This document shows, in pieces, positions 1-64,000 of a DNA stretch of 64,000 bases. This DNA comes from Phycisphaerales bacterium. GTDB lineage: Bacteria; Planctomycetota; Phycisphaerae; Phycisphaerales; UBA1924. Each line of letters begins with the position of its first letter. The first letter of the stretch is position 1. The DNA is taken from contig JASBRY010000001.1 of NCBI GenBank assembly GCA_030149165.1, positions 186,001 to 250,000 of the forward strand. The letters run 5' to 3'. The translations under genes were made by a program, and so were the position numbers. Below the pieces are notes generated by a model. That model was given only the letters and a program-made list of their open reading frames with translations, did not search any database and had not been told where the DNA came from.

Positions 1-136
1 CATCCAGCACAGCGGGGCGGATGATGTGGTCAATGAGGAATGGATCGTTGGGGCGATTCTGGCATCACGCGTGCGCGCGTGCTTGCGGCGCGAAGAGCAG
101 TCAGAGGACGAAGCGTCTTCGGTCGAATCCGAATGA
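1..136 (+). CDS. C-terminal end of an unidentified protein (cut by window edge)
   Basis: An open frame enters from the window edge at base 2 and runs about 44 codons to a TGA at 134-136. The encoded end is hydrophilic and acidic, finishing with a run rich in Glu and Ser after an Arg/Cys-containing segment. No motif is recognisable in so short a piece, so no function is assigned. It is convergent with the minus-strand gene ending at 147, only 10 bases away. It could be a chance frame; the base composition looks like neighbouring genes. Confidence 0.4.
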   Translation, partial: IQHSGADDVVNEEWIVGAILASRVRACLRREEQSEDEASSVESE

Positions 137-146
137 CTGGTGAGTG

Positions 147-446
147 CTAGTCGTCGAGAGAGATGGACTTGGGTCCTTCTTTTCCGGCGGTCCGTTCCAT
201 GTAGCCGTCGCCTCGTTTTTCGTATTTGGTGAATCCGAGGCGGTCGAGATTCTCGTTGGAGAGCTGGGACTTGCCCTTCATGTCGGACCATTTTCCGGCG
301 ATGTTCGGCGCTTGGATCACGCGCTGGACAGGTCGTCCCTCGTGCTCGGTGAGCGCGTCTTCGGACATCTGCTGGACGAGCTCGAAGGTGGGCTCGTCGG
401 TGGGTTGTCCCTTGTCATCGAGGTATTGGTAGACATAGATGGGCAT
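147..446 (-). CDS. FmdB-like small protein lacking the zinc-ribbon cysteines
   Basis: A 99-residue protein beginning MPIYVYQYLDDKG. The start and the later FELVQQMSED segment follow the pattern of the FmdB/CxxC_CXXC_SSSS small zinc-ribbon family (typically MPIYEY.C..C...FE..Q.MS). The two CxxC pairs that bind zinc in that family are absent: there is no cysteine in the protein. The ATG at 446 was chosen because the family begins at this methionine; an upstream in-frame extension to 557 would overlap the next gene. It lies 32 bases downstream of the 479-814 gene and is probably co-transcribed with it. The family is poorly characterised and sometimes called a putative regulatory protein, so the role is unknown. 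Confidence 0.65.
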   Translation of the reverse strand: MPIYVYQYLDDKGQPTDEPTFELVQQMSEDALTEHEGRPVQRVIQAPNIAGKWSDMKGKSQLSNENLDRLGFTKYEKRGDGYMERTAGKEGPKSISLDD

Positions 447-478
447 GTTGAATCCTATCGGCTGGATCGTCGGCGGGC

Positions 479-814
479 TTAGCCGAAGATTTGTCCTGAC
501 TCGGTATCCTGCATTTTCCATCCGGTGGCTTTGCAGATTCTTTGGAGGACGGGCCACGCGAAATCGGTGTTGTAGACGACGACCATCGCTTGCATGAGCG
601 TGTCGTGTCCTTGCGCGTACTCGACGGTGTATCCTGGGCCGTGGAGGACCATTGTTCCCATGCGTGTGAGCTCGGCGCCGTCTGGGAGTGTGTTGAACTT
701 GGAGAGTTCTTTGCAGACTTCTTTGGGGGTGCCTAATGGAAAGTTCCCGGCCATCGGGTCGTCGGCATTCTTTGGTTTGGTGAAAACGAGGACTCGTTTT
801 TTGGATTTGGCCAT
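479..814 (-). CDS. Conserved-looking hypothetical protein
   Basis: A 111-residue, probably cytoplasmic protein with a basic start (MAKSKKRVLVF) and no signal peptide or membrane segment. A middle segment, VEYAQGHDTLMQAMVVVYN, is followed by W-P-V-L and a C-x-A-T-G-W sequence. I do not recognise a family. It sits between the response regulator gene (26 bases upstream) and the FmdB-like gene, all on the minus strand, so a small operon with the acyltransferase gene at 1328-2440 is plausible. Confidence 0.6.
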   Translation of the reverse strand: MAKSKKRVLVFTKPKNADDPMAGNFPLGTPKEVCKELSKFNTLPDGAELTRMGTMVLHGPGYTVEYAQGHDTLMQAMVVVYNTDFAWPVLQRICKATGWKMQDTESGQIFG

Positions 815-839
815 GATTGCGTAAGTGTAGGTGGATCGA

Positions 840-1298
840 TCAGTCGTCGCTTGACTGGGCGCTTTCTTGAGCGTCCAGCTCGGCGTCGTGTGCTTCGATC
901 AGTTCGACGGCTGTATCCAGCAAGAGTGAGAGCGGGACTGGTTTTTGGAGGTATGCATCGACTCCGAGTGATTCGCCGTAGGCTTGGTGGCGTTGTCCTT
1001 CGTTGGCTGTGACCATGATGACGATGGGTGAGTTCTCGAGTCCTTTGATGCGTTCGAGGACGAGGAATCCCGATCGCTTCGGGAGCATCATGTCGAGGAT
1101 GACGAGGTCTGGTGGGTCCTCGTTGCAGATGCGGACGGCTTCGTCTCCATCGGACGCGGTGAGCGTCATCGCGTCTTCGGACTGGAACGCGGCGTCGAAG
1201 GATTCGAGGATGTCGCGTTCGTCATCGACGATGAGCACACGGACATCGGCGAGGCGTCCTTCGTCGTAGCTGTCTTGGTCTTGGGTGTGATCGTCCAT
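840..1298 (-). CDS. Single-domain response regulator (CheY-like receiver)
   Basis: A 152-residue protein that is essentially one receiver domain. VLIVDDERD carries the acidic pocket, the phospho-acceptor Asp lies in LVILDMMLPKRSG, a Thr lies in VMVTAN, and the conserved Lys is in YLQKPVP. After the domain there is only an acidic, Ala/Gln/Ser-rich tail, so it has no DNA-binding output. It likely acts by protein-protein contact in a phosphorelay. The ATG at 1298 is preferred over an upstream in-frame codon because the N-terminus then begins just before the receiver. No histidine kinase is adjacent. Confidence 0.85.
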   Translation of the reverse strand: MDDHTQDQDSYDEGRLADVRVLIVDDERDILESFDAAFQSEDAMTLTASDGDEAVRICNEDPPDLVILDMMLPKRSGFLVLERIKGLENSPIVIMVTANEGQRHQAYGESLGVDAYLQKPVPLSLLLDTAVELIEAHDAELDAQESAQSSDD

Positions 1299-1327
1299 GT
1301 GCGTCCCTCTATTGGTTGAGCAAGATT

Positions 1328-2440
1328 TTACTTGAAATGGGTGATGTTGTGTTCCTGCATGTAGGCGCGGTCGCGGTCGGAGCGATCGATGATCTTTGCG
1401 AGTTCCTCGTCGGTCATCCAAGGGAGCGCGGCGAGTTTGTCTTTGAGCGCCTTTGGGAACGGCTTGTTGAGTCGCTCGTGGCGCGGTCTGCTCTTCCAGA
1501 TTCGGTGCATCCAGAGGTATTGTTCCGGAGAGTGACGGATCATTTGCTCAATTGATCGTCGATAGCGTGCGGTGATGTAGAAAAGCGGGTCGGGCTGGTC
1601 GTTCCAGTCCTCGCTGGAGTATTGATCGATGACCTCGATGCGGTAGCGCATCGCTTTGTTTGATCCCGGTTCGACTGGGAGTCTTCGCGCTTGTCCGATG
1701 AGGATGTTGGCATCGAACTGCAGCGCGGTCAGTCCGATGGATTTGTAGCTTGATGCGAGGCGTCCGAAGTACGGGACCTGGAGTCCGCGGTCTCCGGCGT
1801 TCTGATCGGCGACGAAGGCGACGGCTTCTCCTCGCTCCATGAGTTTGGGCATCGCGCGCATCGCGCCGAATTTATCGAGCAGATCAAGTCCTCGGCGAGA
1901 ACGGGTTTGACGGACCCAATCGTCTGCGGGGCGCAGATCGAGCGGTCGGTAGATTGCGTGCATGTTGAATCCGAGCAGCGCCATGGTGTATCCGACGATT
2001 TCCCAGTTGCCGCAGTGTCCGGTGAGGAGGAGGGTTGGTTTGTCGTTGAGGAGCGGACGCATGACGGACTGGAGGTTTCCGAGTTCGACATAGTCTGTCC
2101 ATGCGTCTTCGGAGAGCAGTCGCGGGGTGACGGCGAGTTCGACGGCGAGCATCGCGAGGTGCTCGTAGGCGCGCATGACCAGCTCACGGCGCTGGTCGTA
2201 ATCCATGTCTGGGAACGCGACCTCGAGGCGCTTGATCGCGAGGTTGACGCGCTTGGCGTTGGGTTTGGAGGCGCCGAACATGCGTCCGAGTTTGTTCGCG
2301 GCGCCCATGACTGTGGGCAGCGAGAACAGGTGCGCCGGCATGAGCGCGGTGCGCACGATCGCGTAGGTCAGCGGTTGCGTGCAGTATTGCTGCAGGGGTG
2401 TGAGTGTGCCTCTCGGGTCGCGTGCCATCTGGTCCTTCAT
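1328..2440 (-). CDS. Lysophospholipid/lipid A acyltransferase family protein (LpxL/HtrB-like)
   Basis: A 370-residue protein with the LpxL/HtrB-type catalytic motif H-x4-E seen in TGHCGNWEIVGY, followed by the R-P-L-D and ADQNAGDRG blocks typical of the family. Such enzymes add secondary acyl chains to Kdo-lipid A or transfer acyl groups to glycolipids at the inner membrane. The N-terminal third contains weakly hydrophobic helices rather than a clear signal. The heptose genes at 20.6-22.7 kb show that the cell makes an LPS core, consistent with this role. The exact acceptor cannot be told from sequence. It lies 24 bases downstream of the coiled-coil gene. Confidence 0.8.
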   Translation of the reverse strand: MKDQMARDPRGTLTPLQQYCTQPLTYAIVRTALMPAHLFSLPTVMGAANKLGRMFGASKPNAKRVNLAIKRLEVAFPDMDYDQRRELVMRAYEHLAMLAVELAVTPRLLSEDAWTDYVELGNLQSVMRPLLNDKPTLLLTGHCGNWEIVGYTMALLGFNMHAIYRPLDLRPADDWVRQTRSRRGLDLLDKFGAMRAMPKLMERGEAVAFVADQNAGDRGLQVPYFGRLASSYKSIGLTALQFDANILIGQARRLPVEPGSNKAMRYRIEVIDQYSSEDWNDQPDPLFYITARYRRSIEQMIRHSPEQYLWMHRIWKSRPRHERLNKPFPKALKDKLAALPWMTDEELAKIIDRSDRDRAYMQEHNITHFK

Positions 2441-2464
2441 CTGCGCACATTGCGCGTGTTGGGA

Positions 2465-3844
2465 TCAGTTGGGGAAGTCGCCGATGAGTGTTTGGAGACG
2501 GTTGGCGTTGAGGAGCGGGATGGATGCGTCCTCGGCGCGGATGAGGAGTTCGTCGTAGCGCTGGATCTCGCGCTGGAGACGGACATATTCCTGCATCGTT
2601 GCGATCGGAGCGCCTGGTCCTGGGGGTGGTGGGAGGACTGGTTGTTCGCCGAGGACGACGAAGTCGATGTCTCCGACAACATCGTCAACGAGTTTGCCAC
2701 CCCACTGTTCGATCAGTGCTTCAAGCTCTTCGGTCTCGTACGAGGTTGCGACACCATCGCCGTTGATATCGAAGAGGCCGTCGATGACGAACTTGTAGGT
2801 TTTCTTGGGGTCATACACGGCGTTGGCGATGACATTGCCGCGGATGATTGGGTTGCCTTGCGAGGATGCGATGATGCGTGCTCGCGAGAAGTCGTCTTCG
2901 ACTTCGACGATCTCGATGACGGCTTTCCCTGCTTGGTACTCGTTGGTGGCTGCGTCAACACGGATGTCGGTCGCGTTGTCGTAGACGGCGAAGGTCATGC
3001 CGAGGACGGCTTTCTGCTTGCGTCCGATGGAGAGGAGGACCTCGTCGTCGGCGGAGATGACCTGGTCGATGCGGCCATCAACGAGTTCCGCTTCGTTGAG
3101 CGGCTGGAGTCGGTCGGATTTGCCTTGTCCGCGGAGGCGTGCGACCTGATCGCGGAGGAGGTTGTTGTCACGCGTGACATCGTCGAGGCGTGCTTGCATC
3201 TGATCGACTTCCGCGGCGGAGTCTGCGAGGACCTGCTCGATGCGCTGGTTGAGACGCCCTTCGACGGTGTCGAGGGTGCCTTCGACATACTCGACGCGAG
3301 CGGAGTAGTCGTTGATGTTCCCACGCATTGCGTCGGCGGAGGTGTTGAAGTCTTGCTCGATGAGCGCGACGCGGTTTGCTTCGCGTTCTGCGTTTGCTTG
3401 TGCTTCGCGGCGTTGCTCGTCCGCTTCGGTCAGGCGCTCGGTGAGCGAGTCGATCTCGTTGTTCTTCTTGTTGACGAGGTCGAGGAGGGAGCCTTCGGCG
3501 ATGTCTGGGAGTTGGTTGAGTCGTTCGCGGTACTGTTCCATTCCAGTGGAGGCGTCTCCGGTGATGGAGGCGAGGAGCTCGGAGCGATTCCCGGCGAGGT
3601 ACTCGACGACGGTTTTGTTGCCGTCGGAGCGTGCTTCTTCGAGGATGGCGCGGATGACCGCGTGCTCGCGTTGTTCGTTGGAGACGAACTGCTTGTAGTT
3701 GTCGTTTGCAGAGGCGAGGTCACCTTTGGCGCGTTGCGCTTGGCCGTAGAAGACCATGGTGGTGACGAAGAATCCGAGGGCGAATGCGCCAAGGACGGTG
3801 ATGGTGACGGCGACGCCGACGCTGGCTCCGGTGCGAGCTGCCAT
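2465..3844 (-). CDS. Membrane-anchored coiled-coil protein
   Basis: A 459-residue protein with one N-terminal transmembrane helix (about residues 10-32). Residues about 95-240 form a long charged coiled coil with heptad-like Glu/Arg/Gln/Leu patterns. A beta-rich globular region follows, with the segment VISADDEVLLSIGRKQKAVL and DINGDGVATSYE, the latter a possible single EF-hand-like loop. A Pro-rich linker and a C-terminal helix end the protein. The topology is a short cytoplasmic end with the coil outside the membrane. The start at 3844 is supported by a GGGAGAG sequence just upstream. I do not recognise a named family. It is the first gene of a minus-strand series running through the acyltransferase. 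Confidence 0.7.
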   Translation of the reverse strand: MAARTGASVGVAVTITVLGAFALGFFVTTMVFYGQAQRAKGDLASANDNYKQFVSNEQREHAVIRAILEEARSDGNKTVVEYLAGNRSELLASITGDASTGMEQYRERLNQLPDIAEGSLLDLVNKKNNEIDSLTERLTEADEQRREAQANAEREANRVALIEQDFNTSADAMRGNINDYSARVEYVEGTLDTVEGRLNQRIEQVLADSAAEVDQMQARLDDVTRDNNLLRDQVARLRGQGKSDRLQPLNEAELVDGRIDQVISADDEVLLSIGRKQKAVLGMTFAVYDNATDIRVDAATNEYQAGKAVIEIVEVEDDFSRARIIASSQGNPIIRGNVIANAVYDPKKTYKFVIDGLFDINGDGVATSYETEELEALIEQWGGKLVDDVVGDIDFVVLGEQPVLPPPPGPGAPIATMQEYVRLQREIQRYDELLIRAEDASIPLLNANRLQTLIGDFPN

Positions 3845-3902
3845 AGATGACTCTCCCGTTGGGCGATGATGCCCGTCGATGATGAGTGTGATTGGGTCCC
3901 AT

Positions 3903-3961
3903 TCCCGCAACGATCGCGGGATAAAGTATCCGCACGAGATCGAGATTGGTTCGATCTCGTG
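3903..3961 (-). promoter_or_regulatory. Two hairpins in the leader of the coiled-coil gene
   Basis: Two inverted repeats lie upstream of the gene starting at 3844. An 11-bp perfect stem pairs 3933-3943 with 3951-3961 around a 7-base loop. A 6-bp stem, TCCCGC/GCGGGA, spans 3903-3921. Neither is followed by a T-run in the direction of the minus-strand gene, so they are more likely leader structures or a protein-binding site than terminators. The surrounding stretch between 3845 and 4133 holds no supported gene. Confidence 0.45.
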
Positions 3962-4133
3962 GGCGGTATGGTAGAGGGGAATTGGGGGTCTGTGGGATTC
4001 TGGGTCCAGAAAGCAGGATGGTCGGCTGAAGGGGGTTTTTCTTGACTTTTGTATTCTGTTCGTGTGTACCGGGACGAGCCTTGCTACATGGAGATTGATG
4101 GATATTGAATCAGTGAGGGATCGGGAGCGCGTT

Positions 4134-4259
4134 ATGCAAACCGGGACGGCTTCGTTTCTGGTGCCATTGGCGGGTGTATGCGGTGGCGCGGTGGGGCAGA
4201 TCTTCCCGATCCGCGCGGTTGCTGAGCCGATCTGGCCCGTCAATATGGGGATGGGATGA
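4134..4259 (+). CDS. Short signal-peptide-like ORF preceding a dockerin-like ORF
   Basis: A 41-codon ORF with a good ribosome site (GGGAG, seven to eight bases before ATG 4134). It encodes a hydrophobic start (FLVPLAGVCGGAVGQ), like a secretion signal, followed by a segment resembling the beginning of FG-GAP proteins. Its TGA overlaps the ATG of the next ORF (ATGA at 4256-4259). The simplest reading is that this ORF and the next are pieces of one secreted FG-GAP/dockerin gene broken by frameshift or deletion; a coupled pair of small proteins is the alternative. Confidence 0.4.
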   Translation: MQTGTASFLVPLAGVCGGAVGQIFPIRAVAEPIWPVNMGMG

Positions 4260-4660
4260 AGAACTTGCTGAGTAGTTCGTACACAGATGACTCGAGTGGA
4301 TTTAAGAACACGGTTTCCGAGATGTTCCAGAGAGCGGCGCGAGAGTTTGGGCCGATGGTATCGATCGCGGATGTGAACCTGAGAGGGGTGAATATCGTGG
4401 ATCTGGATTCGGATGGGGGCGTGGATCTGATCGCGTGTTCAAATGGAACAAATGTCCCGCGTGTGGTGCGTATGTACTACGGGATCGACCAGGTGCGTCC
4501 GGCGGATTTGAACTTCGACGGCTCGTTGAACTACTTGGACATCGCGCTGTTTGTGAAGCTGTTTCGTGAACAGCGCGAGACGGCGGATTTGGATCGGGAC
4601 GGCGAGTTCGACTTCCAAGATATGGAACTGTTACTTAACTTTTATACAAGTTGTCCATAA
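4256..4660 (+). pseudogene. Remnant FG-GAP plus dockerin-like protein
   Basis: A 134-residue ORF with one FG-GAP-like segment (VDLDSDGGVDLIACSNGTN) followed by a two-repeat calcium-loop tail (ADLNFDGSLNYLDI... and ADLDRDGEFDFQDM...) ending in SCP. The tail is a divergent relative of the six tails at 54.7-63.9 kb but lacks the Cys that precedes the first repeat in those. It has no signal peptide of its own; the only one is in the ORF overlapping its start. FG-GAP proteins usually carry many repeats, so this looks like a shortened, decaying gene. It could still be translated by coupling. Confidence 0.5.
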
Positions 4661-4806
4661 CACAGCACTGAGTGTTTCCACTTGATTTGAAGCATGACTG
4701 GGGAAAATACGGTCAGTCGATCCCCCTAATCTGTAGGATCGGTGAGCAGATGTCATTCATTCTGCTGAACTCTACGGACTTTCGGATATATTAGACCTGA
4801 ATCACA

Positions 4807-5568
4807 ATGCGCTTCAATTTCTCTAAATGGATCAGGCTCTTGAATAGTGGGACTCGCACAATTAAGCCGGATGACTTTGAGGTGTTTGCTCGGGTTCCGG
4901 GTATTGCGTGTGTCGCGCGTGATGAAGAGTTGCGTTTGTTTTGGTGCTCACCATCGTTCTATCGGATTGCTGGGAAGGTTGAGCACGCGGATGACATGAT
5001 CGGAACCAAACTCAAGGATTTGCTGCCGCCTGTTGCGGCTGAAGAACGCGGCATGGTTCATCGGCGCGTGATGGAAACTGGTGAAGCGACGAGTCATTAC
5101 CAGTTCAACGCTGACTCTCGTGTGATATGCACGATCTTCCCGCTCGATGAACAGGCGTTCGGTCATCGTGGGATCTTCGCGGTGATGAAGGATGCACCGG
5201 TCGATGAACGGCTCGGGGTCGATCGTGAGATTCCAGTATTATCCACTCCCAATCTGTTCGAGCTCAATGCATTGTCGTTGCGTGAGCTCGAGGTGTTGTA
5301 TCACATCGCTTCGGGATTGTCGACACAGGAGATCGCTGATCAGCTCTATCGCGCTCCCAAAACCATTGAGCATCACATCAACTCGATCCACAGCAAGCTG
5401 GGAACAGGAAGCCGACCACAGTTGGTCCGCTGGGCTTCGGAGCGTGGTATCCAATCGTTTACGGGTGATGAGTGGGACCAGATCGTCGCGGGGGCGCAGG
5501 CGATGCGGAAAGAGCAAACATTGACCCAGCAAGCGGATCCGGCGGATCTCGTTGAAAAATCCGATTGA
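4807..5568 (+). CDS. PAS-LuxR type transcriptional regulator (first of two tandem copies)
   Basis: A 253-residue protein. Residues about 25-140 resemble a PAS sensor domain (FARVPGIACVARDEELR...WCSPSF). Residues about 155-225 are a LuxR/GerE helix-turn-helix: LSLRELEVLYHIASGLSTQEIADQL then KTIEHHINSIHSKL. There is no receiver domain, so it looks like a one-component regulator sensing a small ligand or redox state. It is clearly paralogous to the next gene over its full length. Both keep the unusual string FPLDEQAFGH, here at about residues 111-120. No ligand or target can be inferred from neighbours. Confidence 0.8.
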   Translation: MRFNFSKWIRLLNSGTRTIKPDDFEVFARVPGIACVARDEELRLFWCSPSFYRIAGKVEHADDMIGTKLKDLLPPVAAEERGMVHRRVMETGEATSHYQFNADSRVICTIFPLDEQAFGHRGIFAVMKDAPVDERLGVDREIPVLSTPNLFELNALSLRELEVLYHIASGLSTQEIADQLYRAPKTIEHHINSIHSKLGTGSRPQLVRWASERGIQSFTGDEWDQIVAGAQAMRKEQTLTQQADPADLVEKSD

Positions 5569-5628
5569 AGCGTATCTGAAGGGTGATTTGGGGCGAAGTC
5601 ATTACGCGCTCTGAATACTTTCACCTAT

Positions 5629-6333
5629 ATGGTACAATACAGCATGGACATTGAATCAAGAGGGATACGGCCTGATGATTTCTGGGTGTTTGCTCAGGTT
5701 CCTGGGATCATCGCGGTCGCTCGCGATGCTGATCTGCGGGTGATCTGGTGCACGGCTTCGTACTGCCGAATCGCGGGGGATCATGCGACGGTCGAGCAGA
5801 TGATCGGGACACGCGTTGCGGATGTGGTTCCTGCTGATGCGGCGAAGGATCGTGAGCGTGTGCATCGAGAGGTGATGGAGCACAATGTTGTGCGCAGTCA
5901 TTTCCGTTTGATGGATGACACGCGCGTGATCTCCACTGTTTTCCCGCTCGATGAGCAAGCGTTCGGTCATAAGGGTGTCTTTATTCTTGTGCAGGACGCA
6001 TCGGTGCATTCGAAGTTCTTGGAGGGCTACGAGATCCCGGTCATGCCGAGCTCGAACCTGTACAAGCTTGAGCCGTTGACAGTGCGTGAGTTTGAGGTCT
6101 TGCACTTGGTCGCGGGCGGATTGTCAACGCGACAGATCGCGGATCGATTGAATCGTGCCGAGAAGACAGTTGAGCATCACATCAACTCGATTCATACGAA
6201 GCTTGAGACGACGAGCCGAGCGCAGCTTGTGCGTTGGGCATCCGAACGCGGAATCCAATCGTTCAGTGATGATGAATGGAGCGAACTGGTTTCTGGCGTC
6301 CATCGACTCCGTCGCGGTATGACGCGGGTGTGA
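5629..6333 (+). CDS. PAS-LuxR type transcriptional regulator (second tandem copy)
   Basis: A 234-residue paralogue of the gene at 4807-5568, 60 bases downstream. It has an N-terminal PAS-like domain (FAQVPGIIAVARDADLR, WCTASY) and a C-terminal LuxR-type HTH (LTVREFEVLHLVAGGLSTRQIADRL, KTVEHHINSIHTKL). The last 20 residues of similarity, RWASERGIQSF, are identical between the copies. The start may be ATG 5629 or 5644; both leave the PAS domain whole. Differences concentrate in the central PAS region and the C-terminal tail, as expected if the copies sense different signals while binding similar DNA. Confidence 0.8.
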   Translation: MVQYSMDIESRGIRPDDFWVFAQVPGIIAVARDADLRVIWCTASYCRIAGDHATVEQMIGTRVADVVPADAAKDRERVHREVMEHNVVRSHFRLMDDTRVISTVFPLDEQAFGHKGVFILVQDASVHSKFLEGYEIPVMPSSNLYKLEPLTVREFEVLHLVAGGLSTRQIADRLNRAEKTVEHHINSIHTKLETTSRAQLVRWASERGIQSFSDDEWSELVSGVHRLRRGMTRV

Positions 6334-6389
6334 ATCCCCCCTGAAGCACACGGGTTGCTCTTTCTTAATAATTCCTTTACACTATCTGA

Positions 6390-6941
6390 ATGATTTCGGC
6401 ATGGATGCTTTGTGAAACCGGTGCTCTGGTCGGCGCGATCGACTGGAGTGTGAGCATGGACGAGAAAGTCTCGGTCTTGCTGCGCTTGCTGCTCGCGGCG
6501 GTCTTTGGTGGATTGCTTGGGTGGGAGCGCGGACGCGCGGATAAACCTGCGGATATCCGAACAATGATCCTGATCGGCGCCGGCGCGTCGATGTTCGCGA
6601 TGCTTGGTCAGCAGTTGATCCATGTTGGGGGCGACGAGGCGATCATCCGCGCTGATCCGACGCGCGTGCTCTCGTACATCATCTCGGGGGTCGGCTTCCT
6701 GGGCGCGGGAGCGATCTTGCACTCGAAGCGTTCGATTATTGGATTGACCACGGCGGCATCGATCTGGGTGGTCGCGGCGATCGGTGCGGCGTGCGGGGTC
6801 GGGGAGTTCATGATCGCGTTCTTCTTGTTCGCGATCGCGTTCATCACGCTCTGGACGCCTTGGGTGGTGGCGCTTGCGGATGGGACGGTGGACGAAGAGA
6901 ACGGGAACGGGCATGGGAATGGGCCGCACACGCTTGAATGA
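6390..6941 (+). CDS. MgtC/SapB family membrane protein
   Basis: A 183-residue inner-membrane protein. The N-terminal half has the MgtC signature: LLLAAVFGGLLGWERGRADKPADIRT, then GAGASMFAM and GVGFLGAGAIL. About five hydrophobic helices are present. Family members affect magnesium homeostasis, acid tolerance or F-ATPase activity, and many environmental homologues are of unknown role. The regulatory C-terminal domain of Salmonella MgtC is missing; the protein ends in a hydrophilic Gly/Asn/His tail. The first 22 residues are atypical, so ATG 6456 is a possible alternative start. It is convergent with purB, three bases apart. Confidence 0.85.
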   Translation: MISAWMLCETGALVGAIDWSVSMDEKVSVLLRLLLAAVFGGLLGWERGRADKPADIRTMILIGAGASMFAMLGQQLIHVGGDEAIIRADPTRVLSYIISGVGFLGAGAILHSKRSIIGLTTAASIWVVAAIGAACGVGEFMIAFFLFAIAFITLWTPWVVALADGTVDEENGNGHGNGPHTLE

Positions 6942-6944
6942 GTG

Positions 6945-8519
6945 TTAGACGCCTCGATCCGCGGAACCCAGTGATTCGAGTTCGTCCTTGTAGCGTTCTT
7001 TGAGGGGCTCGACGACTTCGGTGATGAAGCGTTCGGTTTGTTCGACGCTGCGTCCGATGAAGTTCATGGGGTTGAGGATCTGATCTTCGGTGAGCATGTG
7101 GTGGATCGGCGCGAAGTCGGGGTCGGCTTTGAGGCGGTCGATGAGGTCGTTGTCGAGTCCCTCTTGTTTGACGCGGTGTCCGGCGGCTTGTGAGTGGACG
7201 CGGATTTTTTCGTGGAGGTCTTGGCGGTCGCCTCCGGCTTTGACGGCTTCCATGAGGATGTTTTCGGTCGCCATGAACGGGAGTTCGAGCATGAGGTTTT
7301 TGCGGACCATCGCTTCGTTGACGACGAGTCCGGACGCGACGGTGTGCATGAGGTCGAGCGCGCCGTCGAGTGCGAGGAACGCTTCGGGGAGTGAGAGGCG
7401 TCGGTTGGAGGAGTCGTCGAGTGTGCGTTCGAGCCATTGGGTGGCGGCGGTGTCGTAGGCGTTTCCGACGAGGTTCATGACGAAGCGGGTGAGGCCGCAG
7501 ATGCGCTCGCATTTCATGGGGTTGCGTTTGTAGGGCATCGCGGAGGAACCGATCTGGTTTTTGCCGAAGGGTTCGTCGATTTCTTTTCGGTTGGAGAGGA
7601 GGCGGATATCGGTGGCGATTTTGTGGAGGACGGAGGCGATGGAGGCGAGGTCGGCGAGCACCATCGAATCGTACACTCGCGGGTAAGTCTGTCCGCATAA
7701 GCGAACTGAACGATCTGAGCCTGGATACCCGTCGAACTCATTCAAGGTTCTGCGGACGTTTTTTGGATGGCACAACAAAGAAATATTAGAAACAACATCA
7801 TCTTCAAAGAGACCCACTGCAGTCTGATCTCCACCAAACAATGCTAAAAATGACGCCTGTGTTCCGGTCGCGCCCTTCATGCCCTTTGGAGCAAGTGAGA
7901 ACATTCGATTCCCAAATTCTGCACGAATCAGGTATAAATCGTAAGCCCAGCCAGCAATGCGGCGACCAACGCTTACAGGTTGAGCCGGTTGGTAATGGGT
8001 GAAGCCGAGCGCTGGAAGTTCTGTATGCTGTTTCGCTGTATCACTAAACGCCGCGATGACACGAACAAGTTTTTGATTGAGCAGGTGAAAGGCGCTCATC
8101 ATGACCACGTAGTCGGCATTGCACACAACATCTTGGCTGGTGCAACCAAGATGAATAATTGATCGTGCGGTTGGGCACTGGTCACCAAGGCAATGAACAT
8201 GGGCCATAACATCGTGGCGGAGTTCTCGCTCGTACTTTGAGGCTAGATCAAACTCTTGATCGGTTATCTCTCTGGAAGCAACATCCGCAAGCTCTTTCAC
8301 TTGTTCATCTGTCACAAGTTTCGGAAATTTATTCTTGCCCACATACGAATCGCTCATTCGATGCTGGGCTTGGGCGACGGCGAGCCAGATCTTGCGCCAG
8401 GTGGTGAACTTGTGGCGCGGGGACCAGACTTTGCACATCTCGGGGGATGCGTTCCGCGCGGCGAGGGGGGAGGTGTAGGTGTCGTGCTGTGGGTTTGGCT
8501 GTGCGGTGGATGGGGTCAT
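6945..8519 (-). CDS. purB: Adenylosuccinate lyase
   Basis: A 524-residue enzyme splitting adenylosuccinate and SAICAR to fumarate plus AMP or AICAR in purine synthesis. Visible family landmarks are HLGCTSQDV (catalytic His/Ser region) and the flexible signature loop GSSAMPYKRNPMK near residue 330. The length suits the larger, eukaryote-like PurB class (LADVAS...HDVMAHVH). The start at ATG 8519 precedes a family-like N-terminus. The interior of the gene, about 7690-8350, has clearly lower GC and different codon choice from both ends while the frame stays intact, as if that segment came from another lineage by recombination (see findings). Confidence 0.95.
   Translation of the reverse strand: MTPSTAQPNPQHDTYTSPLAARNASPEMCKVWSPRHKFTTWRKIWLAVAQAQHRMSDSYVGKNKFPKLVTDEQVKELADVASREITDQEFDLASKYERELRHDVMAHVHCLGDQCPTARSIIHLGCTSQDVVCNADYVVMMSAFHLLNQKLVRVIAAFSDTAKQHTELPALGFTHYQPAQPVSVGRRIAGWAYDLYLIRAEFGNRMFSLAPKGMKGATGTQASFLALFGGDQTAVGLFEDDVVSNISLLCHPKNVRRTLNEFDGYPGSDRSVRLCGQTYPRVYDSMVLADLASIASVLHKIATDIRLLSNRKEIDEPFGKNQIGSSAMPYKRNPMKCERICGLTRFVMNLVGNAYDTAATQWLERTLDDSSNRRLSLPEAFLALDGALDLMHTVASGLVVNEAMVRKNLMLELPFMATENILMEAVKAGGDRQDLHEKIRVHSQAAGHRVKQEGLDNDLIDRLKADPDFAPIHHMLTEDQILNPMNFIGRSVEQTERFITEVVEPLKERYKDELESLGSADRGV
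7690..8350. other. Low-GC patch inside purB (putative recombination mosaic)
   Basis: Hand counting gives 27 G+C in the 60 bases 7801-7860 (45 percent) against 38 in 7381-7440 (63 percent) of the same gene. Codons in the patch end far more often in A or T, while both flanks favour G or C. It corresponds to about residues 57-276 and the reading frame is uninterrupted. The edges are approximate. The pattern suits homologous replacement of the gene's middle by DNA of another lineage. Confidence 0.6.
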
Positions 8520-8544
8520 GGGTGACTGTATGCCCTCATCCCAG

Positions 8545-8565
8545 CCCTCTCCCCGAGGGAGAGGG
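8545..8565. repeat. GC-rich hairpin between leuS and purB
   Basis: An 8-bp perfect inverted repeat (CCCTCTCC at 8545-8552 and GGAGAGGG at 8558-8565, loop CCGAG) fills much of the 54-base gap between the leuS stop and the purB start. The flanking text CCCTCATCCCAGCCCTCTCC matches a class of short palindromic elements that I know as common in intergenic regions of many Gram-negative genomes. No T-run follows on either strand, so it may be a mobile palindrome or an mRNA-end stabiliser rather than a classical terminator. Confidence 0.55.
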
Positions 8566-8573
8566 AGGAAGAG

Positions 8574-11414
8574 TTAGTTGGCGACGATGTTGACGAGGCG
8601 GCCTGGGACGACGATGACTTTGCGGATCTGCTTGCCTTCGAGGAAGGCGGTGATCTTCTCGTCGGCGAGGGCGGCTTCTTCCATTGACTTGTTGTCCGCG
8701 TCCTTGGGCATCGTGATCTTGGAGCGGAGCTTGCCCATCACCTGCACAGGGATGGTGATCTCGTCGTCGACAAGCATGGACTCTTCGTAGGTTGGCCAAT
8801 CCGCGTGGGCGACGGACGGGGGATTGCCGAGCTTGGACCAGATTTCCTCGGCGAGGTGGGGCGTGAAGGGCGCGAGGACTCTCGTGAAGCGGTCGAGCTG
8901 GTCACGGGTCAAGGATTTACTCGCGTTGACGAACTCGAAGATCGCGGCGATCGCGGTGTTGAAGGACAGCTTCTCGATGTCCGCGCCGGCTTTGGCGATG
9001 AGACGGTGGAGTTGTTTCTCCGTCGCTTCATCGGCGGCGTCTGCGATGGAGATCGAGCCGTCGTCGTTGGTGCACAGGCGCCAGATCTTCTGGAGCAGTC
9101 GGTGGAGTCCCACGATGTCGCGCGTGTTCCAAGGCTTGCTCGCTTCGAGGGGTCCCATGTACATCTCGTAGAGGCGGAAGGTGTCAGCGCCGTAGTCGGC
9201 GATGACATCGTCGGGGTTGACGACATTCTTGAGGGACTTGGACATCTTCGCGATGATGCGCTCGACTGGGGCGCTGGTCGCGGTCTCGATGTAGGTTGGC
9301 TCGGCTTCGGTGCCTTGGTTCTCGACCTCGTCGATGGGGACGAGTGATTTGTCGGCGCGTTGGTACGCCATGGAGGTGATCATGCCTTGGTGGAAGAGTT
9401 TGCGGAATGGTTCTTCGGACTGGATGTGTCCGAGGTCGTGCAAACACATGTGCCAGAAGCGTGCGTAGAGGAGGTGGAGGACGGCGTGTTCGTTGCCTCC
9501 GATATAGAGGTCTACTCCGGAATCTCCGAGCCAGTAGTCTTGCGCCTCGTCTCCGATGAGTTTGGAGTCGTTCTTGTTGTCGCAGTAGCGCAGGTAGTAC
9601 CAGCACGATCCAGCCCATCCGGGCATGGTGTTGGTTTCGCGTTTGAGTGGTTTGTCATCATCGAATCCGTCGACACCCCCCACTTGTCCGGCGGTGACAT
9701 TGACCCAATCCTCGGCTTTGGCGAGCAGTGGTTGCGGGTCTTCGGATTCCACGGGTGCGTAATCCGCGAGCGGCGGGAGCGTGACGGGGAGTTGGGACTC
9801 GTTGATTGGGTAGTGGTTCTGCCATTCGTCGAAGACGATTGGGAAGGGTTCTCCCCAATAGCGCTGTCTTGAGAACAACCAGTCGCGGAGTTTGTAGTTG
9901 ACCTTTGGCGCGCCCGCTTTGTGTTTGGTGAGCCAATCGATGATGGTGGATTTGGCTTCGTCGATTTCCATTCCATCGAGGAAGTCGGAGTTGATCGCGG
10001 GACCAGTTCCGGTGAACGCTTCGCCTTCAAAGTCTGAAGGAGGTTGGACAGTGCGGATGATCGGGAGATCGAACTCTGTTGCGAAGTCCCAGTCGCGTTG
10101 GTCTTGAGCGGGGACGGCCATGATCGCGCCGGTGCCGTATCCCATGAGGACATAGTCGGAGGTCCAGACTGGGATCTCTTTGCCGTTGACAGGGTTTTTG
10201 ACTTTGATTCCGAGGTCGACGCCTGACTTTTCTTTGTTCTCTTGGCGCTCGACATCGGAGCGATCGCGCGCCCACTCGACATAGTTGTTGAGTCGTTTGA
10301 GATCGAGTGTCGGCGGCGCGAAGTCCGCGGCGAGTTCGACGAGAGGATGCTCTGGAGCGACGACCATGTAGGTGGCGCCGAAGATGGTGTCGGGGCGTGT
10401 GGTGAAGACGCGGAGTGCTTCACCCATTTCAGAGCCGTCGGGTCCGAGGATCGGGAAGTCGATCTCGGCGCCGACGGACTTTCCGATCCATTCGGCCTGT
10501 TGGGTTTTGGTGGAGGTTGGCCAATCCAGATCGGTCAATCCGTTGAGCAAGCGGTCCGCGTATGCGGTGATGCGGAACATCCATTGACGGAGCGGCTTGC
10601 GGTGGACAGGGAATCCGCCTCGTTCGGACTTACCGTCGATGACTTCTTCGTTGGCGAGCGCAGTCCCGAGTTTGGGACACCAGTTGACGGTCTGCTCACT
10701 CAGGTACGCGAGTCGGTAGGAGTCGATGATTGCTTTTTTGGTTTCGCGATCGAGTGTGTTCCAGTCTCCCGCGTCTGTGCCGTCGGGGAGGTCTCCGGCG
10801 CCGGTGTATTCTGCGGCGTCGGGGTTGAGCTTGGCTTTGCGCGCGCCGGACTCGAGATCAGCGATGAGCTCGCTGATCGGACGCGCTTGACCACGACCAT
10901 TGTCGGCGTCGACATCAAACCACGAGTTGTAGATCTTGAGGAAGATCCACTGTGTCCATTTGTAGTAGTCGGGATCGATGGTCCCGAACTCGCGCGTCCA
11001 GTCGTAAGAAAATCCGAAGCGTTTGAGTTGTCGGCGGAAGTTGTCGATCGCTTGTTTGGTCGTGACTTCCGGATGCACGCCGGTCTGGATCGCGTACTGC
11101 TCGGCAGGGAGTCCGAACGCGTCCCATCCCATTGGGTGGAGGACATTGTGTCCGGTCATTTTTTTGTATCTGCAGATGATGTCCGTCGCGGTATACCCCT
11201 CGGGGTGTCCGACATGGAGTCCGGCGCCGGAGGGGTACGGGAACATGTCGAGGCAGTAGTACTTTGGTTTGGAAGCGTCAAAACCCGGTTCGCCTGGATT
11301 CGGGGCTTTGTTGGTCTGATGCTCGTCCCAATAGGACTGCCAACGCGTCTCGATGTCGGCGGCGAGGGCGGCGTCGTAGCGTACGGCGGTCTGGGATTGA
11401 TCATCTAAAGACAT
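8574..11414 (-). CDS. leuS: Leucyl-tRNA synthetase
   Basis: A 946-residue class I aminoacyl-tRNA synthetase charging tRNA-Leu. The HIGH motif appears as HVGH in PYPSGAGLHVGHPEGY near residue 70. The editing (CP1) domain shows TTRPDTIFGATYMVVAPEHP. The KMSKS motif is intact (KMSKSLKN, about residue 720), followed by the anticodon-binding region and a C-terminal domain ending near VVPGRLVNIVAN. The start at ATG 11414 was chosen over an in-frame GTG at 11432; neither has a strong ribosome site. It is divergent from the SRAP gene (72 bases) and upstream of purB, with a hairpin between them. Confidence 0.96.
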   Translation of the reverse strand: MSLDDQSQTAVRYDAALAADIETRWQSYWDEHQTNKAPNPGEPGFDASKPKYYCLDMFPYPSGAGLHVGHPEGYTATDIICRYKKMTGHNVLHPMGWDAFGLPAEQYAIQTGVHPEVTTKQAIDNFRRQLKRFGFSYDWTREFGTIDPDYYKWTQWIFLKIYNSWFDVDADNGRGQARPISELIADLESGARKAKLNPDAAEYTGAGDLPDGTDAGDWNTLDRETKKAIIDSYRLAYLSEQTVNWCPKLGTALANEEVIDGKSERGGFPVHRKPLRQWMFRITAYADRLLNGLTDLDWPTSTKTQQAEWIGKSVGAEIDFPILGPDGSEMGEALRVFTTRPDTIFGATYMVVAPEHPLVELAADFAPPTLDLKRLNNYVEWARDRSDVERQENKEKSGVDLGIKVKNPVNGKEIPVWTSDYVLMGYGTGAIMAVPAQDQRDWDFATEFDLPIIRTVQPPSDFEGEAFTGTGPAINSDFLDGMEIDEAKSTIIDWLTKHKAGAPKVNYKLRDWLFSRQRYWGEPFPIVFDEWQNHYPINESQLPVTLPPLADYAPVESEDPQPLLAKAEDWVNVTAGQVGGVDGFDDDKPLKRETNTMPGWAGSCWYYLRYCDNKNDSKLIGDEAQDYWLGDSGVDLYIGGNEHAVLHLLYARFWHMCLHDLGHIQSEEPFRKLFHQGMITSMAYQRADKSLVPIDEVENQGTEAEPTYIETATSAPVERIIAKMSKSLKNVVNPDDVIADYGADTFRLYEMYMGPLEASKPWNTRDIVGLHRLLQKIWRLCTNDDGSISIADAADEATEKQLHRLIAKAGADIEKLSFNTAIAAIFEFVNASKSLTRDQLDRFTRVLAPFTPHLAEEIWSKLGNPPSVAHADWPTYEESMLVDDEITIPVQVMGKLRSKITMPKDADNKSMEEAALADEKITAFLEGKQIRKVIVVPGRLVNIVAN

Positions 11415-11485
11415 AGGAACTGAGTTTAGCACATCTGGGAGCGGATATTGGCGGCTTTGAGGGGTTCATCGGGTATCGTTTGAGC

Positions 11486-12217
11486 ATGTGCGGGCGATTT
11501 GCGCAAGTGTTCGAGGATAAGGATGTCTCGAGGATCGAGGAGATCCTCAGGGCATCGCTGCGGATCTCGGATGATGCGGCGGATCTGATGCTCGATTCGT
11601 TCAATATCGCGCCGTCGCAGGACGCGCTGGTGTGTGAAGCTGGGGAAGATGCGGCGGGGATGGCGCGAGCGAAGTTCGGATTGACCCCATCCTGGGCGAA
11701 GGACTCTTCGATCTCGGCGAAGATGATCAACGCTCGCAGCGAGTCGGTTCATGAGAAGCCCGCGTATCGAGGGCTGGTGGATCGTCGTCGGTGCGTGGTC
11801 CCGATGAGTGGGTTCTACGAGTGGGAGGATCTGGGATCGAAAAAGGGGAAGCAGCCTTGGTTCTTGTCGAGAGCGGATGGGGATGTGTTGATGCTCGCGG
11901 GATTGTGGGATCGGTGGGATGGGGGGCACGGGAAAGATGGATCGGTAGACTCATTCACGCTGCTGACGACGCAGGCGCGTGGGATGCTTGCGGAGTTGCA
12001 TCATCGGATGCCTGTCGTGGTGGATCCGGACGCGGCGAACGGTTGGTTGGGGATGAGTCTTGGAGTGGATGAGTTGCTCTCGATGCTCGATGCTGATGCG
12101 CTGCGTGGGTATCGCGTTGGCAAGCGTGTGAACTCCCCAAGCAATAACGACGCGGCGCTGCTTGATGAGGTTCGTGAGGGGGAGATCGAGCGGGACGGGA
12201 CGCTGTGGGGTTCGTGA
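11486..12217 (+). CDS. SRAP domain protein (HMCES/YedK family, abasic-site shield)
   Basis: A 243-residue SOS-response-associated peptidase-like protein. Family members crosslink to abasic sites in single-stranded DNA through Cys2 and protect them from cleavage. The start is fixed by this chemistry: ATG 11486 gives MCGRFAQ, placing the reactive Cys at position 2 after Met removal, whereas an upstream TTG would bury it. Other active-site landmarks are INARSES (Asn/Arg), GFYEWE (Glu) and HHRMPV (His). The length is in the normal range. The gene stands alone, divergent from leuS and convergent with the kinase gene one base away. No LexA-like operator was recognised upstream. Confidence 0.92.
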   Translation: MCGRFAQVFEDKDVSRIEEILRASLRISDDAADLMLDSFNIAPSQDALVCEAGEDAAGMARAKFGLTPSWAKDSSISAKMINARSESVHEKPAYRGLVDRRRCVVPMSGFYEWEDLGSKKGKQPWFLSRADGDVLMLAGLWDRWDGGHGKDGSVDSFTLLTTQARGMLAELHHRMPVVVDPDAANGWLGMSLGVDELLSMLDADALRGYRVGKRVNSPSNNDAALLDEVREGEIERDGTLWGS

Positions 12218-12218
12218 G

Positions 12219-15170
12219 TCAGATTGTGTTGAGGATGTCTTGGTATTGGGTTGCTTTGGTGTCGTATCCGGCGCTTGGTTCTGATTGATCCCATGATTGA
12301 TACAGATCGACAAGCAGGCGCAGCGCGAGTGCGGTGACTCCATCGTCGCGTGGGTTCAGGAGCTGGCACGATTGGTAGCACTGGAGCGCGAGCGACTCGG
12401 CGTCCTCGTATCGCTGTTGATTGAGGTACATCCAGCAGAGGTTCGCCATGAGGATGAGGTCGTTGTTGTGGGGATCGTCATCGGATTGAGCGAATCCTTC
12501 GATCGATGCTTTGTACGCGATCTCTGCGTCGTTGTAGCGTTGCAGGTCGTTGAGTGCCGCGGCGTATTCTCCGAGCATGTAGAGGGTGTTGTATGCGAGA
12601 TCACCTTTGGTGGTTCTGTTCCGCGCGATTGCTTCTTCGTAGTACGGGATGGACTCCTCGGCTCGCTGGAGTCTGTGGAGCAGCTGCGCGACAAGGGAGA
12701 TGGCGTAGATGGTTTCTTCGTGATCATCACCCTGCGCGCGTCGGCGTCCATCAAGACACGACATGATCGCGTCGAGTGCTTCTTCGAATCGTCCCTGCTT
12801 GTTGAGTGTGTGATACAGCGCGTACATCGCGTGGAGCGTGTGGGGGTGGTCTGGTTTGAGGTATTGCTTCCCAGACTCGATGGCGTAGAGCGCCAGTGCT
12901 TCGGCGCTGCGGAGTGTGCCGTCTTGGGTCAGCATGATCGAGTACGACCCCACGGCATACGGGACTCGGTCACGGATCAATGGCGATGCGAGGTAGGGTT
13001 CAGCGGTTTCTCTGAGGAGATTGAGCGCCTGCTCGGTTTGTCCTGTTGCGACAAATGATTCGGTATCCAGAACGATCTGATTGACGACTTGCAGGATCTC
13101 GTCTCGGCTTTCGCCTTGCTTTCGAGCAAAGCGCAACATGTCGAGGGTCATGTTGTCGAAGCGTGCGACGATCTCGCCGTTGCGGAGCGCATCGAACATG
13201 GATGCGTCCGCGAGCGTGCGGATGGTGAGCGGATGGTTCTCTCCCAGAGCTGCTTTGCGGATGTCCAGCACGCGGAGGGTGTTTTGGTACGCTTCGTCGT
13301 ACTTCTCGGTATGCATGAGCGTGAACGCGAGGTCTTCGAGGATCGTGGCGGTCAAGAGGGTTTGTGAGCCTTGGATGTCTTGCCAGAGTTCCAGCGACCT
13401 GCGCAGGTGGCGCTCGCTCTCGTCGTAGTACCCCAGACTTCTGAATGTATGACCGATGGTTTTGCGGAGCGCGGCTTCAACCTTCGGGACTGTGGGCGGG
13501 TTCTCGTCTAGTTGATTCGCGGCGGTGATGAGTATGTCGCGCACGAGGACATTGCGTCCTTCGCGCTCAGGGACAACGGCGCCGAGGAGTTGATCGTTGA
13601 TGAATGTATTGATGCTTTGAGCGACAGCGCGTTCACTTTCGGCTTCAAGAGCACGCTGCTCGGCTTCGGATTTGGCATTCTGCTCGGCTTCGAGGGCGCT
13701 CTTCGTGAAATCAACCGCGATTGATGGGAGCACGGCGGCGAACTCGTCGCTGGCTTGTTGTTCGTCTTCTCCGGCATGAACTCTTGGCTTGATGGTGAGC
13801 GATCCATCGTCGAGCGCTTGGAGGGTGAAGTACTGGGTAGGGCCGCCGTTTGGTGATTCGATGAAGACACTCGTCGATTCGTTTGGTTGCAGGTCGTATT
13901 GATCGAACACGCCGGAGACGACGAGGAGTTCTTCGATCGCTTTCTTCGCGTTCTGGTTCTGATCGCGCAGGACCTGGTTCGCTCGGAGCGTCTTGGCGCG
14001 CTGAGCGTTTGCTTGCATGAATCCAAAGGTTGTCCCAGCGAGTCCGAGGATGAGGACGGCGAGGATCGCGGCTCCGCTTGCGACGAATGCTTTGTTACGC
14101 TTGGAGTACTTCCTGATTTGATACCAAGTGCTGGGAGGGCGCGCCGAAACTGGTTCGTCGTCGAGGTAGTGCTGGAGTTCTTCAGCGAGCGCGATCGGGG
14201 TTGGGTATCTCCGATCTCGATCTTTCTCCAAACACTTCATCACCACCCAATCGAGCTCTCCTTTGAGTTGTTTGGGGAGTTCGCGGACATTGATCAAGCG
14301 ATTCTTTGCTGATGTGCTCGCTGATGTGGTCTTCTCTGATTGATTGAGTTCTGAGAGAAATCGTGTGCTTGGTTTGGGTGGATTCTTCTCGCAGATATAG
14401 CGCTGGATATCGACATATACCTTGGTGCGCAGTTCCTCCGGCTCGAATGGAAGGAGTCCGGTGAGGAGTTCGTAGAGCACGACACCGAGCGAGTAGACAT
14501 CGGTGCGGGTATCGATATCAAGTCCGGAGTTCCCGGCTTGTTCTGGACTCATGTACTCGGGAGTCCCGACCATTTGCCCCTCGGTGGTGTGAAGCGTTGA
14601 GTCGGTCAGTTGATCATTGAGTGCTTTGGCAACCCCGAAATCGATGACTGTCGGATGTGGGTGTCCTTGTGAATCCTTTGCAACGAGAATGTTGGATGGC
14701 TTGAGATCGCGATGGAGCACTGACTTGGTGTGCGCGTGCTGGATCGCTTGGCAGACTGGGATGAGCAATCTGAGTCGATCGTCTATGGAGAGTTGTTGAA
14801 GATCACAGTACTCGGTGATGGGCATCCCATGCACCATCTCCATCACGAAGTAAGGGAGGCCTCGTTCGGTGATCCCGCCATCGAGGACTTTCGCGATATT
14901 TGGGTGAGACATCAGCGCGAGTGCTTGTCGCTCGGCTTGGAATCGGGCGATGACTTTCTTGGAGTCCATGCCGGGCTTGATGACTTTGAGGGCGACGCGT
15001 CGTTTGACGGGGTGCTCTTGCTGAGCTTCATAGACGATCCCGAATCCACCCTCTCCGAGCTTATTGAGGATTTTGTAGGGTCCGATCTGATCGGGGGTTT
15101 GGAATGGATGCTGATCGAGCGGTTCGTGATCGTCGCCGTAGGACATATCTCTGGTTTCGAACTCGCTCAT
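12219..15170 (-). CDS. Eukaryotic-type Ser/Thr protein kinase with C-terminal TPRs
   Basis: A 983-residue membrane kinase. The kinase domain is about residues 30-355: Gly-loop LGEGGFGIVYEA, Lys in VALKVIK, catalytic HRDLKPSN, DFG in IDFGVAKA, and GTPEYMSPEQA in the activation segment. A single transmembrane helix (AILAVLILGLAGTTFGFM) near residue 370 separates it from a coiled region and a long tetratricopeptide array with repeated spacings of Ala/Tyr/Leu pairs (DEAYQNTLRVLDIRKAALG and similar). This layout is common in planctomycetes; substrates are unknown. The start at ATG 15170 was chosen because the frame upstream runs antisense through the aldolase gene. It is divergent from that gene. 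Confidence 0.9.
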   Translation of the reverse strand: MSEFETRDMSYGDDHEPLDQHPFQTPDQIGPYKILNKLGEGGFGIVYEAQQEHPVKRRVALKVIKPGMDSKKVIARFQAERQALALMSHPNIAKVLDGGITERGLPYFVMEMVHGMPITEYCDLQQLSIDDRLRLLIPVCQAIQHAHTKSVLHRDLKPSNILVAKDSQGHPHPTVIDFGVAKALNDQLTDSTLHTTEGQMVGTPEYMSPEQAGNSGLDIDTRTDVYSLGVVLYELLTGLLPFEPEELRTKVYVDIQRYICEKNPPKPSTRFLSELNQSEKTTSASTSAKNRLINVRELPKQLKGELDWVVMKCLEKDRDRRYPTPIALAEELQHYLDDEPVSARPPSTWYQIRKYSKRNKAFVASGAAILAVLILGLAGTTFGFMQANAQRAKTLRANQVLRDQNQNAKKAIEELLVVSGVFDQYDLQPNESTSVFIESPNGGPTQYFTLQALDDGSLTIKPRVHAGEDEQQASDEFAAVLPSIAVDFTKSALEAEQNAKSEAEQRALEAESERAVAQSINTFINDQLLGAVVPEREGRNVLVRDILITAANQLDENPPTVPKVEAALRKTIGHTFRSLGYYDESERHLRRSLELWQDIQGSQTLLTATILEDLAFTLMHTEKYDEAYQNTLRVLDIRKAALGENHPLTIRTLADASMFDALRNGEIVARFDNMTLDMLRFARKQGESRDEILQVVNQIVLDTESFVATGQTEQALNLLRETAEPYLASPLIRDRVPYAVGSYSIMLTQDGTLRSAEALALYAIESGKQYLKPDHPHTLHAMYALYHTLNKQGRFEEALDAIMSCLDGRRRAQGDDHEETIYAISLVAQLLHRLQRAEESIPYYEEAIARNRTTKGDLAYNTLYMLGEYAAALNDLQRYNDAEIAYKASIEGFAQSDDDPHNNDLILMANLCWMYLNQQRYEDAESLALQCYQSCQLLNPRDDGVTALALRLLVDLYQSWDQSEPSAGYDTKATQYQDILNTI

Positions 15171-15299
15171 GGATGCATGATAGAGGGGTGAGTCCAGAAT
15201 GAAGGGCCTAGAATCACGCTGATCGCCGGATGTGCGATTGCAAGTGATGAAATCAACCCGCTTTACCGCACCAGAACACTGCTTGGCGAGGAGACCAGG

Positions 15300-16412
15300 A
15301 TGACAACCGCGACGCTCGAACGGAACTTGACGATTGATGTGGCTTCTGTCCTTGAGGACGATGCGCTGCTGAGCTTCGATTCTCCGGCGATCTCCAAGGA
15401 TCGACTGAACCTGCCGGGTGGTGATTTTATCGATCGCGTGATGGCGATGAGTGATCGCAATCAGAATGTGCTCAACAACTACAACCGCATCCTCAATACG
15501 GGTCGGCTCGCGGGAACAGGGTACACCTCGATCCTTCCTGTTGACCAAGGCATCGAGCACAGCGCGGGCGCCTCGTTCGCTCCGAATCCGGACTACTTCG
15601 ATCCAGCGAACATCATCGAGCTCGCGATCGAAGGCGGCTGCAACGCGGTCGCTTCGACCTTCGGCGTGCTCGGCGCTACGGCTCGTAAGTACGCGCACAA
15701 AATCCCGTACCTCGTCAAGTTCAATCACAACGAGCTGATGACCTACCCCAACACCTTTAACCAGATCCCGTTCGGCACGATCAAGCAGTGCTGGGAGATG
15801 GGCGCCGCTGCTGTTGGTGCAACCATCTACTTTGGTTCTGAGGAGTCCAACGATCAGATCCAGTATGTCGCGGATATGTTTGCGGAAGCACACGACTACG
15901 GCATGGTCACTGTGCTCTGGTGCTACATGCGCAACAACGCGTTTAAAGTCAACGGCGTGGATTACCACGCATCGTCCGACCTGACCGCGCAAGCGAACCA
16001 CCTCGGTGTCACGATCCAAGCGGACATCATCAAGCAGAAGCTCCCCACCAACAACGGCGGGTACAAAGCACTCAACACGGGCGACTCGTCCTACGGCAAG
16101 TTTGACACTTCGATCTACACGAAGCTCAACTCCAGCGATGAGAACGGCAACGGCGGTCATCCGATCGATCTGTGTCGCTACCAGGTCGCGAACTGCTACA
16201 TGGGGCGCATGCCTCTGATCAACTCAGGCGGCGCTTCGAGCGGCGCGGGTGATCTGAAGGAAGCGGTCACGACCGCGGTCATCAACAAGCGTGCAGGAGG
16301 CATGGGCTTGATCTCAGGGCGCAAGGCGTTCCAGCGTCCGATGGGCGAGGGCGCGGCGCTGCTGCATGCGATTCAGGATGTGTACTTGGATGAATCAGTC
16401 ACCATCGCATAA
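15300..16412 (+). CDS. fbaB: Class I fructose-bisphosphate aldolase (DhnA/FbaB type)
   Basis: A 370-residue Schiff-base aldolase of the archaeal/DhnA type, cleaving fructose 1,6-bisphosphate to DHAP and glyceraldehyde 3-phosphate in glycolysis and gluconeogenesis. Landmarks are [12 protein letters not shown] near residue 80, VKFNHNEL, and the phosphate-binding end [15 protein letters not shown], which carries a family-conserved Lys. The length suits the longer FbaB members. A strong GAGGAG ribosome site lies eight to twelve bases before ATG 15300. The gene's last 23 bases overlap the start of the next ORF. Codon use is highly regular with C-ending codons, as expected for a highly expressed gene. 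Confidence 0.93.
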
Positions 16413-16947
16413 CTTCGGCACACCTTCGGATAACTGGGCTTCTGGCTCGGGACGAAGAAAGGACCCCACGCTTTGGGTTCCCGCGATGATCGTGGGTGCC
16501 TTGATCTTCGGTGTGGGTTGTGGATCTGGACTGATTGTCGGCTGGGTTGGCGGGACTCTGGACAGTGTTGGCGATATCTTCGAGCCGGCAAACATCATTG
16601 TGAATGCGAACTTCCCAGACAGCGTGACTGCGGGCGAACCCTTTGATCTGGAGGTCGTGGTTACCGACACCAAGGGTGAAGATCGCATGATTCAGGACAT
16701 TGATTTTTCTGGATCATTTTGTGACAACATGACTGTGGACTCTGTCACGCCGACCCCAAACAGCATGACTGTTGATCCTGCGTATCACGAGTATGTCTTC
16801 GGGAACTCATTATCCGCATCGCAAAGTACAACCTTCACCTTCCGGATCACACCGAACTATGACGGCGTGTTCACTGGTGATATCACTGTGTATGTAGACT
16901 CGTACAACTCTGAGTACACACCAGTGTCGTTTGTTGTTTCGGATTGA
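16390..16947 (+). CDS. Single-pass membrane protein with an extracytoplasmic beta-rich domain
   Basis: A 185-residue protein starting inside the last codons of the aldolase gene (ATG 16390, another frame). About 25 polar residues are followed by one membrane helix ([21 protein letters not shown]) and a beta-rich domain that begins [19 protein letters not shown], reminiscent of Ig-like or CARDB-like folds. Codon use is more AT-rich than in the aldolase. No family is recognised. Coupling to the aldolase is likely positional; I see no metabolic link. Confidence 0.65.
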
Positions 16948-17007
16948 CGATGGCATTCTATTTCTGCTAACTTCGCGTTATGCAGAGAGGCTATCTTGTT
17001 GAAGGAT

Positions 17008-18048
17008 TCAATCCGGCTCACTAGCTCGATCCGCTCTAAGATCGGGATCGAATACGACCCAATCTTGCATCGCGCCTTTTGCATGGTTTCCGAATCCGAA
17101 CCAGAGCGTTCCGTCATTCATCGCGACGCCGGCACCTGAGCTGCGTTGCTGTGGTTCATTTTCGCGCGTGTTTCGCTCCACGATCGGATCTTGACTCAGT
17201 GTTACATTGATCAAGTCTGGAGCGTTGGCTCGTCCATCTGGAGTCCCGCACCAGATCCAGAGTGATTGTCTCTGTTGATCCCACGCGAAGCATGGATTGC
17301 GGACCGCGTTGGTATCGGGGAGCTGCGCGATGTTGTCCCACTGCGGCTCTTTGTCACGCATGTTGAGCGTCCAAATCTGCGAAGACATACTCATGCTCGT
17401 TCCCGAGTCTTGTCCGCTTGCGATGATGAGTGTTCCTGATTCGGTATCGAAGCCGTAGGACATCCCGAATCGTGGGGATGGTTCTTCATCGAACTCTTGT
17501 CGCTCCCATACATACACGCCGTCTTTGAGCTGCGCGACGAAGGTGCCTTCTTGGAGACCTTGCTGTGAAACCCCTCCGAACACAATCAGGTTTCCTGTGG
17601 CTGGATCGGCGGCGAAGGCATGCAGCGCTCGTGCGGATGGAGGATCTTTCTGCTCGATGCGTTCGATGATGATCCGATCATCCTCGATCGTCACTGCGGA
17701 CAATGTGTTTGAGCACGCAAAGGTTTCGTTGTACCCTCCGAACAGCAGGTAGCGATTGTCGCTGATTTGCGCTTGGCGCATTGATCCCGCGGATTCTGGG
17801 AGTTCACCTTCAACGCGCATCGCGGTCCACTCTGCGTCGGATGTATCGAACCTCCACGCGTCTGCGAGCGGCGAGAGCTGCGGCTTGTATCCCGATCCCG
17901 CAAAGATGATGATGTCGTCGTCATGCACAAAGACGGATGTGTGCTCGCGTGGTGCTGGACCTGTGGTGTCGTCCCAGCTGTGCGCATTGACCCATTGGCC
18001 TGGATGCGATGTCGCGAGCGAGGCGATGGTTGTGAGTAGATGAATCAT
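17008..18048 (-). CDS. Exported Kelch-repeat beta-propeller protein
   Basis: A 346-residue protein with a short N-terminal signal-like helix (MIHLLTTIASLATS) followed by repeated Kelch blades: IIIFAGSGY, YLLFGGYNE, LIVFGGVSQQG, LIIASGQDS, each with following W and R positions. It probably folds as a five- to seven-bladed propeller outside the inner membrane. The ATG at 18048 overlaps the TGA of the upstream epimerase gene (ATGA, 18045-18048), so it is translationally coupled as the last gene of a three-gene operon. Binding partner unknown. Confidence 0.78.
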   Translation of the reverse strand: MIHLLTTIASLATSHPGQWVNAHSWDDTTGPAPREHTSVFVHDDDIIIFAGSGYKPQLSPLADAWRFDTSDAEWTAMRVEGELPESAGSMRQAQISDNRYLLFGGYNETFACSNTLSAVTIEDDRIIIERIEQKDPPSARALHAFAADPATGNLIVFGGVSQQGLQEGTFVAQLKDGVYVWERQEFDEEPSPRFGMSYGFDTESGTLIIASGQDSGTSMSMSSQIWTLNMRDKEPQWDNIAQLPDTNAVRNPCFAWDQQRQSLWIWCGTPDGRANAPDLINVTLSQDPIVERNTRENEPQQRSSGAGVAMNDGTLWFGFGNHAKGAMQDWVVFDPDLRADRASEPD

Positions 18049-19238
18049 CCCTCAGACTCGCGCTCGTTCCAGAGTTTGAGCACTTCTTGCTCGCGTTGTG
18101 CGGGGAGTCCGCCTCGGATTCGTTGGAGCCATTGGGTGTGTTGTTCTTCGCCGTACTGGTCGAGGATTTCTGGACCTCGTGTTTTGTAGTAGTTGAGCGC
18201 GTTCCAGTGGGAGTCTTCGAGTGATCGTGTTTTGAGTCCGGCTTTAATGGATTTGGCGGTCGAGATCTGACCTTGCCCTTGGTATCCCTCGGCTGAGTTG
18301 GGGACCCACGCGGGCATGTGTTGCCAAGCGTTCACGCCATTGGCGGCGAGGAAGTCCGCATCGACCCACTCGATCTTGGTATCGACATCAAGGTGCTTCT
18401 TCGCGACGCGCGTTGCGGATTCGACCATGTCCTTGCTGGTCCATTGACCTGCTGGGGAGATGCCGTTGTATGCGCCCATGTGTTTTTGCTCGATGCAGTG
18501 GATGGTGAAGTCTCCGAGATCGCGGACATCGATGACTTGGATGAAGTCTTCGCCGCTGCCTGGACCGATCATGGTGCCGCCCTCGCTGGCGCGGACGGAC
18601 CAGTAGGTGAAGCGTCCGGTGGTGTCGCGATCTCCGACGATGAGTCCTGGACGGATCACGCAGACCTTCCCTGGGAAGCGTTCTTCCGCGGCGGCTTCGA
18701 CGCGTGCTTTCATCGCGCCGTAGTGGACGCCCACTTCTCTGTGTGTCGTGATTCCTGCGGCGATTTCGTCGGAGACGGTTGCGAGCTCGCCTGTCTCGTC
18801 CATCCCTGGATTGGTGCGGGACGCGTAGACGGAGGTGGTGGAGATGACGACATACTGTCCCATGATCGGGAGGAGGATGTCCATCGTATCGGTGACGGTT
18901 TTAGGGACATAGGTGAAGGTGTCGATCACGGCGTCGAACTTGCGTCCATCGGCGACAAGTTTCTCGAGTCCGGAGAGGTCGGTGTAGCGATCGCCTTGGA
19001 TGTGTTCGATGTCCGGGAACATGTCAGGCGCGGTTTGTCCACGATTAAACAGCGTCACATTGTGTCCATGATCGAGGGCGCGCTGGACCATCTTGGGTCC
19101 GGCGAATCCGGTGCCTCCGAGCATGAGGATGTTGAGCTTCTTGGGCTTGAACATTCCTGATGCCAAAGCGGAAGGGGCAAGGGCGGCGCCGATGGTGAGG
19201 GCGCTGGCTTCGGTGATGAACTCGCGGCGGGTTTTCAT
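18045..19238 (-). CDS. Tat-exported NAD-dependent epimerase/dehydratase family protein
   Basis: A 397-residue extended short-chain dehydrogenase-like protein. A twin-arginine signal opens the protein (MKTRREFITEAS...LAPSALASG). The Rossmann motif is LNILMLGGTGFAG, giving GGxGFxG. The Y-x3-K active site is probably HYGAMKARVE. Export of a Rossmann protein by the Tat route suggests it leaves the cytoplasm folded with its cofactor bound. It is paralogous to the cytoplasmic protein at 32793-33812, which shares the GGT(G/Q)F start and the late WVPNSA/WAPAES region. The start overlaps the stop of the upstream transporter gene (ATGA), and its stop overlaps the Kelch gene start. Confidence 0.83.
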   Translation of the reverse strand: MKTRREFITEASALTIGAALAPSALASGMFKPKKLNILMLGGTGFAGPKMVQRALDHGHNVTLFNRGQTAPDMFPDIEHIQGDRYTDLSGLEKLVADGRKFDAVIDTFTYVPKTVTDTMDILLPIMGQYVVISTTSVYASRTNPGMDETGELATVSDEIAAGITTHREVGVHYGAMKARVEAAAEERFPGKVCVIRPGLIVGDRDTTGRFTYWSVRASEGGTMIGPGSGEDFIQVIDVRDLGDFTIHCIEQKHMGAYNGISPAGQWTSKDMVESATRVAKKHLDVDTKIEWVDADFLAANGVNAWQHMPAWVPNSAEGYQGQGQISTAKSIKAGLKTRSLEDSHWNALNYYKTRGPEILDQYGEEQHTQWLQRIRGGLPAQREQEVLKLWNERESEG

Positions 19239-20563
19239 GTTGTGATTTCCTGTGGTTGAACTTTGGTGTGCGTTGTTTGTGATACCGATGATGATCGTCT
19301 GTGTTGCATGAGCGCCAGCGAGATCGCGAGGCCTGACCAGAGAACCGCCAACGGCGCGGTGACCATGACCATCCCCCAGATCCCGATCGTCGCAGCGGCG
19401 AGTGCGTTCTCGATTCCCGCGCCCGCGACATCGCCCCCTCGATAGAGGAAGACATCGATGATGGGTTTGGCTTTGAATTTTTCTTGTCTTGACACGACAG
19501 AGAATAAGGTTTCGCGCGCCGGACGGATGATCGCGTAGCGGCTCGCGCGGTGGATCGCGTTGAAGGTGGCGAAGACGGCGAAGATCTGCCAACCCTCGAC
19601 ATTGGGTCGCGAGGAGATCCATCCGAGTGCCGTGAATCCCGCGAGGGTGATGAACGGGAGGACGCAGAGTGTGATCCCGATCCCGAGTCGCTTGATCAGC
19701 TGCGCCGTGACGAAGAGTTGCACGAGCAGTGTCGCGAGCTGCGTCCACATATCCAGCTGCGCGAAGAGCGCGACGCGCTGGGTGAGTTCTTCCTCGGCGT
19801 CGGCGACGATGTTTGCTTGCGTGAAGTAGATCAGCGTGGAGCTGATGGCAATGAAGGTGATGTACAGTCCGATCCCGAGCAGGTATGGGGATCGGAGTAG
19901 AGCTTTGGCGCCCTCGTGCCATGACCCACCGATGGGCTGGTGATGGTGTTCTTGTGTTTGATGCGCGACGGGTTTGACTCGGCGCATGATCTGCACCGCG
20001 ATCTCGAAGCACACGCAAGCGCCGAGCATCTGGAAAATCGGTCCGATGAGATCAGCGGTGTTCCACGCCGTGAATGATCCGAGCAGAGCGCCGAGTGTCC
20101 CCCCCACCCCGATGGAGGGGTAAAGTTTCTTTGCCTCTTCGAGCGTCCAGGAGTCGGCCATGAATCCCCAGAAGACTGAGACCATAAAGAGGTTGATGAC
20201 GGAGAGCCAAACATAAAACACATATCCGGAGTAGAGCTTGTACTCCTGCGGCAGTGCTTTGATGGAGATGACAAATACAACCAGACATGCGATGACAACG
20301 CGGTATCCGATCGTCATGAAACGCCTTGGGTTCGCTCTGCTGACGAGTGATCCGAACGCGAGGGTGATGATGAGCGAGACGATGCAGGTGGTGACGAACA
20401 ACCAGCGGAGGTCGCTCATGGAGCGCTGCACTCCCATGGCCTCTCTCAGCGGCCTGAGTAGGAAGTAGCCGTAGAGGAGCATGAAGAAGATCGCACCGGA
20501 GAGGACGATCTTCGGGAGGTTGCTTGCACGCGGATGTGGTGATGTGTCCTGTGTGTTGTTCAT
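19235..20563 (-). CDS. Npt1/Npt2-like (ATP/ADP translocase family) membrane transporter
   Basis: A 442-residue integral membrane protein with about 11-12 hydrophobic helices. The first helix region IFFMLLYGYFLLRPLREAMG and the later FAVFATFNAIHRASRYAIIRPARETLFS and EKFKAKPIIDVFLYRGGD segments resemble the TLC/Npt nucleotide-transporter-like branch of the major facilitator superfamily, known from intracellular parasites but also with free-living bacterial homologues of unknown substrate. It heads a tightly coupled operon with a Tat-exported epimerase-like protein and a Kelch protein. Transport of nucleotides is not demonstrated by the sequence. Confidence 0.75.
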   Translation of the reverse strand: MNNTQDTSPHPRASNLPKIVLSGAIFFMLLYGYFLLRPLREAMGVQRSMSDLRWLFVTTCIVSLIITLAFGSLVSRANPRRFMTIGYRVVIACLVVFVISIKALPQEYKLYSGYVFYVWLSVINLFMVSVFWGFMADSWTLEEAKKLYPSIGVGGTLGALLGSFTAWNTADLIGPIFQMLGACVCFEIAVQIMRRVKPVAHQTQEHHHQPIGGSWHEGAKALLRSPYLLGIGLYITFIAISSTLIYFTQANIVADAEEELTQRVALFAQLDMWTQLATLLVQLFVTAQLIKRLGIGITLCVLPFITLAGFTALGWISSRPNVEGWQIFAVFATFNAIHRASRYAIIRPARETLFSVVSRQEKFKAKPIIDVFLYRGGDVAGAGIENALAAATIGIWGMVMVTAPLAVLWSGLAISLALMQHRRSSSVSQTTHTKVQPQEITT

Positions 20564-20657
20564 CCTGCGGAGTGGGTGTACTCAGGACTGTTCTGGAAGG
20601 TTGCGGAATCTGAACAAATGATGCGCAAATGGGTGAAATCAGCACTATCGTGGGGAG

Positions 20658-21587
20658 ATGGAAGATCGATCAGACAACCCGAACGAGCCGCTCCGCGCGG
20701 CGATCTTTCTGGATCGGGACGACACAGTGAATGTCAACGCGGATCTTCCCGAGGCGGCGTGGGAAGGGGTGAAATGGGGTGACCTGCTCAAACCTGAGTA
20801 CGCGATCCTGATCGATGGGGCACGAGAGGCACTCATCGCGCTCAAGCAAGCGGGGTACGCGCTCGTGGTCATCACCAATCAAGGCGGGCTTGCACGCGGC
20901 GGCGGGACGACGCGGGATGTTGAAGCGGTGAACGATGCGCTGCGTCGCAAACTCAATGAATCGAGTGATGGGGTGTTTGGTGAGCAGTTGATCGATGCGT
21001 GGTACTTTGCGCCGCATCACGCGGAGGGGGTGGTGCCGCCGTATGACTGTGATCATGAGTGGCGCAAACCCAACGGCGGGATGATCCGCGCCGCGTGCGA
21101 AGAACTGGGTCTCGATGCGAGCAAGTCGTGGATGATCGGGGACAAGCAGCGCGACCTCGACGCGGGGATCGATGCTGGGGTTCCCAAGGAGCACACAATC
21201 CAGGTGGGTCCGCGCGGGTCGCACGCGGATCTGATGTCCGCGGCGGAGGAGATCCTGACTGAGCCGGAGGGATCGGGGAGCACGGTTGATGCGCATCCGA
21301 AGATTGTTCCCGGCACGCGCGTGGTGCTGCACTCGACGGATGAGGCGTTCATCCCGATGGCGGATCAACGCACACGCGAGATGGTCGAAGCGGTCGCGCG
21401 CGGCATCGCGGAGCGCACAGGGATCGAGGTGCACGAACTGAACATCGATGAACGGCAGATCGAGGTCGTGCTCGGCGTGCACAAGCTCGCGGCACTCGCG
21501 TTCATGGCGCAGCTGCGACGCGACACGAATCGTTGGCACGAGCGCCACTTTGGTGTGCCATTGTGGTCGATCGACAGGGACTGGTGA
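20658..21587 (+). CDS. gmhB: HAD-family heptose-bisphosphate phosphatase (GmhB-like) with an extra C-terminal domain
   Basis: A 309-residue protein. The N-terminal 190 residues are a HAD-IIIA phosphatase: LDRDDTVN with the nucleophile and acid Asp, ITNQGG, RKPNGGMI with the conserved Lys, and MIGDKQRDLDAG with the metal Asp. This matches GmhB, which removes the 7-phosphate from heptose bisphosphate on the path to ADP-heptose. The zinc loop is altered: the usual set of Cys ligands is replaced by PHHAEG...DCDHEW, with one Cys and three His. Residues about 205-309 are an extra domain I do not recognise. The stop overlaps the heptosyltransferase start (TGATG), supporting an LPS-core role. Confidence 0.8.
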   Translation: MEDRSDNPNEPLRAAIFLDRDDTVNVNADLPEAAWEGVKWGDLLKPEYAILIDGAREALIALKQAGYALVVITNQGGLARGGGTTRDVEAVNDALRRKLNESSDGVFGEQLIDAWYFAPHHAEGVVPPYDCDHEWRKPNGGMIRAACEELGLDASKSWMIGDKQRDLDAGIDAGVPKEHTIQVGPRGSHADLMSAAEEILTEPEGSGSTVDAHPKIVPGTRVVLHSTDEAFIPMADQRTREMVEAVARGIAERTGIEVHELNIDERQIEVVLGVHKLAALAFMAQLRRDTNRWHERHFGVPLWSIDRDW

Positions 21588-22729
21588 TGAGTGATCGTCC
21601 ATTGAGATTACTGATCGTGCTGCCCTCTTGGGTGGGTGATGTGGTGATGGCGACGCCTGCGATTCGGCGGATCCGTGATGCGATGCCTGGGATATTCATC
21701 GGCGCGCTGTGTAGACCTGGGATTGATCAGTTGATTGGTGCTGGGGGTAGCGAGTCCGATCTGTTTGATGAGGTGCATGTGTTTGTGCCTCATGGGATGA
21801 TGGCGACGAAGAAGGCGGCGGCGAAGGTGCGCCCTCGGCGCTACGACACGGCGCTGCTGATGACGAACTCGTTCTCAACAGCGCTGACGACGCGGATCGC
21901 GTTTATCCCCAGACGAATCGGGTACGAGCGAGACGGACGCGGGATGCTGCTGACGGACAAGGTGATCCCGCCGAGGAATCCGGATCGGTCGTGGAAGATG
22001 GTCCCGGCGGTGGATTACTACTGGAACCTCGCTTCGTATCTGCTTGATGAGACGCTGGTGGATTGGTCGGTGCATGCGCCAACAGATTGTGTGTCGATGC
22101 CATTGGCGCTGCCTAGTGGGGTGCGGATGGAGCTGCCAATCTCGCAAGCGGATCAGTCGAAGTGTGATGAGATTCTGAGCGCTGCGGGTGTTGATGGTCC
22201 CTACGCGATCCTGAATCCCGGCGGGAACAACGAGGCGAAGCGTTGGCCCGCGGATCGGTTCGCGAAGCTCGCGGACTGGTTGCATGCCGAGCATGGGCTC
22301 GCGGTGCTCCTCAATGGATCTCCAGCAGAATCCGAGTTGATTAATGAGATCCGTTCACACAGCGCGAGTGATCCGGTTTCGCTGCCGGCGCTTGGGAACA
22401 CGCTTGGGGGGCTCAAGGCGATCTGCAAGGGGGCGCGGATCATGGTGACCAACGACACGGGACCTCGGCACATCGCGGCGGCGATGGGAACGCCGCTCGT
22501 CACGCTGTTTGGTCCGACGGATCCGAGATGGACAACGATTCCAGTACAAGCATTGCCTGACGGACGCGACAGCGAGGTGGTTCTGGTCGCGGATCCGACG
22601 CTCGATGCGCGTGAATCAGCGAACGATCATCCGGAGCGCTGTGCCGTGGATCGGATCGAGCTGGAGCGCGTGGAGCAGGCGGTTGAGTTCCTGTTGAAGA
22701 ATAACTCGTCTGCTTCTGCAGAAGTTTGA
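21587..22729 (+). CDS. Glycosyltransferase family 9 (heptosyltransferase II-like)
   Basis: A 380-residue cytoplasmic glycosyltransferase. It starts LLIVLPSWVGDVVMATPA, the classic GT9 N-terminal loop with catalytic Asp, and has YAILNPGGNNEAKRWPADRF (donor phosphate binding) and IMVTNDTGPRHIAAAMGTP (ADP-heptose site) in the second domain. It adds heptose to the LPS inner core. ATG 21587 overlaps the upstream phosphatase stop by one base and matches the family N-terminus; an upstream in-frame start is rejected. Phosphatase and transferase side by side make the substrate assignment to heptose more likely. Confidence 0.88.
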   Translation: MSDRPLRLLIVLPSWVGDVVMATPAIRRIRDAMPGIFIGALCRPGIDQLIGAGGSESDLFDEVHVFVPHGMMATKKAAAKVRPRRYDTALLMTNSFSTALTTRIAFIPRRIGYERDGRGMLLTDKVIPPRNPDRSWKMVPAVDYYWNLASYLLDETLVDWSVHAPTDCVSMPLALPSGVRMELPISQADQSKCDEILSAAGVDGPYAILNPGGNNEAKRWPADRFAKLADWLHAEHGLAVLLNGSPAESELINEIRSHSASDPVSLPALGNTLGGLKAICKGARIMVTNDTGPRHIAAAMGTPLVTLFGPTDPRWTTIPVQALPDGRDSEVVLVADPTLDARESANDHPERCAVDRIELERVEQAVEFLLKNNSSASAEV

Positions 22730-22766
22730 TTGATTCACGACGCGTTTGTGGACTAGGGTTGCGTTG

Positions 22767-23189
22767 ATGCGATCCGATCGGATTCATTTTGTTACGACAG
22801 CGATTTTCGCGCTCGGCTTTGTGCTTGCGGGGTCGGGATGGTCGTCCGTGCTGTCGACGATGATGAATCAGCGTCCATCGTGGTCGGTGTGTGGACAGGA
22901 GATGTGCTCGTGTCTCAAGCCGATTGACAATGAGCCGGCGTGTCCGCTGTGTGCAGCGGGACTGATGGATCCTTCTGAGATGGATTCGGGTTGTGATTCA
23001 GACATCGAACCCACGACGCCGACTCGGCGCGTCCCGAAGAACAACGCGTCGATTGATGCGCTCGGCGGCGCGGGGACCAATGTCGCGATCGCGTTCTTTG
23101 TTGGAACGATGATGTCGCGCACAAACATGGATCTTGGATTGGACGCTCAGCGGGTCAAGATCGCGATCATCAATGATCGCGTGCCTTAG
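22767..23189 (+). CDS. Small exported Cys-containing hypothetical protein
   Basis: A 140-residue protein with an N-terminal hydrophobic segment (VTTAIFALGFVLAGSGW) that may be a signal peptide or anchor. Two cysteine groups follow: VCGQEMCSCLKP and CPLCAAG, spaced like a small metal or disulfide site. A second hydrophobic segment (GTNVAIAFFVGTMMS) sits after a Pro/Arg-rich linker. ATG 22767 was preferred to an in-frame TTG at 22746. No family recognised. Confidence 0.55.
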   Translation: MRSDRIHFVTTAIFALGFVLAGSGWSSVLSTMMNQRPSWSVCGQEMCSCLKPIDNEPACPLCAAGLMDPSEMDSGCDSDIEPTTPTRRVPKNNASIDALGGAGTNVAIAFFVGTMMSRTNMDLGLDAQRVKIAIINDRVP

Positions 23190-23308
23190 TCGCGTGGGGT
23201 TGAGCTGCCGACGCCGCCGCCTCGCGGCTGAGCTGATCGCTCGTTCTTTACACACACATGGAAACACAATCGGTGCGTTGCAATCGCGCGCATCGGGAGG
23301 TTGCGAAT

Positions 23309-24067
23309 ATGCGATATCAATATCGCGTCCGCGCCGGGTTTACGCTCATCGAGCTGTTGGTGGTCATCGCGATCATCGCGCTGCTGATCGGGATGTTGCT
23401 CCCCTCGCTCTCTGGAGCGCGGGACAGCGCGCGATCGGTCAAGTGTCTCGCTTCGATGCGCTCGCTCGGGATCGCGATGAATCTGTATCTGGATGACAAC
23501 GACGGGGTGTTCCCACGCTCGAAGCACTCGGCGGGGTTCTCAGGTGAGCTCACCTGGGCGCCCCAGATGTTCGAGTACCTCACGGATCAAAGCTTTGAGG
23601 GGGATTCCGATCTCTGGCAGAGCGATTCGTGGTGGAGCGCGACCAACGAGTTCTATCGGTGCGCTCATGATCAGAGAGAGAGCCCGATTGAGCAGCCCGG
23701 TTTGCCGTTTTCGACGGCGGCGGTGAGCTACGGGATGAATGTGTATTACGAGCTGCGGCGAGAAGAGATCGATCCGGGTCGGTTTATGGGTGATCGGTTC
23801 GAGCCGTATCGGAAACGATCGGCGACGCCTCATCCATCAAAGACGATCCTGCTCGGAGAGGTCAAGGACACGCTGAATGTCGACCACATCATGGCTCATT
23901 TCTGGCGCACGCGTGGTGTGCCAGCGGGCTTTGAGGTGGCACACGATCGGCACGGAGACAACGCGGGATACCTGATGCTCGATGGGCACGCTGCGGCGCG
24001 CTCACTTGCTGAGGTGTATGACGCGGACAATGCGCGGGACCAGTGGTATCCCGCGATGGCACAGTAA
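23309..24067 (+). CDS. Prepilin-type N-terminal cleavage/methylation protein (DUF1559-like)
   Basis: A 252-residue pseudopilin-like protein. RAGFTLIELLVVIAIIALLIGMLLPSL is a textbook type IV prepilin signal, cleaved before Phe by PilD. The globular part contains YLDDNDG and ends with H-D-R-H-G-x-N-A-G-Y-L-M-L-D-G-H, fitting the H-x9-DG motif of the large planctomycete pseudopilin families. GGGAGG at 23295-23300 eight bases before ATG 23309 decides the start over an upstream ATG at 23258. Planctomycetes encode many copies; the role may be in a type II secretion-like apparatus or in the surface. Confidence 0.85.
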   Translation: MRYQYRVRAGFTLIELLVVIAIIALLIGMLLPSLSGARDSARSVKCLASMRSLGIAMNLYLDDNDGVFPRSKHSAGFSGELTWAPQMFEYLTDQSFEGDSDLWQSDSWWSATNEFYRCAHDQRESPIEQPGLPFSTAAVSYGMNVYYELRREEIDPGRFMGDRFEPYRKRSATPHPSKTILLGEVKDTLNVDHIMAHFWRTRGVPAGFEVAHDRHGDNAGYLMLDGHAAARSLAEVYDADNARDQWYPAMAQ

Positions 24068-24111
24068 CAAAACGCGTTCAACAGGCGCACTCAATAGAAA
24101 GAAGTTTCATA

Positions 24112-24741
24112 ATGAAGATGATGACAGTATCAATACTCACACTCGTTTCAGGTTCAGCGCTCGCGGGCGTGAGCACCCCCAATGTCTGGGGTCCGATGGA
24201 GCACATCATGCTGACCTTCGACAACGGCGAGGTGCACGCGCATGTCGGGACCGATGCGAGCACTCCCATCGAGATGCAACGCTTTGCAGGCGAGATGTAC
24301 GACGGCGCCGCGAGTGTGCTCAACGACACCTACTACTCCAGTCAATACGGCTGGCTCGCGGACGGGTTCATCAGCCTCGGACAGGAGGAGTTCATGTGGA
24401 TCGAGCATGTCGCATCGACCGCAGGTCTGAATGTGTACGAAGGCGGGCTCCGCATGATGCGTGACATGCATACATACGACGCGATCCAGGGGACCGATGG
24501 TTCCGGCGATGCGTGGAACTGGGGCGGCACGATGGTCCACAACTGGTACAGCGCCGATGCACTGGGCGCGTATGAAGCGACCTACCGCGTGTTTGTGGGT
24601 GACGCGTCAGGGAACGCGTACTCGCAGTACACGAGTGATCTGGTCACGCTGAACTTCAATGCCGTCCCTGCTCCGAGCGCGTTGGGCATGCTCGCGATGG
24701 GTGGATTCGTCGCGTCGCGTAGAAAGCGTGGTGACGCATGA
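24112..24741 (+). CDS. Secreted protein with VPAP-type PEP-CTERM-like tail (first tandem paralogue)
   Basis: A 209-residue exported protein. A signal peptide (MKMMTVSILTLVSGSALAG) is followed by a beta-rich body. The C-terminus VPAPSALGMLAMGGFVASRRKRG has the order expected of a PEP-CTERM-type sorting tail: short motif, hydrophobic helix, Arg/Lys cluster. Such tails direct proteins to an exosortase-like system; no exosortase gene is in the window. The body shares motifs with the next gene: YDGAASVLN, QYGWLA or QFGWLA, GFISL, GTDGS, HNWYS, VFVGD. The stop overlaps the next start (ATGA), so the pair is a coupled duplication. Confidence 0.72.
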   Translation: MKMMTVSILTLVSGSALAGVSTPNVWGPMEHIMLTFDNGEVHAHVGTDASTPIEMQRFAGEMYDGAASVLNDTYYSSQYGWLADGFISLGQEEFMWIEHVASTAGLNVYEGGLRMMRDMHTYDAIQGTDGSGDAWNWGGTMVHNWYSADALGAYEATYRVFVGDASGNAYSQYTSDLVTLNFNAVPAPSALGMLAMGGFVASRRKRGDA

Positions 24742-25373
24742 GAGCGGTCCTCACAACACTCACGATTTGTGCCGGGATCGCTTCGGCGGATGTGCCTCAG
24801 ATGGGTGGTCCGATGAGCCATCTGCTCGTGTCTATTTTCGATCAGCAGGTGTACTTGTCTTTTGAATCACCTCAGATGTCGACCGTTGAGATGCTTCAGA
24901 GCACAAGCACCTACGACGGCGCCGCATCGGTGCTCAATCACACTGGGATCAACTCCCAGTTCGGATGGCTCGCGTTTGGTTTCATCTCGCTCCCATCGCA
25001 GAGCGGCGTCTTCGTCCGCACGCTCGGATCGTCGGAGCATCTCTCTGTGTACTCAGAGTTTGGGTTTGATCCCATTCTTGGGACTGATGGATCGGACTCG
25101 GTCTGGCAATGGGGTGGACAGATGACGCACAACTGGTACTCCAGCGATGTGCGTGGACCACACTGGGCGCAATACGAGGTGTTCGTCGGAGATCTGCTAG
25201 GCAATCCGCTGGACGGATGGGGCAGCGCGACGATCGATCTGCACTTTGAGTTCGGACAGGACCTGAGCGGACGGATCGGATCGCTCGGGAATGTTTCAGT
25301 CGGATCAGTCCCGACTCCGGGCGCATTGTCCGTCCTCGTGATGGTCACCGTTGCGGCTCGTCGGCGTCGTTGA
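24738..25373 (+). CDS. Secreted protein with VPTP-type PEP-CTERM-like tail (second tandem paralogue)
   Basis: A 211-residue paralogue of the preceding gene, starting at ATG 24738 within the ATGA overlap. It has a short signal peptide (LTTLTICAGIASAD) and a body with the shared blocks YDGAASVLN, GWLAFGFISL, GTDGS, QMTHNWYSSD and YEVFVGD. The end, VPTPGALSVLVMVTVAARRRR, is a slightly degenerate sorting tail. A hairpin terminator follows at 25403. The shared motifs G-T-D-G-S and H-N-W-Y suggest a common carbohydrate- or metal-binding surface, but I know of no named family. Confidence 0.7.
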   Translation: MRAVLTTLTICAGIASADVPQMGGPMSHLLVSIFDQQVYLSFESPQMSTVEMLQSTSTYDGAASVLNHTGINSQFGWLAFGFISLPSQSGVFVRTLGSSEHLSVYSEFGFDPILGTDGSDSVWQWGGQMTHNWYSSDVRGPHWAQYEVFVGDLLGNPLDGWGSATIDLHFEFGQDLSGRIGSLGNVSVGSVPTPGALSVLVMVTVAARRRR

Positions 25374-25402
25374 GCTGATCGGTTGATCACAAATCTAGGA
25401 TT

Positions 25403-25440
25403 GAGGGCATCCTTTCCGATTGGATGGGGTGCCCTCTTTA
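25403..25440 (+). terminator. Intrinsic terminator after the VPTP-tailed gene
   Basis: GAGGGCATCC (25403-25412) pairs with GGGTGCCCTC (25427-25436), ten pairs including one G-T, around a 14-base loop. TTTAT follows. It lies 30 bases past the stop at 25373 and before gmk. Confidence 0.65.
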
Positions 25441-25464
25441 TATTGGGTGACTACGCTGAGTTGT

Positions 25465-26106
25465 ATGGAGACTCTTGAGATGGAAACCGGATACCCACGA
25501 CTGCCGACGGACACCGACAACGGGTTGTTGCTGATCATTTCAGGCCCTTCAGGGGTTGGGAAAACCACGATCACGCGCGGCGTGGAACGCGCGATCGGGG
25601 ATTCTGTATTCTCTGTGAGCTGCACAACACGCGTCAAAACCGAAGCGGACACTGAGGGGGTCGATTACCACTTTGTCAGCGACGAGGAGTTCAACGAACT
25701 CATCGAGCAGGACGCGTTCCTTGAGTGGGCGGATGTCTTCGGGAAGAAGTACGGCACGCGGCGCAAGTGGGTCGAAGAACAGCTCGCACGCGGTCGGCTC
25801 GTGATTCTTGAGATCGATGTCAAGGGCGCGGCGCAGGTGAAAGAGAAAATGCCTGACGCGTTTGGGATCTTCATCATGCCTCCGAGTGAAGAGGTGTTGC
25901 TCGGACGCTTGCAGAATCGCAAGCGCGAAAGCAGCGAGCAGATCGAGAAGCGCTTCGCGGAAGCGAAGACCGAAATGGAAGCGGCTCGTGCGGGTGATGT
26001 CTACGACAAGTTCATCATCAACGAGGACCTCGAAGCCGCGATCCAGGAAGCGATCGGCACAGTGAACGCAGCTCGGATCGCGAGCTCAATGCGTCACGAA
26101 CACTAA
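25465..26106 (+). CDS. gmk: Guanylate kinase
   Basis: A 213-residue enzyme phosphorylating GMP to GDP. The Walker A P-loop is IISGPSGVGKTTI near residue 25. The GMP-binding region shows SCTTR (usually SxTTR) and VDYHFVSDEEF. EIDVKGAAQVKEKMPD matches the family's EIDVQGA segment, and the lid region is RLQNRKRESSEQIEKRF. The start could be ATG 25465 or 25480. An Ala-rich C-terminal helix ends the protein. It stands alone between two terminator-like hairpins. Confidence 0.95.
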   Translation: METLEMETGYPRLPTDTDNGLLLIISGPSGVGKTTITRGVERAIGDSVFSVSCTTRVKTEADTEGVDYHFVSDEEFNELIEQDAFLEWADVFGKKYGTRRKWVEEQLARGRLVILEIDVKGAAQVKEKMPDAFGIFIMPPSEEVLLGRLQNRKRESSEQIEKRFAEAKTEMEAARAGDVYDKFIINEDLEAAIQEAIGTVNAARIASSMRHEH

Positions 26107-26126
26107 AAAACGGGCCGAGGCCCGTT
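26105..26126 (-). terminator. Intrinsic terminator for the 26156-26557 gene (also between converging genes)
   Basis: AACGGGCC (26109-26116) pairs with GGCCCGTT (26119-26126). Read on the minus strand, the stem is followed by a run of six T, giving an ideal terminator 30 bases beyond the stop of the NTF2-like gene. On the plus strand it follows gmk directly but has only a weak T-rich tract. Confidence 0.8.
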
Positions 26127-26155
26127 GGTGTTGTTGATGATGTTTGACACATCGC

Positions 26156-26557
26156 TTACTGAGCGCAGTCCATTGGTGGGTAGCGAAACTCTTCTTTGAC
26201 GATCTTGCCGTTTTCAACGGTGTAGTTCCCGACTTCGCGCATGTTCATGCGTGGGAATGAGCCGTTCTTGCATTCCATATCGAGGTCGAAGACGATGCTG
26301 AATCCGTTGGGACCGACAAATGGTCCGGAGACTTCGCAGCCGTGCATCGTGACGCCTGATTGCCATTCTTTGTATTTCGCGATGACTTCATCGCGTCCGG
26401 TGTAGGTTTTGCCGTCGCCTTCGATGCTTGTCCAGTTATCAGCGAAGTGCTTGTCCCAGATTTTCGAATCGTGCGCGATGATGTCCTCTGCAGGGGTTTT
26501 GCAGTGCTCGAAGACATCGTTTGCGATTTGGGTGACGGTGTCGGTCGTGGTGGTCAT
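26156..26557 (-). CDS. SnoaL/NTF2-like small protein
   Basis: A 133-residue cytoplasmic protein with the alpha-plus-beta layout of the NTF2/SnoaL fold: an N-terminal helix, then WDKHFADNWTSIEGDGKTYTGRDEVIAKYKEW, then beta strands ending NYTVENGKIVKEEFRY. The block with W-T-S-I-E-G and the GRDEV helix is typical of the SnoaL-like group, used as isomerases, hydrolases or ligand binders. No catalytic residues can be picked out. It is transcribed alone, with a possible -10 (TATACT on the minus strand) near 26616-26621. Confidence 0.7.
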   Translation of the reverse strand: MTTTTDTVTQIANDVFEHCKTPAEDIIAHDSKIWDKHFADNWTSIEGDGKTYTGRDEVIAKYKEWQSGVTMHGCEVSGPFVGPNGFSIVFDLDMECKNGSFPRMNMREVGNYTVENGKIVKEEFRYPPMDCAQ

Positions 26558-26615
26558 GGGTTTCTCCTGTTGGTGTGTGACTGATTTGCATCAGTTTGTT
26601 TGGTTTCTGATTGGA

Positions 26616-26660
26616 GTATACCACAAGGCTAATCTCTTGAAAAGAGAGAAATGAGATTAA
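26616..26660 (-). promoter_or_regulatory. Promoter-like -10 and nested inverted repeats
   Basis: In the 196-base AT-rich gap between the NTF2-like and CRTAC1 genes, the minus strand carries TATACT at 26616-26621. A weak -35 candidate lies about 16 bases upstream of it. A pair of nested inverted repeats overlaps this: TAATCTC/GAGATTA (26630-26636 with 26653-26659) outside, and TCTCTT/AAGAGA (26633-26638 with 26642-26647) inside. The arrangement could be an operator with alternative pairings. The rest of the gap shows nothing. Confidence 0.4.
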
Positions 26661-26753
26661 TTATCGGCAGAGTCAAGAGTGCGTGAATTCGGGGGTTTTC
26701 GGTTGATTTCCCGCCACTCATCTGCTGAACTTGGAGTGGACTCGTTGGACTGA

Positions 26754-28403
26754 ATGAAGGGTGTCGCTTCGATGATTTTTCAGACTGTGCTGTGTGTGTT
26801 GATCGCTGGGATGGCGCCAGAGTTCTCAAGTTCGACGATCCCCTCGGAGTCCAATGTGGCGCCGATCGATCGATCACTTCGGCTCACGAGCGTTGGACCT
26901 TCTGTCGGGATCGGGGTGTATCGGCATGGCCCTGGGATGGGGTCGGGGATCATCAGTGCCGACTACGACAATGACGGAGACGCGGACCTCTTTGTCCCGA
27001 CTCGATCGGGGTTCACGAGCCAGCTCTATCGGAACGACAGCGGGACATTCACTGAAGTCGCCGTCGCATCGGGGCTGGTTGATACCAACACCGCTCGCTC
27101 GGCGCTGTGGTTTGATGCGGATGGGGATGATCTGCTGGATCTGATCATTCAGTTCGATCAGTTCCAAGCGCCTGGAACGATCGGTTCGCGCACGCTCGCG
27201 TTGTATCAACAGCAAGCGGATCATTCGTTCGTGGAAATGACGATGGGGTCGGGTTTGGATTCGATGCCGTTGCTTGTGCCGCAGACGCACGGCGGCGCGA
27301 TGAGCGCTGGGGATCTCAACGGCGACAACATGCTGGATCTAGTGGTGACCACTTGGGATCAGGGCGCACGGATCTATCGCAACGATGGGAACATGCAGTT
27401 CACGGATATCACGGCGGACTCGCCTTTGAATCCGAGCGGGACGACCTATTGGCAGCCGGTGCTCTTTGATCAGGATGAGGATGGGGACCTGGATGTCTTC
27501 GTCGCGCACGACTTCTTTGCCAATCCGATGCTCGCCAATGATGGGAGCGGTGCATTTATCGATAGCGCTCCGGCGCTGGGGTTGGACTCCGCGTTCAACG
27601 AGATGGGCGTCAGCGTCGCGGACTGCGACAACGATGGGGACTTTGATCTCTATGTGACCAACCTCTTCGGTCCCGGCGAGCACAATGTGCTGTTTATGAA
27701 ATCCAACCAAACGCTCGGGTACGACGAACGCGCCATCGAGCTTGGGGTCGATCACGGCGGATGGGGCTGGGGAACGGTCTTCTTTGACATGGACAACGAT
27801 GGTCGGCTCGATCTCGCGGAGGTCAACGCGATCGAGTTTGGTCCGGCGGAGATGCCGTGGAGACTTTGGATGAATCGTGGTCCGATGGTCGGGACTCCGA
27901 ACTATGAATCACGCGAAGAGCAGATCGGGTTCGACTACGAGGACTACGGCTCGGCGCTGCTCGATGTGGACTTCGATCGCGATGGGGATCTGGACCTTTT
28001 CGCGACAGTGCTCAATGGTCCTGTGCGCGTGCTGGAGAGCAACGCGACGATCGCTCGTCCGTTCAATCAATGGTTGGTCGTGCGACCACGCATGCCTGGG
28101 ACGATGAACACGCGCGCGATCGGCGCGGTCATCACGGCACGCACTGGGAATGTCACGCGCACAAGACTCATCAGTGCCGGGACCAGTTTTATGGCGCAAG
28201 TCCCTGCGGAAGCGCACTTCGGACTGGGGAACTCCACGACTGTGGATGAGCTGACCATTCTCTGGCCCAATGGAACACAGACGGTGCTCACCGATGTAGA
28301 CACGAAGCAGGTGCTCGATGTGACTCCGGCAGATGGGATGGGGTTGCTTGAGCAAGCGGCCCCGACGCTGAGTGATCGCGTGCGAGCACTCTTGAAGAAG
28401 TAG
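26754..28403 (+). CDS. CRTAC1-family secreted protein (FG-GAP/VCBS repeats plus ASPIC/UnbV domain)
   Basis: A 549-residue exported protein with an N-terminal signal (MIFQTVLCVLIAGMA region). At least six FG-GAP/VCBS repeats carry calcium-binding D-x-D-x-D-G-x-x-D loops (DYDNDGDADLFVP, DLNGDNMLDLVVT, DEDGDLDVFVA, DCDNDGDFDLYVT, DMDNDGRLDLAEV, DFDRDGDLDLFAT), consistent with a beta-propeller. The C-terminal ASPIC/UnbV domain is IGAVITARTGN...AHFGLGNSTTVDELTILWP. Such proteins are abundant in planctomycetes and thought to bind ligands at the surface. It ends 9 bases from the converging Mrp gene, without a visible terminator. Confidence 0.85.
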   Translation: MKGVASMIFQTVLCVLIAGMAPEFSSSTIPSESNVAPIDRSLRLTSVGPSVGIGVYRHGPGMGSGIISADYDNDGDADLFVPTRSGFTSQLYRNDSGTFTEVAVASGLVDTNTARSALWFDADGDDLLDLIIQFDQFQAPGTIGSRTLALYQQQADHSFVEMTMGSGLDSMPLLVPQTHGGAMSAGDLNGDNMLDLVVTTWDQGARIYRNDGNMQFTDITADSPLNPSGTTYWQPVLFDQDEDGDLDVFVAHDFFANPMLANDGSGAFIDSAPALGLDSAFNEMGVSVADCDNDGDFDLYVTNLFGPGEHNVLFMKSNQTLGYDERAIELGVDHGGWGWGTVFFDMDNDGRLDLAEVNAIEFGPAEMPWRLWMNRGPMVGTPNYESREEQIGFDYEDYGSALLDVDFDRDGDLDLFATVLNGPVRVLESNATIARPFNQWLVVRPRMPGTMNTRAIGAVITARTGNVTRTRLISAGTSFMAQVPAEAHFGLGNSTTVDELTILWPNGTQTVLTDVDTKQVLDVTPADGMGLLEQAAPTLSDRVRALLKK

Positions 28404-28412
28404 TCTGTGTGT

Positions 28413-29600
28413 TTATGAGATGCTGAGCGTTGGTGCTTTGGATCCCTTGCTCATCGACGCGAGCGTGACCTGCGCAACCAACTGATCAGCGAGCTGATTG
28501 AGTGCGGCGGGCAACTGCGATCCGCCTGCGGTCGCGTCTTCGAAGTTCTTCGTGGGATTCCCGTTGTCCATATTGGCGCGAAGCGCCGTGTTGATCGGGA
28601 TCGATCCAAGGAACGGGAGTCCGAGGCGCTGCGCCATCTGCTGCGCGCCGCCTTTGCCGAAGATGTCGTACTCTTTGCCGTCGTCTCCGATGAAGAAACT
28701 CATGTTCTCGACAACGCCGAGCGTTTCGACTCCGAGCGACTCGAACATTTTCGCGGCTCGGACCGCGTCATCCTGCGCGACTTTCTGGGGAGTGCACACA
28801 ATCACAGCGCCAGAGAGCTGGACAGACTGCGCCAGTGTAAGCGGGACATCCCCTGTTCCCGGAGGGAGATCGATGATGAGGTAGTCGAGCTCACCCCACT
28901 GCGTGCGTTCGATGAGTTGATGGAACGCGCCGTGCGCCATTGGGCCGCGCCAGATGAGGGGTTTGTCGGATTCGACGAGTTTACCCATCGTGATGGACTT
29001 GACGCCGTGGACGAGGAAGGGTTGAAGTACACCTTCCATGACTGTTTGATCGTGCGCTTCGAGTCCTAGCATTGTGGGGAGCGATGGGCCGTAGATATCG
29101 CCGTCGAGCACTCCGACACTGTGTCCCTTGCGCGCCAGACCCACCGCGAGGTTGATCGCAACAGTGGACTTCCCGACGCCGCCTTTGCCGGCACCCACGG
29201 CGATGATGTGCTTGACTCCTGGAACACCTGACGCGTTTTTGTTCTGTGGAGTTTGCTCGCTCACGCGTGGTTGATCCGCGCTGGTTTTGGTGTCGCTCTT
29301 GAGTTTGAGGACGACCTCTCCGGCGTGGTCCACGAAGTCGATGACGAGTCCGAGGTTGTCAACGCCGTTGTCCTTCGCGGCGGCGCGGATGAGCTGCTCG
29401 GCGAACTTCCCCATGTTCGACAGGGTGTTGCGGTCGGGTTGGGATTGCTCGGGATGTCCCTGCGTGTAGCAGATGCGGACGGAAGCGTCGGAGTCGCATA
29501 CAGCGATATTCATCACGCATCCACGGCTGACAAGATCGCCTCCATCAGGATGCGAGACTCCGGATAATGCGTCATTGATGTGTTCTTTGGTCAGGGGCAT
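28413..29600 (-). CDS. mrp: Mrp/NBP35-family P-loop ATPase lacking the Cys pair
   Basis: A 395-residue protein. The N-terminal 90 residues are a divergent DUF59/MIP18-like domain (ALSGVSHPDGG..LVSRG). Residues about 120-380 are the Mrp ATPase: deviant Walker A VGAGKGGVGKSTVAINLA, switch DGDIYGPSLPTML, DLPPGTGDVPL, and VVENMSFF. ApbC/Mrp proteins act as Fe-S cluster carriers, using a CxxC pair just after ENMSYF; here that position reads IGDDGKEYDIFG with no cysteine, so cluster bridging would need other residues. ATG 29600 was chosen as the family-like start; an upstream in-frame start is less likely. Confidence 0.9.
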   Translation of the reverse strand: MPLTKEHINDALSGVSHPDGGDLVSRGCVMNIAVCDSDASVRICYTQGHPEQSQPDRNTLSNMGKFAEQLIRAAAKDNGVDNLGLVIDFVDHAGEVVLKLKSDTKTSADQPRVSEQTPQNKNASGVPGVKHIIAVGAGKGGVGKSTVAINLAVGLARKGHSVGVLDGDIYGPSLPTMLGLEAHDQTVMEGVLQPFLVHGVKSITMGKLVESDKPLIWRGPMAHGAFHQLIERTQWGELDYLIIDLPPGTGDVPLTLAQSVQLSGAVIVCTPQKVAQDDAVRAAKMFESLGVETLGVVENMSFFIGDDGKEYDIFGKGGAQQMAQRLGLPFLGSIPINTALRANMDNGNPTKNFEDATAGGSQLPAALNQLADQLVAQVTLASMSKGSKAPTLSIS

Positions 29601-29808
29601 AGAGGGGCTCGGCTCTTGGTTTGTCGTGGGTTTTGTGTCGAAAAATGACTGGATAATCGTCACAGATGGTATTCGTTGAATCATAGGCGTTGGATGATTT
29701 TTTCAATAGTGCAATACGCGGATTGGAGTGGCGTTTAGCGTGTCGATAAGGGAAAGACAACACATCACCGCCGGGTCAACCTGCTCGGCCTCTATGGGAG
29801 GTTTCTCA

Positions 29809-30642
29809 ATGAACACCAAATCAACGATCAAACACGCCGGGATCGCGATGATCCTCGTTGCCCTTTCTGGAACCGCACTCGCGGGCGAACCACAGAGCAA
29901 GGATGCGACGCTGTTGGGTGGACCCGAGGTCGTGGAGACCTCGGGACCTGATTCGGGAGACTCGATGACCGGTTCCGCAGAGAAGTCACGCAAAGCGGGT
30001 GACATGCCGTTCCGCGCATACATGGGGGCTGTGATGAGTCTGCGCAAGGACGCGAAGGACAACCCTGAGCTTGAGCTGACCAAAGAACAGCAGGAATCGA
30101 TCAAAGCGATCGGGAAAGCACACGCCGAGAAAATGCATGCGTTCATGGAAGAACACAAAGAAGAGTTCGGAGAGATGCGTGGTCCACGCGGCGAAGCAGG
30201 CGAACGAGGTGAACGAGGCGAGCGAGGTCAGCGTGCTCAACGCGGACAACGAGGGAAGGAACGCGGCGCGCAAGCAGAGGATCGTGAAGATCGCGCCAAA
30301 GAGCGCGGAGAGCGACCATCCCCAGAAGAAATGCAGCGAAAGCGCGAACAGTTGGCTGAGTTGATGTCGAAAGCACCATCAGACGCACAAGCGAAAAAAG
30401 AACTCTGGGCCGTCCTGACCCCTGCTCAGCAGAGTGCGGTCAAAGAGCGCGTGTCCAAGATGCGTACGCAGCGTCAAGAACGCGTGGATCGTGCGATGGA
30501 AGCCGGACAAGGTGAGCGAGGCGAGCGTGGTGCGCAGCGCGAGCAGCTCGACAACAAACGGACTGGCAAGCAGCGCCTGAACAAAGAGCGCCAAGGCAAG
30601 GGCAAACGCAACAAAGAAGAGTTGCAAGAGATCGACGACTAA
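29809..30642 (+). CDS. Spy/CpxP-like exported LTxxQ protein with collagen-like stretch
   Basis: A 277-residue exported protein. A signal peptide (IAMILVALSGTALAG) precedes a low-complexity, highly charged body. Two LTxxQ motifs are visible: LTKEQQESIKAIGKAH and LTPAQQSAVKERVSKM, as in the helical periplasmic chaperones Spy and CpxP. Between them lies a glycine-every-third stretch (GPRGEAGERGERGERGQR...) of collagen-like pattern, rich in Glu/Arg pairs. The rest is Arg/Lys/Glu-rich. GGGAGG at 29796-29801 fixes the start. A perfect hairpin terminator follows at 30687. Role may be envelope stress or protein holding; metal binding is also possible. Confidence 0.7.
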   Translation: MNTKSTIKHAGIAMILVALSGTALAGEPQSKDATLLGGPEVVETSGPDSGDSMTGSAEKSRKAGDMPFRAYMGAVMSLRKDAKDNPELELTKEQQESIKAIGKAHAEKMHAFMEEHKEEFGEMRGPRGEAGERGERGERGQRAQRGQRGKERGAQAEDREDRAKERGERPSPEEMQRKREQLAELMSKAPSDAQAKKELWAVLTPAQQSAVKERVSKMRTQRQERVDRAMEAGQGERGERGAQREQLDNKRTGKQRLNKERQGKGKRNKEELQEIDD

Positions 30643-30686
30643 ACATCGATCCGAACAAACCACACCATCCTGATTCCTTCAGGCGG

Positions 30687-30718
30687 GCAGCGAGCGGAAA
30701 CGCTCGCTGCTTGTTTTT
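30687..30718 (+). terminator. Strong intrinsic terminator after the LTxxQ gene
   Basis: A perfect 10-bp stem (30687-30696 with 30701-30710) closed by a GAAA tetraloop and followed by TTGTTTTT, 44 bases past the stop of the gene at 29809-30642. The T-run touches the last codon of the converging DoxX gene. Confidence 0.92.
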
Positions 30719-31172
30719 ATTCGCCTGTTGATTCGCTTGGTGTCGATGCGAACTTGGATCCGATGATCGGGATCTGCGTTCTGCGGATCGCGATGATGAT
30801 CAGACTCCCGAAGAACACAATCAGCGCCATCGCGAAGAGCGAGGGTCCGGCGAGTGGTTCGATTTCTGGTTTATTCAGCGCTACAGGATCAATATCAATC
30901 CCGAGCTTGGTGAGGTGCGCCATAATCGCGCCGGAGATTACCCCAACGGATGCGATCGCGCCGAGAACACTGGTCTTTGGGACGAGCAATAGCACTACGC
31001 ACACGAGCTCAGCGATCGCCGTCGCGTATCGACCCATCGGTTCAGCGCCGAGGACCTCGAAGAGCGCGATGGTTTCTGGAGCGCCGGTGAGTTTGAAGAA
31101 CAGGGTCTGGCCGAGGATAAACGCGACGATGATCTGGAGGATCCAGCTGACAATGGTTGCGGCTTTGCTCAT
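30717..31172 (-). CDS. DoxX-family membrane protein
   Basis: A 151-residue inner-membrane protein with four hydrophobic helices. The first helix region (SWILQIIVAFILGQTLFFKLTGAPETIALFE) and YATAIAELVCVVLLLVP match the DoxX/DoxD-like family. Members take part in quinone-linked thiosulfate oxidation or are of unknown redox role. A central loop rich in Pro/Asp separates helices 3 and 4. It follows nuoF on the same strand with a 132-base gap that holds no gene. Confidence 0.8.
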   Translation of the reverse strand: MSKAATIVSWILQIIVAFILGQTLFFKLTGAPETIALFEVLGAEPMGRYATAIAELVCVVLLLVPKTSVLGAIASVGVISGAIMAHLTKLGIDIDPVALNKPEIEPLAGPSLFAMALIVFFGSLIIIAIRRTQIPIIGSKFASTPSESTGE

Positions 31173-31304
31173 AGTGTTCGTTCCTGCTTAATGGGCGCGA
31201 CCAATCTCGGCCCGTGCATCGACGAACTGTTCATCGTCCCGATTTATTCGGTCGGTTCAATGAATGAGAAGAACACCGCTCAAGGCGCGGTCTCCAGAAA
31301 CCAA

Positions 31305-32693
31305 TCAGCTCATGGACGCCATATCGACGGTCACAGGGACGAATGTCCGCTGGACCTTGTTCTCGAACTCTTCTGGGAACTTCTCCATGATGGTCCGCAC
31401 GGCCCAGCTGTTGCCGTCGGCGAGACCACAGATGGTCGTGCCGGGCATGGACCCCATCGATCCCGCGATTTCACGCGCGAGGTCGAGGTCCTTGGACTTC
31501 GCGTCTCCGGCTTCGATGCGCGACATGATCTGGTACAGCCATCCCGACCCCTCGCGACAAGGCGTGCACTGTCCGCAGCTCTCGTGCTTGAAGAAGCGTG
31601 TGATGTTGCGTGTCACGGAGACCATGCAGGTGTCCTCGTCGAACACGGTTGGTCCGGAGGTTCCCAGTCCGAGCACGCCGTACTTGCGTCCGATGTCGAA
31701 GTCCATCTCGGCTTCGTACTGATCGGTCCCGAGGATACCCATCGAGACACCGCCGGGGATCGCGGCTTTGTACTTCTTGCCGCCTCGCATGCCACCGCAG
31801 TAATCCTCGATGAGCGTGCGGAGCGGGATGCCGAGTTCGAGTTCGTAGCAACCCGGCTTCTCGACATGTCCCGAGACGCCCATCAGTTTGGTCCCAAACG
31901 ATGGTGGACCTCCGATGGTTGATTCGACGCCGAGTTCGCAGAACGCTTTCGCGCCCTCGGTAATGATCCAAGGCAGGTGCGCGAGTGTTTCGACATTGTT
32001 GATGATCGTCGGACGATCGAACAATCCCTTGATCGCCGGGAATGGAGGCTTGATGCGTGGCCAACCTCGTTTGCCCTCGATGCCTTCGAGCAGCGCGGTT
32101 TCTTCGCCGCAGATGTACGCGCCAGCGCCGCGATGGACATAGCAGTCCGCGACGAACGCATCACCCGATGCGTTTGAGGACTGGTTCATGAGCCCCTTCT
32201 CGCCGAAGATGCCGTGGTCGTACGCTTCTTTGATCGCGTCTTCCAGGACTTTCGCTTGATGGTGGTATTCGCCGCGGATGAAGATGTACGCTTTGTTGAG
32301 TCGGCACGCGTACATGCAGATTGCGATGCCTTCGAGCAAGCCGTGGGGATCGAAGTCCATCAGGAGTCGGTCTTTGAATGTCCCCGGCTCGGATTCGTCC
32401 GCGTTGATCGCGAGGTAGCGCTCGCCGCCGTCTGCGTCTGGGAGGAAGGTCCACTTGAGACCACACGGGAATCCCGCGCCGCCTCGTCCGCGAAGGACGG
32501 AGTCTTTGACTTCAGAGGTCACATCCTCTGGTTTCATGGTCAGCGCTTTGCGGAGCCCCTCGTAGCCGCCCGTCTTGACATACTCGTCGTATCCCACGAC
32601 ATGACGGTCGCGGATGTGCCCGAACGGGGCGGTGGGGATGCGCTTGAGCAGGATGTGCTCGGAGAGTGAGTTGTCCCATGCTTTTTTGGGCAT
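31305..32693 (-). CDS. nuoF: NADH-quinone oxidoreductase subunit F
   Basis: A 462-residue flavoprotein subunit of complex I that takes electrons from NADH. FMN/NADH-binding glycine motifs appear as GRGGAGFPCGLKW and GAGAYICGEETALLEGIEGKRG. The N3 4Fe-4S site is SCGQCTPCREG plus the later Cys in TTICGLADG. The length and order agree with bacterial NuoF. ATG 32693 fits the family start; the upstream in-frame extension is antisense to the next gene. It is separated from nuoE by about 3.8 kb of unrelated genes on both strands, which is unusual. Confidence 0.95.
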   Translation of the reverse strand: MPKKAWDNSLSEHILLKRIPTAPFGHIRDRHVVGYDEYVKTGGYEGLRKALTMKPEDVTSEVKDSVLRGRGGAGFPCGLKWTFLPDADGGERYLAINADESEPGTFKDRLLMDFDPHGLLEGIAICMYACRLNKAYIFIRGEYHHQAKVLEDAIKEAYDHGIFGEKGLMNQSSNASGDAFVADCYVHRGAGAYICGEETALLEGIEGKRGWPRIKPPFPAIKGLFDRPTIINNVETLAHLPWIITEGAKAFCELGVESTIGGPPSFGTKLMGVSGHVEKPGCYELELGIPLRTLIEDYCGGMRGGKKYKAAIPGGVSMGILGTDQYEAEMDFDIGRKYGVLGLGTSGPTVFDEDTCMVSVTRNITRFFKHESCGQCTPCREGSGWLYQIMSRIEAGDAKSKDLDLAREIAGSMGSMPGTTICGLADGNSWAVRTIMEKFPEEFENKVQRTFVPVTVDMASMS

Positions 32694-32792
32694 TGATGAG
32701 CTCCAGACCGGATTGCAGACAAGTTGGACGATTCTAGCCGGCTGAGACCCCGAATTGTGCATCGACCCACGCTCGCGAAGGTATGCTCGTGC

Positions 32793-33812
32793 ATGAAGAT
32801 ACTCGTACTTGGCGGCACCCAGTTCAGTGGAAGAGCGTTCGTGGACCTCGCGACAAGCGAGAATCACCAGATCACGCTCCTCCATCGCTCCCCCACCAAT
32901 CCCGGACTCCCTGAGAGCGTCCGACGACTCGTCGGCGATCGCGATCCTGAGAAAGGGGCGGGGCTCGATGAGATCAAGAAGCTGATTAAGGCCGGCGAAC
33001 GCTTCGATGCGGTACTTGATATGTGTGGGTATGTGCCGAGAGTCACGCAAGCGAGCTGCGAGCTGCTCAAGGACGCGTGCGATCGGTATGTGTTCACTTC
33101 GACGATCAGCGTCTATGACAAAGACAGCCAAGACGAAGTCCCCGACGAGGATTCAAAGCTCATCGACCTCGAAGACAAGAGCGTCGAGGAAGTCACAGGC
33201 GAGACCTACGGCGGACTCAAGGTCCTCTGTGAACAGGTCGTCCGCACTTGGTATCCAGAGAACCACACGATCATCCGTCCGACAGTCATCGCGGGACCCA
33301 ACGATCCGACCGATCGCGTCACCTGGTGGGCGCGGATGCTCTCGACACTCGACGTGATGGTCATCCCGGCTCCTCCATCGGGACTCGCGGGTTTCATCGA
33401 CTCGCGCGATCTCGCGGCATTCTTCCTGCGGACCATCGAGCATGAGATTTCGGGGATCTACAACGCTGTGGGTCCGGAGACCAATCTCCCGATGCACGAC
33501 TTCATCACGCGAGCGCATACTGCTCTGGAATCCAAAGCCGAGCTCATCGAGGTCGATCAGGATCGATTGGCATCGATGGAGATCAACGCGTGGGTGGACA
33601 TCCCGACCTGGGCGCCAGCAGAGAGCCAGTTCATGTATCGGATCTCGGCGCAGCGAGCGATCGATCAGGGGCTCACACGACGACCACTGGAAGAAACGAT
33701 GCAAGCGATCAACGCGTGGGACATCGAGCGTGGTCGTCCTGAGCTCAAAGCCGGGATGAGCGCGGATCGGATGCGTGAGATCATTGAATCGGTCCGCGTC
33801 TCAGCCGACTGA
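32793..33812 (+). CDS. NAD-dependent epimerase/dehydratase family protein (cytoplasmic paralogue)
   Basis: A 339-residue extended SDR-like protein starting MKILVLGGTQFSGRAFV, a GGxxFxG Rossmann loop. YVFTSTISVYD is the strand before the active site, and TYGGLKVLCEQV carries the Y-x3-K pair. The late region WVDIPTWAPAESQFMY and DQGLTRRPLEETM resembles atypical SDRs related to isoflavone reductases. It has no signal peptide, unlike its paralogue at 18045-19238. It is divergent from nuoF and its stop overlaps the end of the radical SAM gene by 12 bases. Confidence 0.85.
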   Translation: MKILVLGGTQFSGRAFVDLATSENHQITLLHRSPTNPGLPESVRRLVGDRDPEKGAGLDEIKKLIKAGERFDAVLDMCGYVPRVTQASCELLKDACDRYVFTSTISVYDKDSQDEVPDEDSKLIDLEDKSVEEVTGETYGGLKVLCEQVVRTWYPENHTIIRPTVIAGPNDPTDRVTWWARMLSTLDVMVIPAPPSGLAGFIDSRDLAAFFLRTIEHEISGIYNAVGPETNLPMHDFITRAHTALESKAELIEVDQDRLASMEINAWVDIPTWAPAESQFMYRISAQRAIDQGLTRRPLEETMQAINAWDIERGRPELKAGMSADRMREIIESVRVSAD

Positions 33813-35105
33813 TCGGAGCTGCTTGAGGAATCCGAGCTGACGACGCTTGATGAACTTCGGATCGTAGATTCTGGAAACCAAATCACGGAATCCGGACTCG
33901 AGTTCATCCCTTGTCATCCCGATCGGTTCGTAGTTTAGATCAAACAGCGTGCAGCGATCCCATTGCCCCGCGTGCGTGAGTCTTCCCGAATCTTCTAATC
34001 GATGGTACAACGGCGTTCCTGGGAACGGCGTCTGCAGCGTCACCTGCACATCGTACAGATTCGTTCGCTCCGCGAAGTCATACACGGCACCGAATGTCGC
34101 AGGCGTGTGCCCATCGAGTCCGAGCACGAAGCATCCGATGACCGTGATCCCGTGCGATTGGATTGTGCGCACCGCTTCTTCGTACTTGGGATACTGAGCG
34201 AGTTTCCAGTTGTTGTTCGTTTCGATGCCGTCCAAACCGGTCTCGTTGGGTGATTCGAGACCGATGAGGACTTGTCGGCATCCTGCTCGCGCCATGAGTG
34301 AGAGCAGCTTCGGATCACGCGCGATCGAGACATCGCACTCTGTGAACCATCGCACACGCTCAGGGATCATCGCTTCGAGCAGTTCGTACGCTCTCCCTCG
34401 ACTCGCGAACGAGTTGTCATCCGCGAGCTCGATGAAGGGGTCATCCCAGATCGATTTGATCGCGCGGATCTCCTCGATCACCTTGTGGGTCGGCTTCACT
34501 TTGTAGCTCGGCGTGAGCATGATCGACGACGCGCAGAAGTCGCACTTGTGCGGACATCCGCGCGTGGTCTGGACGGTGAGCCGATTGTACTTGTCGATGT
34601 CGAGCAGATCGAACCTCGGCATCGGCGCGTCGTCGAGCGAGTACGAATCATCGGATTCATATTTGGATTGCAACTGTCCGTTGCGGAAGTCTTCGATGAG
34701 CCGCGCCCAAACTGGTTCTCCCTCCCCCACCACGACCGCGTCGGCGTGCTGCATGCACTCATCAGGAACACAAGTTGCGTGCAGACCTCCCATGACCACC
34801 GCGATCCCATATGCACGGAACTCATCCGCGAGTGTGTACGCGTCGAACGCTTGAGCCGTCATCGTGGAGATCGCGACGAGATCGAATCCCAGATCGGGAA
34901 CACGATCGCGTTTGAGATCGTCCACCTCGTGGTATGAGATCTCGATATCGTCTGGAGTGAGCGCCGCGAGCGTGAGCAGTCCCAGCGATGGGAGCGACGC
35001 GATCACTTCGGAGCGTTCAACGAATCCTGGGAGCGTGAGTCCGAGTGCAAGGAGTTCAGGATCTTGCACGCGCACGCCGGACATGGCGATGAATCCGATT
35101 CTCAT
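33801..35105 (-). CDS. B12-binding-type radical SAM protein
   Basis: A 434-residue enzyme. Residues about 1-150 form a cobalamin-binding-like Rossmann domain (AISTMTAQAFDAY, MGGLHATCVPDEC, ADAVVVGEGE) but without the D-x-H-x-x-G ligand motif. The radical SAM core has TTRGCPHKCDFCASS, which is C-x3-C-x2-C binding a 4Fe-4S cluster. Further family blocks are ELADDNSFASRG, QVLIGLESPNE and GCFVLGLDGHTP. Many relatives methylate or rearrange lipids, hopanoids or pigments; the substrate is unknown. It is coupled by ATGA to the membrane protein upstream, which suggests a membrane-lipid substrate (inference). Its 3-prime end overlaps the converging epimerase gene. Confidence 0.88.
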   Translation of the reverse strand: MRIGFIAMSGVRVQDPELLALGLTLPGFVERSEVIASLPSLGLLTLAALTPDDIEISYHEVDDLKRDRVPDLGFDLVAISTMTAQAFDAYTLADEFRAYGIAVVMGGLHATCVPDECMQHADAVVVGEGEPVWARLIEDFRNGQLQSKYESDDSYSLDDAPMPRFDLLDIDKYNRLTVQTTRGCPHKCDFCASSIMLTPSYKVKPTHKVIEEIRAIKSIWDDPFIELADDNSFASRGRAYELLEAMIPERVRWFTECDVSIARDPKLLSLMARAGCRQVLIGLESPNETGLDGIETNNNWKLAQYPKYEEAVRTIQSHGITVIGCFVLGLDGHTPATFGAVYDFAERTNLYDVQVTLQTPFPGTPLYHRLEDSGRLTHAGQWDRCTLFDLNYEPIGMTRDELESGFRDLVSRIYDPKFIKRRQLGFLKQLRSVG

Positions 35106-35506
35106 AACACACTCCCTATCAGTGACTGAGCAGTGACCCAAGAAATCAGAACACCACCAGTAGTCAGCAACACCACTGGGATCACAAAGATCGTCTTCGC
35201 TTCTTTCTTCACGGCGACGACAAAGCAGCAAATCGGCATCCAGCATCCGCCGAGCAAGAACGAGATCGAGATCCATGTCCAGATCGGAGCATCCAAGTAC
35301 GACTCTCCGAACAGCAGGCCCGTGAGTCCCACCATGACATTCAAGAATCCCGTCCCAAAGAACGCGATGTGTCCGAGCCGAGTCAGTCGGCGAGCCCAGG
35401 AGTTGTAGCCGCCCATGAACTCGTCCTTGTGGAATCCCATCCCCAGCACGGCTCCAGCAACGAATCCCATCGTGATCCAAGTCCATCCAAAAGCGAGATT
35501 GAGCAT
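35102..35506 (-). CDS. Small four-helix membrane protein
   Basis: A 134-residue protein with four predicted membrane helices (starting LAFGWTWITMGFVAGAVLG; AFFGTGFLNVMVGLTGLLFG; WTWISISFLLGGCWMPICCFV; FVIPVVLLTTGGVLIS). The ATG at 35506 follows an AT-rich region with two palindromes. Its TGA overlaps the radical SAM start. No family name is certain. It may be a membrane partner of the radical SAM enzyme, presenting or storing its substrate. Confidence 0.7.
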   Translation of the reverse strand: MLNLAFGWTWITMGFVAGAVLGMGFHKDEFMGGYNSWARRLTRLGHIAFFGTGFLNVMVGLTGLLFGESYLDAPIWTWISISFLLGGCWMPICCFVVAVKKEAKTIFVIPVVLLTTGGVLISWVTAQSLIGSVL

Positions 35507-35522
35507 GACTTCCCCTTATGTA

Positions 35523-35549
35523 TAGTGTTCACTAAACTAGTATTCACTA
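35523..35549. promoter_or_regulatory. Twin 12-bp palindromic operators upstream of the membrane/radical SAM operon
   Basis: TAGTGTTCACTA (35523-35534) and TAGTATTCACTA (35538-35549) are two near-identical palindromic half-pairs 15 bases apart centre to centre. They lie 17 bases upstream of the start codon at 35506, where a promoter would be. This looks like a tandem operator for a dimeric repressor, for example of the TetR or MarR type; no such regulator gene is adjacent, so the regulator is unknown. Confidence 0.6.
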
Positions 35550-35637
35550 TACTACAAGATCGCCCGATCGTTGCATGCAAAATCCGAATTTCTTGTAAAT
35601 TGCTCTGAGAAAGCGGTTTAGAGAGCTTTAAAAAGGC

Positions 35638-35844
35638 TCAATCTTTGTGGACCTCGATCTCTTCGATCGTGGTACGGCGGAGTGTCACCCTCTGGCCTTG
35701 GATCTCTGCGTCGGCTTCCTCGCGCTGCTGAGAGACGATCTTGGACTCTGAATCCGGCTGGACGGGCTTGGTCGTCGCGTTCCACAGGTGACCAAAGAAT
35801 CGGCCGATGGCGCGGGAGATCGGGATGTCCTGATCGTTCTTCAC
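35638..35844 (-). CDS. Small conserved-looking hypothetical protein
   Basis: A 68-residue basic/acidic cytoplasmic protein (starting MKNDQDIPISRAIGRFFGHLW) with a GTG start at 35844. The body contains an amphipathic helix and a beta-like end (VTLRRTTIEEIEVH). It sits in its own short minus-strand unit between tag (18 bases, divergent) and the operator region. I know no family for it. Confidence 0.6.
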   Translation of the reverse strand: MKNDQDIPISRAIGRFFGHLWNATTKPVQPDSESKIVSQQREEADAEIQGQRVTLRRTTIEEIEVHKD

Positions 35845-35862
35845 GCTCTATTCTAGTTCCGA

Positions 35863-36444
35863 ATGACCACAAAGAACCAACATCGCTGCGAATGGGCGCG
35901 GACTGAATCCGAAATCCTTTATCACGATTCTGAATGGGGTGTCCCCAATCGAGAAGAGCACCACCTGTTCGAGATGCTCACGCTCGAAGGGGCGCAAGCG
36001 GGACTGAGCTGGTCCACGATCCTCAACAAACGCGAGGGGTATCGCACGCTCTTTAAGAAGTTCGATCCCAAGAAGGTCGCGAGGTTCACACAAGACGACA
36101 TCGAACGGCTCATGCTCGATCCGTCCATCGTCCGCAATCGACTCAAGATCGAATCCACAGTCAACAATGCGAAAGCGATCCTCGAGCTCTACAAACTGGG
36201 AACGACCTTTAGCGAGCTTATGTGGTCGTTTGTGGACGACACCCCGATCGTGAACCACTACGAATCACTCAAAGACCTCCCGGCTCAAACGGACCTCTCC
36301 AATCACATCTCGAAGGACCTCAAGAAACGAGGGTTCCGATTCGTCGGCCCAACCGTGATTTACGCGATGATGCAAGCGTGCGGCATGGTCAACGACCACA
36401 CGACAAAGTGTCCGCGCCACAAGGCGTGCGCGAAGCTCAAATGA
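35863..36444 (+). CDS. tag: DNA-3-methyladenine glycosylase I
   Basis: A 193-residue base-excision repair enzyme removing 3-methyladenine. Landmarks are the N-terminal zinc Cys (RCEWA), the hairpin region YHDSEWGVPN, EGAQAGLSW with the catalytic-pocket Glu, the helix-hairpin-helix region GFRFVGPTVIYAMMQA, and the zinc ligands GMVNDHTTKCPRH near the C-terminus. Length is normal for Tag. It is divergent from the small gene at 35844 and convergent with nuoE. It is one of the genes interrupting the nuo order. Confidence 0.94.
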   Translation: MTTKNQHRCEWARTESEILYHDSEWGVPNREEHHLFEMLTLEGAQAGLSWSTILNKREGYRTLFKKFDPKKVARFTQDDIERLMLDPSIVRNRLKIESTVNNAKAILELYKLGTTFSELMWSFVDDTPIVNHYESLKDLPAQTDLSNHISKDLKKRGFRFVGPTVIYAMMQACGMVNDHTTKCPRHKACAKLK

Positions 36445-36460
36445 ACTGTCAATAGCTTCT

Positions 36461-37033
36461 TTAGAGGTCTTCCTTGACCGCGCCGCTGCCGCCGGGTTGG
36501 TAGGTACCGTTCTGGACCTGCTCGATGAGCTGGACGGTGCGCTCAGGGGTGAGGTTCTCGTGGAGGTCCTCGTTGATGAGCGCCGCAGGAGCGGTGCCGC
36601 AGGAACCGATGCATTCGAGCTCGACGAGTGTGAACTTGCCGTCTTCGGTGGTTTGTCCGACATCGATCCCGAGTTTGTCTTTGATCGCTTCGGTGCACGC
36701 GGTGGCGCTGCAGAACTCGCACGCGATGGAGCGGCAGACGGAGATCAGGTTCTCTCCCTTGCTGTGCTCCCAGTACTCTTCGTAGAAGGTGACGGTGTCG
36801 AGGACTTCCGATGGCGCGATGTCGAGGACCTCAGCGATCTCTTTCATCGCTTGCTTGGGGACCCAGCCGTAGTGGTGCTGGATCATGTGGAGAGCCGCGA
36901 AGAGGGCGCCCTTAGGTTTGGCGTAGCGCGGGATGTACTCCTCGCGGAGCTTCTTGGTCATCTCGGCGGTGAGATACGGCTCATCGCGCGTCTCGATCGT
37001 CGCTGATCCTGAGTTTTTAGTAATCCAAGGCAT
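36461..37033 (-). CDS. nuoE: NADH-quinone oxidoreductase subunit E
   Basis: A 190-residue thioredoxin-like subunit carrying the N1a 2Fe-2S cluster. The N-terminal helical bundle includes YIPRYAKPKGALFAALHMIQ. Cluster ligands are seen as two Cys in CRSIACEFCSATACTE and the later pair in ELECIGSCGTAPAA. The C-terminus is extended by a Gly-rich tail. It is downstream of two small envelope genes and nuoD on the same strand, and its own natural partner nuoF lies beyond several foreign genes. Confidence 0.94.
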   Translation of the reverse strand: MPWITKNSGSATIETRDEPYLTAEMTKKLREEYIPRYAKPKGALFAALHMIQHHYGWVPKQAMKEIAEVLDIAPSEVLDTVTFYEEYWEHSKGENLISVCRSIACEFCSATACTEAIKDKLGIDVGQTTEDGKFTLVELECIGSCGTAPAALINEDLHENLTPERTVQLIEQVQNGTYQPGGSGAVKEDL

Positions 37034-37103
37034 CGTGGTCCTCTCGTCGTTGGACCAATCCTAGCGGACTTTTTGCCCTCTGACCCCCACTGCAACCCTC
37101 GAC

Positions 37104-37610
37104 TTATGGATTGGTCGGGACCTCTGGATCCGTCCCGATCTGCGTCGTGGTGATTGAGAAAGCTCCAGTACTTGGATCATCGACGATCGAGAGTTCCCAG
37201 ATGCCGTGTCCGAGTGCGATCGGCCCCCTGGTCGTCGCTTGTCCTGTCTCTGGATCGACTGTCCAGAACACAAACGGGAGCGTGATGTGTTCATCTCCGA
37301 GCTGCGTATGCGACTGAGCCGTGATCTTGTCGGTCTGCGATGGCTGGAGCTCCAGCACAGACTTTCGCTGCTGATCACTCAGATTGAGCGGATCGATCGG
37401 CTCGGATTTGGAGTGGTACACCCACACCACTCGATCCGTGGTGTTGCTCAGGTGGACCTCCATCGCGGCGTCATGAATCCGATGCGCTTGCGGCGTCTGT
37501 GCCGTTGCGGATTGAGGTGTTGCCTGCTTGCCCCAATACAGAGCGCCGAACCCTACAAAGCACGCTACACCCAACGAGAAAATGATAAACAGTACGAGTC
37601 GATGATTCAT
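37104..37610 (-). CDS. Membrane-anchored hypothetical protein
   Basis: A 168-residue protein with an N-terminal membrane helix (VLFIIFSLGVACFVGFGALYWG) and an external domain containing DRVVWVYHSKSEP and HITLPFVFWTVDPETGQ. A Thr/Pro-rich end follows. No family is recognised. It lies between the lipoprotein gene and nuoE, within what looks like a single nuoD-led transcription unit. Whether it belongs to complex I is unknown. Confidence 0.62.
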   Translation of the reverse strand: MNHRLVLFIIFSLGVACFVGFGALYWGKQATPQSATAQTPQAHRIHDAAMEVHLSNTTDRVVWVYHSKSEPIDPLNLSDQQRKSVLELQPSQTDKITAQSHTQLGDEHITLPFVFWTVDPETGQATTRGPIALGHGIWELSIVDDPSTGAFSITTTQIGTDPEVPTNP

Positions 37611-37688
37611 GAGTTGATTCCTGTGCTCAAGGCTTTCAAGGAATCATTGGGATTCGACCACACCCAATTGCAACACCGAGCGAATCGC

Positions 37689-38069
37689 TCAGTCTTTGAT
37701 CAGACTGATCTCGTAGGGGTCCCAGCTTGTGCTTGATCCAGTGCTGATCCGAGCGGTGTAGCTCCCACGCTTGATCACGAACTGCTCCGGAGCAGAGATC
37801 GAACTCCCGGCCCCTTCGATCGTCAGCACCACACGCTCCATCGGAGGTGATTCGACAGGTCCGAGCGTGCGTTCCTCTCCCGCTCGAACAGTCATGGATT
37901 CGAGCATGATCGAGGTGTCGAACTTCCGCTCGTGCTCGATGCGTGCGTTGAGGTTGGTGCGCGAGTCGTTGATTATCCGGACGGTGTAGGTCGGATTGAT
38001 CGAACATCCGCCGACGAACAGCGACGAAACTAACGCAACGCACAACATCAGGAGCGTTGGTCGTTTCAT
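37689..38069 (-). CDS. Small lipoprotein
   Basis: A 126-residue lipoprotein: the signal MKRPTLLMLCVALVSSLFVGGC ends in a lipobox (VGGC), predicting lipidation at that Cys. The mature part is beta-rich (YTVRIINDSRTNLNARIEH, ERVVLTIEGAG). The ATG at 38069 overlaps the nuoD stop (ATGA), so it is translated with nuoD. No family is recognised. Its coupling to a core complex I gene may be only positional. Confidence 0.68.
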   Translation of the reverse strand: MKRPTLLMLCVALVSSLFVGGCSINPTYTVRIINDSRTNLNARIEHERKFDTSIMLESMTVRAGEERTLGPVESPPMERVVLTIEGAGSSISAPEQFVIKRGSYTARISTGSSTSWDPYEISLIKD

Positions 38070-39355
38070 CGGTCCAACTCACCCGCGACGATGTTCAGAG
38101 AACCGATCACCGCGACGATGTCCGCGAGCATGTGTCCCTCGAGCATCTTGGAGACGAGCGAATAGTTGATGAAGCTCGGCGGACGCGTCTTGGCGCGCCA
38201 CGAGCACTTGGTGCCGTCTCCGACGACATAGAACCCAAGCTCGCCGTTGGCGGTTTCGTGCGCGCCGTAGACCTCTCCGACTGGCGCGTCCCAACCGCGA
38301 TTGGTCATGATGAGCTCGAAGTGCTGGATGAGTCCCTCGATGGAGCCGTAGACCTCGCCCTTGGGTGGCTTGGTCATCTTCTCGTCAGCGAAGACATCGA
38401 TCGGTCCATCAGGAATGTTGTCGATGAGCTGATCGATGATGCGGATGGATTGTTTGATCTCTTCAACACGCACAAGGAATCGACAGTACGCGTCGCCGTC
38501 GCGAGCGATCGGGACATCGAACTTGACCGCCTCGGCGTTGTTCCCATCCCAGTTATCCGCGTAGCACAAATACGGCTCATCCTTACGCAGGTCACGACGG
38601 ACTCCAGATCCGCGAGCGACTGGTCCCGTCGCGCTGTACGCGATCGCTTCGTCATGGGTGAGCACGCCGATTCCTTGGGTTCGATCCATGAAGATCCGGT
38701 TGCGCTCGACGAGGTTCATGAGGTCGTCGATTGCTTCTTCGAGCACGCCATGGATGAAGGTCTTGACCATCCGCACGAACACGGCTTCATCCGGGATTTC
38801 CTTCACGGCTCCACCAACACGCGACCAATCCGGATGGAAGCGCTGTCCCGCGACATAATCCATGATGTCGTAGATGCGTTCGCGTGGATTGAAGCAGTAG
38901 AGGAAGCCGGTGATCGCGCCGACATCGAGTCCCGCGGCACCGATGCAGAGCAGGTGGTCCTGGATGCGTCCGAGTTCCGCGAGAATCGTGCGGAGGACTT
39001 TGCACTTGGGAGAGATGTCGATCCCGAAGAGCTTCTCGACGGTGTGGTGCCAGCAGATGCCGTTGGAGATGGACGAGAGGTAGTTCATCCGCGACACGAT
39101 GGTGATGTACTGGTTGTAGTCGAGGTGTTCTCCGAGCTTCTCGAATCCGGAGTGGAGGTATCCGATGTGAGGGGTGCATCGCGCGACGCGCTCGCCGTCG
39201 AGTTCGAGGACGAGCCGGAGAGTGGTGTGGGTCGCGGGGTGCTGCGGACCGAAGTTGAGGACCCAGCGATCGCCCGTGTCGATGTGGTCCTTGATGTAGT
39301 CGATGTTCTCAGCGTTGACATCGATCCCGGTATCCGGCGTCAGTGTGTAGGGCAT
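38066..39355 (-). CDS. nuoD: NADH-quinone oxidoreductase subunit D
   Basis: A 429-residue 49-kDa-type subunit of the quinone-reducing arm. Landmarks are LNFGPQHPATHTTLRLVLELDGE near residue 33, HIGYLHSGFEK, RMNYLSSISN, and the end IVAVIGSLNIVAGELDR typical of NuoD, where an Asp near the end replaces the hydrogenase Cys. It is fairly typical in length. It is divergent from the VPAP-tailed gene and coupled to the lipoprotein gene. The nuoA, B, C and G genes are not in the window. Confidence 0.95.
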   Translation of the reverse strand: MPYTLTPDTGIDVNAENIDYIKDHIDTGDRWVLNFGPQHPATHTTLRLVLELDGERVARCTPHIGYLHSGFEKLGEHLDYNQYITIVSRMNYLSSISNGICWHHTVEKLFGIDISPKCKVLRTILAELGRIQDHLLCIGAAGLDVGAITGFLYCFNPRERIYDIMDYVAGQRFHPDWSRVGGAVKEIPDEAVFVRMVKTFIHGVLEEAIDDLMNLVERNRIFMDRTQGIGVLTHDEAIAYSATGPVARGSGVRRDLRKDEPYLCYADNWDGNNAEAVKFDVPIARDGDAYCRFLVRVEEIKQSIRIIDQLIDNIPDGPIDVFADEKMTKPPKGEVYGSIEGLIQHFELIMTNRGWDAPVGEVYGAHETANGELGFYVVGDGTKCSWRAKTRPPSFINYSLVSKMLEGHMLADIVAVIGSLNIVAGELDR

Positions 39356-39512
39356 GCTTGTGTCCTCAAATCTGGATTTCCGCTCAATCCTAGGGGGGAA
39401 TGGATGCCTAGGAATGAGCCGCGAAGCGATTAATTCCTTGAGTAAACTCCTGAGATTTGGTACCTTGAGAGCGATTTATCATCGCGTTATTTGACATATT
39501 CAGGAGGACAAC

Positions 39513-40133
39513 ATGATCATTTCAAAGAACAAATTTCTCGCCGCCGGATTCGTCGCTGTCGGCTCGATGCTCAGCACTGCTCACGCGGACACCTTCCAAC
39601 TGATCGGAGAGGGATTCGCACAGGACTTCGGATCGAGCTTCGCAGGATCGGACAGCTTCCCGTTCACAGGACTTGAGCAGAATGATCCTGTCTCCTTCCA
39701 GTTTGAGTACGACGACCAGACCGCCGCGCACACGATCGAGGGGAATCGTGCTCGTTATACCTTTACTGGGACCGACTCCTTCTTCGTCATCGGCGACAAC
39801 ACCATGTCCGTCGACACCTTCGAGCTGATCGTCGGGACCACCAACTCGGGATTCGGACTCATCAGTATGTCTGGACGCAACGAGACCCACGGCATTACCG
39901 CTGGGATCCAGTTTGAATCCACGCAGATCATGCTCCCGATGGATGTCCCGACCTCTCTGGACACGAGCATGTTCAATAGCCTACGGATGTTCAGTGTGAA
40001 CTCCGATCAGAATCAGTTGCTGCTCCCGAACCTGTTCGGACCGATCCAATCCGCGTCCATTGTTCCCGCTCCTGGGACGATCAGCATGGTCATCGGAGCG
40101 AGCGTGGTGGGAATGCGGCGCCGACGAGGGTGA
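39513..40133 (+). CDS. Secreted protein with VPAPG PEP-CTERM-like tail
   Basis: A 206-residue exported protein with a signal peptide (FLAAGFVAVGSMLSTAHAD), a beta-rich body (SFQFEYDDQTAAHTIEGNR) and the C-terminal sorting tail VPAPGTISMVIGASVVGMRRRRG: VPAP motif, hydrophobic helix and Arg cluster. A GGAGG ribosome site ends six bases before ATG 39513. It is unrelated in the body to the tandem pair at 24-25 kb but shares the tail, so the tail is a portable sorting signal. Confidence 0.75.
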   Translation: MIISKNKFLAAGFVAVGSMLSTAHADTFQLIGEGFAQDFGSSFAGSDSFPFTGLEQNDPVSFQFEYDDQTAAHTIEGNRARYTFTGTDSFFVIGDNTMSVDTFELIVGTTNSGFGLISMSGRNETHGITAGIQFESTQIMLPMDVPTSLDTSMFNSLRMFSVNSDQNQLLLPNLFGPIQSASIVPAPGTISMVIGASVVGMRRRRG

Positions 40134-40210
40134 GTTCGGATTTCCAGTGATCTCGCGTGGCGAGCATTTTGGTTATACTCGCTGTATCACCAAGGAGCTC
40201 GATCCCACGC

Positions 40211-41203
40211 ATGGACACCTCTGCGCTCGTCAATAACCTGCTGAGTCCTCCGATCCTGTTTTTCTTTCTTGGGATGCTCGCGACGCTTGTCCGCTCGGAT
40301 CTGAGTATCCCTAAGGAACTCTCGCGCCTCTTCGCACTCTACCTGCTGTGGGCGATCGGATTCAAAGGCGGCGTCGCACTGCGCAGCGCCGGAGTGAGCT
40401 GGGAAACACTGATGCCCTTGATCGTCGCGATGGCGCTCTCAGCGATCATCCCGCTCTATGTCGCGCCGATTCTTCGGCTCGCGAAGTTCAGCATCGCCGA
40501 TGCGTGCGCCACGGCGGGCGCGTACGGCTCGGTGTCGGTCGTCACATTCATCACCGCGCAAAAATTCCTCGAAGTCCAGCACATCGAGTTTGGGGGTCAT
40601 CTCGTCGCGGCGCTGGCGCTCATGGAAGCTCCAGCGATCGTGACTGGGGTCATGCTGTATCGCGCGATGGGTGAGGGATCCTCCGCTCGTGATCTCTTCA
40701 AATCTCGGCGCCATGAGCTCAAGCACCTGCTTCATGAAGCCGCGGTGTCTGGACCTGTGTTCCTGCTGCTCGGATCGATCACCATCGGAGCACTCACCGG
40801 ACAAGCGGGGTGGCAGTCACTCGAACCATTCAGCAAGGACATCTTCGACGGCGTGCTCGTGCTGTTCCTGCTCGACTCGGGACTCACAGCGAGCAAGCAG
40901 ATCCGCTCGATCACAGGTTCAAAGCGCATGGCGGTCATGATCAGCGTCACGATCCCGCTCCTCAACGCGATACTCGGACTCGCGTGCGTCGCGATGATGG
41001 GGATGGATCACGCCGACGGCTTCCTGTTCCTGATCCTCTGCGCCAGCGCCTCGTACATCGCTGTCCCAGCGGCGATGAAGCTCGCTGTTCCCGAAGCAAA
41101 CGAGGGGCTCTACCTCCCAATGGCGCTGGGACTGACCTTCCCATTCAACATCACGCTCGGGATCCCGCTCTACTTCGCGATGAGCGGCTGGGTCACGAAC
41201 TAA
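40211..41203 (+). CDS. SbtA-family sodium-dependent bicarbonate transporter
   Basis: A 330-residue membrane protein with about ten helices. The segments GFKGGVALRSAG, AGAYGSVSVVTFITAQ and DSGLTASKQIRS match the SbtA (DUF897) family of single-component bicarbonate permeases first known in cyanobacteria. The two inverted halves each contain a hydrophobic hairpin. AAGGAG lies 13 bases before ATG 40211, chosen over an in-frame upstream ATG whose extension is not membrane-like. No SbtB-type PII protein is adjacent, which differs from the cyanobacterial arrangement. Confidence 0.85.
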   Translation: MDTSALVNNLLSPPILFFFLGMLATLVRSDLSIPKELSRLFALYLLWAIGFKGGVALRSAGVSWETLMPLIVAMALSAIIPLYVAPILRLAKFSIADACATAGAYGSVSVVTFITAQKFLEVQHIEFGGHLVAALALMEAPAIVTGVMLYRAMGEGSSARDLFKSRRHELKHLLHEAAVSGPVFLLLGSITIGALTGQAGWQSLEPFSKDIFDGVLVLFLLDSGLTASKQIRSITGSKRMAVMISVTIPLLNAILGLACVAMMGMDHADGFLFLILCASASYIAVPAAMKLAVPEANEGLYLPMALGLTFPFNITLGIPLYFAMSGWVTN

Positions 41204-41254
41204 GCTGTATATATCGCATGAAACAATTCCGGCGCGCATAGAGTTCGCATACAT

Positions 41255-42544
41255 ATGCAAGCATTCTTCACTGAACTCTGGATGATCCTCACTGAATCTT
41301 CTGTCTGGCTCGTGCTCGGATTCATGCTCGCAGGAGTCGTGCATGTGCTCGTCCCGCGCGAATGGATGCTCAAGCATCTCGGAGGGAAAGGGATCATCCC
41401 GATCCTCAAAGCATCGCTGCTCGGGATCCCGCTCCCGCTGTGCTCGTGCTCGGTGATTCCAGTCGCGGCTGGGCTCCGCAAACAAGGCGCGAGCAAGGGC
41501 GCCAGCGCCGCGTTCGCGATCTCGACGCCTCAGACCGGAGAAGAATCGATCCCGCTGACCTGGGCGCTCTTCGGTCCGGTCTTCGCGCTGGCGCGTCCCA
41601 TCATCGCGGTCATCACTGGGCTCACGGCGGGGCTGCTGATCGATCTGACGCACAAACAAGAACAAAGCGACGAGGGGTCCATCGAAGATCCGGGCGCGAT
41701 CGGTCTCGCAATCACCAACGCGGACGATGCTTCGAGCATCGTCGAGTCCGTCGAATCCAGAGCAACAAGCTCGTGCTGCTCATCGGAACCAAAGCAAAAC
41801 ACATCCTGTTGTTCATCAGAACCACAGACCAACGATTCGTGCTGTTCATCATCGCCCGCTCCGACCAAGCGTGGATTGGTTGGTGGCATCAGTGAGACCT
41901 TCCGCTACGGATTCGCGGTGATGCTCGTTGATCTGGTTGTTTGGCTGACCGCTGGTTTGCTCATGGCGGCACTGATCGGCGCGCTGGTGCCTCAGGGATG
42001 GATCGAAGAACATGTCGGACAAGGCATCCTCCCGATGCTCCTGATGCTTGTCGTCGGGATCCCGCTGTATATCTGCGCCACCAGTTCGACTCCGTTCGCG
42101 TTCGGACTCGTCGTCGCCGGTTTATCTCCAGGCGCGGCTCTGGTTCTTTTGCTGTCCGGCCCCGCGACCAATGTCGCGACGATGAGCTGGATGCTCAAGG
42201 ATCTTGGCGCCAAAGCATTGACGATTTATCTCGCAACGATCGCCGTCATCGCACTCGCGTGCGGCATGCTCTTTGACGCGTTCTTCAAACACATGGTCAC
42301 CCTCGCAGACCTCAACCAGCACCACGAGCACGGGATGGGCGGCTTTGGGTACAAAGAGTTCTTCGCCGTGCTGTTCATCATCCTCACCGCGTGGGCGCTG
42401 GGAAAGAAGTTCAGCGGCTGGCTCGACGCGCGAGGCATCGGGACCAAACCAACAGCAGGCGGATGCGCCAGCGGATCATGCGGGTGTTCAAGCAACTCCG
42501 CACAAGAAAAACCCGCTCCGAAGAGCGGGTGCTGTGGTTCTTGA
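41255..42544 (+). CDS. SO_0444-type Cu/Zn efflux permease with Cys-rich repeats
   Basis: A 429-residue permease of the DUF318/UPF0718 type. Two bundles of helices are present; the first has GIPLPLCSCSVIPVAAGLRKQGASKGASAAF with the conserved CSC site, the second GIPLYICATSSTPFAFGLV. The loop between them (about residues 170-205) holds three copies of a SCCSS(E/S)P repeat, and the C-terminus ends CASGSCGCSSN...SGCCGS. The clusters suggest binding of soft metals such as Cu or Zn or arsenicals. The last codons carry a terminator for the opposite pepA gene. Confidence 0.85.
   Translation: MQAFFTELWMILTESSVWLVLGFMLAGVVHVLVPREWMLKHLGGKGIIPILKASLLGIPLPLCSCSVIPVAAGLRKQGASKGASAAFAISTPQTGEESIPLTWALFGPVFALARPIIAVITGLTAGLLIDLTHKQEQSDEGSIEDPGAIGLAITNADDASSIVESVESRATSSCCSSEPKQNTSCCSSEPQTNDSCCSSSPAPTKRGLVGGISETFRYGFAVMLVDLVVWLTAGLLMAALIGALVPQGWIEEHVGQGILPMLLMLVVGIPLYICATSSTPFAFGLVVAGLSPGAALVLLLSGPATNVATMSWMLKDLGAKALTIYLATIAVIALACGMLFDAFFKHMVTLADLNQHHEHGMGGFGYKEFFAVLFIILTAWALGKKFSGWLDARGIGTKPTAGGCASGSCGCSSNSAQEKPAPKSGCCGS
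42506..42530 (-). terminator. Intrinsic terminator for pepA inside the opposing metal-permease gene
   Basis: ACCCGCTC (42511-42518) pairs with GAGCGGGT (42523-42530). On the minus strand the loop is TTCG and the stem is followed by five T (42506-42510). It lies 29 bases beyond the pepA stop at 42559, entirely within coding DNA of the permease, and encodes KPAPKSG there. Confidence 0.85.
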
Positions 42545-42558
42545 TTGGATCGGATCGC

Positions 42559-44049
42559 TTAGCCGTTCTCAACGACCTGCGCGAGCAAGCGAGCGCCGAA
42601 TCCGGTCGGTCCCGGATTGATCGGACCCATCGCTTTGGTCGTCGCGTGTGTTCCCGCGATATCGACATGCGCCCACTTGACACCCTCATCGACAAAGTGC
42701 TCGAGGAACGCGGCTCCCTGGATCGGGTGCGCCTCACGCACAGGAGCGCTGTTGACGATGTCCGCGATCGGAGACTTCATCAGTTTCGTGTACTCCGCAT
42801 CGAGCGGCAGGCGCCAGACGCGCTCGCTCGTTGCTTGTCCCGCGTCGATGAACTTCTGCGCGATCGCGTCGTCGTTGGACCAGAGTCCCGCGAATGGTGA
42901 TCCCAGCGCGACGACCACGCCGCCTGTGAGGGTCGCCATATCCACGACGAACTCTGGGGATTCTTTTTCGCACGCCCAGCACAGTGCGTCGGCCATGACG
43001 AGTCGACCTTCCGCGTCGGTGTTGGTGACCTCGACCGTCACGCCGTTGCGGAACTCGATGACATCGTCAGGTCGGTACGCTTCGTCGGAGATCGCGTTCT
43101 CAGCGGACGCGAGCAGCGCGATGACGGGACGATTGGGTTTGATGACATTGGCGATGATGTGCATCGCGCCGATGACGCCGCAGCCGCCGTCCTTGTCGCG
43201 CTTCATGCCGACCATGCCGCCGCTGATCTTGATGGAGAGTCCACCAGAGTCATAGGTCATGGTTTTACCAACCAGAACGATCGGTGCTTTGGACTTGCCG
43301 CGCGCCGGGGTGTATTCCATGCGGATCAAGCAAGGCTTGTTCTCCGATGCTTTCCCGACATTGATGAGTCCGGTCATCTTCTCATCTTCGAGTTTCTTCC
43401 CTGAGATGACCGTGCACTTCATCCCGCTCTTGCGTGCGAGCTTCTTGCACTCGTTGGCCATCCACATCGGGGTCGCGATGTTGGGCGGGGTCTGCGAGAG
43501 TGTGCGAGCGATGTTGGATCCTTCCGCGAATCCCAGCCCGCGCTTGAATCCATCATCGAACTTCGCGTGCGATCCAGTGACAGTCAGCGCCGAGTACTTG
43601 GTCACTGTGGTCGCAGATCCACGCAGGTCGTCATAGACCCACGACACGAGTCCGAAACCTTCGCCGAGCATCGTTCCTGCTTCGAACGGATTGACCTGTG
43701 CTTTCTTGGAGAGCTTGCTCATCGCGCCGCTGAGCGCGAACTCGACGCTTGTCACCCCAGCTTTGCTGATCGCTCGACCGAGCGCACCACCGGCGTTGCG
43801 GAGCGATGCGACATCGAAGCTGGACTTGTCACCCAATCCCAGCACGAACACGGCTTGATGTCCATCGCTCGGGAAGAGCGTCGTGACCGATCCGGAATCG
43901 GCGCACGAATCGGACCCCTTGACGAGCGACGCGATCGAGCCGTCGCTGTCGAGTGCTTTGGTGTCCTGATCGAGCGACTGCCCCTTGAACACGCCGACGA
44001 TGACCGCTTTGGGTTTGGAGCGTGCGTTGACTTTGATCGAGCTAAACAT
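42559..44049 (-). CDS. pepA: Leucyl aminopeptidase (M17 family)
   Basis: A 496-residue two-metal aminopeptidase. The C-terminal catalytic domain has VLVGKTMTYDSGGLSIK with the first metal Lys/Asp, GGMVGMKRDKDGGCGV with the next ligand, and the strict family signature NTDAEGRLVMADAL. The N-terminal domain is present. Compared with textbook members the usual D-M-G-G-A after MK is D-K-D-G-G-C, a small variation near the metal site. Cytosolic peptide turnover is the likely role. It follows folC on the same strand with a 166-base gap that contains no gene. Confidence 0.92.
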   Translation of the reverse strand: MFSSIKVNARSKPKAVIVGVFKGQSLDQDTKALDSDGSIASLVKGSDSCADSGSVTTLFPSDGHQAVFVLGLGDKSSFDVASLRNAGGALGRAISKAGVTSVEFALSGAMSKLSKKAQVNPFEAGTMLGEGFGLVSWVYDDLRGSATTVTKYSALTVTGSHAKFDDGFKRGLGFAEGSNIARTLSQTPPNIATPMWMANECKKLARKSGMKCTVISGKKLEDEKMTGLINVGKASENKPCLIRMEYTPARGKSKAPIVLVGKTMTYDSGGLSIKISGGMVGMKRDKDGGCGVIGAMHIIANVIKPNRPVIALLASAENAISDEAYRPDDVIEFRNGVTVEVTNTDAEGRLVMADALCWACEKESPEFVVDMATLTGGVVVALGSPFAGLWSNDDAIAQKFIDAGQATSERVWRLPLDAEYTKLMKSPIADIVNSAPVREAHPIQGAAFLEHFVDEGVKWAHVDIAGTHATTKAMGPINPGPTGFGARLLAQVVENG

Positions 44050-44215
44050 TTCAGAATCTCCTATTTTTCTGAATGATTATATCAGTGCGATGGACGCGAG
44101 TTGCACACGAGCGTCGACGATGGTCGAGAACCAACCTATCCATGCCGTGACTTCGCGAGAACATGGGAATGTAGACGAGGAATACGGATTTATCTGCAAA
44201 AAACAGCGATTTGCA

Positions 44216-45646
44216 TCAACAACGCGTCTCAGCCGATGCCTGTGCTTTCGCTTCAAAGAGTGCTTTGACCTCTCCAGCGAGGTAGAAACTCCCCATAATC
44301 AGGAGCAGATCGTTGGGACCGATCGTCTTGCCCGCGGCTCGGATCGCTTGCGTCGCATCGGGATACGACTCGCAGGATCGCTTCGTCAGTTCCGTATATC
44401 GCTGCGCCAGATCATCAGGATTCGCGGCTCTCGGATTGCCAGACGCTTTGGTGAAGATCACCTTGTCCACACGCGTCTCAAACTCATTGAGCATGTTGTC
44501 GATGCGTTTGTCGCTGCTGCATCCGAAAATCAGAATCAGCGAGTCGAAGTTCACCTGCTGAGCCGCAGCGTTCAGAGTTTCGCGCACGCTCTCCGCTGTG
44601 TGCGCCCCATCGATATACACCTTTGGGCGCGCCTTGACCTGTTCGAGTCGTCCTTCGCGAGGCGTGTGCTCGAGTCCCGCGATGATCTGTTGTTCTGGGA
44701 GATCAAAGGCGTGGTTCCGGAGTTCAAGAATGATCGCCAGCGCCAAGCCACAGTTCGCGCCCTGATGCTCTCCGAGAAGTGGAACGGACATGTGCTCGAA
44801 GCATCCCTCGCCCTCTCCGACACACACCTTGGGATGCGGACCACGCATCGTCGCGGATTGGAATCGGCATGAGTAGAGCAGATCCTCTCCAAGCACGCGG
44901 AGCGGACATCCGACTTCCTGCGCGTGATCGCGGAAGACCTCAATGACTTCTTCTGACTGCGGAACAGTGATCGCTGGCGCGTCGGGTTTCATGATCCCGG
45001 CTTTCTCGCGCGCGATCTTCTCAAGCGAATCTCCAAGCACTTCCGTGTGTTCGAGTTGGATGCTTGTGAGCCCCACCACCATCGGCTTGACCACATTGGT
45101 GCAGTCGAGACGGCCACCCAATCCCGTCTCCAGGATCACGATGTCCACGGCTTGCTGCGCAAAGACCACAAACCCCAGCGCCGTGATGAGTTCAAAGTAA
45201 GTCGCTTTGCCGTGCTCTTTCTCGATCGAGAGCGCCGCGTCTTTGCATGCTGCGAGCGCTTCGACGAAGAGGTCTCTGCTGATGTTGTGCCCGTTGATGC
45301 GCACGCGCTCGCGTTCATCTGTAAGGTGAGGACTGGTAAAGAGTCCGGTGGTGTAGCCGCTGGAGCGCAAGCAGCTCTCAAGCATCGCGCAGGTCGATCC
45401 CTTGCCTTTCGATCCCGCGATATGCACGACCGGGACGGCGAGGTGCGGATCTCCGAGCGCTGAAACAAGTGCTGACATCCGATCGAGCTTGAAAGACTCC
45501 GACGAAATCTTGCTCGAATGGATCTGCTCAAGATTGACGCGCGAGTTGAGGAAATCGAACGCGGCGCAGGAATCCACGAATGGGCCTGCGGCTTCTTTGG
45601 GCGCGGACTTAGTTGCAGAATTGCGGCGCGGCATGGGATCAATCAT
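44216..45646 (-). CDS. folC: Folylpolyglutamate synthase/dihydrofolate synthase
   Basis: A 476-residue Mur-ligase-like enzyme adding glutamate to folates. The P-loop is VVHIAGSKGKGSTCAM near residue 75, followed by GLFTSPHLTDERERVRING, TYFELITALGF, ETGLGGRLDCTNV and EHTEVLGDSLEKIAREKAGI, all characteristic FolC blocks. The C-terminal domain includes YIDGAHTAESVRE. The start may be ATG 45646 or 45634. It is transcribed after pdxJ (89-base gap) and before pepA. Confidence 0.93.
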   Translation of the reverse strand: MIDPMPRRNSATKSAPKEAAGPFVDSCAAFDFLNSRVNLEQIHSSKISSESFKLDRMSALVSALGDPHLAVPVVHIAGSKGKGSTCAMLESCLRSSGYTTGLFTSPHLTDERERVRINGHNISRDLFVEALAACKDAALSIEKEHGKATYFELITALGFVVFAQQAVDIVILETGLGGRLDCTNVVKPMVVGLTSIQLEHTEVLGDSLEKIAREKAGIMKPDAPAITVPQSEEVIEVFRDHAQEVGCPLRVLGEDLLYSCRFQSATMRGPHPKVCVGEGEGCFEHMSVPLLGEHQGANCGLALAIILELRNHAFDLPEQQIIAGLEHTPREGRLEQVKARPKVYIDGAHTAESVRETLNAAAQQVNFDSLILIFGCSSDKRIDNMLNEFETRVDKVIFTKASGNPRAANPDDLAQRYTELTKRSCESYPDATQAIRAAGKTIGPNDLLLIMGSFYLAGEVKALFEAKAQASAETRC

Positions 45647-45735
45647 AACCAACTCTGGGAAATTTCAAAGCACAAAATCAATGAAGTCTTCCATCTCGGT
45701 AATCCCACCTATACGCGCGCTGGATTTGACGCGCT

Positions 45736-46509
45736 CTAGTGACTCGCGAGCGTCATCAGTCGTTTCATTTCCGCGACGGCGCCGCGCAGTCCGACAAACA
45801 CGGCTCGCGCGACGATCGAATGACCGATGTGCAGTTCATCAATGCCTTTAAGTGACGCGATATGATTGACATTGTGGTAGTTGAGCGCGTGTCCCGCGTT
45901 GAATCGCATGCCGTGGGAAGAGATCCGTTCGCCGGCGCGGCGCACATGCTCGATCGCTTCGACAAGCTTTTGCTGTCGCAGGTCGCCGCCAGTTTGATGG
46001 AACGCTTTGGCGTATGGACCTGTGTGCACTTCACATACATCGAACCCAACTTCAAACGCAGCATCGACTTGTGCATCTTCGGGATCAATGAACGCGCTGA
46101 CAATCAATCCGGCGTCCTTGAGCTTCGCGACGACCTCTTTAAGCCGATCGCGCTGTCCCACGATGTCCAAGCCGCCTTCTGTCGTGACTTCCTGGCGCCC
46201 CTCAGGGACCAGCATCGCTGTGTGAGGCTTGATCTGCGTCGCGATCTCGACCATCTCATCCGTCGCGGCCATCTCTAGATTGAGCTTGACGCGAACCAAG
46301 TTCCGCAATAAACGGACATCCCGATCCATAATGTGCCTACGGTCTTCACGCAGATGCACCGTGATCGAGTCCGCCCCTCCGAGTTCCGCTTCGTGCGCCG
46401 CGCGCACAGGATCGGGTTCGGCGCCGCTGTTCATCGGATCGGGCTGACCCGGATAGCGAGCGTTGCGGACTGTTGCGACATGATCGATATTGACGCCGAG
46501 CTGGATCAT
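45736..46509 (-). CDS. pdxJ: Pyridoxine 5-prime-phosphate synthase
   Basis: A 257-residue TIM-barrel enzyme condensing aminoacetone phosphate with deoxyxylulose phosphate in vitamin B6 synthesis. Family landmarks are LGVNIDHVATVRNAR at the start, GADSITVHLREDRRHI, MAATDEM, LVPEGRQEVTTEGGLD and VHTGPYA, with the C-terminal HIGHSIVARAVFVGL. Length is normal. It heads a minus-strand run with folC and pepA and lies 37 bases downstream of the large secreted protein gene. Confidence 0.96.
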   Translation of the reverse strand: MIQLGVNIDHVATVRNARYPGQPDPMNSGAEPDPVRAAHEAELGGADSITVHLREDRRHIMDRDVRLLRNLVRVKLNLEMAATDEMVEIATQIKPHTAMLVPEGRQEVTTEGGLDIVGQRDRLKEVVAKLKDAGLIVSAFIDPEDAQVDAAFEVGFDVCEVHTGPYAKAFHQTGGDLRQQKLVEAIEHVRRAGERISSHGMRFNAGHALNYHNVNHIASLKGIDELHIGHSIVARAVFVGLRGAVAEMKRLMTLASH

Positions 46510-46546
46510 GGAGAACTATAGGAATCCTTCGGTTGGTAGGGACTCA

Positions 46547-48595
46547 TCACTGCTTCACCCGATCGATCGCGGCATTGAGCGCCCGCGTCTGCGATGCGTT
46601 GTCGATCTTGGAGCGGAGCGACTCCAAGAACCCGATGGCATCCTCGCGAGAGTCCGCTTTCATGATCATCGCGAGCTCTTCCGCGTCCTCCACTTCTTGC
46701 CATTCCCTGAGATGCGTGCGCATCAGCGCCATCGCTCGGCTGTCCTTCAACCGCGTCAACTGGTATCGAGCCGCGAGCCACATCGTGTCCGAGACCAATC
46801 GGTCGCTCCGCTGCTCGACAGACAATCGCTCGAACGCGTCGAGCACCAACTCATGTTCATGCTTACGGAACGCTGCGAGCAGAACCAACTTCGCCCCTTC
46901 GTCGTCAATCGCTTCGGGACGATCGCGGAGTAGCGCCCCGCCGAGCCGGACCACGGCATCGTCTTTCCCCGCGAGCACAAAGTCCTCGATCGCGCCGTTG
47001 AAGTCGCTGTCTTTCAGTTTCGCTTTAGCGCGATCCTCCAGGTCCATCTCCGGCAATCCGAGTGCTTGTGAGATCTCTGGTGGGACTTGGGTGAATCGCG
47101 TGCCGCAAGGACTGATGGTTTTGAGCGGATCTCCGATCACAGTGATCTTCCACGCTTGACCATCGTCGTAGTGGACTGCGGCAGCAAAGGGCATCCTCGC
47201 GAGCAGTCGCTGCGCGACGAATGGGGTGGGAACGAAACCTGACAAGTAGGGCTCGTTCACAGAACCCGCATAGAGATAGACACCACGCTCAAGCCAACGC
47301 CCACCAACTGTCCTGGCGCTTCGTGGCGCCGAGAGCGAGAAGGAGTGCACCATGTGTAACACACTCGGCTGAGCAAGTACAGGTAAATCGCCCGGCTTCC
47401 CTGACCCTTCACGGGCTTGTGGGAGATCGAAGTAGACATGTGAACCTTTAGAGTTCATCAGGATCAATGATGCATCTACAGGCCTCGAAGATGATCTGCC
47501 TTTGAAACCAGCTAATGAGTTTCGAGGCGTGTCAAAGAGTTCCGTTTCGAATCCGGCTTGCTTCAAGACCTGATCGGCTGCCGTGCCGTCATATCGTGCC
47601 CAATCTCCTGTAGTTGGGTAACCATCCCATATGAACGCACTCTCAATCGGAAGAAAGATCGAACACATAGCTTGGTAGATCGAAGATGATGCCGAACCAC
47701 GAAACTGCCCGCACCATGCCCAACGCAGTCCTCCCATGGATGCGTCGGTGCGCCCGATCTGATCGGTCGTTGCGAGTATGTCCTGATTTCCTGGACCAGT
47801 CTTAATTTTGACGCCGAGCCCGACTGCGAGAGTGATCGAATCGATTTCATCACCGATTTCATCAAACCTGTATCCCATCTTCCGCAACCCCTGCTCGATT
47901 CCGAGGTTGACCGACTTCGCCATGGCGGGCTCAAGAGTGTGCAACGCAATTCCGGGATTGCTCATGTAAATGATCGGCTGGAGACGACCCGCCGCGAGTG
48001 CGAGTCCCGCGCCCCAGTGTCGATACATCGGATCGATGACCACCACTCCCGGCGACACGATCCCCGTCTCCTTGAGCGCCTTGAGCGTCATCTTCCAGTC
48101 TGGTTCCGGCTCATGGATCGCCGCCGCAAACGCTGCATTGATTCGATCTTGGCGCTGCTGATCGCTCCCCCCCCACGCCTGCTCGCTCTGGCCTTCGAGT
48201 CGATACACATGATCAGGTCGATAGGTGCGTACAAACCGTGCGATGTGATCCTTCGCGAGCAGCGTGCCGTCGTCGTAGAGGATCGGGAACTTGACCGGAC
48301 CTTCCCACGCGCTGATCGCGTCGAGGTACTTCGAGAGGTCGTCCACGATCACGACGATCGGGAGCGTCTGCATCGCTTGCGAGAGCAGCGATGCACGCAG
48401 TCCGGCTCGTCGATTCGCGTCCATGTTGTCGATGGACTTGTACAGCTCGTTGAAGCTCATCCCCTGCGCCTGAGGGACAGGATCTGGTGGGGGCGCATCC
48501 TCTGGGATCGTATTGGTCTGTGCATTCACAGCGTTGGACAACAGGAGCGCGAGCAGTGCGAGCGAGCGAGAGCGGGATTTGATCAGCAACATCAT
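46547..48595 (-). CDS. Large exported protein of unknown family
   Basis: A 682-residue exported protein. A signal peptide (SRSLALLALLLSNAVNAQ) is followed by a Pro-rich linker and a long mixed alpha/beta body. The segments LPIVVIVDDLSKYLDAIS and VRLGV-like strands give way near residue 470-520 to RWLERGVYLYAGSVNEPYLS...VAQRLLARMPFAAAVHYDDGQAWKITVIGDPL. That block resembles the end of gingipain-like or TIGR03790-like proteins, where GDP closes the fold, but no catalytic His/Cys dyad can be fixed. The C-terminal 120 residues are helical. Part of the gene, about 47300-47850, differs in composition (see findings). Confidence 0.6.
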   Translation of the reverse strand: MMLLIKSRSRSLALLALLLSNAVNAQTNTIPEDAPPPDPVPQAQGMSFNELYKSIDNMDANRRAGLRASLLSQAMQTLPIVVIVDDLSKYLDAISAWEGPVKFPILYDDGTLLAKDHIARFVRTYRPDHVYRLEGQSEQAWGGSDQQRQDRINAAFAAAIHEPEPDWKMTLKALKETGIVSPGVVVIDPMYRHWGAGLALAAGRLQPIIYMSNPGIALHTLEPAMAKSVNLGIEQGLRKMGYRFDEIGDEIDSITLAVGLGVKIKTGPGNQDILATTDQIGRTDASMGGLRWAWCGQFRGSASSSIYQAMCSIFLPIESAFIWDGYPTTGDWARYDGTAADQVLKQAGFETELFDTPRNSLAGFKGRSSSRPVDASLILMNSKGSHVYFDLPQAREGSGKPGDLPVLAQPSVLHMVHSFSLSAPRSARTVGGRWLERGVYLYAGSVNEPYLSGFVPTPFVAQRLLARMPFAAAVHYDDGQAWKITVIGDPLKTISPCGTRFTQVPPEISQALGLPEMDLEDRAKAKLKDSDFNGAIEDFVLAGKDDAVVRLGGALLRDRPEAIDDEGAKLVLLAAFRKHEHELVLDAFERLSVEQRSDRLVSDTMWLAARYQLTRLKDSRAMALMRTHLREWQEVEDAEELAMIMKADSREDAIGFLESLRSKIDNASQTRALNAAIDRVKQ
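47300..47850. other. Low-GC patch inside the large exported protein gene
   Basis: By hand count, 47461-47520 has 27 G+C of 60 (45 percent) while 46801-46860 in the same gene has 35 (58 percent). The patch covers about residues 248-431, with the frame intact and codons more often ending in A or T. Edges are approximate. It is the second such patch in the window after purB. Confidence 0.45.
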
Positions 48596-48686
48596 CACTG
48601 TACTGTACCGCTCCGGACTGCTCTGGGTTCACACGGATTGTGAATCGGTCCCAACTGCGTATCCCGATGCGCATAGACTGGGGATC

Positions 48687-50303
48687 ATGCCGTCGTCCAC
48701 GATTTCAGAGTTCACACAGACGATCCACGATGCCCGAGCACTAGGCAGCGATGTCGTCGTGGTCCCGCTCTCGATCCGCGTGCTCGCAGACCAACTGACC
48801 CCTGTGCTCGCGTACCGAAGACTGGTCAGCGCCGACGAACGCACGGCTCCCTCGTTCCTCCTCGAATCCGTTGAAGGTGGGACACATCAGGGACGCCATT
48901 CCATCCTCGGCTCATCGCCGATCATCGAGCTCGTCGCAAAAGACAACGAGGTCACGATCCACGATCATCGCGTGAATCAATCCGCGAGTGAGTCCTGCGA
49001 TGATCCGCTCGCGAAGGTTCGTCAGATCACGCAGAGCTGGGATTTGTCGATCCCGAAAGACGCTCGCGATCGGAACCTGATCCCTGATTGTGTATTGGGA
49101 GGTTGGTTTGGATACGCGGGATACGACTCGGTCCGCTACGCCGAACCCACCAAGCTCAGCACGGCACTGGCGCCGGAGGACGATCGCAATCTCCCCGATG
49201 TCTCGTTTGGGTTCTACGACACGCTCGTCGTATTCGACCATGTCGAGAAACTCGTGCACCTTGTGCGCCTTGCGATCATCAATCCCGATTCGGATATCGA
49301 ATCGGTGTACAAGCAATCGATCGACGACCTCAGCGCGCTCGCTGAGAAGATCCAGAACCACACCAAGCCGTTGGTCCTTGGACGAGTCTCGCGTGATCCG
49401 AGCACTAAAAACGCGCCGATGCCCGCGAATATCAGCACGGATGAGCACGCGTCGATGATTGAGCAAGCGCGTGAGTACATCAAAGCCGGAGACATCTTCC
49501 AGGTCGTGCTGGGACACCGCTTTGAGCGCCGCACGAACGCGGATCCCTTCGATGTGTATCGCGCGCTGCGAGCCGTGAATCCATCGCCGTATATGGTGTA
49601 TCTGCAAACGCAGGGATGTATCTTGGTCGCGTCGTCTCCTGAGATTCTCTGCCGCGTGCGCCGTGATGATCAGGATCGTCTGGTCGTGACGAATCGTCCG
49701 CTCGCGGGAACGCGCCGGCGCGGTCGCACAAACGAGGAAGACCTCGCGCTTGAACGCGAGCTGCTCGCGGATCCCAAGGAACGCTCCGAGCATTCGATGC
49801 TTGTGGATCTGGGACGCAACGATGTGGGACGCGTCGCCGAGCCGGGATCGATCGAGATCGAAGCACTCATGGAGATCGAGCGCTACTCGCATGTGATGCA
49901 CATCTCTTCTACAGTCACAGGCATCATCCGCGACGGACTCGATTGCTGGGATGCGCTGCGAGCAGCGCTTCCGGTCGGGACAATCTCAGGCGCGCCGAAG
50001 GTCCGCGCGATGCAGATCATCGACGAACTCGAACAAGTCCGGCGCGGCCCCTACGGCGGAGGACTCGGATGGGTCGGTCTCAACTCCGAGATGGACATCG
50101 CGCTGGCGCTGCGCACCATCGTCGTCCCGATCGATCGGATTGATGAATCGAATCCCGATGGACAGTGGGAATACCACATCCAAGCCGCGGGAGGGATCGT
50201 CGCGGATTCGGTTCCAGAGCTCGAGTTCAAAGAGACAGTCAACAAAGCCGCGGCTCTGGGACGAGCGATCGACCTCGCCGAGGACGCGTTCCTCGAAAAA
50301 TAA
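48687..50303 (+). CDS. trpE: Anthranilate synthase component I
   Basis: A 538-residue chorismate-using enzyme of the first tryptophan step. The N-terminal regulatory region shows SVEGGTHQGRHSILGSSP. The catalytic domain has IKAGDIFQVVLGHRFERR, TNRPLAGTRRRGRTNEED, LVDLGRNDVGRV and the end LPVGTISGAPKVRAMQIIDE...YGGGLGWVG. A GGGGA sequence precedes ATG 48687. The glutaminase partner trpG is not adjacent. It is divergent from the large exported protein gene and followed by a hairpin. Confidence 0.95.
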   Translation: MPSSTISEFTQTIHDARALGSDVVVVPLSIRVLADQLTPVLAYRRLVSADERTAPSFLLESVEGGTHQGRHSILGSSPIIELVAKDNEVTIHDHRVNQSASESCDDPLAKVRQITQSWDLSIPKDARDRNLIPDCVLGGWFGYAGYDSVRYAEPTKLSTALAPEDDRNLPDVSFGFYDTLVVFDHVEKLVHLVRLAIINPDSDIESVYKQSIDDLSALAEKIQNHTKPLVLGRVSRDPSTKNAPMPANISTDEHASMIEQAREYIKAGDIFQVVLGHRFERRTNADPFDVYRALRAVNPSPYMVYLQTQGCILVASSPEILCRVRRDDQDRLVVTNRPLAGTRRRGRTNEEDLALERELLADPKERSEHSMLVDLGRNDVGRVAEPGSIEIEALMEIERYSHVMHISSTVTGIIRDGLDCWDALRAALPVGTISGAPKVRAMQIIDELEQVRRGPYGGGLGWVGLNSEMDIALALRTIVVPIDRIDESNPDGQWEYHIQAAGGIVADSVPELEFKETVNKAAALGRAIDLAEDAFLEK

Positions 50304-50325
50304 AGAACCCCGCGTTGTGCGGGGT
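50296..50325 (-). terminator. Intrinsic terminator of the HU gene
   Basis: ACCCCGC (50307-50313) pairs with GCGGGGT (50319-50325). Read on the minus strand, a T-rich run (TCTTTATTTTT) follows, overlapping the last codons of the opposing trpE gene. It lies about 110 bases beyond the HU stop. The plus strand has no T-run, so for trpE it would be a stabilising hairpin at most. Confidence 0.72.
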
Positions 50326-50432
50326 CAAAGAGAGATGCAGTCGTATCTCTTTGGATCTGATCGGCGTCCATTGAGGAGATCCGGTCAGGCGCTTCGATCA
50401 GATCATCTGAAACTCATGGAATGATCGATCAC

Positions 50433-50726
50433 TCAAGCGTTCTGCAAGCCGTTGGTGTGCAGCGTTTCCTTGAGCTGCTGCGATGGCTTGAACGAGCAAG
50501 TGGTTGATTCCGCGATCTGGATCGGCTGCTTGGTCGCTGGATTCATCCCAGTTCGAGCGGCGCGATGCTTCTTGGTGAAGGTCCCGAATCCTGAGATCGC
50601 GACTTTCTGCTCTTCCTGAAGTCCTTGTGAGATCGAAGCGATGACGGCTTCGATCGCGCGTCCCGCGTCGGCCTTGCTGGTTTCGAGCTGGGAAGCGACG
50701 GAGTCGATGAGGTCGGATTTGTTCAT
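50433..50726 (-). CDS. HU/IHF-family DNA-binding protein
   Basis: A 97-residue histone-like protein. MNKSDLIDSVASQL opens the helical dimer domain, and GFGTFTKKHRAARTGMNPATKQPIQI is the HU signature with the DNA-wrapping arm (RTGMNPATK). ATG 50726 is supported by GGAGG on the minus strand about 8-10 bases upstream. It probably bends DNA as a homodimer and shapes the nucleoid. It stands alone, with its terminator near 50310. Confidence 0.95.
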   Translation of the reverse strand: MNKSDLIDSVASQLETSKADAGRAIEAVIASISQGLQEEQKVAISGFGTFTKKHRAARTGMNPATKQPIQIAESTTCSFKPSQQLKETLHTNGLQNA

Positions 50727-50953
50727 TTGGGGCGCCTCCATGAGTTTGGGTGCTGCGTGTGCGTGCTTTGCCTGGTCATCCTTGACCCGGCTCCTGATTT
50801 GGATTTATTCGGACATAACACAACCATCGCATGAATTTCCCCATACGCTGGGTCTATCAGCCGCATCAACCATCCAATGATTCATCGCATCCAAGTCAAC
50901 ATTTCTGCTCGATATTCATTCTGTAAACTATTGAGAACCATAGAGTTGAGCAC

Positions 50954-51886
50954 ATGAGCCCCCTACTCGCGATTGTGACCGAACCCCTGGCGCCCCAACC
51001 ACTTCAGTGGCTCAGCGATCGCTGTGAGGTTGTCCAGTGCGGCACGAGTGATGCGCAGTTCGATGAGCTCGTCACGCGTGCTCAGGCGCTCGTCGTGCGG
51101 ACCTATACCAAGGTCGATCAACAACTCCTCGATCGAGCACCCAATCTCAAAGTCGTCGCCCGCGCCGGCGTTGGACTGGACAACATCGATCTCGACGCGT
51201 GCAAAGCGCGAGGAGTCCGCGTCGTCCATACGCCTCATGCGAATGCGATGTCTGTTGTGGAATACACCATCTCGATGATGATGCAAGCGCTGCGTCCGAT
51301 CCATCCGATCACCCAAGCGCTCGATGAATCTTCCTGGCACCATGCACGCGAGGACGCGATCACTGAGAGTTCGGTCGTCGACACGACGCTCGGCATCATT
51401 GGATTGGGATACATCGGATCGCTCGTCGCACTCGCCGCGAGCGGATTGGGGATGCATGTTGTGCACAATGACCTGCGTCAAATTGAAGCTCTGTCGCAAG
51501 CACTCTCGCTCGAAGAACTCCTCAAAGTTGCTCGTGTCGTGTGTCTGCATGTGGACGGGCGTGCATCCAATAAGCACTTGATCAGCTCGGATCAGTTCGC
51601 ATTGATGCGTCGCGATGTCGTGCTGATCAACGCTTCGCGAGGTTTTGTGATCGATCCGCACGCAGCGGAAGACTTTGCACAGCACAATCCGGACGCCCAA
51701 CTCATCTTTGATGTCCATGATCCTGAGCCGATTGATCCGGACTCTGGATTGCTCGGACTCCCCAATGTGATCCTGACGCCTCACATCGCCGCAGCGACGA
51801 GACAAGCAAAAACCGCGATGAGTTGGGTCGTGCGCGATGTCCACGCCGTGCTCGAGGGACAGGAACCGATTCATCCAGCGAATTGA
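50954..51886 (+). CDS. D-2-hydroxyacid dehydrogenase (SerA-like)
   Basis: A 310-residue NAD-dependent dehydrogenase. It has the substrate domain block VVARAGVGLDNIDLDACKARGV, the Rossmann motif LGIIGLGYIGSLVA, NASRG with the catalytic Arg, FDVHDPEP with the Glu, and LTPHIAAAT with the acid-base His. This is the short form without an ACT domain. 3-phosphoglycerate dehydrogenase is possible, as is another 2-hydroxyacid; the substrate cannot be told. It follows a 227-base gap from the HU gene, with no gene in it. Confidence 0.85.
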   Translation: MSPLLAIVTEPLAPQPLQWLSDRCEVVQCGTSDAQFDELVTRAQALVVRTYTKVDQQLLDRAPNLKVVARAGVGLDNIDLDACKARGVRVVHTPHANAMSVVEYTISMMMQALRPIHPITQALDESSWHHAREDAITESSVVDTTLGIIGLGYIGSLVALAASGLGMHVVHNDLRQIEALSQALSLEELLKVARVVCLHVDGRASNKHLISSDQFALMRRDVVLINASRGFVIDPHAAEDFAQHNPDAQLIFDVHDPEPIDPDSGLLGLPNVILTPHIAAATRQAKTAMSWVVRDVHAVLEGQEPIHPAN

Positions 51887-52318
51887 CCTCAATGCGAGGT
51901 GAATTGATCTCAATTCGTGCTCGGCACCCCCTTTCTGTGCAACCATGCCCCTTTTTTGAGCGAATACAAGGACGGCAGCCGTTCTCTGGGTGCCCGTCTC
52001 GCTTGATCTGAGCGGGATGGCTGATTCGATCAGTAGGAAATGAGAAGGGCAGGTTCTCGGACCTGACAGGAATGGTGTTTCGGGCTCGTGGGCAAGGAGC
52101 GTCCGAATCCGTTGCAGACGGTACAGAATCCTCGGATTCTCGGCTGCGATCGGTGATTCCCCTTGAAAAAGGGCGAAATTCGGGCATCCTCTTCGTGCAC
52201 ACCCGGCTTGTGATCCGCGCACGGTTCACGGCGCGGGATGCGTTCTCGATTGGTCCAACCGGACCATTGACCAAACGGACGCGCAGGAACGCGTCTATCA
52301 GAGATGGGAAGAACAGTC
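51887..52318 (+). other. 432-base non-coding leader before the first subtilase
   Basis: No supported ORF occurs here. Visible structure is modest: a near-perfect inverted repeat AGAATCC/GGATTCT at 52125-52140, a GGGAAG ribosome-like sequence just before ATG 52319, and a duplicated AATTGATCTCAATT-like motif near 51890-51915. It may hold the promoter and a long 5-prime leader of the protease gene; no known riboswitch consensus was recognised. Confidence 0.5.
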
Positions 52319-54907
52319 ATGAAGCAATCCGCTCGCAATCACATCATGAACACAACCTCCGCTGCGGCGCTCACACTCGCGCTAATCAGCGGCACAGCGA
52401 TCGCAGGAGACTCCTACGCGAGTCCGGGCACGAAGCCTGCAAACGGGACGATGATCTCCGGCGTCGCGACCCCCGTCTCACTCACCAGCTCTCAACAGAA
52501 CACGATCCGCAACGCGTTCAACTGGACCGATCGTGATGCTTCGATCCTCGACGGTACCATCTCACCATCGACAGTCTTCACCGAAGTCATCGGACTCAAA
52601 GAACGCACCAACCGACTCAATGTCCAGGTCAAGAGCACGACACAGATGCTCCAGCAAGTCGCAACCGATGCCGCGATCGCTCGCGCTGACGGACCACAAG
52701 TCCTCGGCGTCGCTCGTGACGGACAAGTCCAGGACTGGGACACGGTCATGGCGCAGGTTGAACAACGACGCATCGACGCACGCTCGCGTTTGGCGCCATC
52801 GCTCATCGAAGCATTCGACGATGTCGACATGCACACGATCCATCTGCCTGCAGGAGTCAGCGCCGAGATCATGGCGGAGATCCTCATGCAGACAGGAGAC
52901 TATGAGTTTGTCTCCATCGATTGGCTCTGCTACCCAACAGATAACATCCCCAACGATCCACGCGTGAATCTGCAGTGGTACCACCCCTCCACGCGCATCG
53001 ACACCTACGGCGCCTGGGACTTCACGACTGGCAGCGGCGAGATCATCGCGGTCTGTGACTCCGGCGTGGACATCGACCACCCAGATCTTCAAGACGCGCT
53101 GGTCCCAGGATTCAATGCCGTGGACAACCTTGCTGAAATCGATGGCGGGTTTGTTGACGACAACCTCACTGGACACGGCACGCAGGTCGCTGGTGTTGCT
53201 GCGGCGACCGGGAACAACGGCGTGGGTATCTCGGGCATCGGTTGGAACTTCGGGATTATGCCTTGTAAGGTTTCCAACATCGCGTCCGGCAACGCGTTCC
53301 TTTCTGACATCCTTCAAGGAGCTCGTTGGGGTTCGGACAACGGCGCGTACGCATCGAACTGCTCTTACGGCGGTGCTGAAGATCCCGCGAGTTTCTCTAC
53401 AGGCGCACACATCCGCGCCGAAGGACACCACCTCGTCTTCGCATCGGGTAACGACGGCGTGGGTAACCAAACCAACGACTGGGACACCGTCACCATTGTC
53501 GGGGCTTCAAACTCCAGTGACAACTACGCCGGATTCTCGAACTTCGGGATTGGTATCGACTGTATCGCGCCTGGCGCGAGCGTCCAGTCCACCACACGCA
53601 CGGGCGGATACGCCAACACAACTGGAACGAGCTTTGCCGCTCCGATCACCGCTGGCGCGCTCATGCTCGTGCACTCCGCGAATCCGTCCCATGGACCAGC
53701 AGAGGTCGAGGAAATTCTCCTCAACGCATGTGACGACAAAGAAGGTCTTGGCGAGGACAACCTCACTGGACATGGACGCATCAATGTCGGACGAGCGGTC
53801 GAAGACGCGATCTTTGGACCTTCGCTCATCAGCCTTCCATACATGGATGAGTTCAACGATCCGACACTCACGCTCTGGCGCGACGCAGTTGGAGATGTCG
53901 AAGTCAATGAGGATGCGATGAATGAGCCGACTCCAGGCGGATCGCTCAATCTCGGATCCACGGCTGAGATCAACACCATCATGGTTCGCTGCACCGAACT
54001 CCAGTTCACCACAGGCGAGATCAACTTCCAGACACAGCACATCGGGACTGAAGCCGGCGAGGACCTGCTCGTCGAGTACCGCACTGTGCTCAATACATGG
54101 GACACACTCGCGATTATTCCATCAGACGGCAACGATCAAAGCGAGTTTACCTTCCATCGCTACGAGTTCCCGTTCCTCGGATTTCATGACATGTTCCGCT
54201 TGCGTTTCTCAACTGCAGGAGACGAAGCAAACGACAACTGGTACATCGATGATGTGAACATCCAGTACTTCACAGGAAACACGGTCCCTTGGTTCGTCGA
54301 TTTCGAGAACGGCATCTCCCTCAACTTCGACTGGGAGATCAATGAAGGGATCGCGAGTATCGCCGCGGACAACGAACCTTCAGGCACGCAGAGCGTGAAC
54401 CTCGACAACACCGATTCCATGACCTCGAAAGGCTTGGACATGACGAGCCAGGTCCCACCAATTTATGTTCAGTTCTACACCCAGCACAAGGGTGTTGAGA
54501 ACGGCGAGTCTCTCCATGTCGAGTACCTCGATCTTCTTGGATCGTGGCAAGACCTAACCACAGTCGTTTCTGACGGCGTGGACCAGAGCGAGTTTGAACT
54601 CACACAGCTCGAACTCCCGATCTTCGCATTCGGCGGGAACCTCAAGCTCCGCTTTACGGCACAAGGTGACGAGGCAAACGACGACTGGTTCGTCGACAAC
54701 ATCGCGATCACCACTGAGTTCATCGACGAGGTCGATCCGTGTCCTGCGGATCTCAACGACGACGGCTCACTCAACTTCCTTGATGTTTCCGCGTTCCTCT
54801 CGCTGTACGGACTGCAGGATCCAGCTGTTGACTTCCAAGCCGACGGTTCATTTAACTTCCTTGATGTGTCCGCATTCCTTTCCGCGTACGGGATGGGATG
54901 CCCATAA
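52319..54907 (+). CDS. Secreted subtilase (S8) with C-terminal dockerin-like tail, copy 1
   Basis: An 862-residue exported serine protease. A signal peptide (AAALTLALISGTAIAGD) precedes a fervidolysin-type prodomain (HLPAGVSAEIMAEILMQTGDY). The catalytic triad is Asp (AVCDSGVDIDHPDL, about 246), His (GHGTQVAG, about 285) and Ser (GTSFAAP, about 438), with oxyanion Asn in FASGNDG. Two similar beta-sandwich repeats (QHIGTEAGEDLLVEY... and QHKGVENGESLHVEY...) follow. The tail begins after Cys: CPADLNDDGSLNFLDVSAFL and DGSFNFLDVSAFLSAYGMGCP. It leads a two-gene unit with the next subtilase. Confidence 0.92.
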   Translation: MKQSARNHIMNTTSAAALTLALISGTAIAGDSYASPGTKPANGTMISGVATPVSLTSSQQNTIRNAFNWTDRDASILDGTISPSTVFTEVIGLKERTNRLNVQVKSTTQMLQQVATDAAIARADGPQVLGVARDGQVQDWDTVMAQVEQRRIDARSRLAPSLIEAFDDVDMHTIHLPAGVSAEIMAEILMQTGDYEFVSIDWLCYPTDNIPNDPRVNLQWYHPSTRIDTYGAWDFTTGSGEIIAVCDSGVDIDHPDLQDALVPGFNAVDNLAEIDGGFVDDNLTGHGTQVAGVAAATGNNGVGISGIGWNFGIMPCKVSNIASGNAFLSDILQGARWGSDNGAYASNCSYGGAEDPASFSTGAHIRAEGHHLVFASGNDGVGNQTNDWDTVTIVGASNSSDNYAGFSNFGIGIDCIAPGASVQSTTRTGGYANTTGTSFAAPITAGALMLVHSANPSHGPAEVEEILLNACDDKEGLGEDNLTGHGRINVGRAVEDAIFGPSLISLPYMDEFNDPTLTLWRDAVGDVEVNEDAMNEPTPGGSLNLGSTAEINTIMVRCTELQFTTGEINFQTQHIGTEAGEDLLVEYRTVLNTWDTLAIIPSDGNDQSEFTFHRYEFPFLGFHDMFRLRFSTAGDEANDNWYIDDVNIQYFTGNTVPWFVDFENGISLNFDWEINEGIASIAADNEPSGTQSVNLDNTDSMTSKGLDMTSQVPPIYVQFYTQHKGVENGESLHVEYLDLLGSWQDLTTVVSDGVDQSEFELTQLELPIFAFGGNLKLRFTAQGDEANDDWFVDNIAITTEFIDEVDPCPADLNDDGSLNFLDVSAFLSLYGLQDPAVDFQADGSFNFLDVSAFLSAYGMGCP

Positions 54908-54938
54908 GAGCACATCATTCAACTTTGCCACTTACTTC

Positions 54939-54969
54939 ATGTCCCGCGGCTTGGACAGTCGCGGGATGT
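54939..54969 (+). other. Hairpin between the two plus-strand subtilases
   Basis: TCCCGCG (54942-54948) pairs with CGCGGGA (54960-54966) around an 11-base loop, extendable by weaker pairs to 54939-54969. No T-run follows, and the AGGAG site for the next gene starts five bases later. It may tune expression of the downstream gene or mark an RNA end. Confidence 0.5.
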
Positions 54970-54988
54970 CATTAGGAGACCAACACCA

Positions 54989-57385
54989 ATGTCTTTGAAA
55001 CTTACTCTTGCCAAAGCGACCGCTGTAGTCGCACTCATGTCCGCTTCTGGAATTGCGACGAGCGCATTCGCAGGGCCAACCGCGGATGCACCTAAGAACT
55101 CGCAGAGCCAATCCATCTCGGCATCTGCGAAACTTGATGCCGTCAAGGCATCATTCGATCTGCTCCAAGGCGACGAGCAACGCATGCTCGAAGCGCTCCA
55201 GAGCCCCCTCCAGTTCACAGAGATGCAGGGCTCTCGCGAGTTCACACGCGAACTGATTGTCCACGCAAACGAGGGCAAGGTCGCGAATGCTCAGTCGCGT
55301 CTCTCACGCTCGCTGGTCAAGTCCAGCGCTTTCGTGAACGAGTATGTCGTCAAGGTTCCAGAGGGTGTGAGCGAAGGCGAAATGGCCGCGATGCTCATGT
55401 CGACTGGAGACTACCTGTTCGTCGAACCAAACTGGACCCTCTTCCCGCTCGCAGTCCCGAACGATTCACAGTACGGATCGAGCTGGCAGCACACGCGCAT
55501 TCAGTCCGCAAACGCATGGGACCTGCACACCGGCGAGAGCGACATCATCGTCGCGGTTTGTGACTCTGGTGTAGACACCAACCACCCAGACCTCGAAGAC
55601 GCGTATGTCCCAGGATACAACGCGGTCAACAACCAAACAGAAGTCAACGGCGGACAAGTTGAAGATGTCAACGGACACGGGACGTTCGTCTCCGGATGTG
55701 CCGCCGCTCAAGGGAATAACGCTCGCGGCGTTGTCGGCGTGGGCTGGGACTTCAGCGTCATGCCGATCCGTGTGAGCAACAACTCCAGCGGCACCGCGAG
55801 TGGATTTGACATCCTTGAAGGCGCCCGCTGGGCCGTAGACAACGGCGCCCACGCAATCAATGCATCCTTCTCAGGAGGTACAAGCACTTCGAATCAAGTC
55901 ACAGCTCGCTACATCATCGATCGAGGCGGATTGCTCTTCTGGTCTTCAGGGAACAACGGGAGTCTGATCACATACGACGGACCTGACATCGTCATTGTCG
56001 GATCCACGACATCTTCAGACAACCGATCCTCATTCTCAAACTTCGGACCTGCGGTCGATATCACTGCTCCTGGATCCTCCGTCCGCTCTACACGGCGCGG
56101 AGGGACCTACGGCAACGGATCGGGCACAAGCTATGCGTCTCCGATCGCCGCCGGTGTTGGAGCGATGATTTACTCAGTGCGTGATGACCTGAGCGGTCGC
56201 GATGTGCAGGACATCCTGTACCGCAGCGTCGATGACCTCGGCGCACCAGGACGCGACGATTCGTTCGGTCGCGGTCGTGTCAACACCTTCAACGCGATCC
56301 AAGTGGCGCAGTCATATGTCCCTCGCTATAACCTTCCGATCGATGAGTCCTTCGATTCCGCATCGTGGACTGAGATCTTCGATAGCACCGGTACTCCCGC
56401 GACTGTTCCAGACGCAGAGTCTGGTACAGGATCTGTCCTCGAACTCAACGGCAATGACCAGATCACTTCGGTCTTCCTTGCCGGGCGCTCCGCGGCAACA
56501 TTCCCTGGAATCAGCTTCTCGTTCCGCACTGTCGGAGTCGAAGCGGGTGAATCCCTGCTCGTCGAAATCCTGACCGAAGATGGAAACTGGGAATCTATCT
56601 ATGACTACGCGTCCACTGGCGCCGATAGCGATGGATACATCGATGTCGCGTTCCAACTCCCAACAACTTTCCTCTGGCACGGTGTGCAGCTCCGCATGAG
56701 CACCCCAGGATCGGACATCAACGATCAATGGCTCATCGACGATCTCTTCGTCGGTGTGCTTGAAGCTGAGCCCACAGCACCGCTCGTTGATTCATTCGAT
56801 TCTGGTCTCATCTCACCACTCAAGTGGGACGACATCGATGGAGCCAGCGTCGAGATCGTTGGCAGCACCTACGCAGCATCAATGACCGGTGAAGCACTCC
56901 TCGAATCACAAGATGTCGCGATGTTCCAGTTCGGAATCGTCCCAGGATACATCCATCTGGATCTTTGGGCCGACGCAAACGCAGGCGCGGATGACACCAT
57001 CCTCGTCGAAGTCCGCAATGTGCTCGGAAACTGGGAAACACTCGACACCCTCGACGGCAGCGAGCTTGGTTCTTCGCCGCAGGTGTTCGAGTACCAGACC
57101 CCTCCTGCGGCGTGGGGTAACGACATCGGTCGCGTCCGCTTCACCACTGCGGGTAATGACGCAATCTACATCGACAATGTGTACTATGGCCCAGATGAGC
57201 TGACGCAGATGTGTTCACCTGCGGACTTTGCAGAGCCGTATGGCCAACTCAACTTCCTCGATGTTTCTGCGTTCTTGAGTGCGTTCGGGAGTAACGATCT
57301 TGCCGCAGACCTTGATGGGAGCGGGACCTTCAACTTCCTTGATGTGTCCGAGTTCCTGAGCGTCTTCGGAGCAGGCTGCCCGTAA
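54989..57385 (+). CDS. Secreted subtilase (S8) with C-terminal dockerin-like tail, copy 2
   Basis: A 798-residue paralogue of the preceding protease: signal peptide (AVVALMSASGIATSAFAG), prodomain (KVPEGVSEGEMAAMLMSTGDY), triad Asp about 192 (AVCDSGVDTNHPDL), His about 230 (NGHGTFVSG) and Ser about 381 (GTSYASP), with the oxyanion Asn in WSSGNNG. Beta-sandwich repeats follow. The dockerin-like tail starts MCSPADF; its first loop is degenerate (AEPYGQLNFLDVSAFL, one residue longer and missing acidic ligands), and the second is canonical (DLDGSGTFNFLDVSEFL), ending AGCP. AGGAG precedes the ATG. A clear terminator follows. Confidence 0.92.
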   Translation: MSLKLTLAKATAVVALMSASGIATSAFAGPTADAPKNSQSQSISASAKLDAVKASFDLLQGDEQRMLEALQSPLQFTEMQGSREFTRELIVHANEGKVANAQSRLSRSLVKSSAFVNEYVVKVPEGVSEGEMAAMLMSTGDYLFVEPNWTLFPLAVPNDSQYGSSWQHTRIQSANAWDLHTGESDIIVAVCDSGVDTNHPDLEDAYVPGYNAVNNQTEVNGGQVEDVNGHGTFVSGCAAAQGNNARGVVGVGWDFSVMPIRVSNNSSGTASGFDILEGARWAVDNGAHAINASFSGGTSTSNQVTARYIIDRGGLLFWSSGNNGSLITYDGPDIVIVGSTTSSDNRSSFSNFGPAVDITAPGSSVRSTRRGGTYGNGSGTSYASPIAAGVGAMIYSVRDDLSGRDVQDILYRSVDDLGAPGRDDSFGRGRVNTFNAIQVAQSYVPRYNLPIDESFDSASWTEIFDSTGTPATVPDAESGTGSVLELNGNDQITSVFLAGRSAATFPGISFSFRTVGVEAGESLLVEILTEDGNWESIYDYASTGADSDGYIDVAFQLPTTFLWHGVQLRMSTPGSDINDQWLIDDLFVGVLEAEPTAPLVDSFDSGLISPLKWDDIDGASVEIVGSTYAASMTGEALLESQDVAMFQFGIVPGYIHLDLWADANAGADDTILVEVRNVLGNWETLDTLDGSELGSSPQVFEYQTPPAAWGNDIGRVRFTTAGNDAIYIDNVYYGPDELTQMCSPADFAEPYGQLNFLDVSAFLSAFGSNDLAADLDGSGTFNFLDVSEFLSVFGAGCP

Positions 57386-57407
57386 GCACATCTACTTCAC
57401 AGAGAAC

Positions 57408-57449
57408 AATCAGCCGAGCAGAGACCCACTTCTGCCCGGCTGATTTTTT
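57408..57449 (+). terminator. Intrinsic terminator after subtilase copy 2
   Basis: AATCAGCCG (57408-57416) pairs with CGGCTGATT (57437-57445), with an inner stem GCAGA/TCTGC, followed by a run of six T (57444-57449). It lies 23 bases past the stop and close to the converging third subtilase. Confidence 0.92.
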
Positions 57450-57488
57450 GCGCTGATCGCTCAGCGTATAAAGCTCTTGTCAGTTGCA

Positions 57489-60400
57489 TTAAGGACAACC
57501 CGCGCCGTACTGGAGCAGGAACTCAGAGATGTCCAGGAAGTTGAACTGTCCGTTGTCGTCCAGATCCGCGATGGGATCCTGAGCGCCGTACGCGCCGAGG
57601 AATCCGGACACATCCAAGAAGTTGAGTGAGCCGTCACCGGTAAAGTCCGCGACGCATCCCTGATCCTGCTCGCACACAAACTGTGTGATCCGGATATTGT
57701 CGAGTCCCGCTTCGATGACATTCTGCTGACCAACATCGTCCGCAATGAATCGGAACCGCATCGTCGAAGAAACGCCGATCTCATCACCCACAACAATCGT
57801 GTCGCTGCGCCACGCGCCCGCGACGCTCGTGCTTGAGCGGAGCGTCGTCCAAGTCGATCCGCCGTTGGTGGATGCCTCGACCACCCAAGTGTCGCCGTTG
57901 ACTTCGCCCGTCGGGATGTCGGAGTACCAGTAATCGAACGAGAACTCTCCGCCGTCGCTCATGTCGTAAATCGGCGAGGTGAGGATTGTCGTCCCTTCGT
58001 CCACATCGGAGTTGCACGAGTTCCCGGCATCGTTGTCGGTCACCCAGCAGATCCCGGATCCATCGGAGTCTTCTCCCGGAGCGCCTCTGCTCGAACAATC
58101 AACAGGAACTCCACGCGCCCACTGTCCATCGAGCGCGTCGCCGCTGACAGTCCAGCCGTTGTCGTTCTGGAAGTTGTCCGTGAGCACGAGCTGGATCTCT
58201 CCGACTTCCGAATGCTCCGGATTGCTCGCGCCAGACGGCGGAGTCACAACTTCTCCGGCACTCTGACCGCTCGCGGAGATGTAGTACTCCACGAACTCGC
58301 CACACTCGGCGCCTGGGATCGATCCTGTGTATGAGCCGTCGTTGTTATCAATCATCGAGGCACTCGTGTACCCACCGCTCGCGTATCGGTAGTTGAGCGT
58401 AACCGATCCGGGAACGACGGTGTCCACGCCTTCGTTGACGAAGGCAGTGATCTCGATCGGTTGTCCAGGAAGGACCGCCGCTGGAGCGGGTTCTAAGAGT
58501 GAGAGCGAGAGCAATCCCGCGCCGATATCCAGCGCCGAAGCAATCGCGAAGCTCTGCGGCCCATCACTGACGGATGTCCCCAACACTTGCACTTGCCAAA
58601 CCCCTGATTGTGGATTCTCCACAAAGACCTGCTCGACATTGTTCAGGTGATCCTCCTGCGTGCGCACCGCGCCGGCGCTGGGACTCGATGGATTCAGTGT
58701 CCATGGATAGTGACGAGTCCCGCTCGGATCGGTCACGATCAGATCCAGATCATTGACCAGCGCTTGAGAGACATTGGGCGCGCCCGCTGGATCGTCCCAG
58801 ACCAGTGTGATCCGGAACGGACCATCGCCCTCTTCCACCATCACGGTGTAGTTCGCGCTCGTCCCCTGATCGACGCTTTCTTCGCGGAAGTTCCCAGTGC
58901 GAAGGAAGTCGATGCTGTTGACAGTGCGGATCGAGCCGTATCCGCTCTGATAGTCTGGACCTGTGTTGAGGATATCTTCAGCGCCCTCGATGAGGATCGC
59001 TTTCATGAGTTGGTTGGTCGGATCTCCCCACGCCGGATACTGCGATCTGAAGTCCTGAAGAATCAGTGCACCGACCCCCGCTGCTGTTGGAGACGCCATG
59101 GAAGTTCCGCACAGTGAGATGTACTGCGAGTTGCTTCCGTCTCCAGTCGAGGTGACGCCGTTGTCTCCGCCGCTCTGACATCCCGGCGCAGACACGACTG
59201 GGCGCAAGCGTCCATCATCCGATGGACCCCAACTCGAGAAACTCGTCATTGAGTCGTCGTTGGAGTTGAGCGCACCGATCGAGATCGCGTTCTTGTTGTT
59301 GCTTGGAGGTGCTGTCGTGCCGTACCCGGTCCCGCAGCGTCCGTTGCCGCGTTCGTTGCCCGCGGCCCAGAACACAATGATCGGTTCACCAAGCGAACCA
59401 CGCACGACATTGTCGATCGTCCCGGCAGTAATGCCGTAATCGCCGTGCCATGAGCAGTCATAACCGTTCTGCGCAACATTGGATCCGATCGAGTTGTTCG
59501 CGATCGAAGCGCCGAGCGACAACGCGAGCGAGTAATCCGATTCCAGGTCTCCGGGATCGGTGTAGAGGAATCCGGCGCCGAGACCACCTGCGACCTCGAA
59601 TCCAGCGCCGAGCAGGTTCACTCCTGGCGCCATGCCACGATGGTTGAATGTCGTGCTACCGTCGCCTCCGATGGTTCCCGCGACATGCGTCGCGTGGTAA
59701 TGCACGGCTGTGGAATCAATGTTCGTTGCTCGTCCCGAGAAATCATTGTGTGATTCGCGAATAGTGCCACCGTCGTACACAAGCACCGTCACCCCAGTCC
59801 CATCGAGCGAGTACGGCGACGACTGCGCGGTGTTCACCTGGGTAATCCCGCGATTCGATGCATTCGTCACTTCCATTGGAGGAAGCGGAGGCTCCACCCA
59901 CTGCACGCGCTCGTCGTTCGCGAGCAGCTTCAAGTTCTTGTAAGGCATCTCCACAACCACTGTGTTCATCGACATCACGACCGAACGCACGCGCCCATTG
60001 TGCGCACGCACCATCGCATCGATGTCAACGGATGACGCATCCACATCGCGGTGCAGCATGACATACGCCGCGACGGTTGGATTGGTGAGTTCTCCCGCAA
60101 GCTCACCAGACTGCACTTTGACGCTGCTCGCGCCGACGATCGACCAATCGGGGATCTCGTCGTTCTGGATCTTCGGATGCAACTTGTGTGCCGTGGAAAT
60201 CGGTCCCGCTTCGATTACACGATCCGCGATCGCGAAGGTGTCCGCATCGATCGCGACGCGCGCAAAGTAGGTCGTCTCGCTGACAGGACTGAGCAGTTCC
60301 AGACCCTCTCCGCTTAGTTGCTCGCGTGTGCTCTGATCCGGAGTTTGTGCGAATCGAACGAGGACATACCCGCCGTGCGCTGTCGGAGTGTTCTTGCTGG

Positions 60401-60551
60401 ATGCGTCGAGCAGGACGCGCTGAGCGGGCTCAACACTCAATCGCGCTTGCTGAGGATTCGCTTGTTCGTTCTTCCACTGCACTGGAGCGCCGGCGGCATT
60501 GCCGCTGATCGACGCGAGGATCGCGATCATCGAGGGAGCGAATCGGCGCAT
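57489..60551 (-). CDS. Large secreted subtilase (S8) with dockerin-like tail, copy 3 (different architecture)
   Basis: A 1020-residue exported protease. The signal peptide is RRFAPSMIAILASISGNAAGA; an upstream ATG at 60599 is an alternative start. A long N-terminal prosegment leads to the triad Asp about 260 (VLVYDGGTIRESHNDF), His about 289 (YHATHVAGTIGG) and Ser about 484 (LCGTSMASPTAAG), with oxyanion Asn in FWAAGNERG. After it comes a P-domain-like beta-sandwich (VWQVQVLGTSVSDGPQSFA), then more beta modules. The end is QGCVADFTGDGSLNFLDVSGFL and DDNGQFNFLDISEFLLQYGAGCP. It is not closely similar to copies 1 and 2 outside the tail. Confidence 0.9.
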   Translation of the reverse strand: MRRFAPSMIAILASISGNAAGAPVQWKNEQANPQQARLSVEPAQRVLLDASSKNTPTAHGGYVLVRFAQTPDQSTREQLSGEGLELLSPVSETTYFARVAIDADTFAIADRVIEAGPISTAHKLHPKIQNDEIPDWSIVGASSVKVQSGELAGELTNPTVAAYVMLHRDVDASSVDIDAMVRAHNGRVRSVVMSMNTVVVEMPYKNLKLLANDERVQWVEPPLPPMEVTNASNRGITQVNTAQSSPYSLDGTGVTVLVYDGGTIRESHNDFSGRATNIDSTAVHYHATHVAGTIGGDGSTTFNHRGMAPGVNLLGAGFEVAGGLGAGFLYTDPGDLESDYSLALSLGASIANNSIGSNVAQNGYDCSWHGDYGITAGTIDNVVRGSLGEPIIVFWAAGNERGNGRCGTGYGTTAPPSNNKNAISIGALNSNDDSMTSFSSWGPSDDGRLRPVVSAPGCQSGGDNGVTSTGDGSNSQYISLCGTSMASPTAAGVGALILQDFRSQYPAWGDPTNQLMKAILIEGAEDILNTGPDYQSGYGSIRTVNSIDFLRTGNFREESVDQGTSANYTVMVEEGDGPFRITLVWDDPAGAPNVSQALVNDLDLIVTDPSGTRHYPWTLNPSSPSAGAVRTQEDHLNNVEQVFVENPQSGVWQVQVLGTSVSDGPQSFAIASALDIGAGLLSLSLLEPAPAAVLPGQPIEITAFVNEGVDTVVPGSVTLNYRYASGGYTSASMIDNNDGSYTGSIPGAECGEFVEYYISASGQSAGEVVTPPSGASNPEHSEVGEIQLVLTDNFQNDNGWTVSGDALDGQWARGVPVDCSSRGAPGEDSDGSGICWVTDNDAGNSCNSDVDEGTTILTSPIYDMSDGGEFSFDYWYSDIPTGEVNGDTWVVEASTNGGSTWTTLRSSTSVAGAWRSDTIVVGDEIGVSSTMRFRFIADDVGQQNVIEAGLDNIRITQFVCEQDQGCVADFTGDGSLNFLDVSGFLGAYGAQDPIADLDDNGQFNFLDISEFLLQYGAGCP

Positions 60552-60668
60552 AGACAGTAGAGTTGGTGTGTGAATCCCGCTGGGTGACCTTGAGAACATA
60601 TCGGTCTCCGGAATGTCAGTCGATCGCGAGCCCAAACAACACGAGCATCAAACTACCGACTCAAATCA

Positions 60669-60696
60669 AAGCGAGCGCCCTTTCGAGCGCCCGCTT
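60669..60696 (-). terminator. Intrinsic terminator after the cytochrome gene
   Basis: On the minus strand a 12-bp stem with two G-T pairs (60685-60696 with 60669-60680) is closed by a GAAA loop and followed by TGATTTG. It lies ten bases past the cytochrome stop at 60706 and before the third subtilase start. Confidence 0.8.
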
Positions 60697-60705
60697 AGGA
60701 AGTGG

Positions 60706-62610
60706 TTATGGACATCCCTGCGCGTAGAGCGACAGGAACTCGGACACATCGAGGAAGTTCCACGATGCATCCTCAACAAGGTCGGCGCTTGGATCCTGAT
60801 TGCCGTACGCAGCAAGGAACGCGGAGACATCGAGGAAGTTGAGATCGCCCTCGCCGGTGAAGTCTGCTGGACATCCGCCGTTGAACTCGATCATCGCAAA
60901 GTCCATCTCGACCTTTGGGCTCTTGCCGTGCAGCACCCACTGGTCGTACGCGATCTCGCCGGTGCTCGGATTCATCGGATCGACACCAGTCTGATCGTTC
61001 TCATCGCGCAGGAATTCGATGTACTCCTTGCTCACGAGCTGGAAGTACACACGAACCTCGGCTTTGGTCGCACCAGCAGGGATCGCATAATCAGTATCGT
61101 CCCAGTACTGCCCGTCCATGTAGGAGTACGCGACAGGTTCTGCTTGCACAGACTCGAATCCAGCGTTCGTGAATCCACGAGGAGGAATGCGGTTGTCCTT
61201 GATCCATACATTGTTTGCGGCGAAGTGGAAGCCTTCCCCTTCGGGGATGCCGGTCGCTGCAGAAACCGCGGCATCAACACCCAGCTTCGCTTCGTAGACC
61301 TTGGTGTCACCCGTGGAAAGTACAGCGGTCGAATCGTCGTACGCGCCGTGCTCAGCTACCAGGTTGTTCATGTCGTCGAGGAAGCGAACATTGATCCACA
61401 TCCGGCGGCCTTCAGGGTAACCAGTCGGGAGCTTGTGACCAGTCTGGTTGATGATGCGCACATTCAGGTTCGAGCCGTCTTCATCAAGCTCGAGATCAGA
61501 CGCGTTTTCAAGCATCATCTCAGCACGAGCGATGGAGTCCGCCGCGAGTTCTGCGGTCAGACCAGTCTCGAGGTCTGGGTACAGATCACGCACCGCGTTG
61601 AGCACCCAGTTGTTGCCGCCGTTGAAATGGTGCGCCGGCATATCCGGACGAGGGGTTGGATCAATGCGGCACGCGTTCTCAGTCACATCCGGCATGTGAC
61701 AGTCCTGGCAGGTCGAAACCTCGATCTTGTTTCCACCGAAGCGGCCACCCATATCGATCGGTGCGATTGCAAAGTCACTCTGCAACCACTCGGAGTAGGT
61801 CCGCTCGACCGGGAACATGTCGTACTTATCAAAGGTCTCGTGTGGAGTTCCCAGCGCGTTGAGTGCGTAGGTCCCGTCGGGTTGCTTACTGAACGCTGGG
61901 TTGGACACATCGTGACAAGTTGCGCACATCGCGGATTGCTGATGGAACGGCGAGAACTCCCACGCGTGGAAAGAGAAGTCACCAAGATCAAATGGGCCGC
62001 GACGACGATCGTAGAAGTCCACCACATACGCACCAGTGTGTGGGTTTGGAGTAACCTCATCGACCCCAGCGTTCAATCCCTTAATCCCTTGGAAGACTTC
62101 AAGGTCTGCCAATGGCACCGGGTTTGGATTATCAATATTCTCAGGATCCACCATGCGGTGACAGAAGTTACACGAAACTCCTTGGAAATCGATCCCCTCA
62201 AGCGCCGAGCCATCGGTTGGTTCCGAGCGCCCGCTCAACCAACCATTGGGTGTGTGACAACGCAGACACAGGTCGCCAGCGAACGCGACATCCTGATTTG
62301 CGATCGACAACGCCGCATGGAAGATCGGATCGCGCGTTGCTTGCCCCATCATCGAACTGACCCAACCTTCGTACGGATCAAAGTCGTGCTCTGGAACCGA
62401 GTGACACGCGGCACAGTTATTTGAATCTGAAACCGGGTGACTCAATGTCTCAGGTTGTGTGCCTGGAAGGAAGAAGTCATCGATCGTGGTCGGCACAGGC
62501 GCCGAGATCGCGGTAGTCGCAAGACCAGTCAGCGCGATCAACCCGGCCATCACGCCGGTCAATGCTGTTCGGTGTTTATACAAAGCGACACCGTCTCCAA
62601 GACCATTCAT
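60706..62610 (-). CDS. Pentaheme cytochrome c with dockerin-like C-terminal tail
   Basis: A 634-residue exported protein. The signal (TGVMAGLIALTGLATTAISAP) predicts export, where haems are attached. Five CxxCH motifs are present: CAACH (about 66), CLRCH (115), CNFCH (147), CATCH (229) and CQDCH (301), similar in order to cytochrome c554/c-type respiratory nitrite or hydroxylamine partners, though the exact family is uncertain. Further His residues (HKLPTGYPEGRR region) may be distal ligands. Its C-terminus is the two-repeat tail GCPADFTGEGDLNFLDVSAFL and DASWNFLDVSEFLSLYAQGCP. GGAGG sits seven bases before ATG 62610. Confidence 0.9.
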   Translation of the reverse strand: MNGLGDGVALYKHRTALTGVMAGLIALTGLATTAISAPVPTTIDDFFLPGTQPETLSHPVSDSNNCAACHSVPEHDFDPYEGWVSSMMGQATRDPIFHAALSIANQDVAFAGDLCLRCHTPNGWLSGRSEPTDGSALEGIDFQGVSCNFCHRMVDPENIDNPNPVPLADLEVFQGIKGLNAGVDEVTPNPHTGAYVVDFYDRRRGPFDLGDFSFHAWEFSPFHQQSAMCATCHDVSNPAFSKQPDGTYALNALGTPHETFDKYDMFPVERTYSEWLQSDFAIAPIDMGGRFGGNKIEVSTCQDCHMPDVTENACRIDPTPRPDMPAHHFNGGNNWVLNAVRDLYPDLETGLTAELAADSIARAEMMLENASDLELDEDGSNLNVRIINQTGHKLPTGYPEGRRMWINVRFLDDMNNLVAEHGAYDDSTAVLSTGDTKVYEAKLGVDAAVSAATGIPEGEGFHFAANNVWIKDNRIPPRGFTNAGFESVQAEPVAYSYMDGQYWDDTDYAIPAGATKAEVRVYFQLVSKEYIEFLRDENDQTGVDPMNPSTGEIAYDQWVLHGKSPKVEMDFAMIEFNGGCPADFTGEGDLNFLDVSAFLAAYGNQDPSADLVEDASWNFLDVSEFLSLYAQGCP

Positions 62611-62700
62611 CGCACATCCTCCAAGATTTCCTTGTGCACTGATCACACGACCCGATCGGATCGTTCACCAATACTATTGTCGCCAAACCAGTGAAAGGAT

Positions 62701-62733
62701 GCAAGAAAAGATCCCGAAATTCGGGATCTTCTT
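62701..62733 (-). terminator. Intrinsic terminator after the 62819-63634 gene
   Basis: AAGATCCCGAA (62708-62718) pairs with TTCGGGATCTT (62720-62730), with a short loop, and on the minus strand is followed by TTTTCTT. It lies about 90 bases beyond the stop at 62819 and separates that gene from the cytochrome gene. Confidence 0.8.
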
Positions 62734-62818
62734 GTATGTTGGATTGTGCCGACTAGCTCGGGTTCCTGTTGACCGATAACGCGACCATCAATCCCTGTTC
62801 ATTATCCGAACAGCGTCC

Positions 62819-63634
62819 TTATGGACAACCCGCTCCGAACAAACTCAGGAACAACGAAACATCGAGAAAGTTGTACTGTCCGTCTACATTGATATCCGCT
62901 GCAGGATCCTGTGCCGCAAACAAACCAAGGAACGCGGATACATCGAGGAAGTTGAGCTGACCATCATCTGTGAAGTCAGGAACACAGCTCGGCAGTTCAG
63001 CCGTCGCAACAAGCGTCGCGGATCCAGTCACAATCACTGTCCCGATCTCGCTCCCCTCAACGATGAGTGGCTGACTCGTCTCGATCGCGATCGTGTTCGT
63101 CAATGTAATGTCATCCATCCCGACCACGATCATCCCAGAGATGTCGTCCGCTGTAGGACCCAGATCCGCGAGGTTGATGATCTCTGTACCACTCCCAAAC
63201 AGGAAGATGTTGTAGTTCACCGTCAGCACACCGCTCACGATCGTTGGAACCATCGGGAAGGTCACATCGCCGGACACGACTGGGACTGGACCCAGAATCG
63301 TCCCAGGCTCAGCGTACTCCACTGATCCGCCGGTCAGCGTCGCCGAAGCGGTCGAAAGAAACGCGGGCACCCAGTCGAACTGCAGGTCGTTATCAATCGC
63401 ACCAAAGAAATCGTACAGCGAAGACTCGCTCGCCGCGGCTGGATCATCAAACGACGCCGTCACCATGCCGGAGACCGACGAGCTGTCCGAATCGGTGTCA
63501 CCACCCAAAGTCCCAAGATCGATCTCGATCGTGAGATCGATGGAAGACTGCATCGGATCAACAACAAAGTCCAACGGCTGCGCCGCAGCACTTGTCGCGA
63601 GCACCATACCAATCAAAACACCAGTCGCTTTCAT
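62819..63634 (-). CDS. Secreted beta-rich protein with dockerin-like tail
   Basis: A 271-residue exported protein. Signal peptide MKATGVLIGMVLATSAAAQ, then a beta-rich body with alternating hydrophobic and Thr/Ser/Asp strands (TVNYN, GSGTEIINLADLG), no catalytic motif visible. The tail is PSCVPDFTDDGQLNFLDVSAFL and DINVDGQYNFLDVSLFLSLFGAGCP. The body may be an adhesin- or scaffold-like domain. It lies between the cytochrome gene and another dockerin-tailed gene, all transcribed leftwards. Confidence 0.8.
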   Translation of the reverse strand: MKATGVLIGMVLATSAAAQPLDFVVDPMQSSIDLTIEIDLGTLGGDTDSDSSSVSGMVTASFDDPAAASESSLYDFFGAIDNDLQFDWVPAFLSTASATLTGGSVEYAEPGTILGPVPVVSGDVTFPMVPTIVSGVLTVNYNIFLFGSGTEIINLADLGPTADDISGMIVVGMDDITLTNTIAIETSQPLIVEGSEIGTVIVTGSATLVATAELPSCVPDFTDDGQLNFLDVSAFLGLFAAQDPAADINVDGQYNFLDVSLFLSLFGAGCP

Positions 63635-63690
63635 ATCTATACCTTCGCTTTCCCTGCGCTGCAGGATTGAAACCAGTCACCCTACCCAGA

Positions 63691-64000
63691 TCAGCCGCAG
63701 GTGCCGCTGTAGATCTGCAGGAACAAGGACACATCGAGGAAGTTGAAACTCCCGTCACCATTGATATCGCCGCGCACATCGCCGTCACCATAGAAACTCA
63801 GGAATGCGGACACATCGAGGAAGTTGAGCAATCCGTCGCCGGTCAGATCCGCCGCGCAAGTCAACACCACAAAAGCGCGTCCCGACTCATAAATGACTTT
63901 GTAATCCAAACCCGCCGGCGCTGCTGGGAAGATGTTCGTCGCAAACTCGCCGTTCACCGTGCCGCCCGTGATGATCTCCCAAGTGTCCAGGAACATCGGG
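63691..64000 (-). CDS. C-terminal part of a secreted protein with dockerin-like tail (cut by window edge)
   Basis: At least 100 residues are visible before the window edge; the frame stays open to base 64000. The visible body end (WEIITGGTVNGEFATNIFPA, AFVVLTC) resembles the closing of a choice-of-anchor or PAL-like beta-domain. The tail is LTCAADLTGDGLLNFLDVSAFL and DINGDGSFNFLDVSLFLQIYSGTCG. This copy ends in TCG rather than GCP, but a Cys is still next to the end. Calcium-loop residues D, N/D and D are well kept in both repeats. The gap to the next gene is 56 bases. Confidence 0.75.
   Translation of the reverse strand, partial: PMFLDTWEIITGGTVNGEFATNIFPAAPAGLDYKVIYESGRAFVVLTCAADLTGDGLLNFLDVSAFLSFYGDGDVRGDINGDGSFNFLDVSLFLQIYSGTCG

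Follow-up and report, generated by a model that had tools for sequence, protein, structure and literature searches.

Why would one planctomycete genome attach the same small C-terminal domain to many different proteins, and what does that domain bind? The window analyzed here, a stretch of 64,000 nucleotides from an uncultured Phycisphaerales bacterium, raises this question because six of its proteins end in two dockerin-like loops flanked by cysteines. Genome annotation contains many dockerins that have no accompanying cohesin, most of them unexplained. Public annotation already names this domain "GC-type dockerin" (NF041540, NCBIfam), as an earlier note on this DNA had correctly stated, and that public model only names it. 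Our literature search found no paper using the name, and nothing on a partner, a disulfide test or a lineage code for the domain. New here are a lineage-specific code in the tails and the missing cohesin.

Six proteins of the window end in a GC-type dockerin

The six tails read by the earlier note are all present, both cysteines included, and all resemble the NF041540 domain in their C-terminal position, two loops and terminal GC motif (Table 1). Each consists of two terminal loops of the type D-x-x-x-[DE]-G-x-[LF]-N-F-L-D, with one cysteine 3-4 residues ahead of the first-loop aspartate and another as the penultimate residue, so that five proteins end in GCP and P6 in TCG. Their NF041540 ("dockerin_GC") scores range from 31.7 to 45.1 bits and exceed the curated cut-off of 29. 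Most tails here have loops shorter than those of the 67-position model. P6 runs past the window edge, and its full frame in the genome encodes 1011 amino acids. The proteins had been called unrelated, which is too strong and in part wrong: P1, P2 and P3 all belong to the S8 subtilases, and the first two are tandem paralogues with 36% identity. A seventh, weaker tail scores 27.5 bits with NF041540, below the cut-off, and 25 bits with PF00404, above the cut-off. The window also holds three PEP-CTERM-like tails.

Table 1. GC-type dockerin tails of the window and the reading frames that carry them.
Feature	Coordinates	Strand	Details
P1, S8 subtilase	52304-54907	+	
P1 tail, GC-type dockerin	54735-54907	+	35.1 bits; Cys codons 54740-54742, 54899-54901; range includes stop codon
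P2, S8 subtilase	54989-57385	+	
P2 tail, GC-type dockerin	57206-57385	+	34.2 bits; Cys codons 57212-57214, 57377-57379
P3, S8 subtilase	57489-60635	-	
P3 tail, GC-type dockerin	57489-57659	-	31.7 bits; Cys codons 57654-57656, 57495-57497
P4, multihaem-cytochrome-like protein	60706-62646	-	
P4 tail, GC-type dockerin	60706-60876	-	37.3 bits; Cys codons 60871-60873, 60712-60714
P5, 271 aa, without Pfam match	62819-63634	-	
P5 tail, GC-type dockerin	62819-62989	-	45.1 bits; Cys codons 62984-62986, 62825-62827
P6 tail, GC-type dockerin	63691-63861	-	36.8 bits; Cys codons 63856-63858, 63697-63699; ends TCG
Seventh, weak dockerin tail	4502-4660	+	last Cys only (4652-4654); on 134-aa ORF 4256-4660

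About a hundred tails share a Cys pair and vary in cargo

The 2.84-Mb genome contains about 100 such tails (100 tail-like matches, 83 above the NF041540 cut-off), an abundance far beyond chance. Their cargo is diverse, with 46 Pfam families in 60 tail proteins, mostly peptidases, FG-GAP repeat proteins, peroxidases and cytochromes, and with few polysaccharide-degrading enzymes. By a rough heuristic, a signal peptide is predicted for 78 of 100 tail proteins compared to 63 of 174 control frames. Phage and plasmid records gave no match.

Both cysteines are present in 89 of the 100 tails and neither in six; three keep only the first and two only the last (Fisher p = 2e-6). In two of the three tails that keep only the first, a second cysteine sits directly ahead of a C-terminal extension. 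In 10 related genomes, both cysteines occur in 75 of 80 tails and neither in three, so the conservation of the pair, on which the earlier note had staked its reading, holds both within this genome and among its relatives. Because the two cysteines are kept or lost jointly, they behave as a pair. Cysteine makes up 0.1% of residues between them versus 0.85% in the rest of the tail proteins, and a single residue follows the last cysteine in 74 of the 79 tails having a terminal cysteine. Of the ligand positions of type I dockerins (1, 3, 5, 9 and 12), those scored are similarly constant over 158 loops: D1 in 148, D/E5 in 143, N9 in 156 and D12 in all 158.

The tail matches the dockerin fold and probably closes its ends by a disulfide

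An AlphaFold2 model of the tail (62 residues, with Cys8 and Cys61; pLDDT 81) contains helices at residues 20-31 and 47-59. The PDB matches listed for this model are dockerins only, 2vn5_B (Z 5.0; 54 residues, 2.9 Å) and 2ozn_B (Z 4.8), in agreement with the dockerin-like nature that had been proposed from the loops; the scores are modest, at 2.6-2.9 Å over 54-59 residues, and the listing leaves room for other folds. By sequence, the best matches are cellulosomal dockerins and are weak, with all six tails of the window below the Pfam gathering score for PF00404 (22.9 bits; best tail 20.8).

Like type I dockerins of clostridial cellulosomes (PF00404; 2vn5, 1ohz), the tails comprise two symmetric calcium loop-helix repeats, with residues at positions 10 and 11 that differ between species and a clasp that would join their ends. 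The ends also touch in classical dockerins (PMC4728124, PMC5934362), where the clasp is stabilizing (PMC5934362). The earlier view that end closure sets these tails apart from classical dockerins was thus overstated, as classical dockerins clasp the same ends non-covalently. The tails differ in having a Cys pair instead of the aromatic-proline clasp, which a predicted disulfide would replace.

Predicted recognition positions carry a lineage-specific code

Within one genome, the residues at loop positions 9-18 are common to unrelated proteins and to the two loops of each tail. Positions 9-11 and 13-18 show an identity of 0.72 within genera versus 0.27 between them, and loop 1 matches another protein's loop 2 (0.72) as well as it matches that protein's loop 1. 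The nearest neighbor is in the same genus in 141 of 146 cases. Mutual information with the genome peaks at positions 14, 11 and 10 (2.01, 1.93 and 1.74 bits; about 0.4 when shuffled) and falls to zero at ligand position 12. Positions 10 and 11 are among those that set cohesin specificity in dockerins (10, 11, 17, 18 and 22; PMC5748583). Positions 13, 16, 17 and 20 may change through packing instead of binding. Position 11 is leucine in 125 of 146 loops of the window's species and phenylalanine in 32 of 32 and 26 of 28 loops of two sister species (58 of 60 together). This code, overlooked by the earlier note, is our best evidence for a shared partner. A nucleotide motif, AACTTCCTCGATGT (with GAT at position 12; 90% of loops), was considered as a DNA signal or a sign of recent copying and rejected, because the codon-pair bias of the genome, which avoids ACGT and AATT, yields it.

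The code points to docking on a shared, lineage-matched partner

A code in the predicted contact residues, common to the tails of a whole genome, points to a shared docking partner. We favor a model, to which we give a probability of roughly 0.6, in which the tail is a dockerin clasped by a disulfide and each lineage has one receptor to match it. The tail would be a dockerin-type module of two calcium loop-helix repeats, carried at the C terminus of many kinds of exported protein, with a disulfide holding its two ends together. Once exported and oxidized, it would dock to a shared partner in the cell envelope, through positions 10, 11 and 14 and their neighbors in two near-identical loops. We propose that, with more than 100 loops having to fit one partner, a change in its pocket alters them all together, and that each lineage therefore acquires its own code. 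The partner itself would not be a cohesin recognizable by PF00963 in this genome.

A more far-reaching version is tentative, and we put it somewhat below even odds: that a planctomycete family docks at least 100 disulfide-clasped dockerins on a non-cohesin receptor, with receptor and tags recoded together, and that in one lineage within a genus position 11 switched from Phe to Leu in both loops of almost every tail. If true, the tags of an entire genome would form a self-consistent recognition code that evolves along with a single receptor, and the case would show how a hundred interfaces shift jointly. The code also offers a starting point for finding the missing partner, which should serve all the tails of a genome, vary from one sister species to the next in the pocket opposite position 11, and have a gene in each tail-rich genome. 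The tails themselves could serve as orthogonal tags, locked by the predicted disulfide, for surface display and enzyme assembly.

No recognizable cohesin accompanies the tails in this genome

The earlier remark that no cohesin is visible in the window extends to the whole genome, where PF00963 finds none at E<=10 and a profile built from relatives' cohesins finds none at E<=0.1. The latter profile also finds none in the sister species G371 or in the tail-rich genomes G002, G335, G359 and G377. Recognizable cohesins do occur in some relatives, in 9 of 121 genomes of the order with PF00963 and in 12 of 61 genomes of family f1 with the relatives' profile. We rejected these as the shared receptor, their presence being patchy and unrelated to tail number.

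These data bear on the strongest of the alternatives, an ordinary cohesin-dockerin system in which the cohesin, a beta-sandwich carried by an adaptor or anchoring protein, has diverged past recognition. Several cohesin proteins of family f4 also bear dockerin-like loops, as does the published planctosome adaptor (PMC6461901), and the code occupies the classical cohesin-contact positions; these observations, and the cohesins of relatives, agree with such a system. The absence of matches from this genome, G371 and the four tail-rich genomes, and a distribution that does not track tail number, make us regard it as unlikely. The planctosome was proposed for Nemodlikiaceae, freshwater planctomycetes, in a model built on anchor and adaptor proteins that bear cohesins (PMC6461901). 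It resembles the present case in placing planctomycete dockerins on peptidases with no cellulosome; this genome differs in having no recognizable cohesin-bearing anchor or adaptor. The lack of a recognizable cohesin and the scarcity of polysaccharide-degrading cargo likewise separate the tails from type I dockerins.

Alternative roles for the tail

Rather than a lasting anchor, the tail could be a signal for secretion or sorting that an outer-membrane export machine reads a single time, in a role like that of the C-terminal domain of type IX cargo. Its strictly C-terminal position and many kinds of exported cargo fit this idea, and a genome-wide code would suit a single reader. Searches for SprA, the type IX translocon, gave no match in 61 genomes or in any control genome. 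Like PEP-CTERM/exosortase tags, the tail marks the C termini of unrelated exported proteins throughout the genome; unlike them, it is an Asp-rich, folded calcium loop-helix domain with cysteines, and lacks the hydrophobic segment and Arg cluster. PEP-CTERM tails occur in large numbers in families f2 and f3, where GC tails are mostly missing, and the model finds few of them in f1 and f4. The counts by model therefore look complementary, but replacement of PEP-CTERM by GC tails is suggestive only, because exosortase occurs in every genome (121 of 121) and the window's own PEP-CTERM-like tails may be undercounted by the model. The split is also unclean, genus g262 having both tags. Two natural tails continue for 23-33 residues beyond the matched domain. 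Overall, a sorting signal is improbable.

A different possibility is that the tail is a partnerless end cap stabilized by calcium and the disulfide, its code reflecting descent through recombination or duplication and concerted evolution. Classical dockerins are known to be stabilized by their clasp (PMC5934362), and the two loops of one tail share codons slightly above expectation (0.61 vs 0.51), so some exchange between repeats probably occurs. Between proteins, however, synonymous codon identity is almost at background (0.54-0.56 vs 0.51-0.53 expected), and the tails are thus not recent copies. Orthologues of P5 keep the body of the protein yet bear the tail code of their own genome: their tails are closer to those of unrelated proteins in the same genome than to those of orthologues elsewhere (0.73 vs 0.50, in seven of seven genomes). 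Lineage information is, moreover, concentrated at recognition positions instead of being spread evenly. These results make the end cap a poorer candidate still than a sorting signal.

Four half-tails in the genome, each with a single loop and both cysteines, are not explained by a simple head-to-tail clasp of a two-loop module. They would fit terminal cysteines that bond between molecules, linking tail proteins mutually or to a Cys-bearing surface protein, and the two-fold symmetry of dockerins could let two half-tails pair, the front cysteine of one to the end cysteine of the other; we rate this the least probable of the readings, as known dockerins have their ends side by side (PMC4728124) and the near-constant spacing in the two-loop majority, 53 residues from cysteine to cysteine in 62 tails, suits an intramolecular bond.

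Tails in the window and across the genome

Re-reading the window, we found the six C-terminal tails that an earlier note had described. The name GC-type dockerin that it gave them is borne out, as all six score above the cut-off of NCBIfam profile NF041540 (“GC-type dockerin domain-anchored protein”). Its description of the carriers as unrelated fails for the three S8 subtilases, two of which are paralogues (36% identical). The other three are one multihaem cytochrome-like protein, one without a Pfam match, and one truncated by the window edge.

The source assembly, a planctomycete genome of 2.84 Mb in 11 contigs, has Phycisphaerales MAGs as its relatives. A search with NF041540 gave 101 matches, 83 above cut-off, of which inspection retained 100 as tails or tail-like. 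Their cargo is diverse, with 46 Pfam families in 60 carriers, including FG-GAP repeats, MauG-type and animal-type haem peroxidases, M43 and M64 peptidases, endonuclease I, and GH16. A crude signal-peptide test was positive in 78/100 carriers versus 63/174 control frames. NF041540 was found in all 36 sampled genomes of family f1, mostly in dozens of copies each. Two very long frames, RHS-like by eye, contain an internal dockerin-like loop pair that lacks Cys and lies well away from the C terminus.

Coordinates of features in the window and in its own genome (G000)
Feature	Location	Remarks
Weak seventh tail	window 4502-4660	
Ser/Thr protein kinase with TPR repeats	window 12219-16160	1313 aa
PEP-CTERM-like short exported proteins	window 24043-24741, 24738-25373, 39513-40133	end in VPAP/VPTP motif, hydrophobic segment, Arg cluster
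Half-tail L075	C6:566641-566721	Cys before loop and at end
Half-tail L064	C5:1965-2042	Cys before loop and at end
Half-tail L068	C6:106699-106779	Cys before loop and at end
Half-tail L091	C10:399642-399728	Cys before loop and at end
Internal loop pair L102	C10:1086164-1086310	frame 2073 aa
Internal loop pair L104	C10:1424536-1424679	frame 1764 aa
Inserted-loop tail	L063:3810-6778	

A putative disulfide clasp

The Cys pair is conserved over the genome's copies, as the earlier note's reading requires: 89 of the 100 tails have both Cys, six neither, three only the first, and two only the last (Fisher p = 2e-6). In 2/3 of the “first only” tails, the second Cys sits directly ahead of a C-terminal extension. 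Tails of ten relatives agree (n = 80; both 75, neither 3, single 2). A bond linking the two Cys would predict just such shared retention and shared loss, and the putative disulfide clasp is well supported. In 62 tails the two Cys stand 53 residues apart, and 74 of the 79 terminal-Cys tails end one residue beyond the last Cys. Four half-tails have one loop yet both Cys; possibly two chains pair.

AlphaFold2, run on 76 tails, gave a pLDDT of 81, with helices at 20-31 and 47-59. All PDB matches listed for the tail model are dockerins, namely 2ozn_B and 2vn5_B, the latter aligning over 54/56 residues at 2.9 Å (Z 5.0); the scores are modest, which is to be expected for a tail of ~60 residues. In a sequence profile search, cellulosomal dockerins come first, as weak matches. 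In classical dockerins the same two ends touch through Tyr5-Pro66 (C. thermocellum; PMC4728124) or Trp651-Pro727 (R. flavefaciens ScaA; PMC5934362), whereas GC-type tails have Cys there. By analogy, the best reading of the Cys pair is thus a covalent version of the known dockerin clasp.

A lineage-specific code in the loops

The domain was already known by name; the new and most informative result is a genome-wide, lineage-specific code in its loops. Across tails from 14 relatives, agreement at loop positions 9-11 and 13-18 is 0.72 within a genus versus 0.27 between genera, and the nearest neighbour in code comes from the same genus in 141/146 cases. Between proteins, a loop 1 matches a loop 2 no less closely than it matches another loop 1 (0.72). 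The 12-residue code is NFLDVSAFLSAF in this genome and NFFDVSAFLNAF in a sister species; further examples are DFFDVQAFLNAF, NTLDFLAFLNAF, NTQDVLAFLNAW, TIFDFLAFQNLF, TADDIIVFLNWF and DASDFFYYLDQF. A few tails (L063, L067, L106) have an insertion in the loop's first part, D-[LFI]-AGNPDG-[TS]-PDG, and resemble the long-loop codes of two related genomes (G359, G344).

Information about the genome peaks at positions 14, 11 and 10 and is nil at calcium ligand 12. Established positions of cohesin specificity are 10, 11, 17, 18 and 22; at 10/11, C. thermocellum has Ser/Thr and mesophilic clostridia have Ala/Leu(Ile) (PMC5748583). Position 11 varies within the genus: Leu fills it in 125/146 loops of this genome, and two sister species have Phe there (32/32 and 26/28 loops). 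Since related genera (G319, G323) also have Phe, parsimony suggests an ancestral Phe, with Leu as the derived state in this genome.

The code goes with the genome rather than the protein. In f1, window protein 5 (P5; 271 aa) has orthologues whose bodies are 33-41% identical and whose tails bear the code of the genome they come from. In 7/7 genomes the P5 tail agrees better with unrelated proteins from that genome, at a mean of 0.73, than with its orthologues (0.50). An orthologue from a more distant family (G294) has a tail with dockerin loops and no Cys pair. The simplest account of these sequences is that selection on the protein, through a shared partner, would set the code.

Candidate partner and other C-terminal tags

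The leading rival is a cryptic cohesin as the tail's partner. Consistent with the earlier remark that none was visible, no cohesin is recognisable by PF00963 in the source genome, and a profile from relatives' cohesins has no match there, in sister species G371, or in several tail-rich genomes; it matches 12/61 f1 genomes. We retain this rival because family f4 has cohesin proteins that also bear dockerin-like loops, alike in outline to the published “planctosome” adaptor (PMC6461901).

Two C-terminal tag systems coexist, since the window holds PEP-CTERM-like ends besides GC-type tails. Families f2 and f3 have PEP-CTERM tags in abundance; in f1 and f4 these tags are, by model, rare. Exosortase is universal in the genomes searched, so with both tags in the window an exclusive choice between them is unsupportable.

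Synonymous codons and composition

Concerted evolution alone remains a rival explanation of the code, next to selection through a shared partner. In a comparison allowing for codon-pair context, loop 1 and loop 2 of a single tail have synonymous codons in common slightly more often than expected (0.61 versus 0.51). Recent copying between proteins is rejected as the cause, because tails of different proteins share 0.54-0.56 versus 0.51-0.53 expected.

ACGT is nearly missing from the window (4 seen versus 184 expected) and from other stretches of the genome (loci L060-L106; 54 versus 1191, ratio 0.05), a depletion extreme for a bacterial genome; the AATT ratio is 0.46. Codon pairs are thereby forced, with Asp-Val nearly always using GAT and Asn-Phe nearly always AAC. 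The ACGT ratio is 0.00-0.11 in three related MAGs (WUAJ, JARGNC, JALSHW), G371, G389, G319 and G270, and near 1.0 in G323.

Follow-up and report, generated by a model that had tools for sequence, protein, structure and literature searches.

A pentahaem cytochrome with a dockerin-like C-terminal tail that recurs on about ninety proteins of a Phycisphaerales genome

Introduction

Why a multihaem cytochrome c should end in the same dockerin-like tail as the secreted proteases encoded around it is the question raised by a gene at 60706..62610, on the (-) strand, of the window analysed here (the whole stretch of 64,000 nucleotides, positions 186001-250000 of contig C7 of a Phycisphaerales genome of 2.84 Mb, 94% complete and labelled G000). 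An initial annotation of this DNA had noticed five CxxCH sites and the tail in one protein, had regarded a cytochrome as unexpected cargo and had brought in docking of the cellulosome type. The combination of haem sites and tail is borne out by the analysis described below; the docking and the unexpectedness are not.

The explanation preferred here, to which we assign a probability of roughly 0.6, is that an exported cytochrome of the c552/ExtKL (PHC) fold carries its F-hand tail as a shared address tag, by which a receptor would hold it at the cell surface, where it would exchange electrons with co-tagged neighbours.

The gene and its pentahaem core

The encompassing open reading frame extends from 60706 to 62646 (-). 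The better start is ATG 62610, which the initial annotation had already implied and immediately 5' of which the sequence reads a GGAGG ribosome-binding site (62618..62622, (-)); with a stop codon at 60706-60708 the product has 634 amino acids. From N- to C-terminus it comprises a predicted Sec signal peptide (residues 1-37, ...ATTAISA/PVPTT, 62500..62610, (-), assigned by eye and by a crude hydrophobicity test), five CxxCH sites, an Ig-like domain and a tail of 54 residues. The sequence predicts an electron-transfer protein with five haems that is exported and bears the dockerin-like tag of its genome.

The haem-binding sites, read in frame on the (-) strand, are CAACH (62401..62415), CLRCH (62254..62268), CNFCH (62158..62172), CATCH (61912..61926) and CQDCH (61696..61710). 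Since all five are in frame and 99–100% conserved among 118 homologues, they are not chance occurrences.

A phmmer search of the PDB with the single cytochrome sequence gave no match; a profile built from 50 homologues matched 5ze8, the low-potential pentahaem cytochrome c552 of Thermochromatium tepidum. The haem-free AlphaFold2 model of the protein (pLDDT 87.6, pTM 0.86) matched the same structure with a Foldseek E of 4.9e-15 and aligned to it with Z 24.3 and rmsd 2.6 over 332 residues (model range 57-576), the runner-up (Z 6.8) being restricted to the Ig-like part. The five-haem domain that matches 5ze8 in the model and fold search covers residues ~57-310 (61681..62442, (-)), and the Ig-like beta-sandwich, delimited from model and alignment and including the conserved H392 (GHKLPTG) and H462, covers residues ~370-576 (60883..61503, (-)). 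On the model, the core is a PHC-type pentahaem-plus-Ig cytochrome of the T. tepidum c552 / ExtKL kind; 5ze8 has been grouped with ExtKL of Geobacter and with sPHC of cable bacteria (PMC11976967). Two other assignments were rejected: the ExtKL equivalog (NF040886 score of 19 against a curated cut-off of 250 bits) and the decahaem MtrC/OmcA proteins (a weak local match to PF22113, 30.1–30.2 against a cut-off of 30 bits, and a score far under what TIGR03507 requires).

Outside the CxxCH sites, four histidines (H215, H327, H392 and H462) are at least 97% conserved among the 118 homologues. Because five haems face four conserved distal histidines, one haem may be open or ligated by a residue other than histidine. 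The same count would suit a protein that is mainly catalytic, of reductase or peroxidase type, instead of an electron carrier, and the related sPHC of cable bacteria, with a pentacoordinate haem, has been classed as potentially catalytic (PMC11976967). Methionine or non-conserved residues could, however, serve as haem ligands and the T. tepidum homologue has no known substrate, so that a chiefly catalytic role appears rather unlikely and the cytochrome is treated below as an electron carrier.

The dockerin-like tail

The tail (residues 580-633, 60712..60873, (-)) matches the NCBIfam family NF041540 (dockerin_GC) with 37.3 bits, against a curated cut-off of 29. Behind each of its two 12-residue F-hand Ca-loops lies a helix, at 18-29 and at 45-57 of the tail model, and Asp is nearly invariant at 583/594 and 610/621. 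Loop 1 (residues 583-594, 60829..60864, (-)) reads DFTGEGDLNFLD and loop 2 (residues 610-621, 60748..60783, (-)) reads DLVEDASWNFLD; position 11 is Leu in both. Loop 2 has Val, which is no Ca ligand, at position 3, so the Ca binding predicted for this loop may be weak.

The description of the tail as dockerin-like is further supported by a profile built from the tail set, every PDB match of which is a dockerin or a dockerin-containing scaffoldin. The type I dockerin family PF00404 did not match the cytochrome tail at its gathering cut-off, and 30 of 70 tails match it at E ≤ 0.05. With the tail alone, the best Foldseek match was a weak one to a dockerin of Clostridium cellulolyticum (E 4.6), which is suggestive only.

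Tails among the homologues

A search of 251 genomes from the order with the core only detected relatives of the cytochrome in 135. A set of 118 non-redundant homologues was assembled from this order-wide search and from a scan of genome contigs, whose query alignment included the tail and which is therefore a sample somewhat biased to tailed proteins, a bias that the order-wide search does not share. A C-terminal extension is present in 116 of the 118 and is dockerin-like in 102 (88 with two canonical F-hand loops, three with one, and 11 judged degenerate or variant by eye). The remaining C-termini are four T9SS Por tails, about ten with another beta domain and two that are tailless. The Por tails, all above the TIGR04183 cut-off, belong to two records of Flavobacteriaceae, one of Bacteroidales and one of Zixibacteriota.

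As far as these sequences indicate, the class of tail follows lineage while the core is constant, dockerin-like in Planctomycetota and T9SS in Bacteroidota and Zixibacteria, so that one cytochrome core bears different, lineage-typical C-terminal tails in different phyla; throughout the order the family appears usually to be dockerin-tailed. Nine homologues, whose MAGs are of other planctomycetes or unassigned (L110, L111, L114, L117, L119, L120, L122, L134 and L154), have an unnamed C-terminal domain of ~100–130 aa in place of the dockerin, and those of L110 and L114 gave no match to NCBIfam.

The initial annotation had foreseen that a tail missing from close relatives of identical haem order would point to a one-off fusion or an assembly error. 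The g1 cytochromes, which are close relatives and share that order, are instead tailed in 10 of 10 cases from nine genomes, the paralogue of the source genome among them. Absence of the tail from two of the 118 homologues (L060 and L061, from genomes G033 and G014) is what a chance or recent fusion would have in its favour, against the 116 extended and 102 dockerin-tailed proteins, which span several genera and families. An independent Phycisphaeraceae MAG (L091, WUAJ01000045.1) encodes a protein 97% identical and of identical architecture, which excludes an assembly error. Both forms of this explanation are discarded as extremely improbable.

Neighbouring genes and synteny

The initial annotation had also placed the same tail on secreted proteases and adhesin-like proteins, and in the window three neighbouring subtilases and two further open reading frames carry it. 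The subtilase (PF00082) at 57489..60635 (-) adjoins the cytochrome in genomes G170 and G176 as well, and two others lie at 54989..57385 (+) and 52304..54907 (+). On the other side are P271 (62819..63634, (-)), an exported protein of 271 aa, and the tailed C-terminal end of P1005 (63691..63999, (-)), a repeat protein of 1005 aa that runs beyond the window; both match no known family and are syntenic in the genus.

A check of synteny, which had been proposed at the outset, placed the cytochrome of the genus among tailed genes for a MauG-like di-haem protein, P331, GSDH (a PQQ-type dehydrogenase), P271, P1005 and a subtilase, in a set that varies by genome. The MauG-like and GSDH genes lie outside the window, as does a paralogous cluster at 13.5-24.5 kb of contig C7, in which a second tailed pentahaem cytochrome (59% identical) is again paired with a tailed MauG-like protein. 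FG-GAP proteins are encoded in this cluster too (L068, G000:C7:6000-25900, 7592-19804). In other families the cytochrome occurs without these neighbour genes and retains its tail.

A genome-wide tag and its cargo

The source genome has 94 matches to NF041540, 83 of them above the cut-off. When 90 tails were viewed in context, each protein had a single tail, and 89 of the tails ended no more than 6 residues from the C-terminus. A hydrophobic N-terminal stretch was found by a crude test in 74 of the 90 tail proteins, and several of the others are cut off at the edge of the stretch analysed or have a doubtful start. The cargo includes peptidases (subtilases and M10/M12/M14/M43/M64-type enzymes), FG-GAP proteins, GH16, an amylase, GH57 and the GSDH protein. 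Five haem enzymes besides the window cytochrome bear the tail, among them two MauG-like proteins, a protein combining CBM56 with a di-haem oxidoreductase (DHOR) and an animal-type haem peroxidase. With a tail general to about 90 proteins, these haem enzymes included, and a cytochrome family usually tailed across the order, the cytochrome is no surprising cargo; it is probably one of several redox proteins sharing one extracellular label.

Single carriers in the source genome include the CBM56-DHOR protein, which has 928 aa and ends in the GC dockerin tail (L178:155-2941, (-), contig C6), the animal-type haem peroxidase (PF03098, E 3e-158) and a protein that matches an IgA-peptidase-like M64 family.

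A possible recognition code at loop position 11

In clostridial dockerins the specificity for cohesins is set by loop positions 10, 11, 17, 18 and 22 (PMC5748583). Both repeats of the tails in the source genome have Phe without exception at position 10 and Leu almost without exception at position 11. Counts of the corresponding DNA patterns gave 155 for the Leu form and 10 for the Phe form; 12 relatives, of which 8 share the genus, gave counts of 90–275 for the Phe form and 4–9 for the Leu form, the latter near the reversed-pattern control. Position 11 is hence Leu in about 150 repeats of the source genome vs Phe in 12 of 12 relatives, and the Leu form is also found in L091. Identity over the whole tail, 0.62 within the source genome and 0.42–0.63 between orthologous tails, separates genomes weakly, and the argument therefore rests on position 11.

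A common reader of the tags would be the simplest cause of so uniform a code. Synonymous codon choice in the motif is likewise more uniform than elsewhere in the carrier genes, for which reason gene conversion may play a part, as may spreading of copies of the tail; Ser14, on the other hand, is encoded by TCN as well as AGY codons, and Leu11 by four codons. From its sequences, the tail has the look of an address label used throughout the genome, which one common receptor would recognise. A near-complete switch in some 150 repeats, set against 12 relatives, makes such a receptor directly testable: if it exists, the receptor in a Phe genome should be a poor binder of tags taken from a Leu genome.

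Cohesins, secretion and a proposed reader of the tag

Cohesins of family PF00963 gave no match in the source genome at E ≤ 0.001 and none at E ≤ 10. Docking of the classical cellulosome type, as the initial annotation had it, is therefore unsupported, and a classical cellulosome was rejected for the lack of a cohesin and the few glycosidase cargos. Across the order PF00963 exceeds its cut-off in 8 of 121 genomes, mostly of family f2 and none of family f1, where GC tails abound.

The tails might nevertheless dock on divergent cohesins of a scaffold or anchor, the cytochrome being a subunit of an extracellular multi-enzyme complex. Both canonical F-hand loops and the uniform 10/11 dyad are as in dual-mode dockerins (PMC5748583, PMC4728124), cohesins do exist within the order, chiefly in f2 genomes, and a cohesin-dockerin 'planctosome' with peptidase cargo has been proposed for Nemodlikiaceae, freshwater Phycisphaerae (PMC6461901); proteases are a main cargo in the source genome too. 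The missing PF00963 match at E ≤ 10 and the small number of genomes above the cut-off, with none from f1, make true cohesin-dockerin docking unlikely, although an assembly 94% complete may miss the gene and a cohesin may be too divergent for Pfam.

Alternatively the tail could be a C-terminal export or sorting signal, like the CTD of the T9SS, read during passage of the outer membrane, possibly processed, and no docking module in the mature protein. Its single copy at the extreme C-terminus, its many unrelated cargos in a genome with no detectable cohesin, and its replacement by T9SS Por tails in homologues of T9SS-bearing phyla agree with such a signal. The T9SS protein SprA (TIGR04189) is, however, absent from the source genome at E ≤ 1, for which reason export by a T9SS was rejected; the tail is dockerin-like in profile and fold, weak as the fold match is, and the T9SS tails of the homologues are an analogy in position, not in mechanism. 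We also know of no export machine that recognises F-hand domains, and a pure sorting signal seems doubtful. The reading developed below is that of a shared address tag by which a receptor would retain the protein.

A search for porin-cytochrome partners, suggested by the initial annotation, yielded no match to the MtrB/PioB porin (PF11854) in the source genome, and an Mtr-type porin conduit was rejected. The genome encodes three secretins and a CcsA-like protein. On contig C6 (L213, G000:C6:423000-432500) a CcsA-like assembly protein is clustered with an NrfA-type cytochrome c552, a cytochrome of mono-haem type and a NosZ-like protein, a gene content that suggests nitrite and N2O reduction.

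A model for the tagged cytochrome

The predicted signal peptide would direct the cytochrome to Sec export, and haem would be attached in the periplasm, for which a CcsA-like assembly gene is encoded. The protein would then cross the outer membrane, possibly by a type II system given the three secretins, after which a single shared receptor, recognising Phe10 and Leu11 of each loop, would hold it at the surface or in the matrix. In that position it would donate electrons to, or accept them from, co-tagged neighbours, for which the di-haem enzyme of MauG type and GSDH, of PQQ type, are the most plausible candidates. Placement at the surface or in the matrix is plausible because of the tail, the co-tagged neighbours and the T9SS tails of homologues. 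Against the receptor stand the absence of PF00963 (E ≤ 10) and SprA from the source genome and the lack of a Ca ligand at position 3 of loop 2.

If the surface location holds, extracellular electron transfer would proceed without an Mtr-type porin, in Phycisphaerales, to our knowledge a group not noted for it. Dockerin-type tails in Phycisphaerales are probably a general extracellular tag, redox proteins included. A wider proposal, possible but put forward tentatively and short of even odds, is that the approximately 90 GC dockerins make up a system for sorting proteins to the surface that is general in Phycisphaerales and equivalent in function to the T9SS tail, its one receptor being specific to the species and its code (Leu for Phe at loop position 11) to the genome. 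Such a system would display an extracellular redox set of pentahaem cytochromes, di-haem enzymes (MauG-like and DHOR), a PQQ-type dehydrogenase and an animal-type haem peroxidase.

Comparison with known systems

The solved chain of T. tepidum cytochrome c552 (5ze8, 385 residues) shares with the window protein an Ig-like domain that comes after five haem sites (332/385 residues, 24% identity) and stops at that domain, whereas the window protein adds the dockerin tail; PMC11976967 assigns the homologue no function. ExtKL/PHC proteins of Geobacter and cable bacteria have the same pentahaem plus Ig-like architecture (PMC11976967), and the window cytochrome has a sub-threshold match to NF040886; they differ in that the window cytochrome has the extra tail and no ext operon or porin was seen alongside it.

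The T9SS sorting domain (TIGR04183) occupies the equal position on homologous cytochromes of Bacteroidota and Zixibacteria; its sequence is unrelated to that of the tail, and the source genome has no SprA. Like clostridial type I dockerins, the tails have two F-hand loops and recognition positions 10 and 11 that are uniform per genome; unlike the clostridial cellulosome, they occur with no detectable cohesin or scaffoldin and mostly on proteases, haem enzymes and adhesin-like proteins, with few glycosidases. The planctosome (PMC6461901) is similar in having dockerins on peptidases in Phycisphaerae and different in that its model includes cohesin proteins, none of which is detectable here; cytochromes do not figure in the part of that report used for comparison.

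With NF041540 the tail shares a score above the curated cut-off, the extreme C-terminal position and a conserved Cys at either end, and the domain family itself is already named. The literature searched held no description of a cytochrome cargo on NF041540 tails or of a genome-wide Leu/Phe switch. What is new in relation to these systems is that a set of GC-dockerin tags, with no detectable cohesin, has a PHC-type cytochrome among its cargo.
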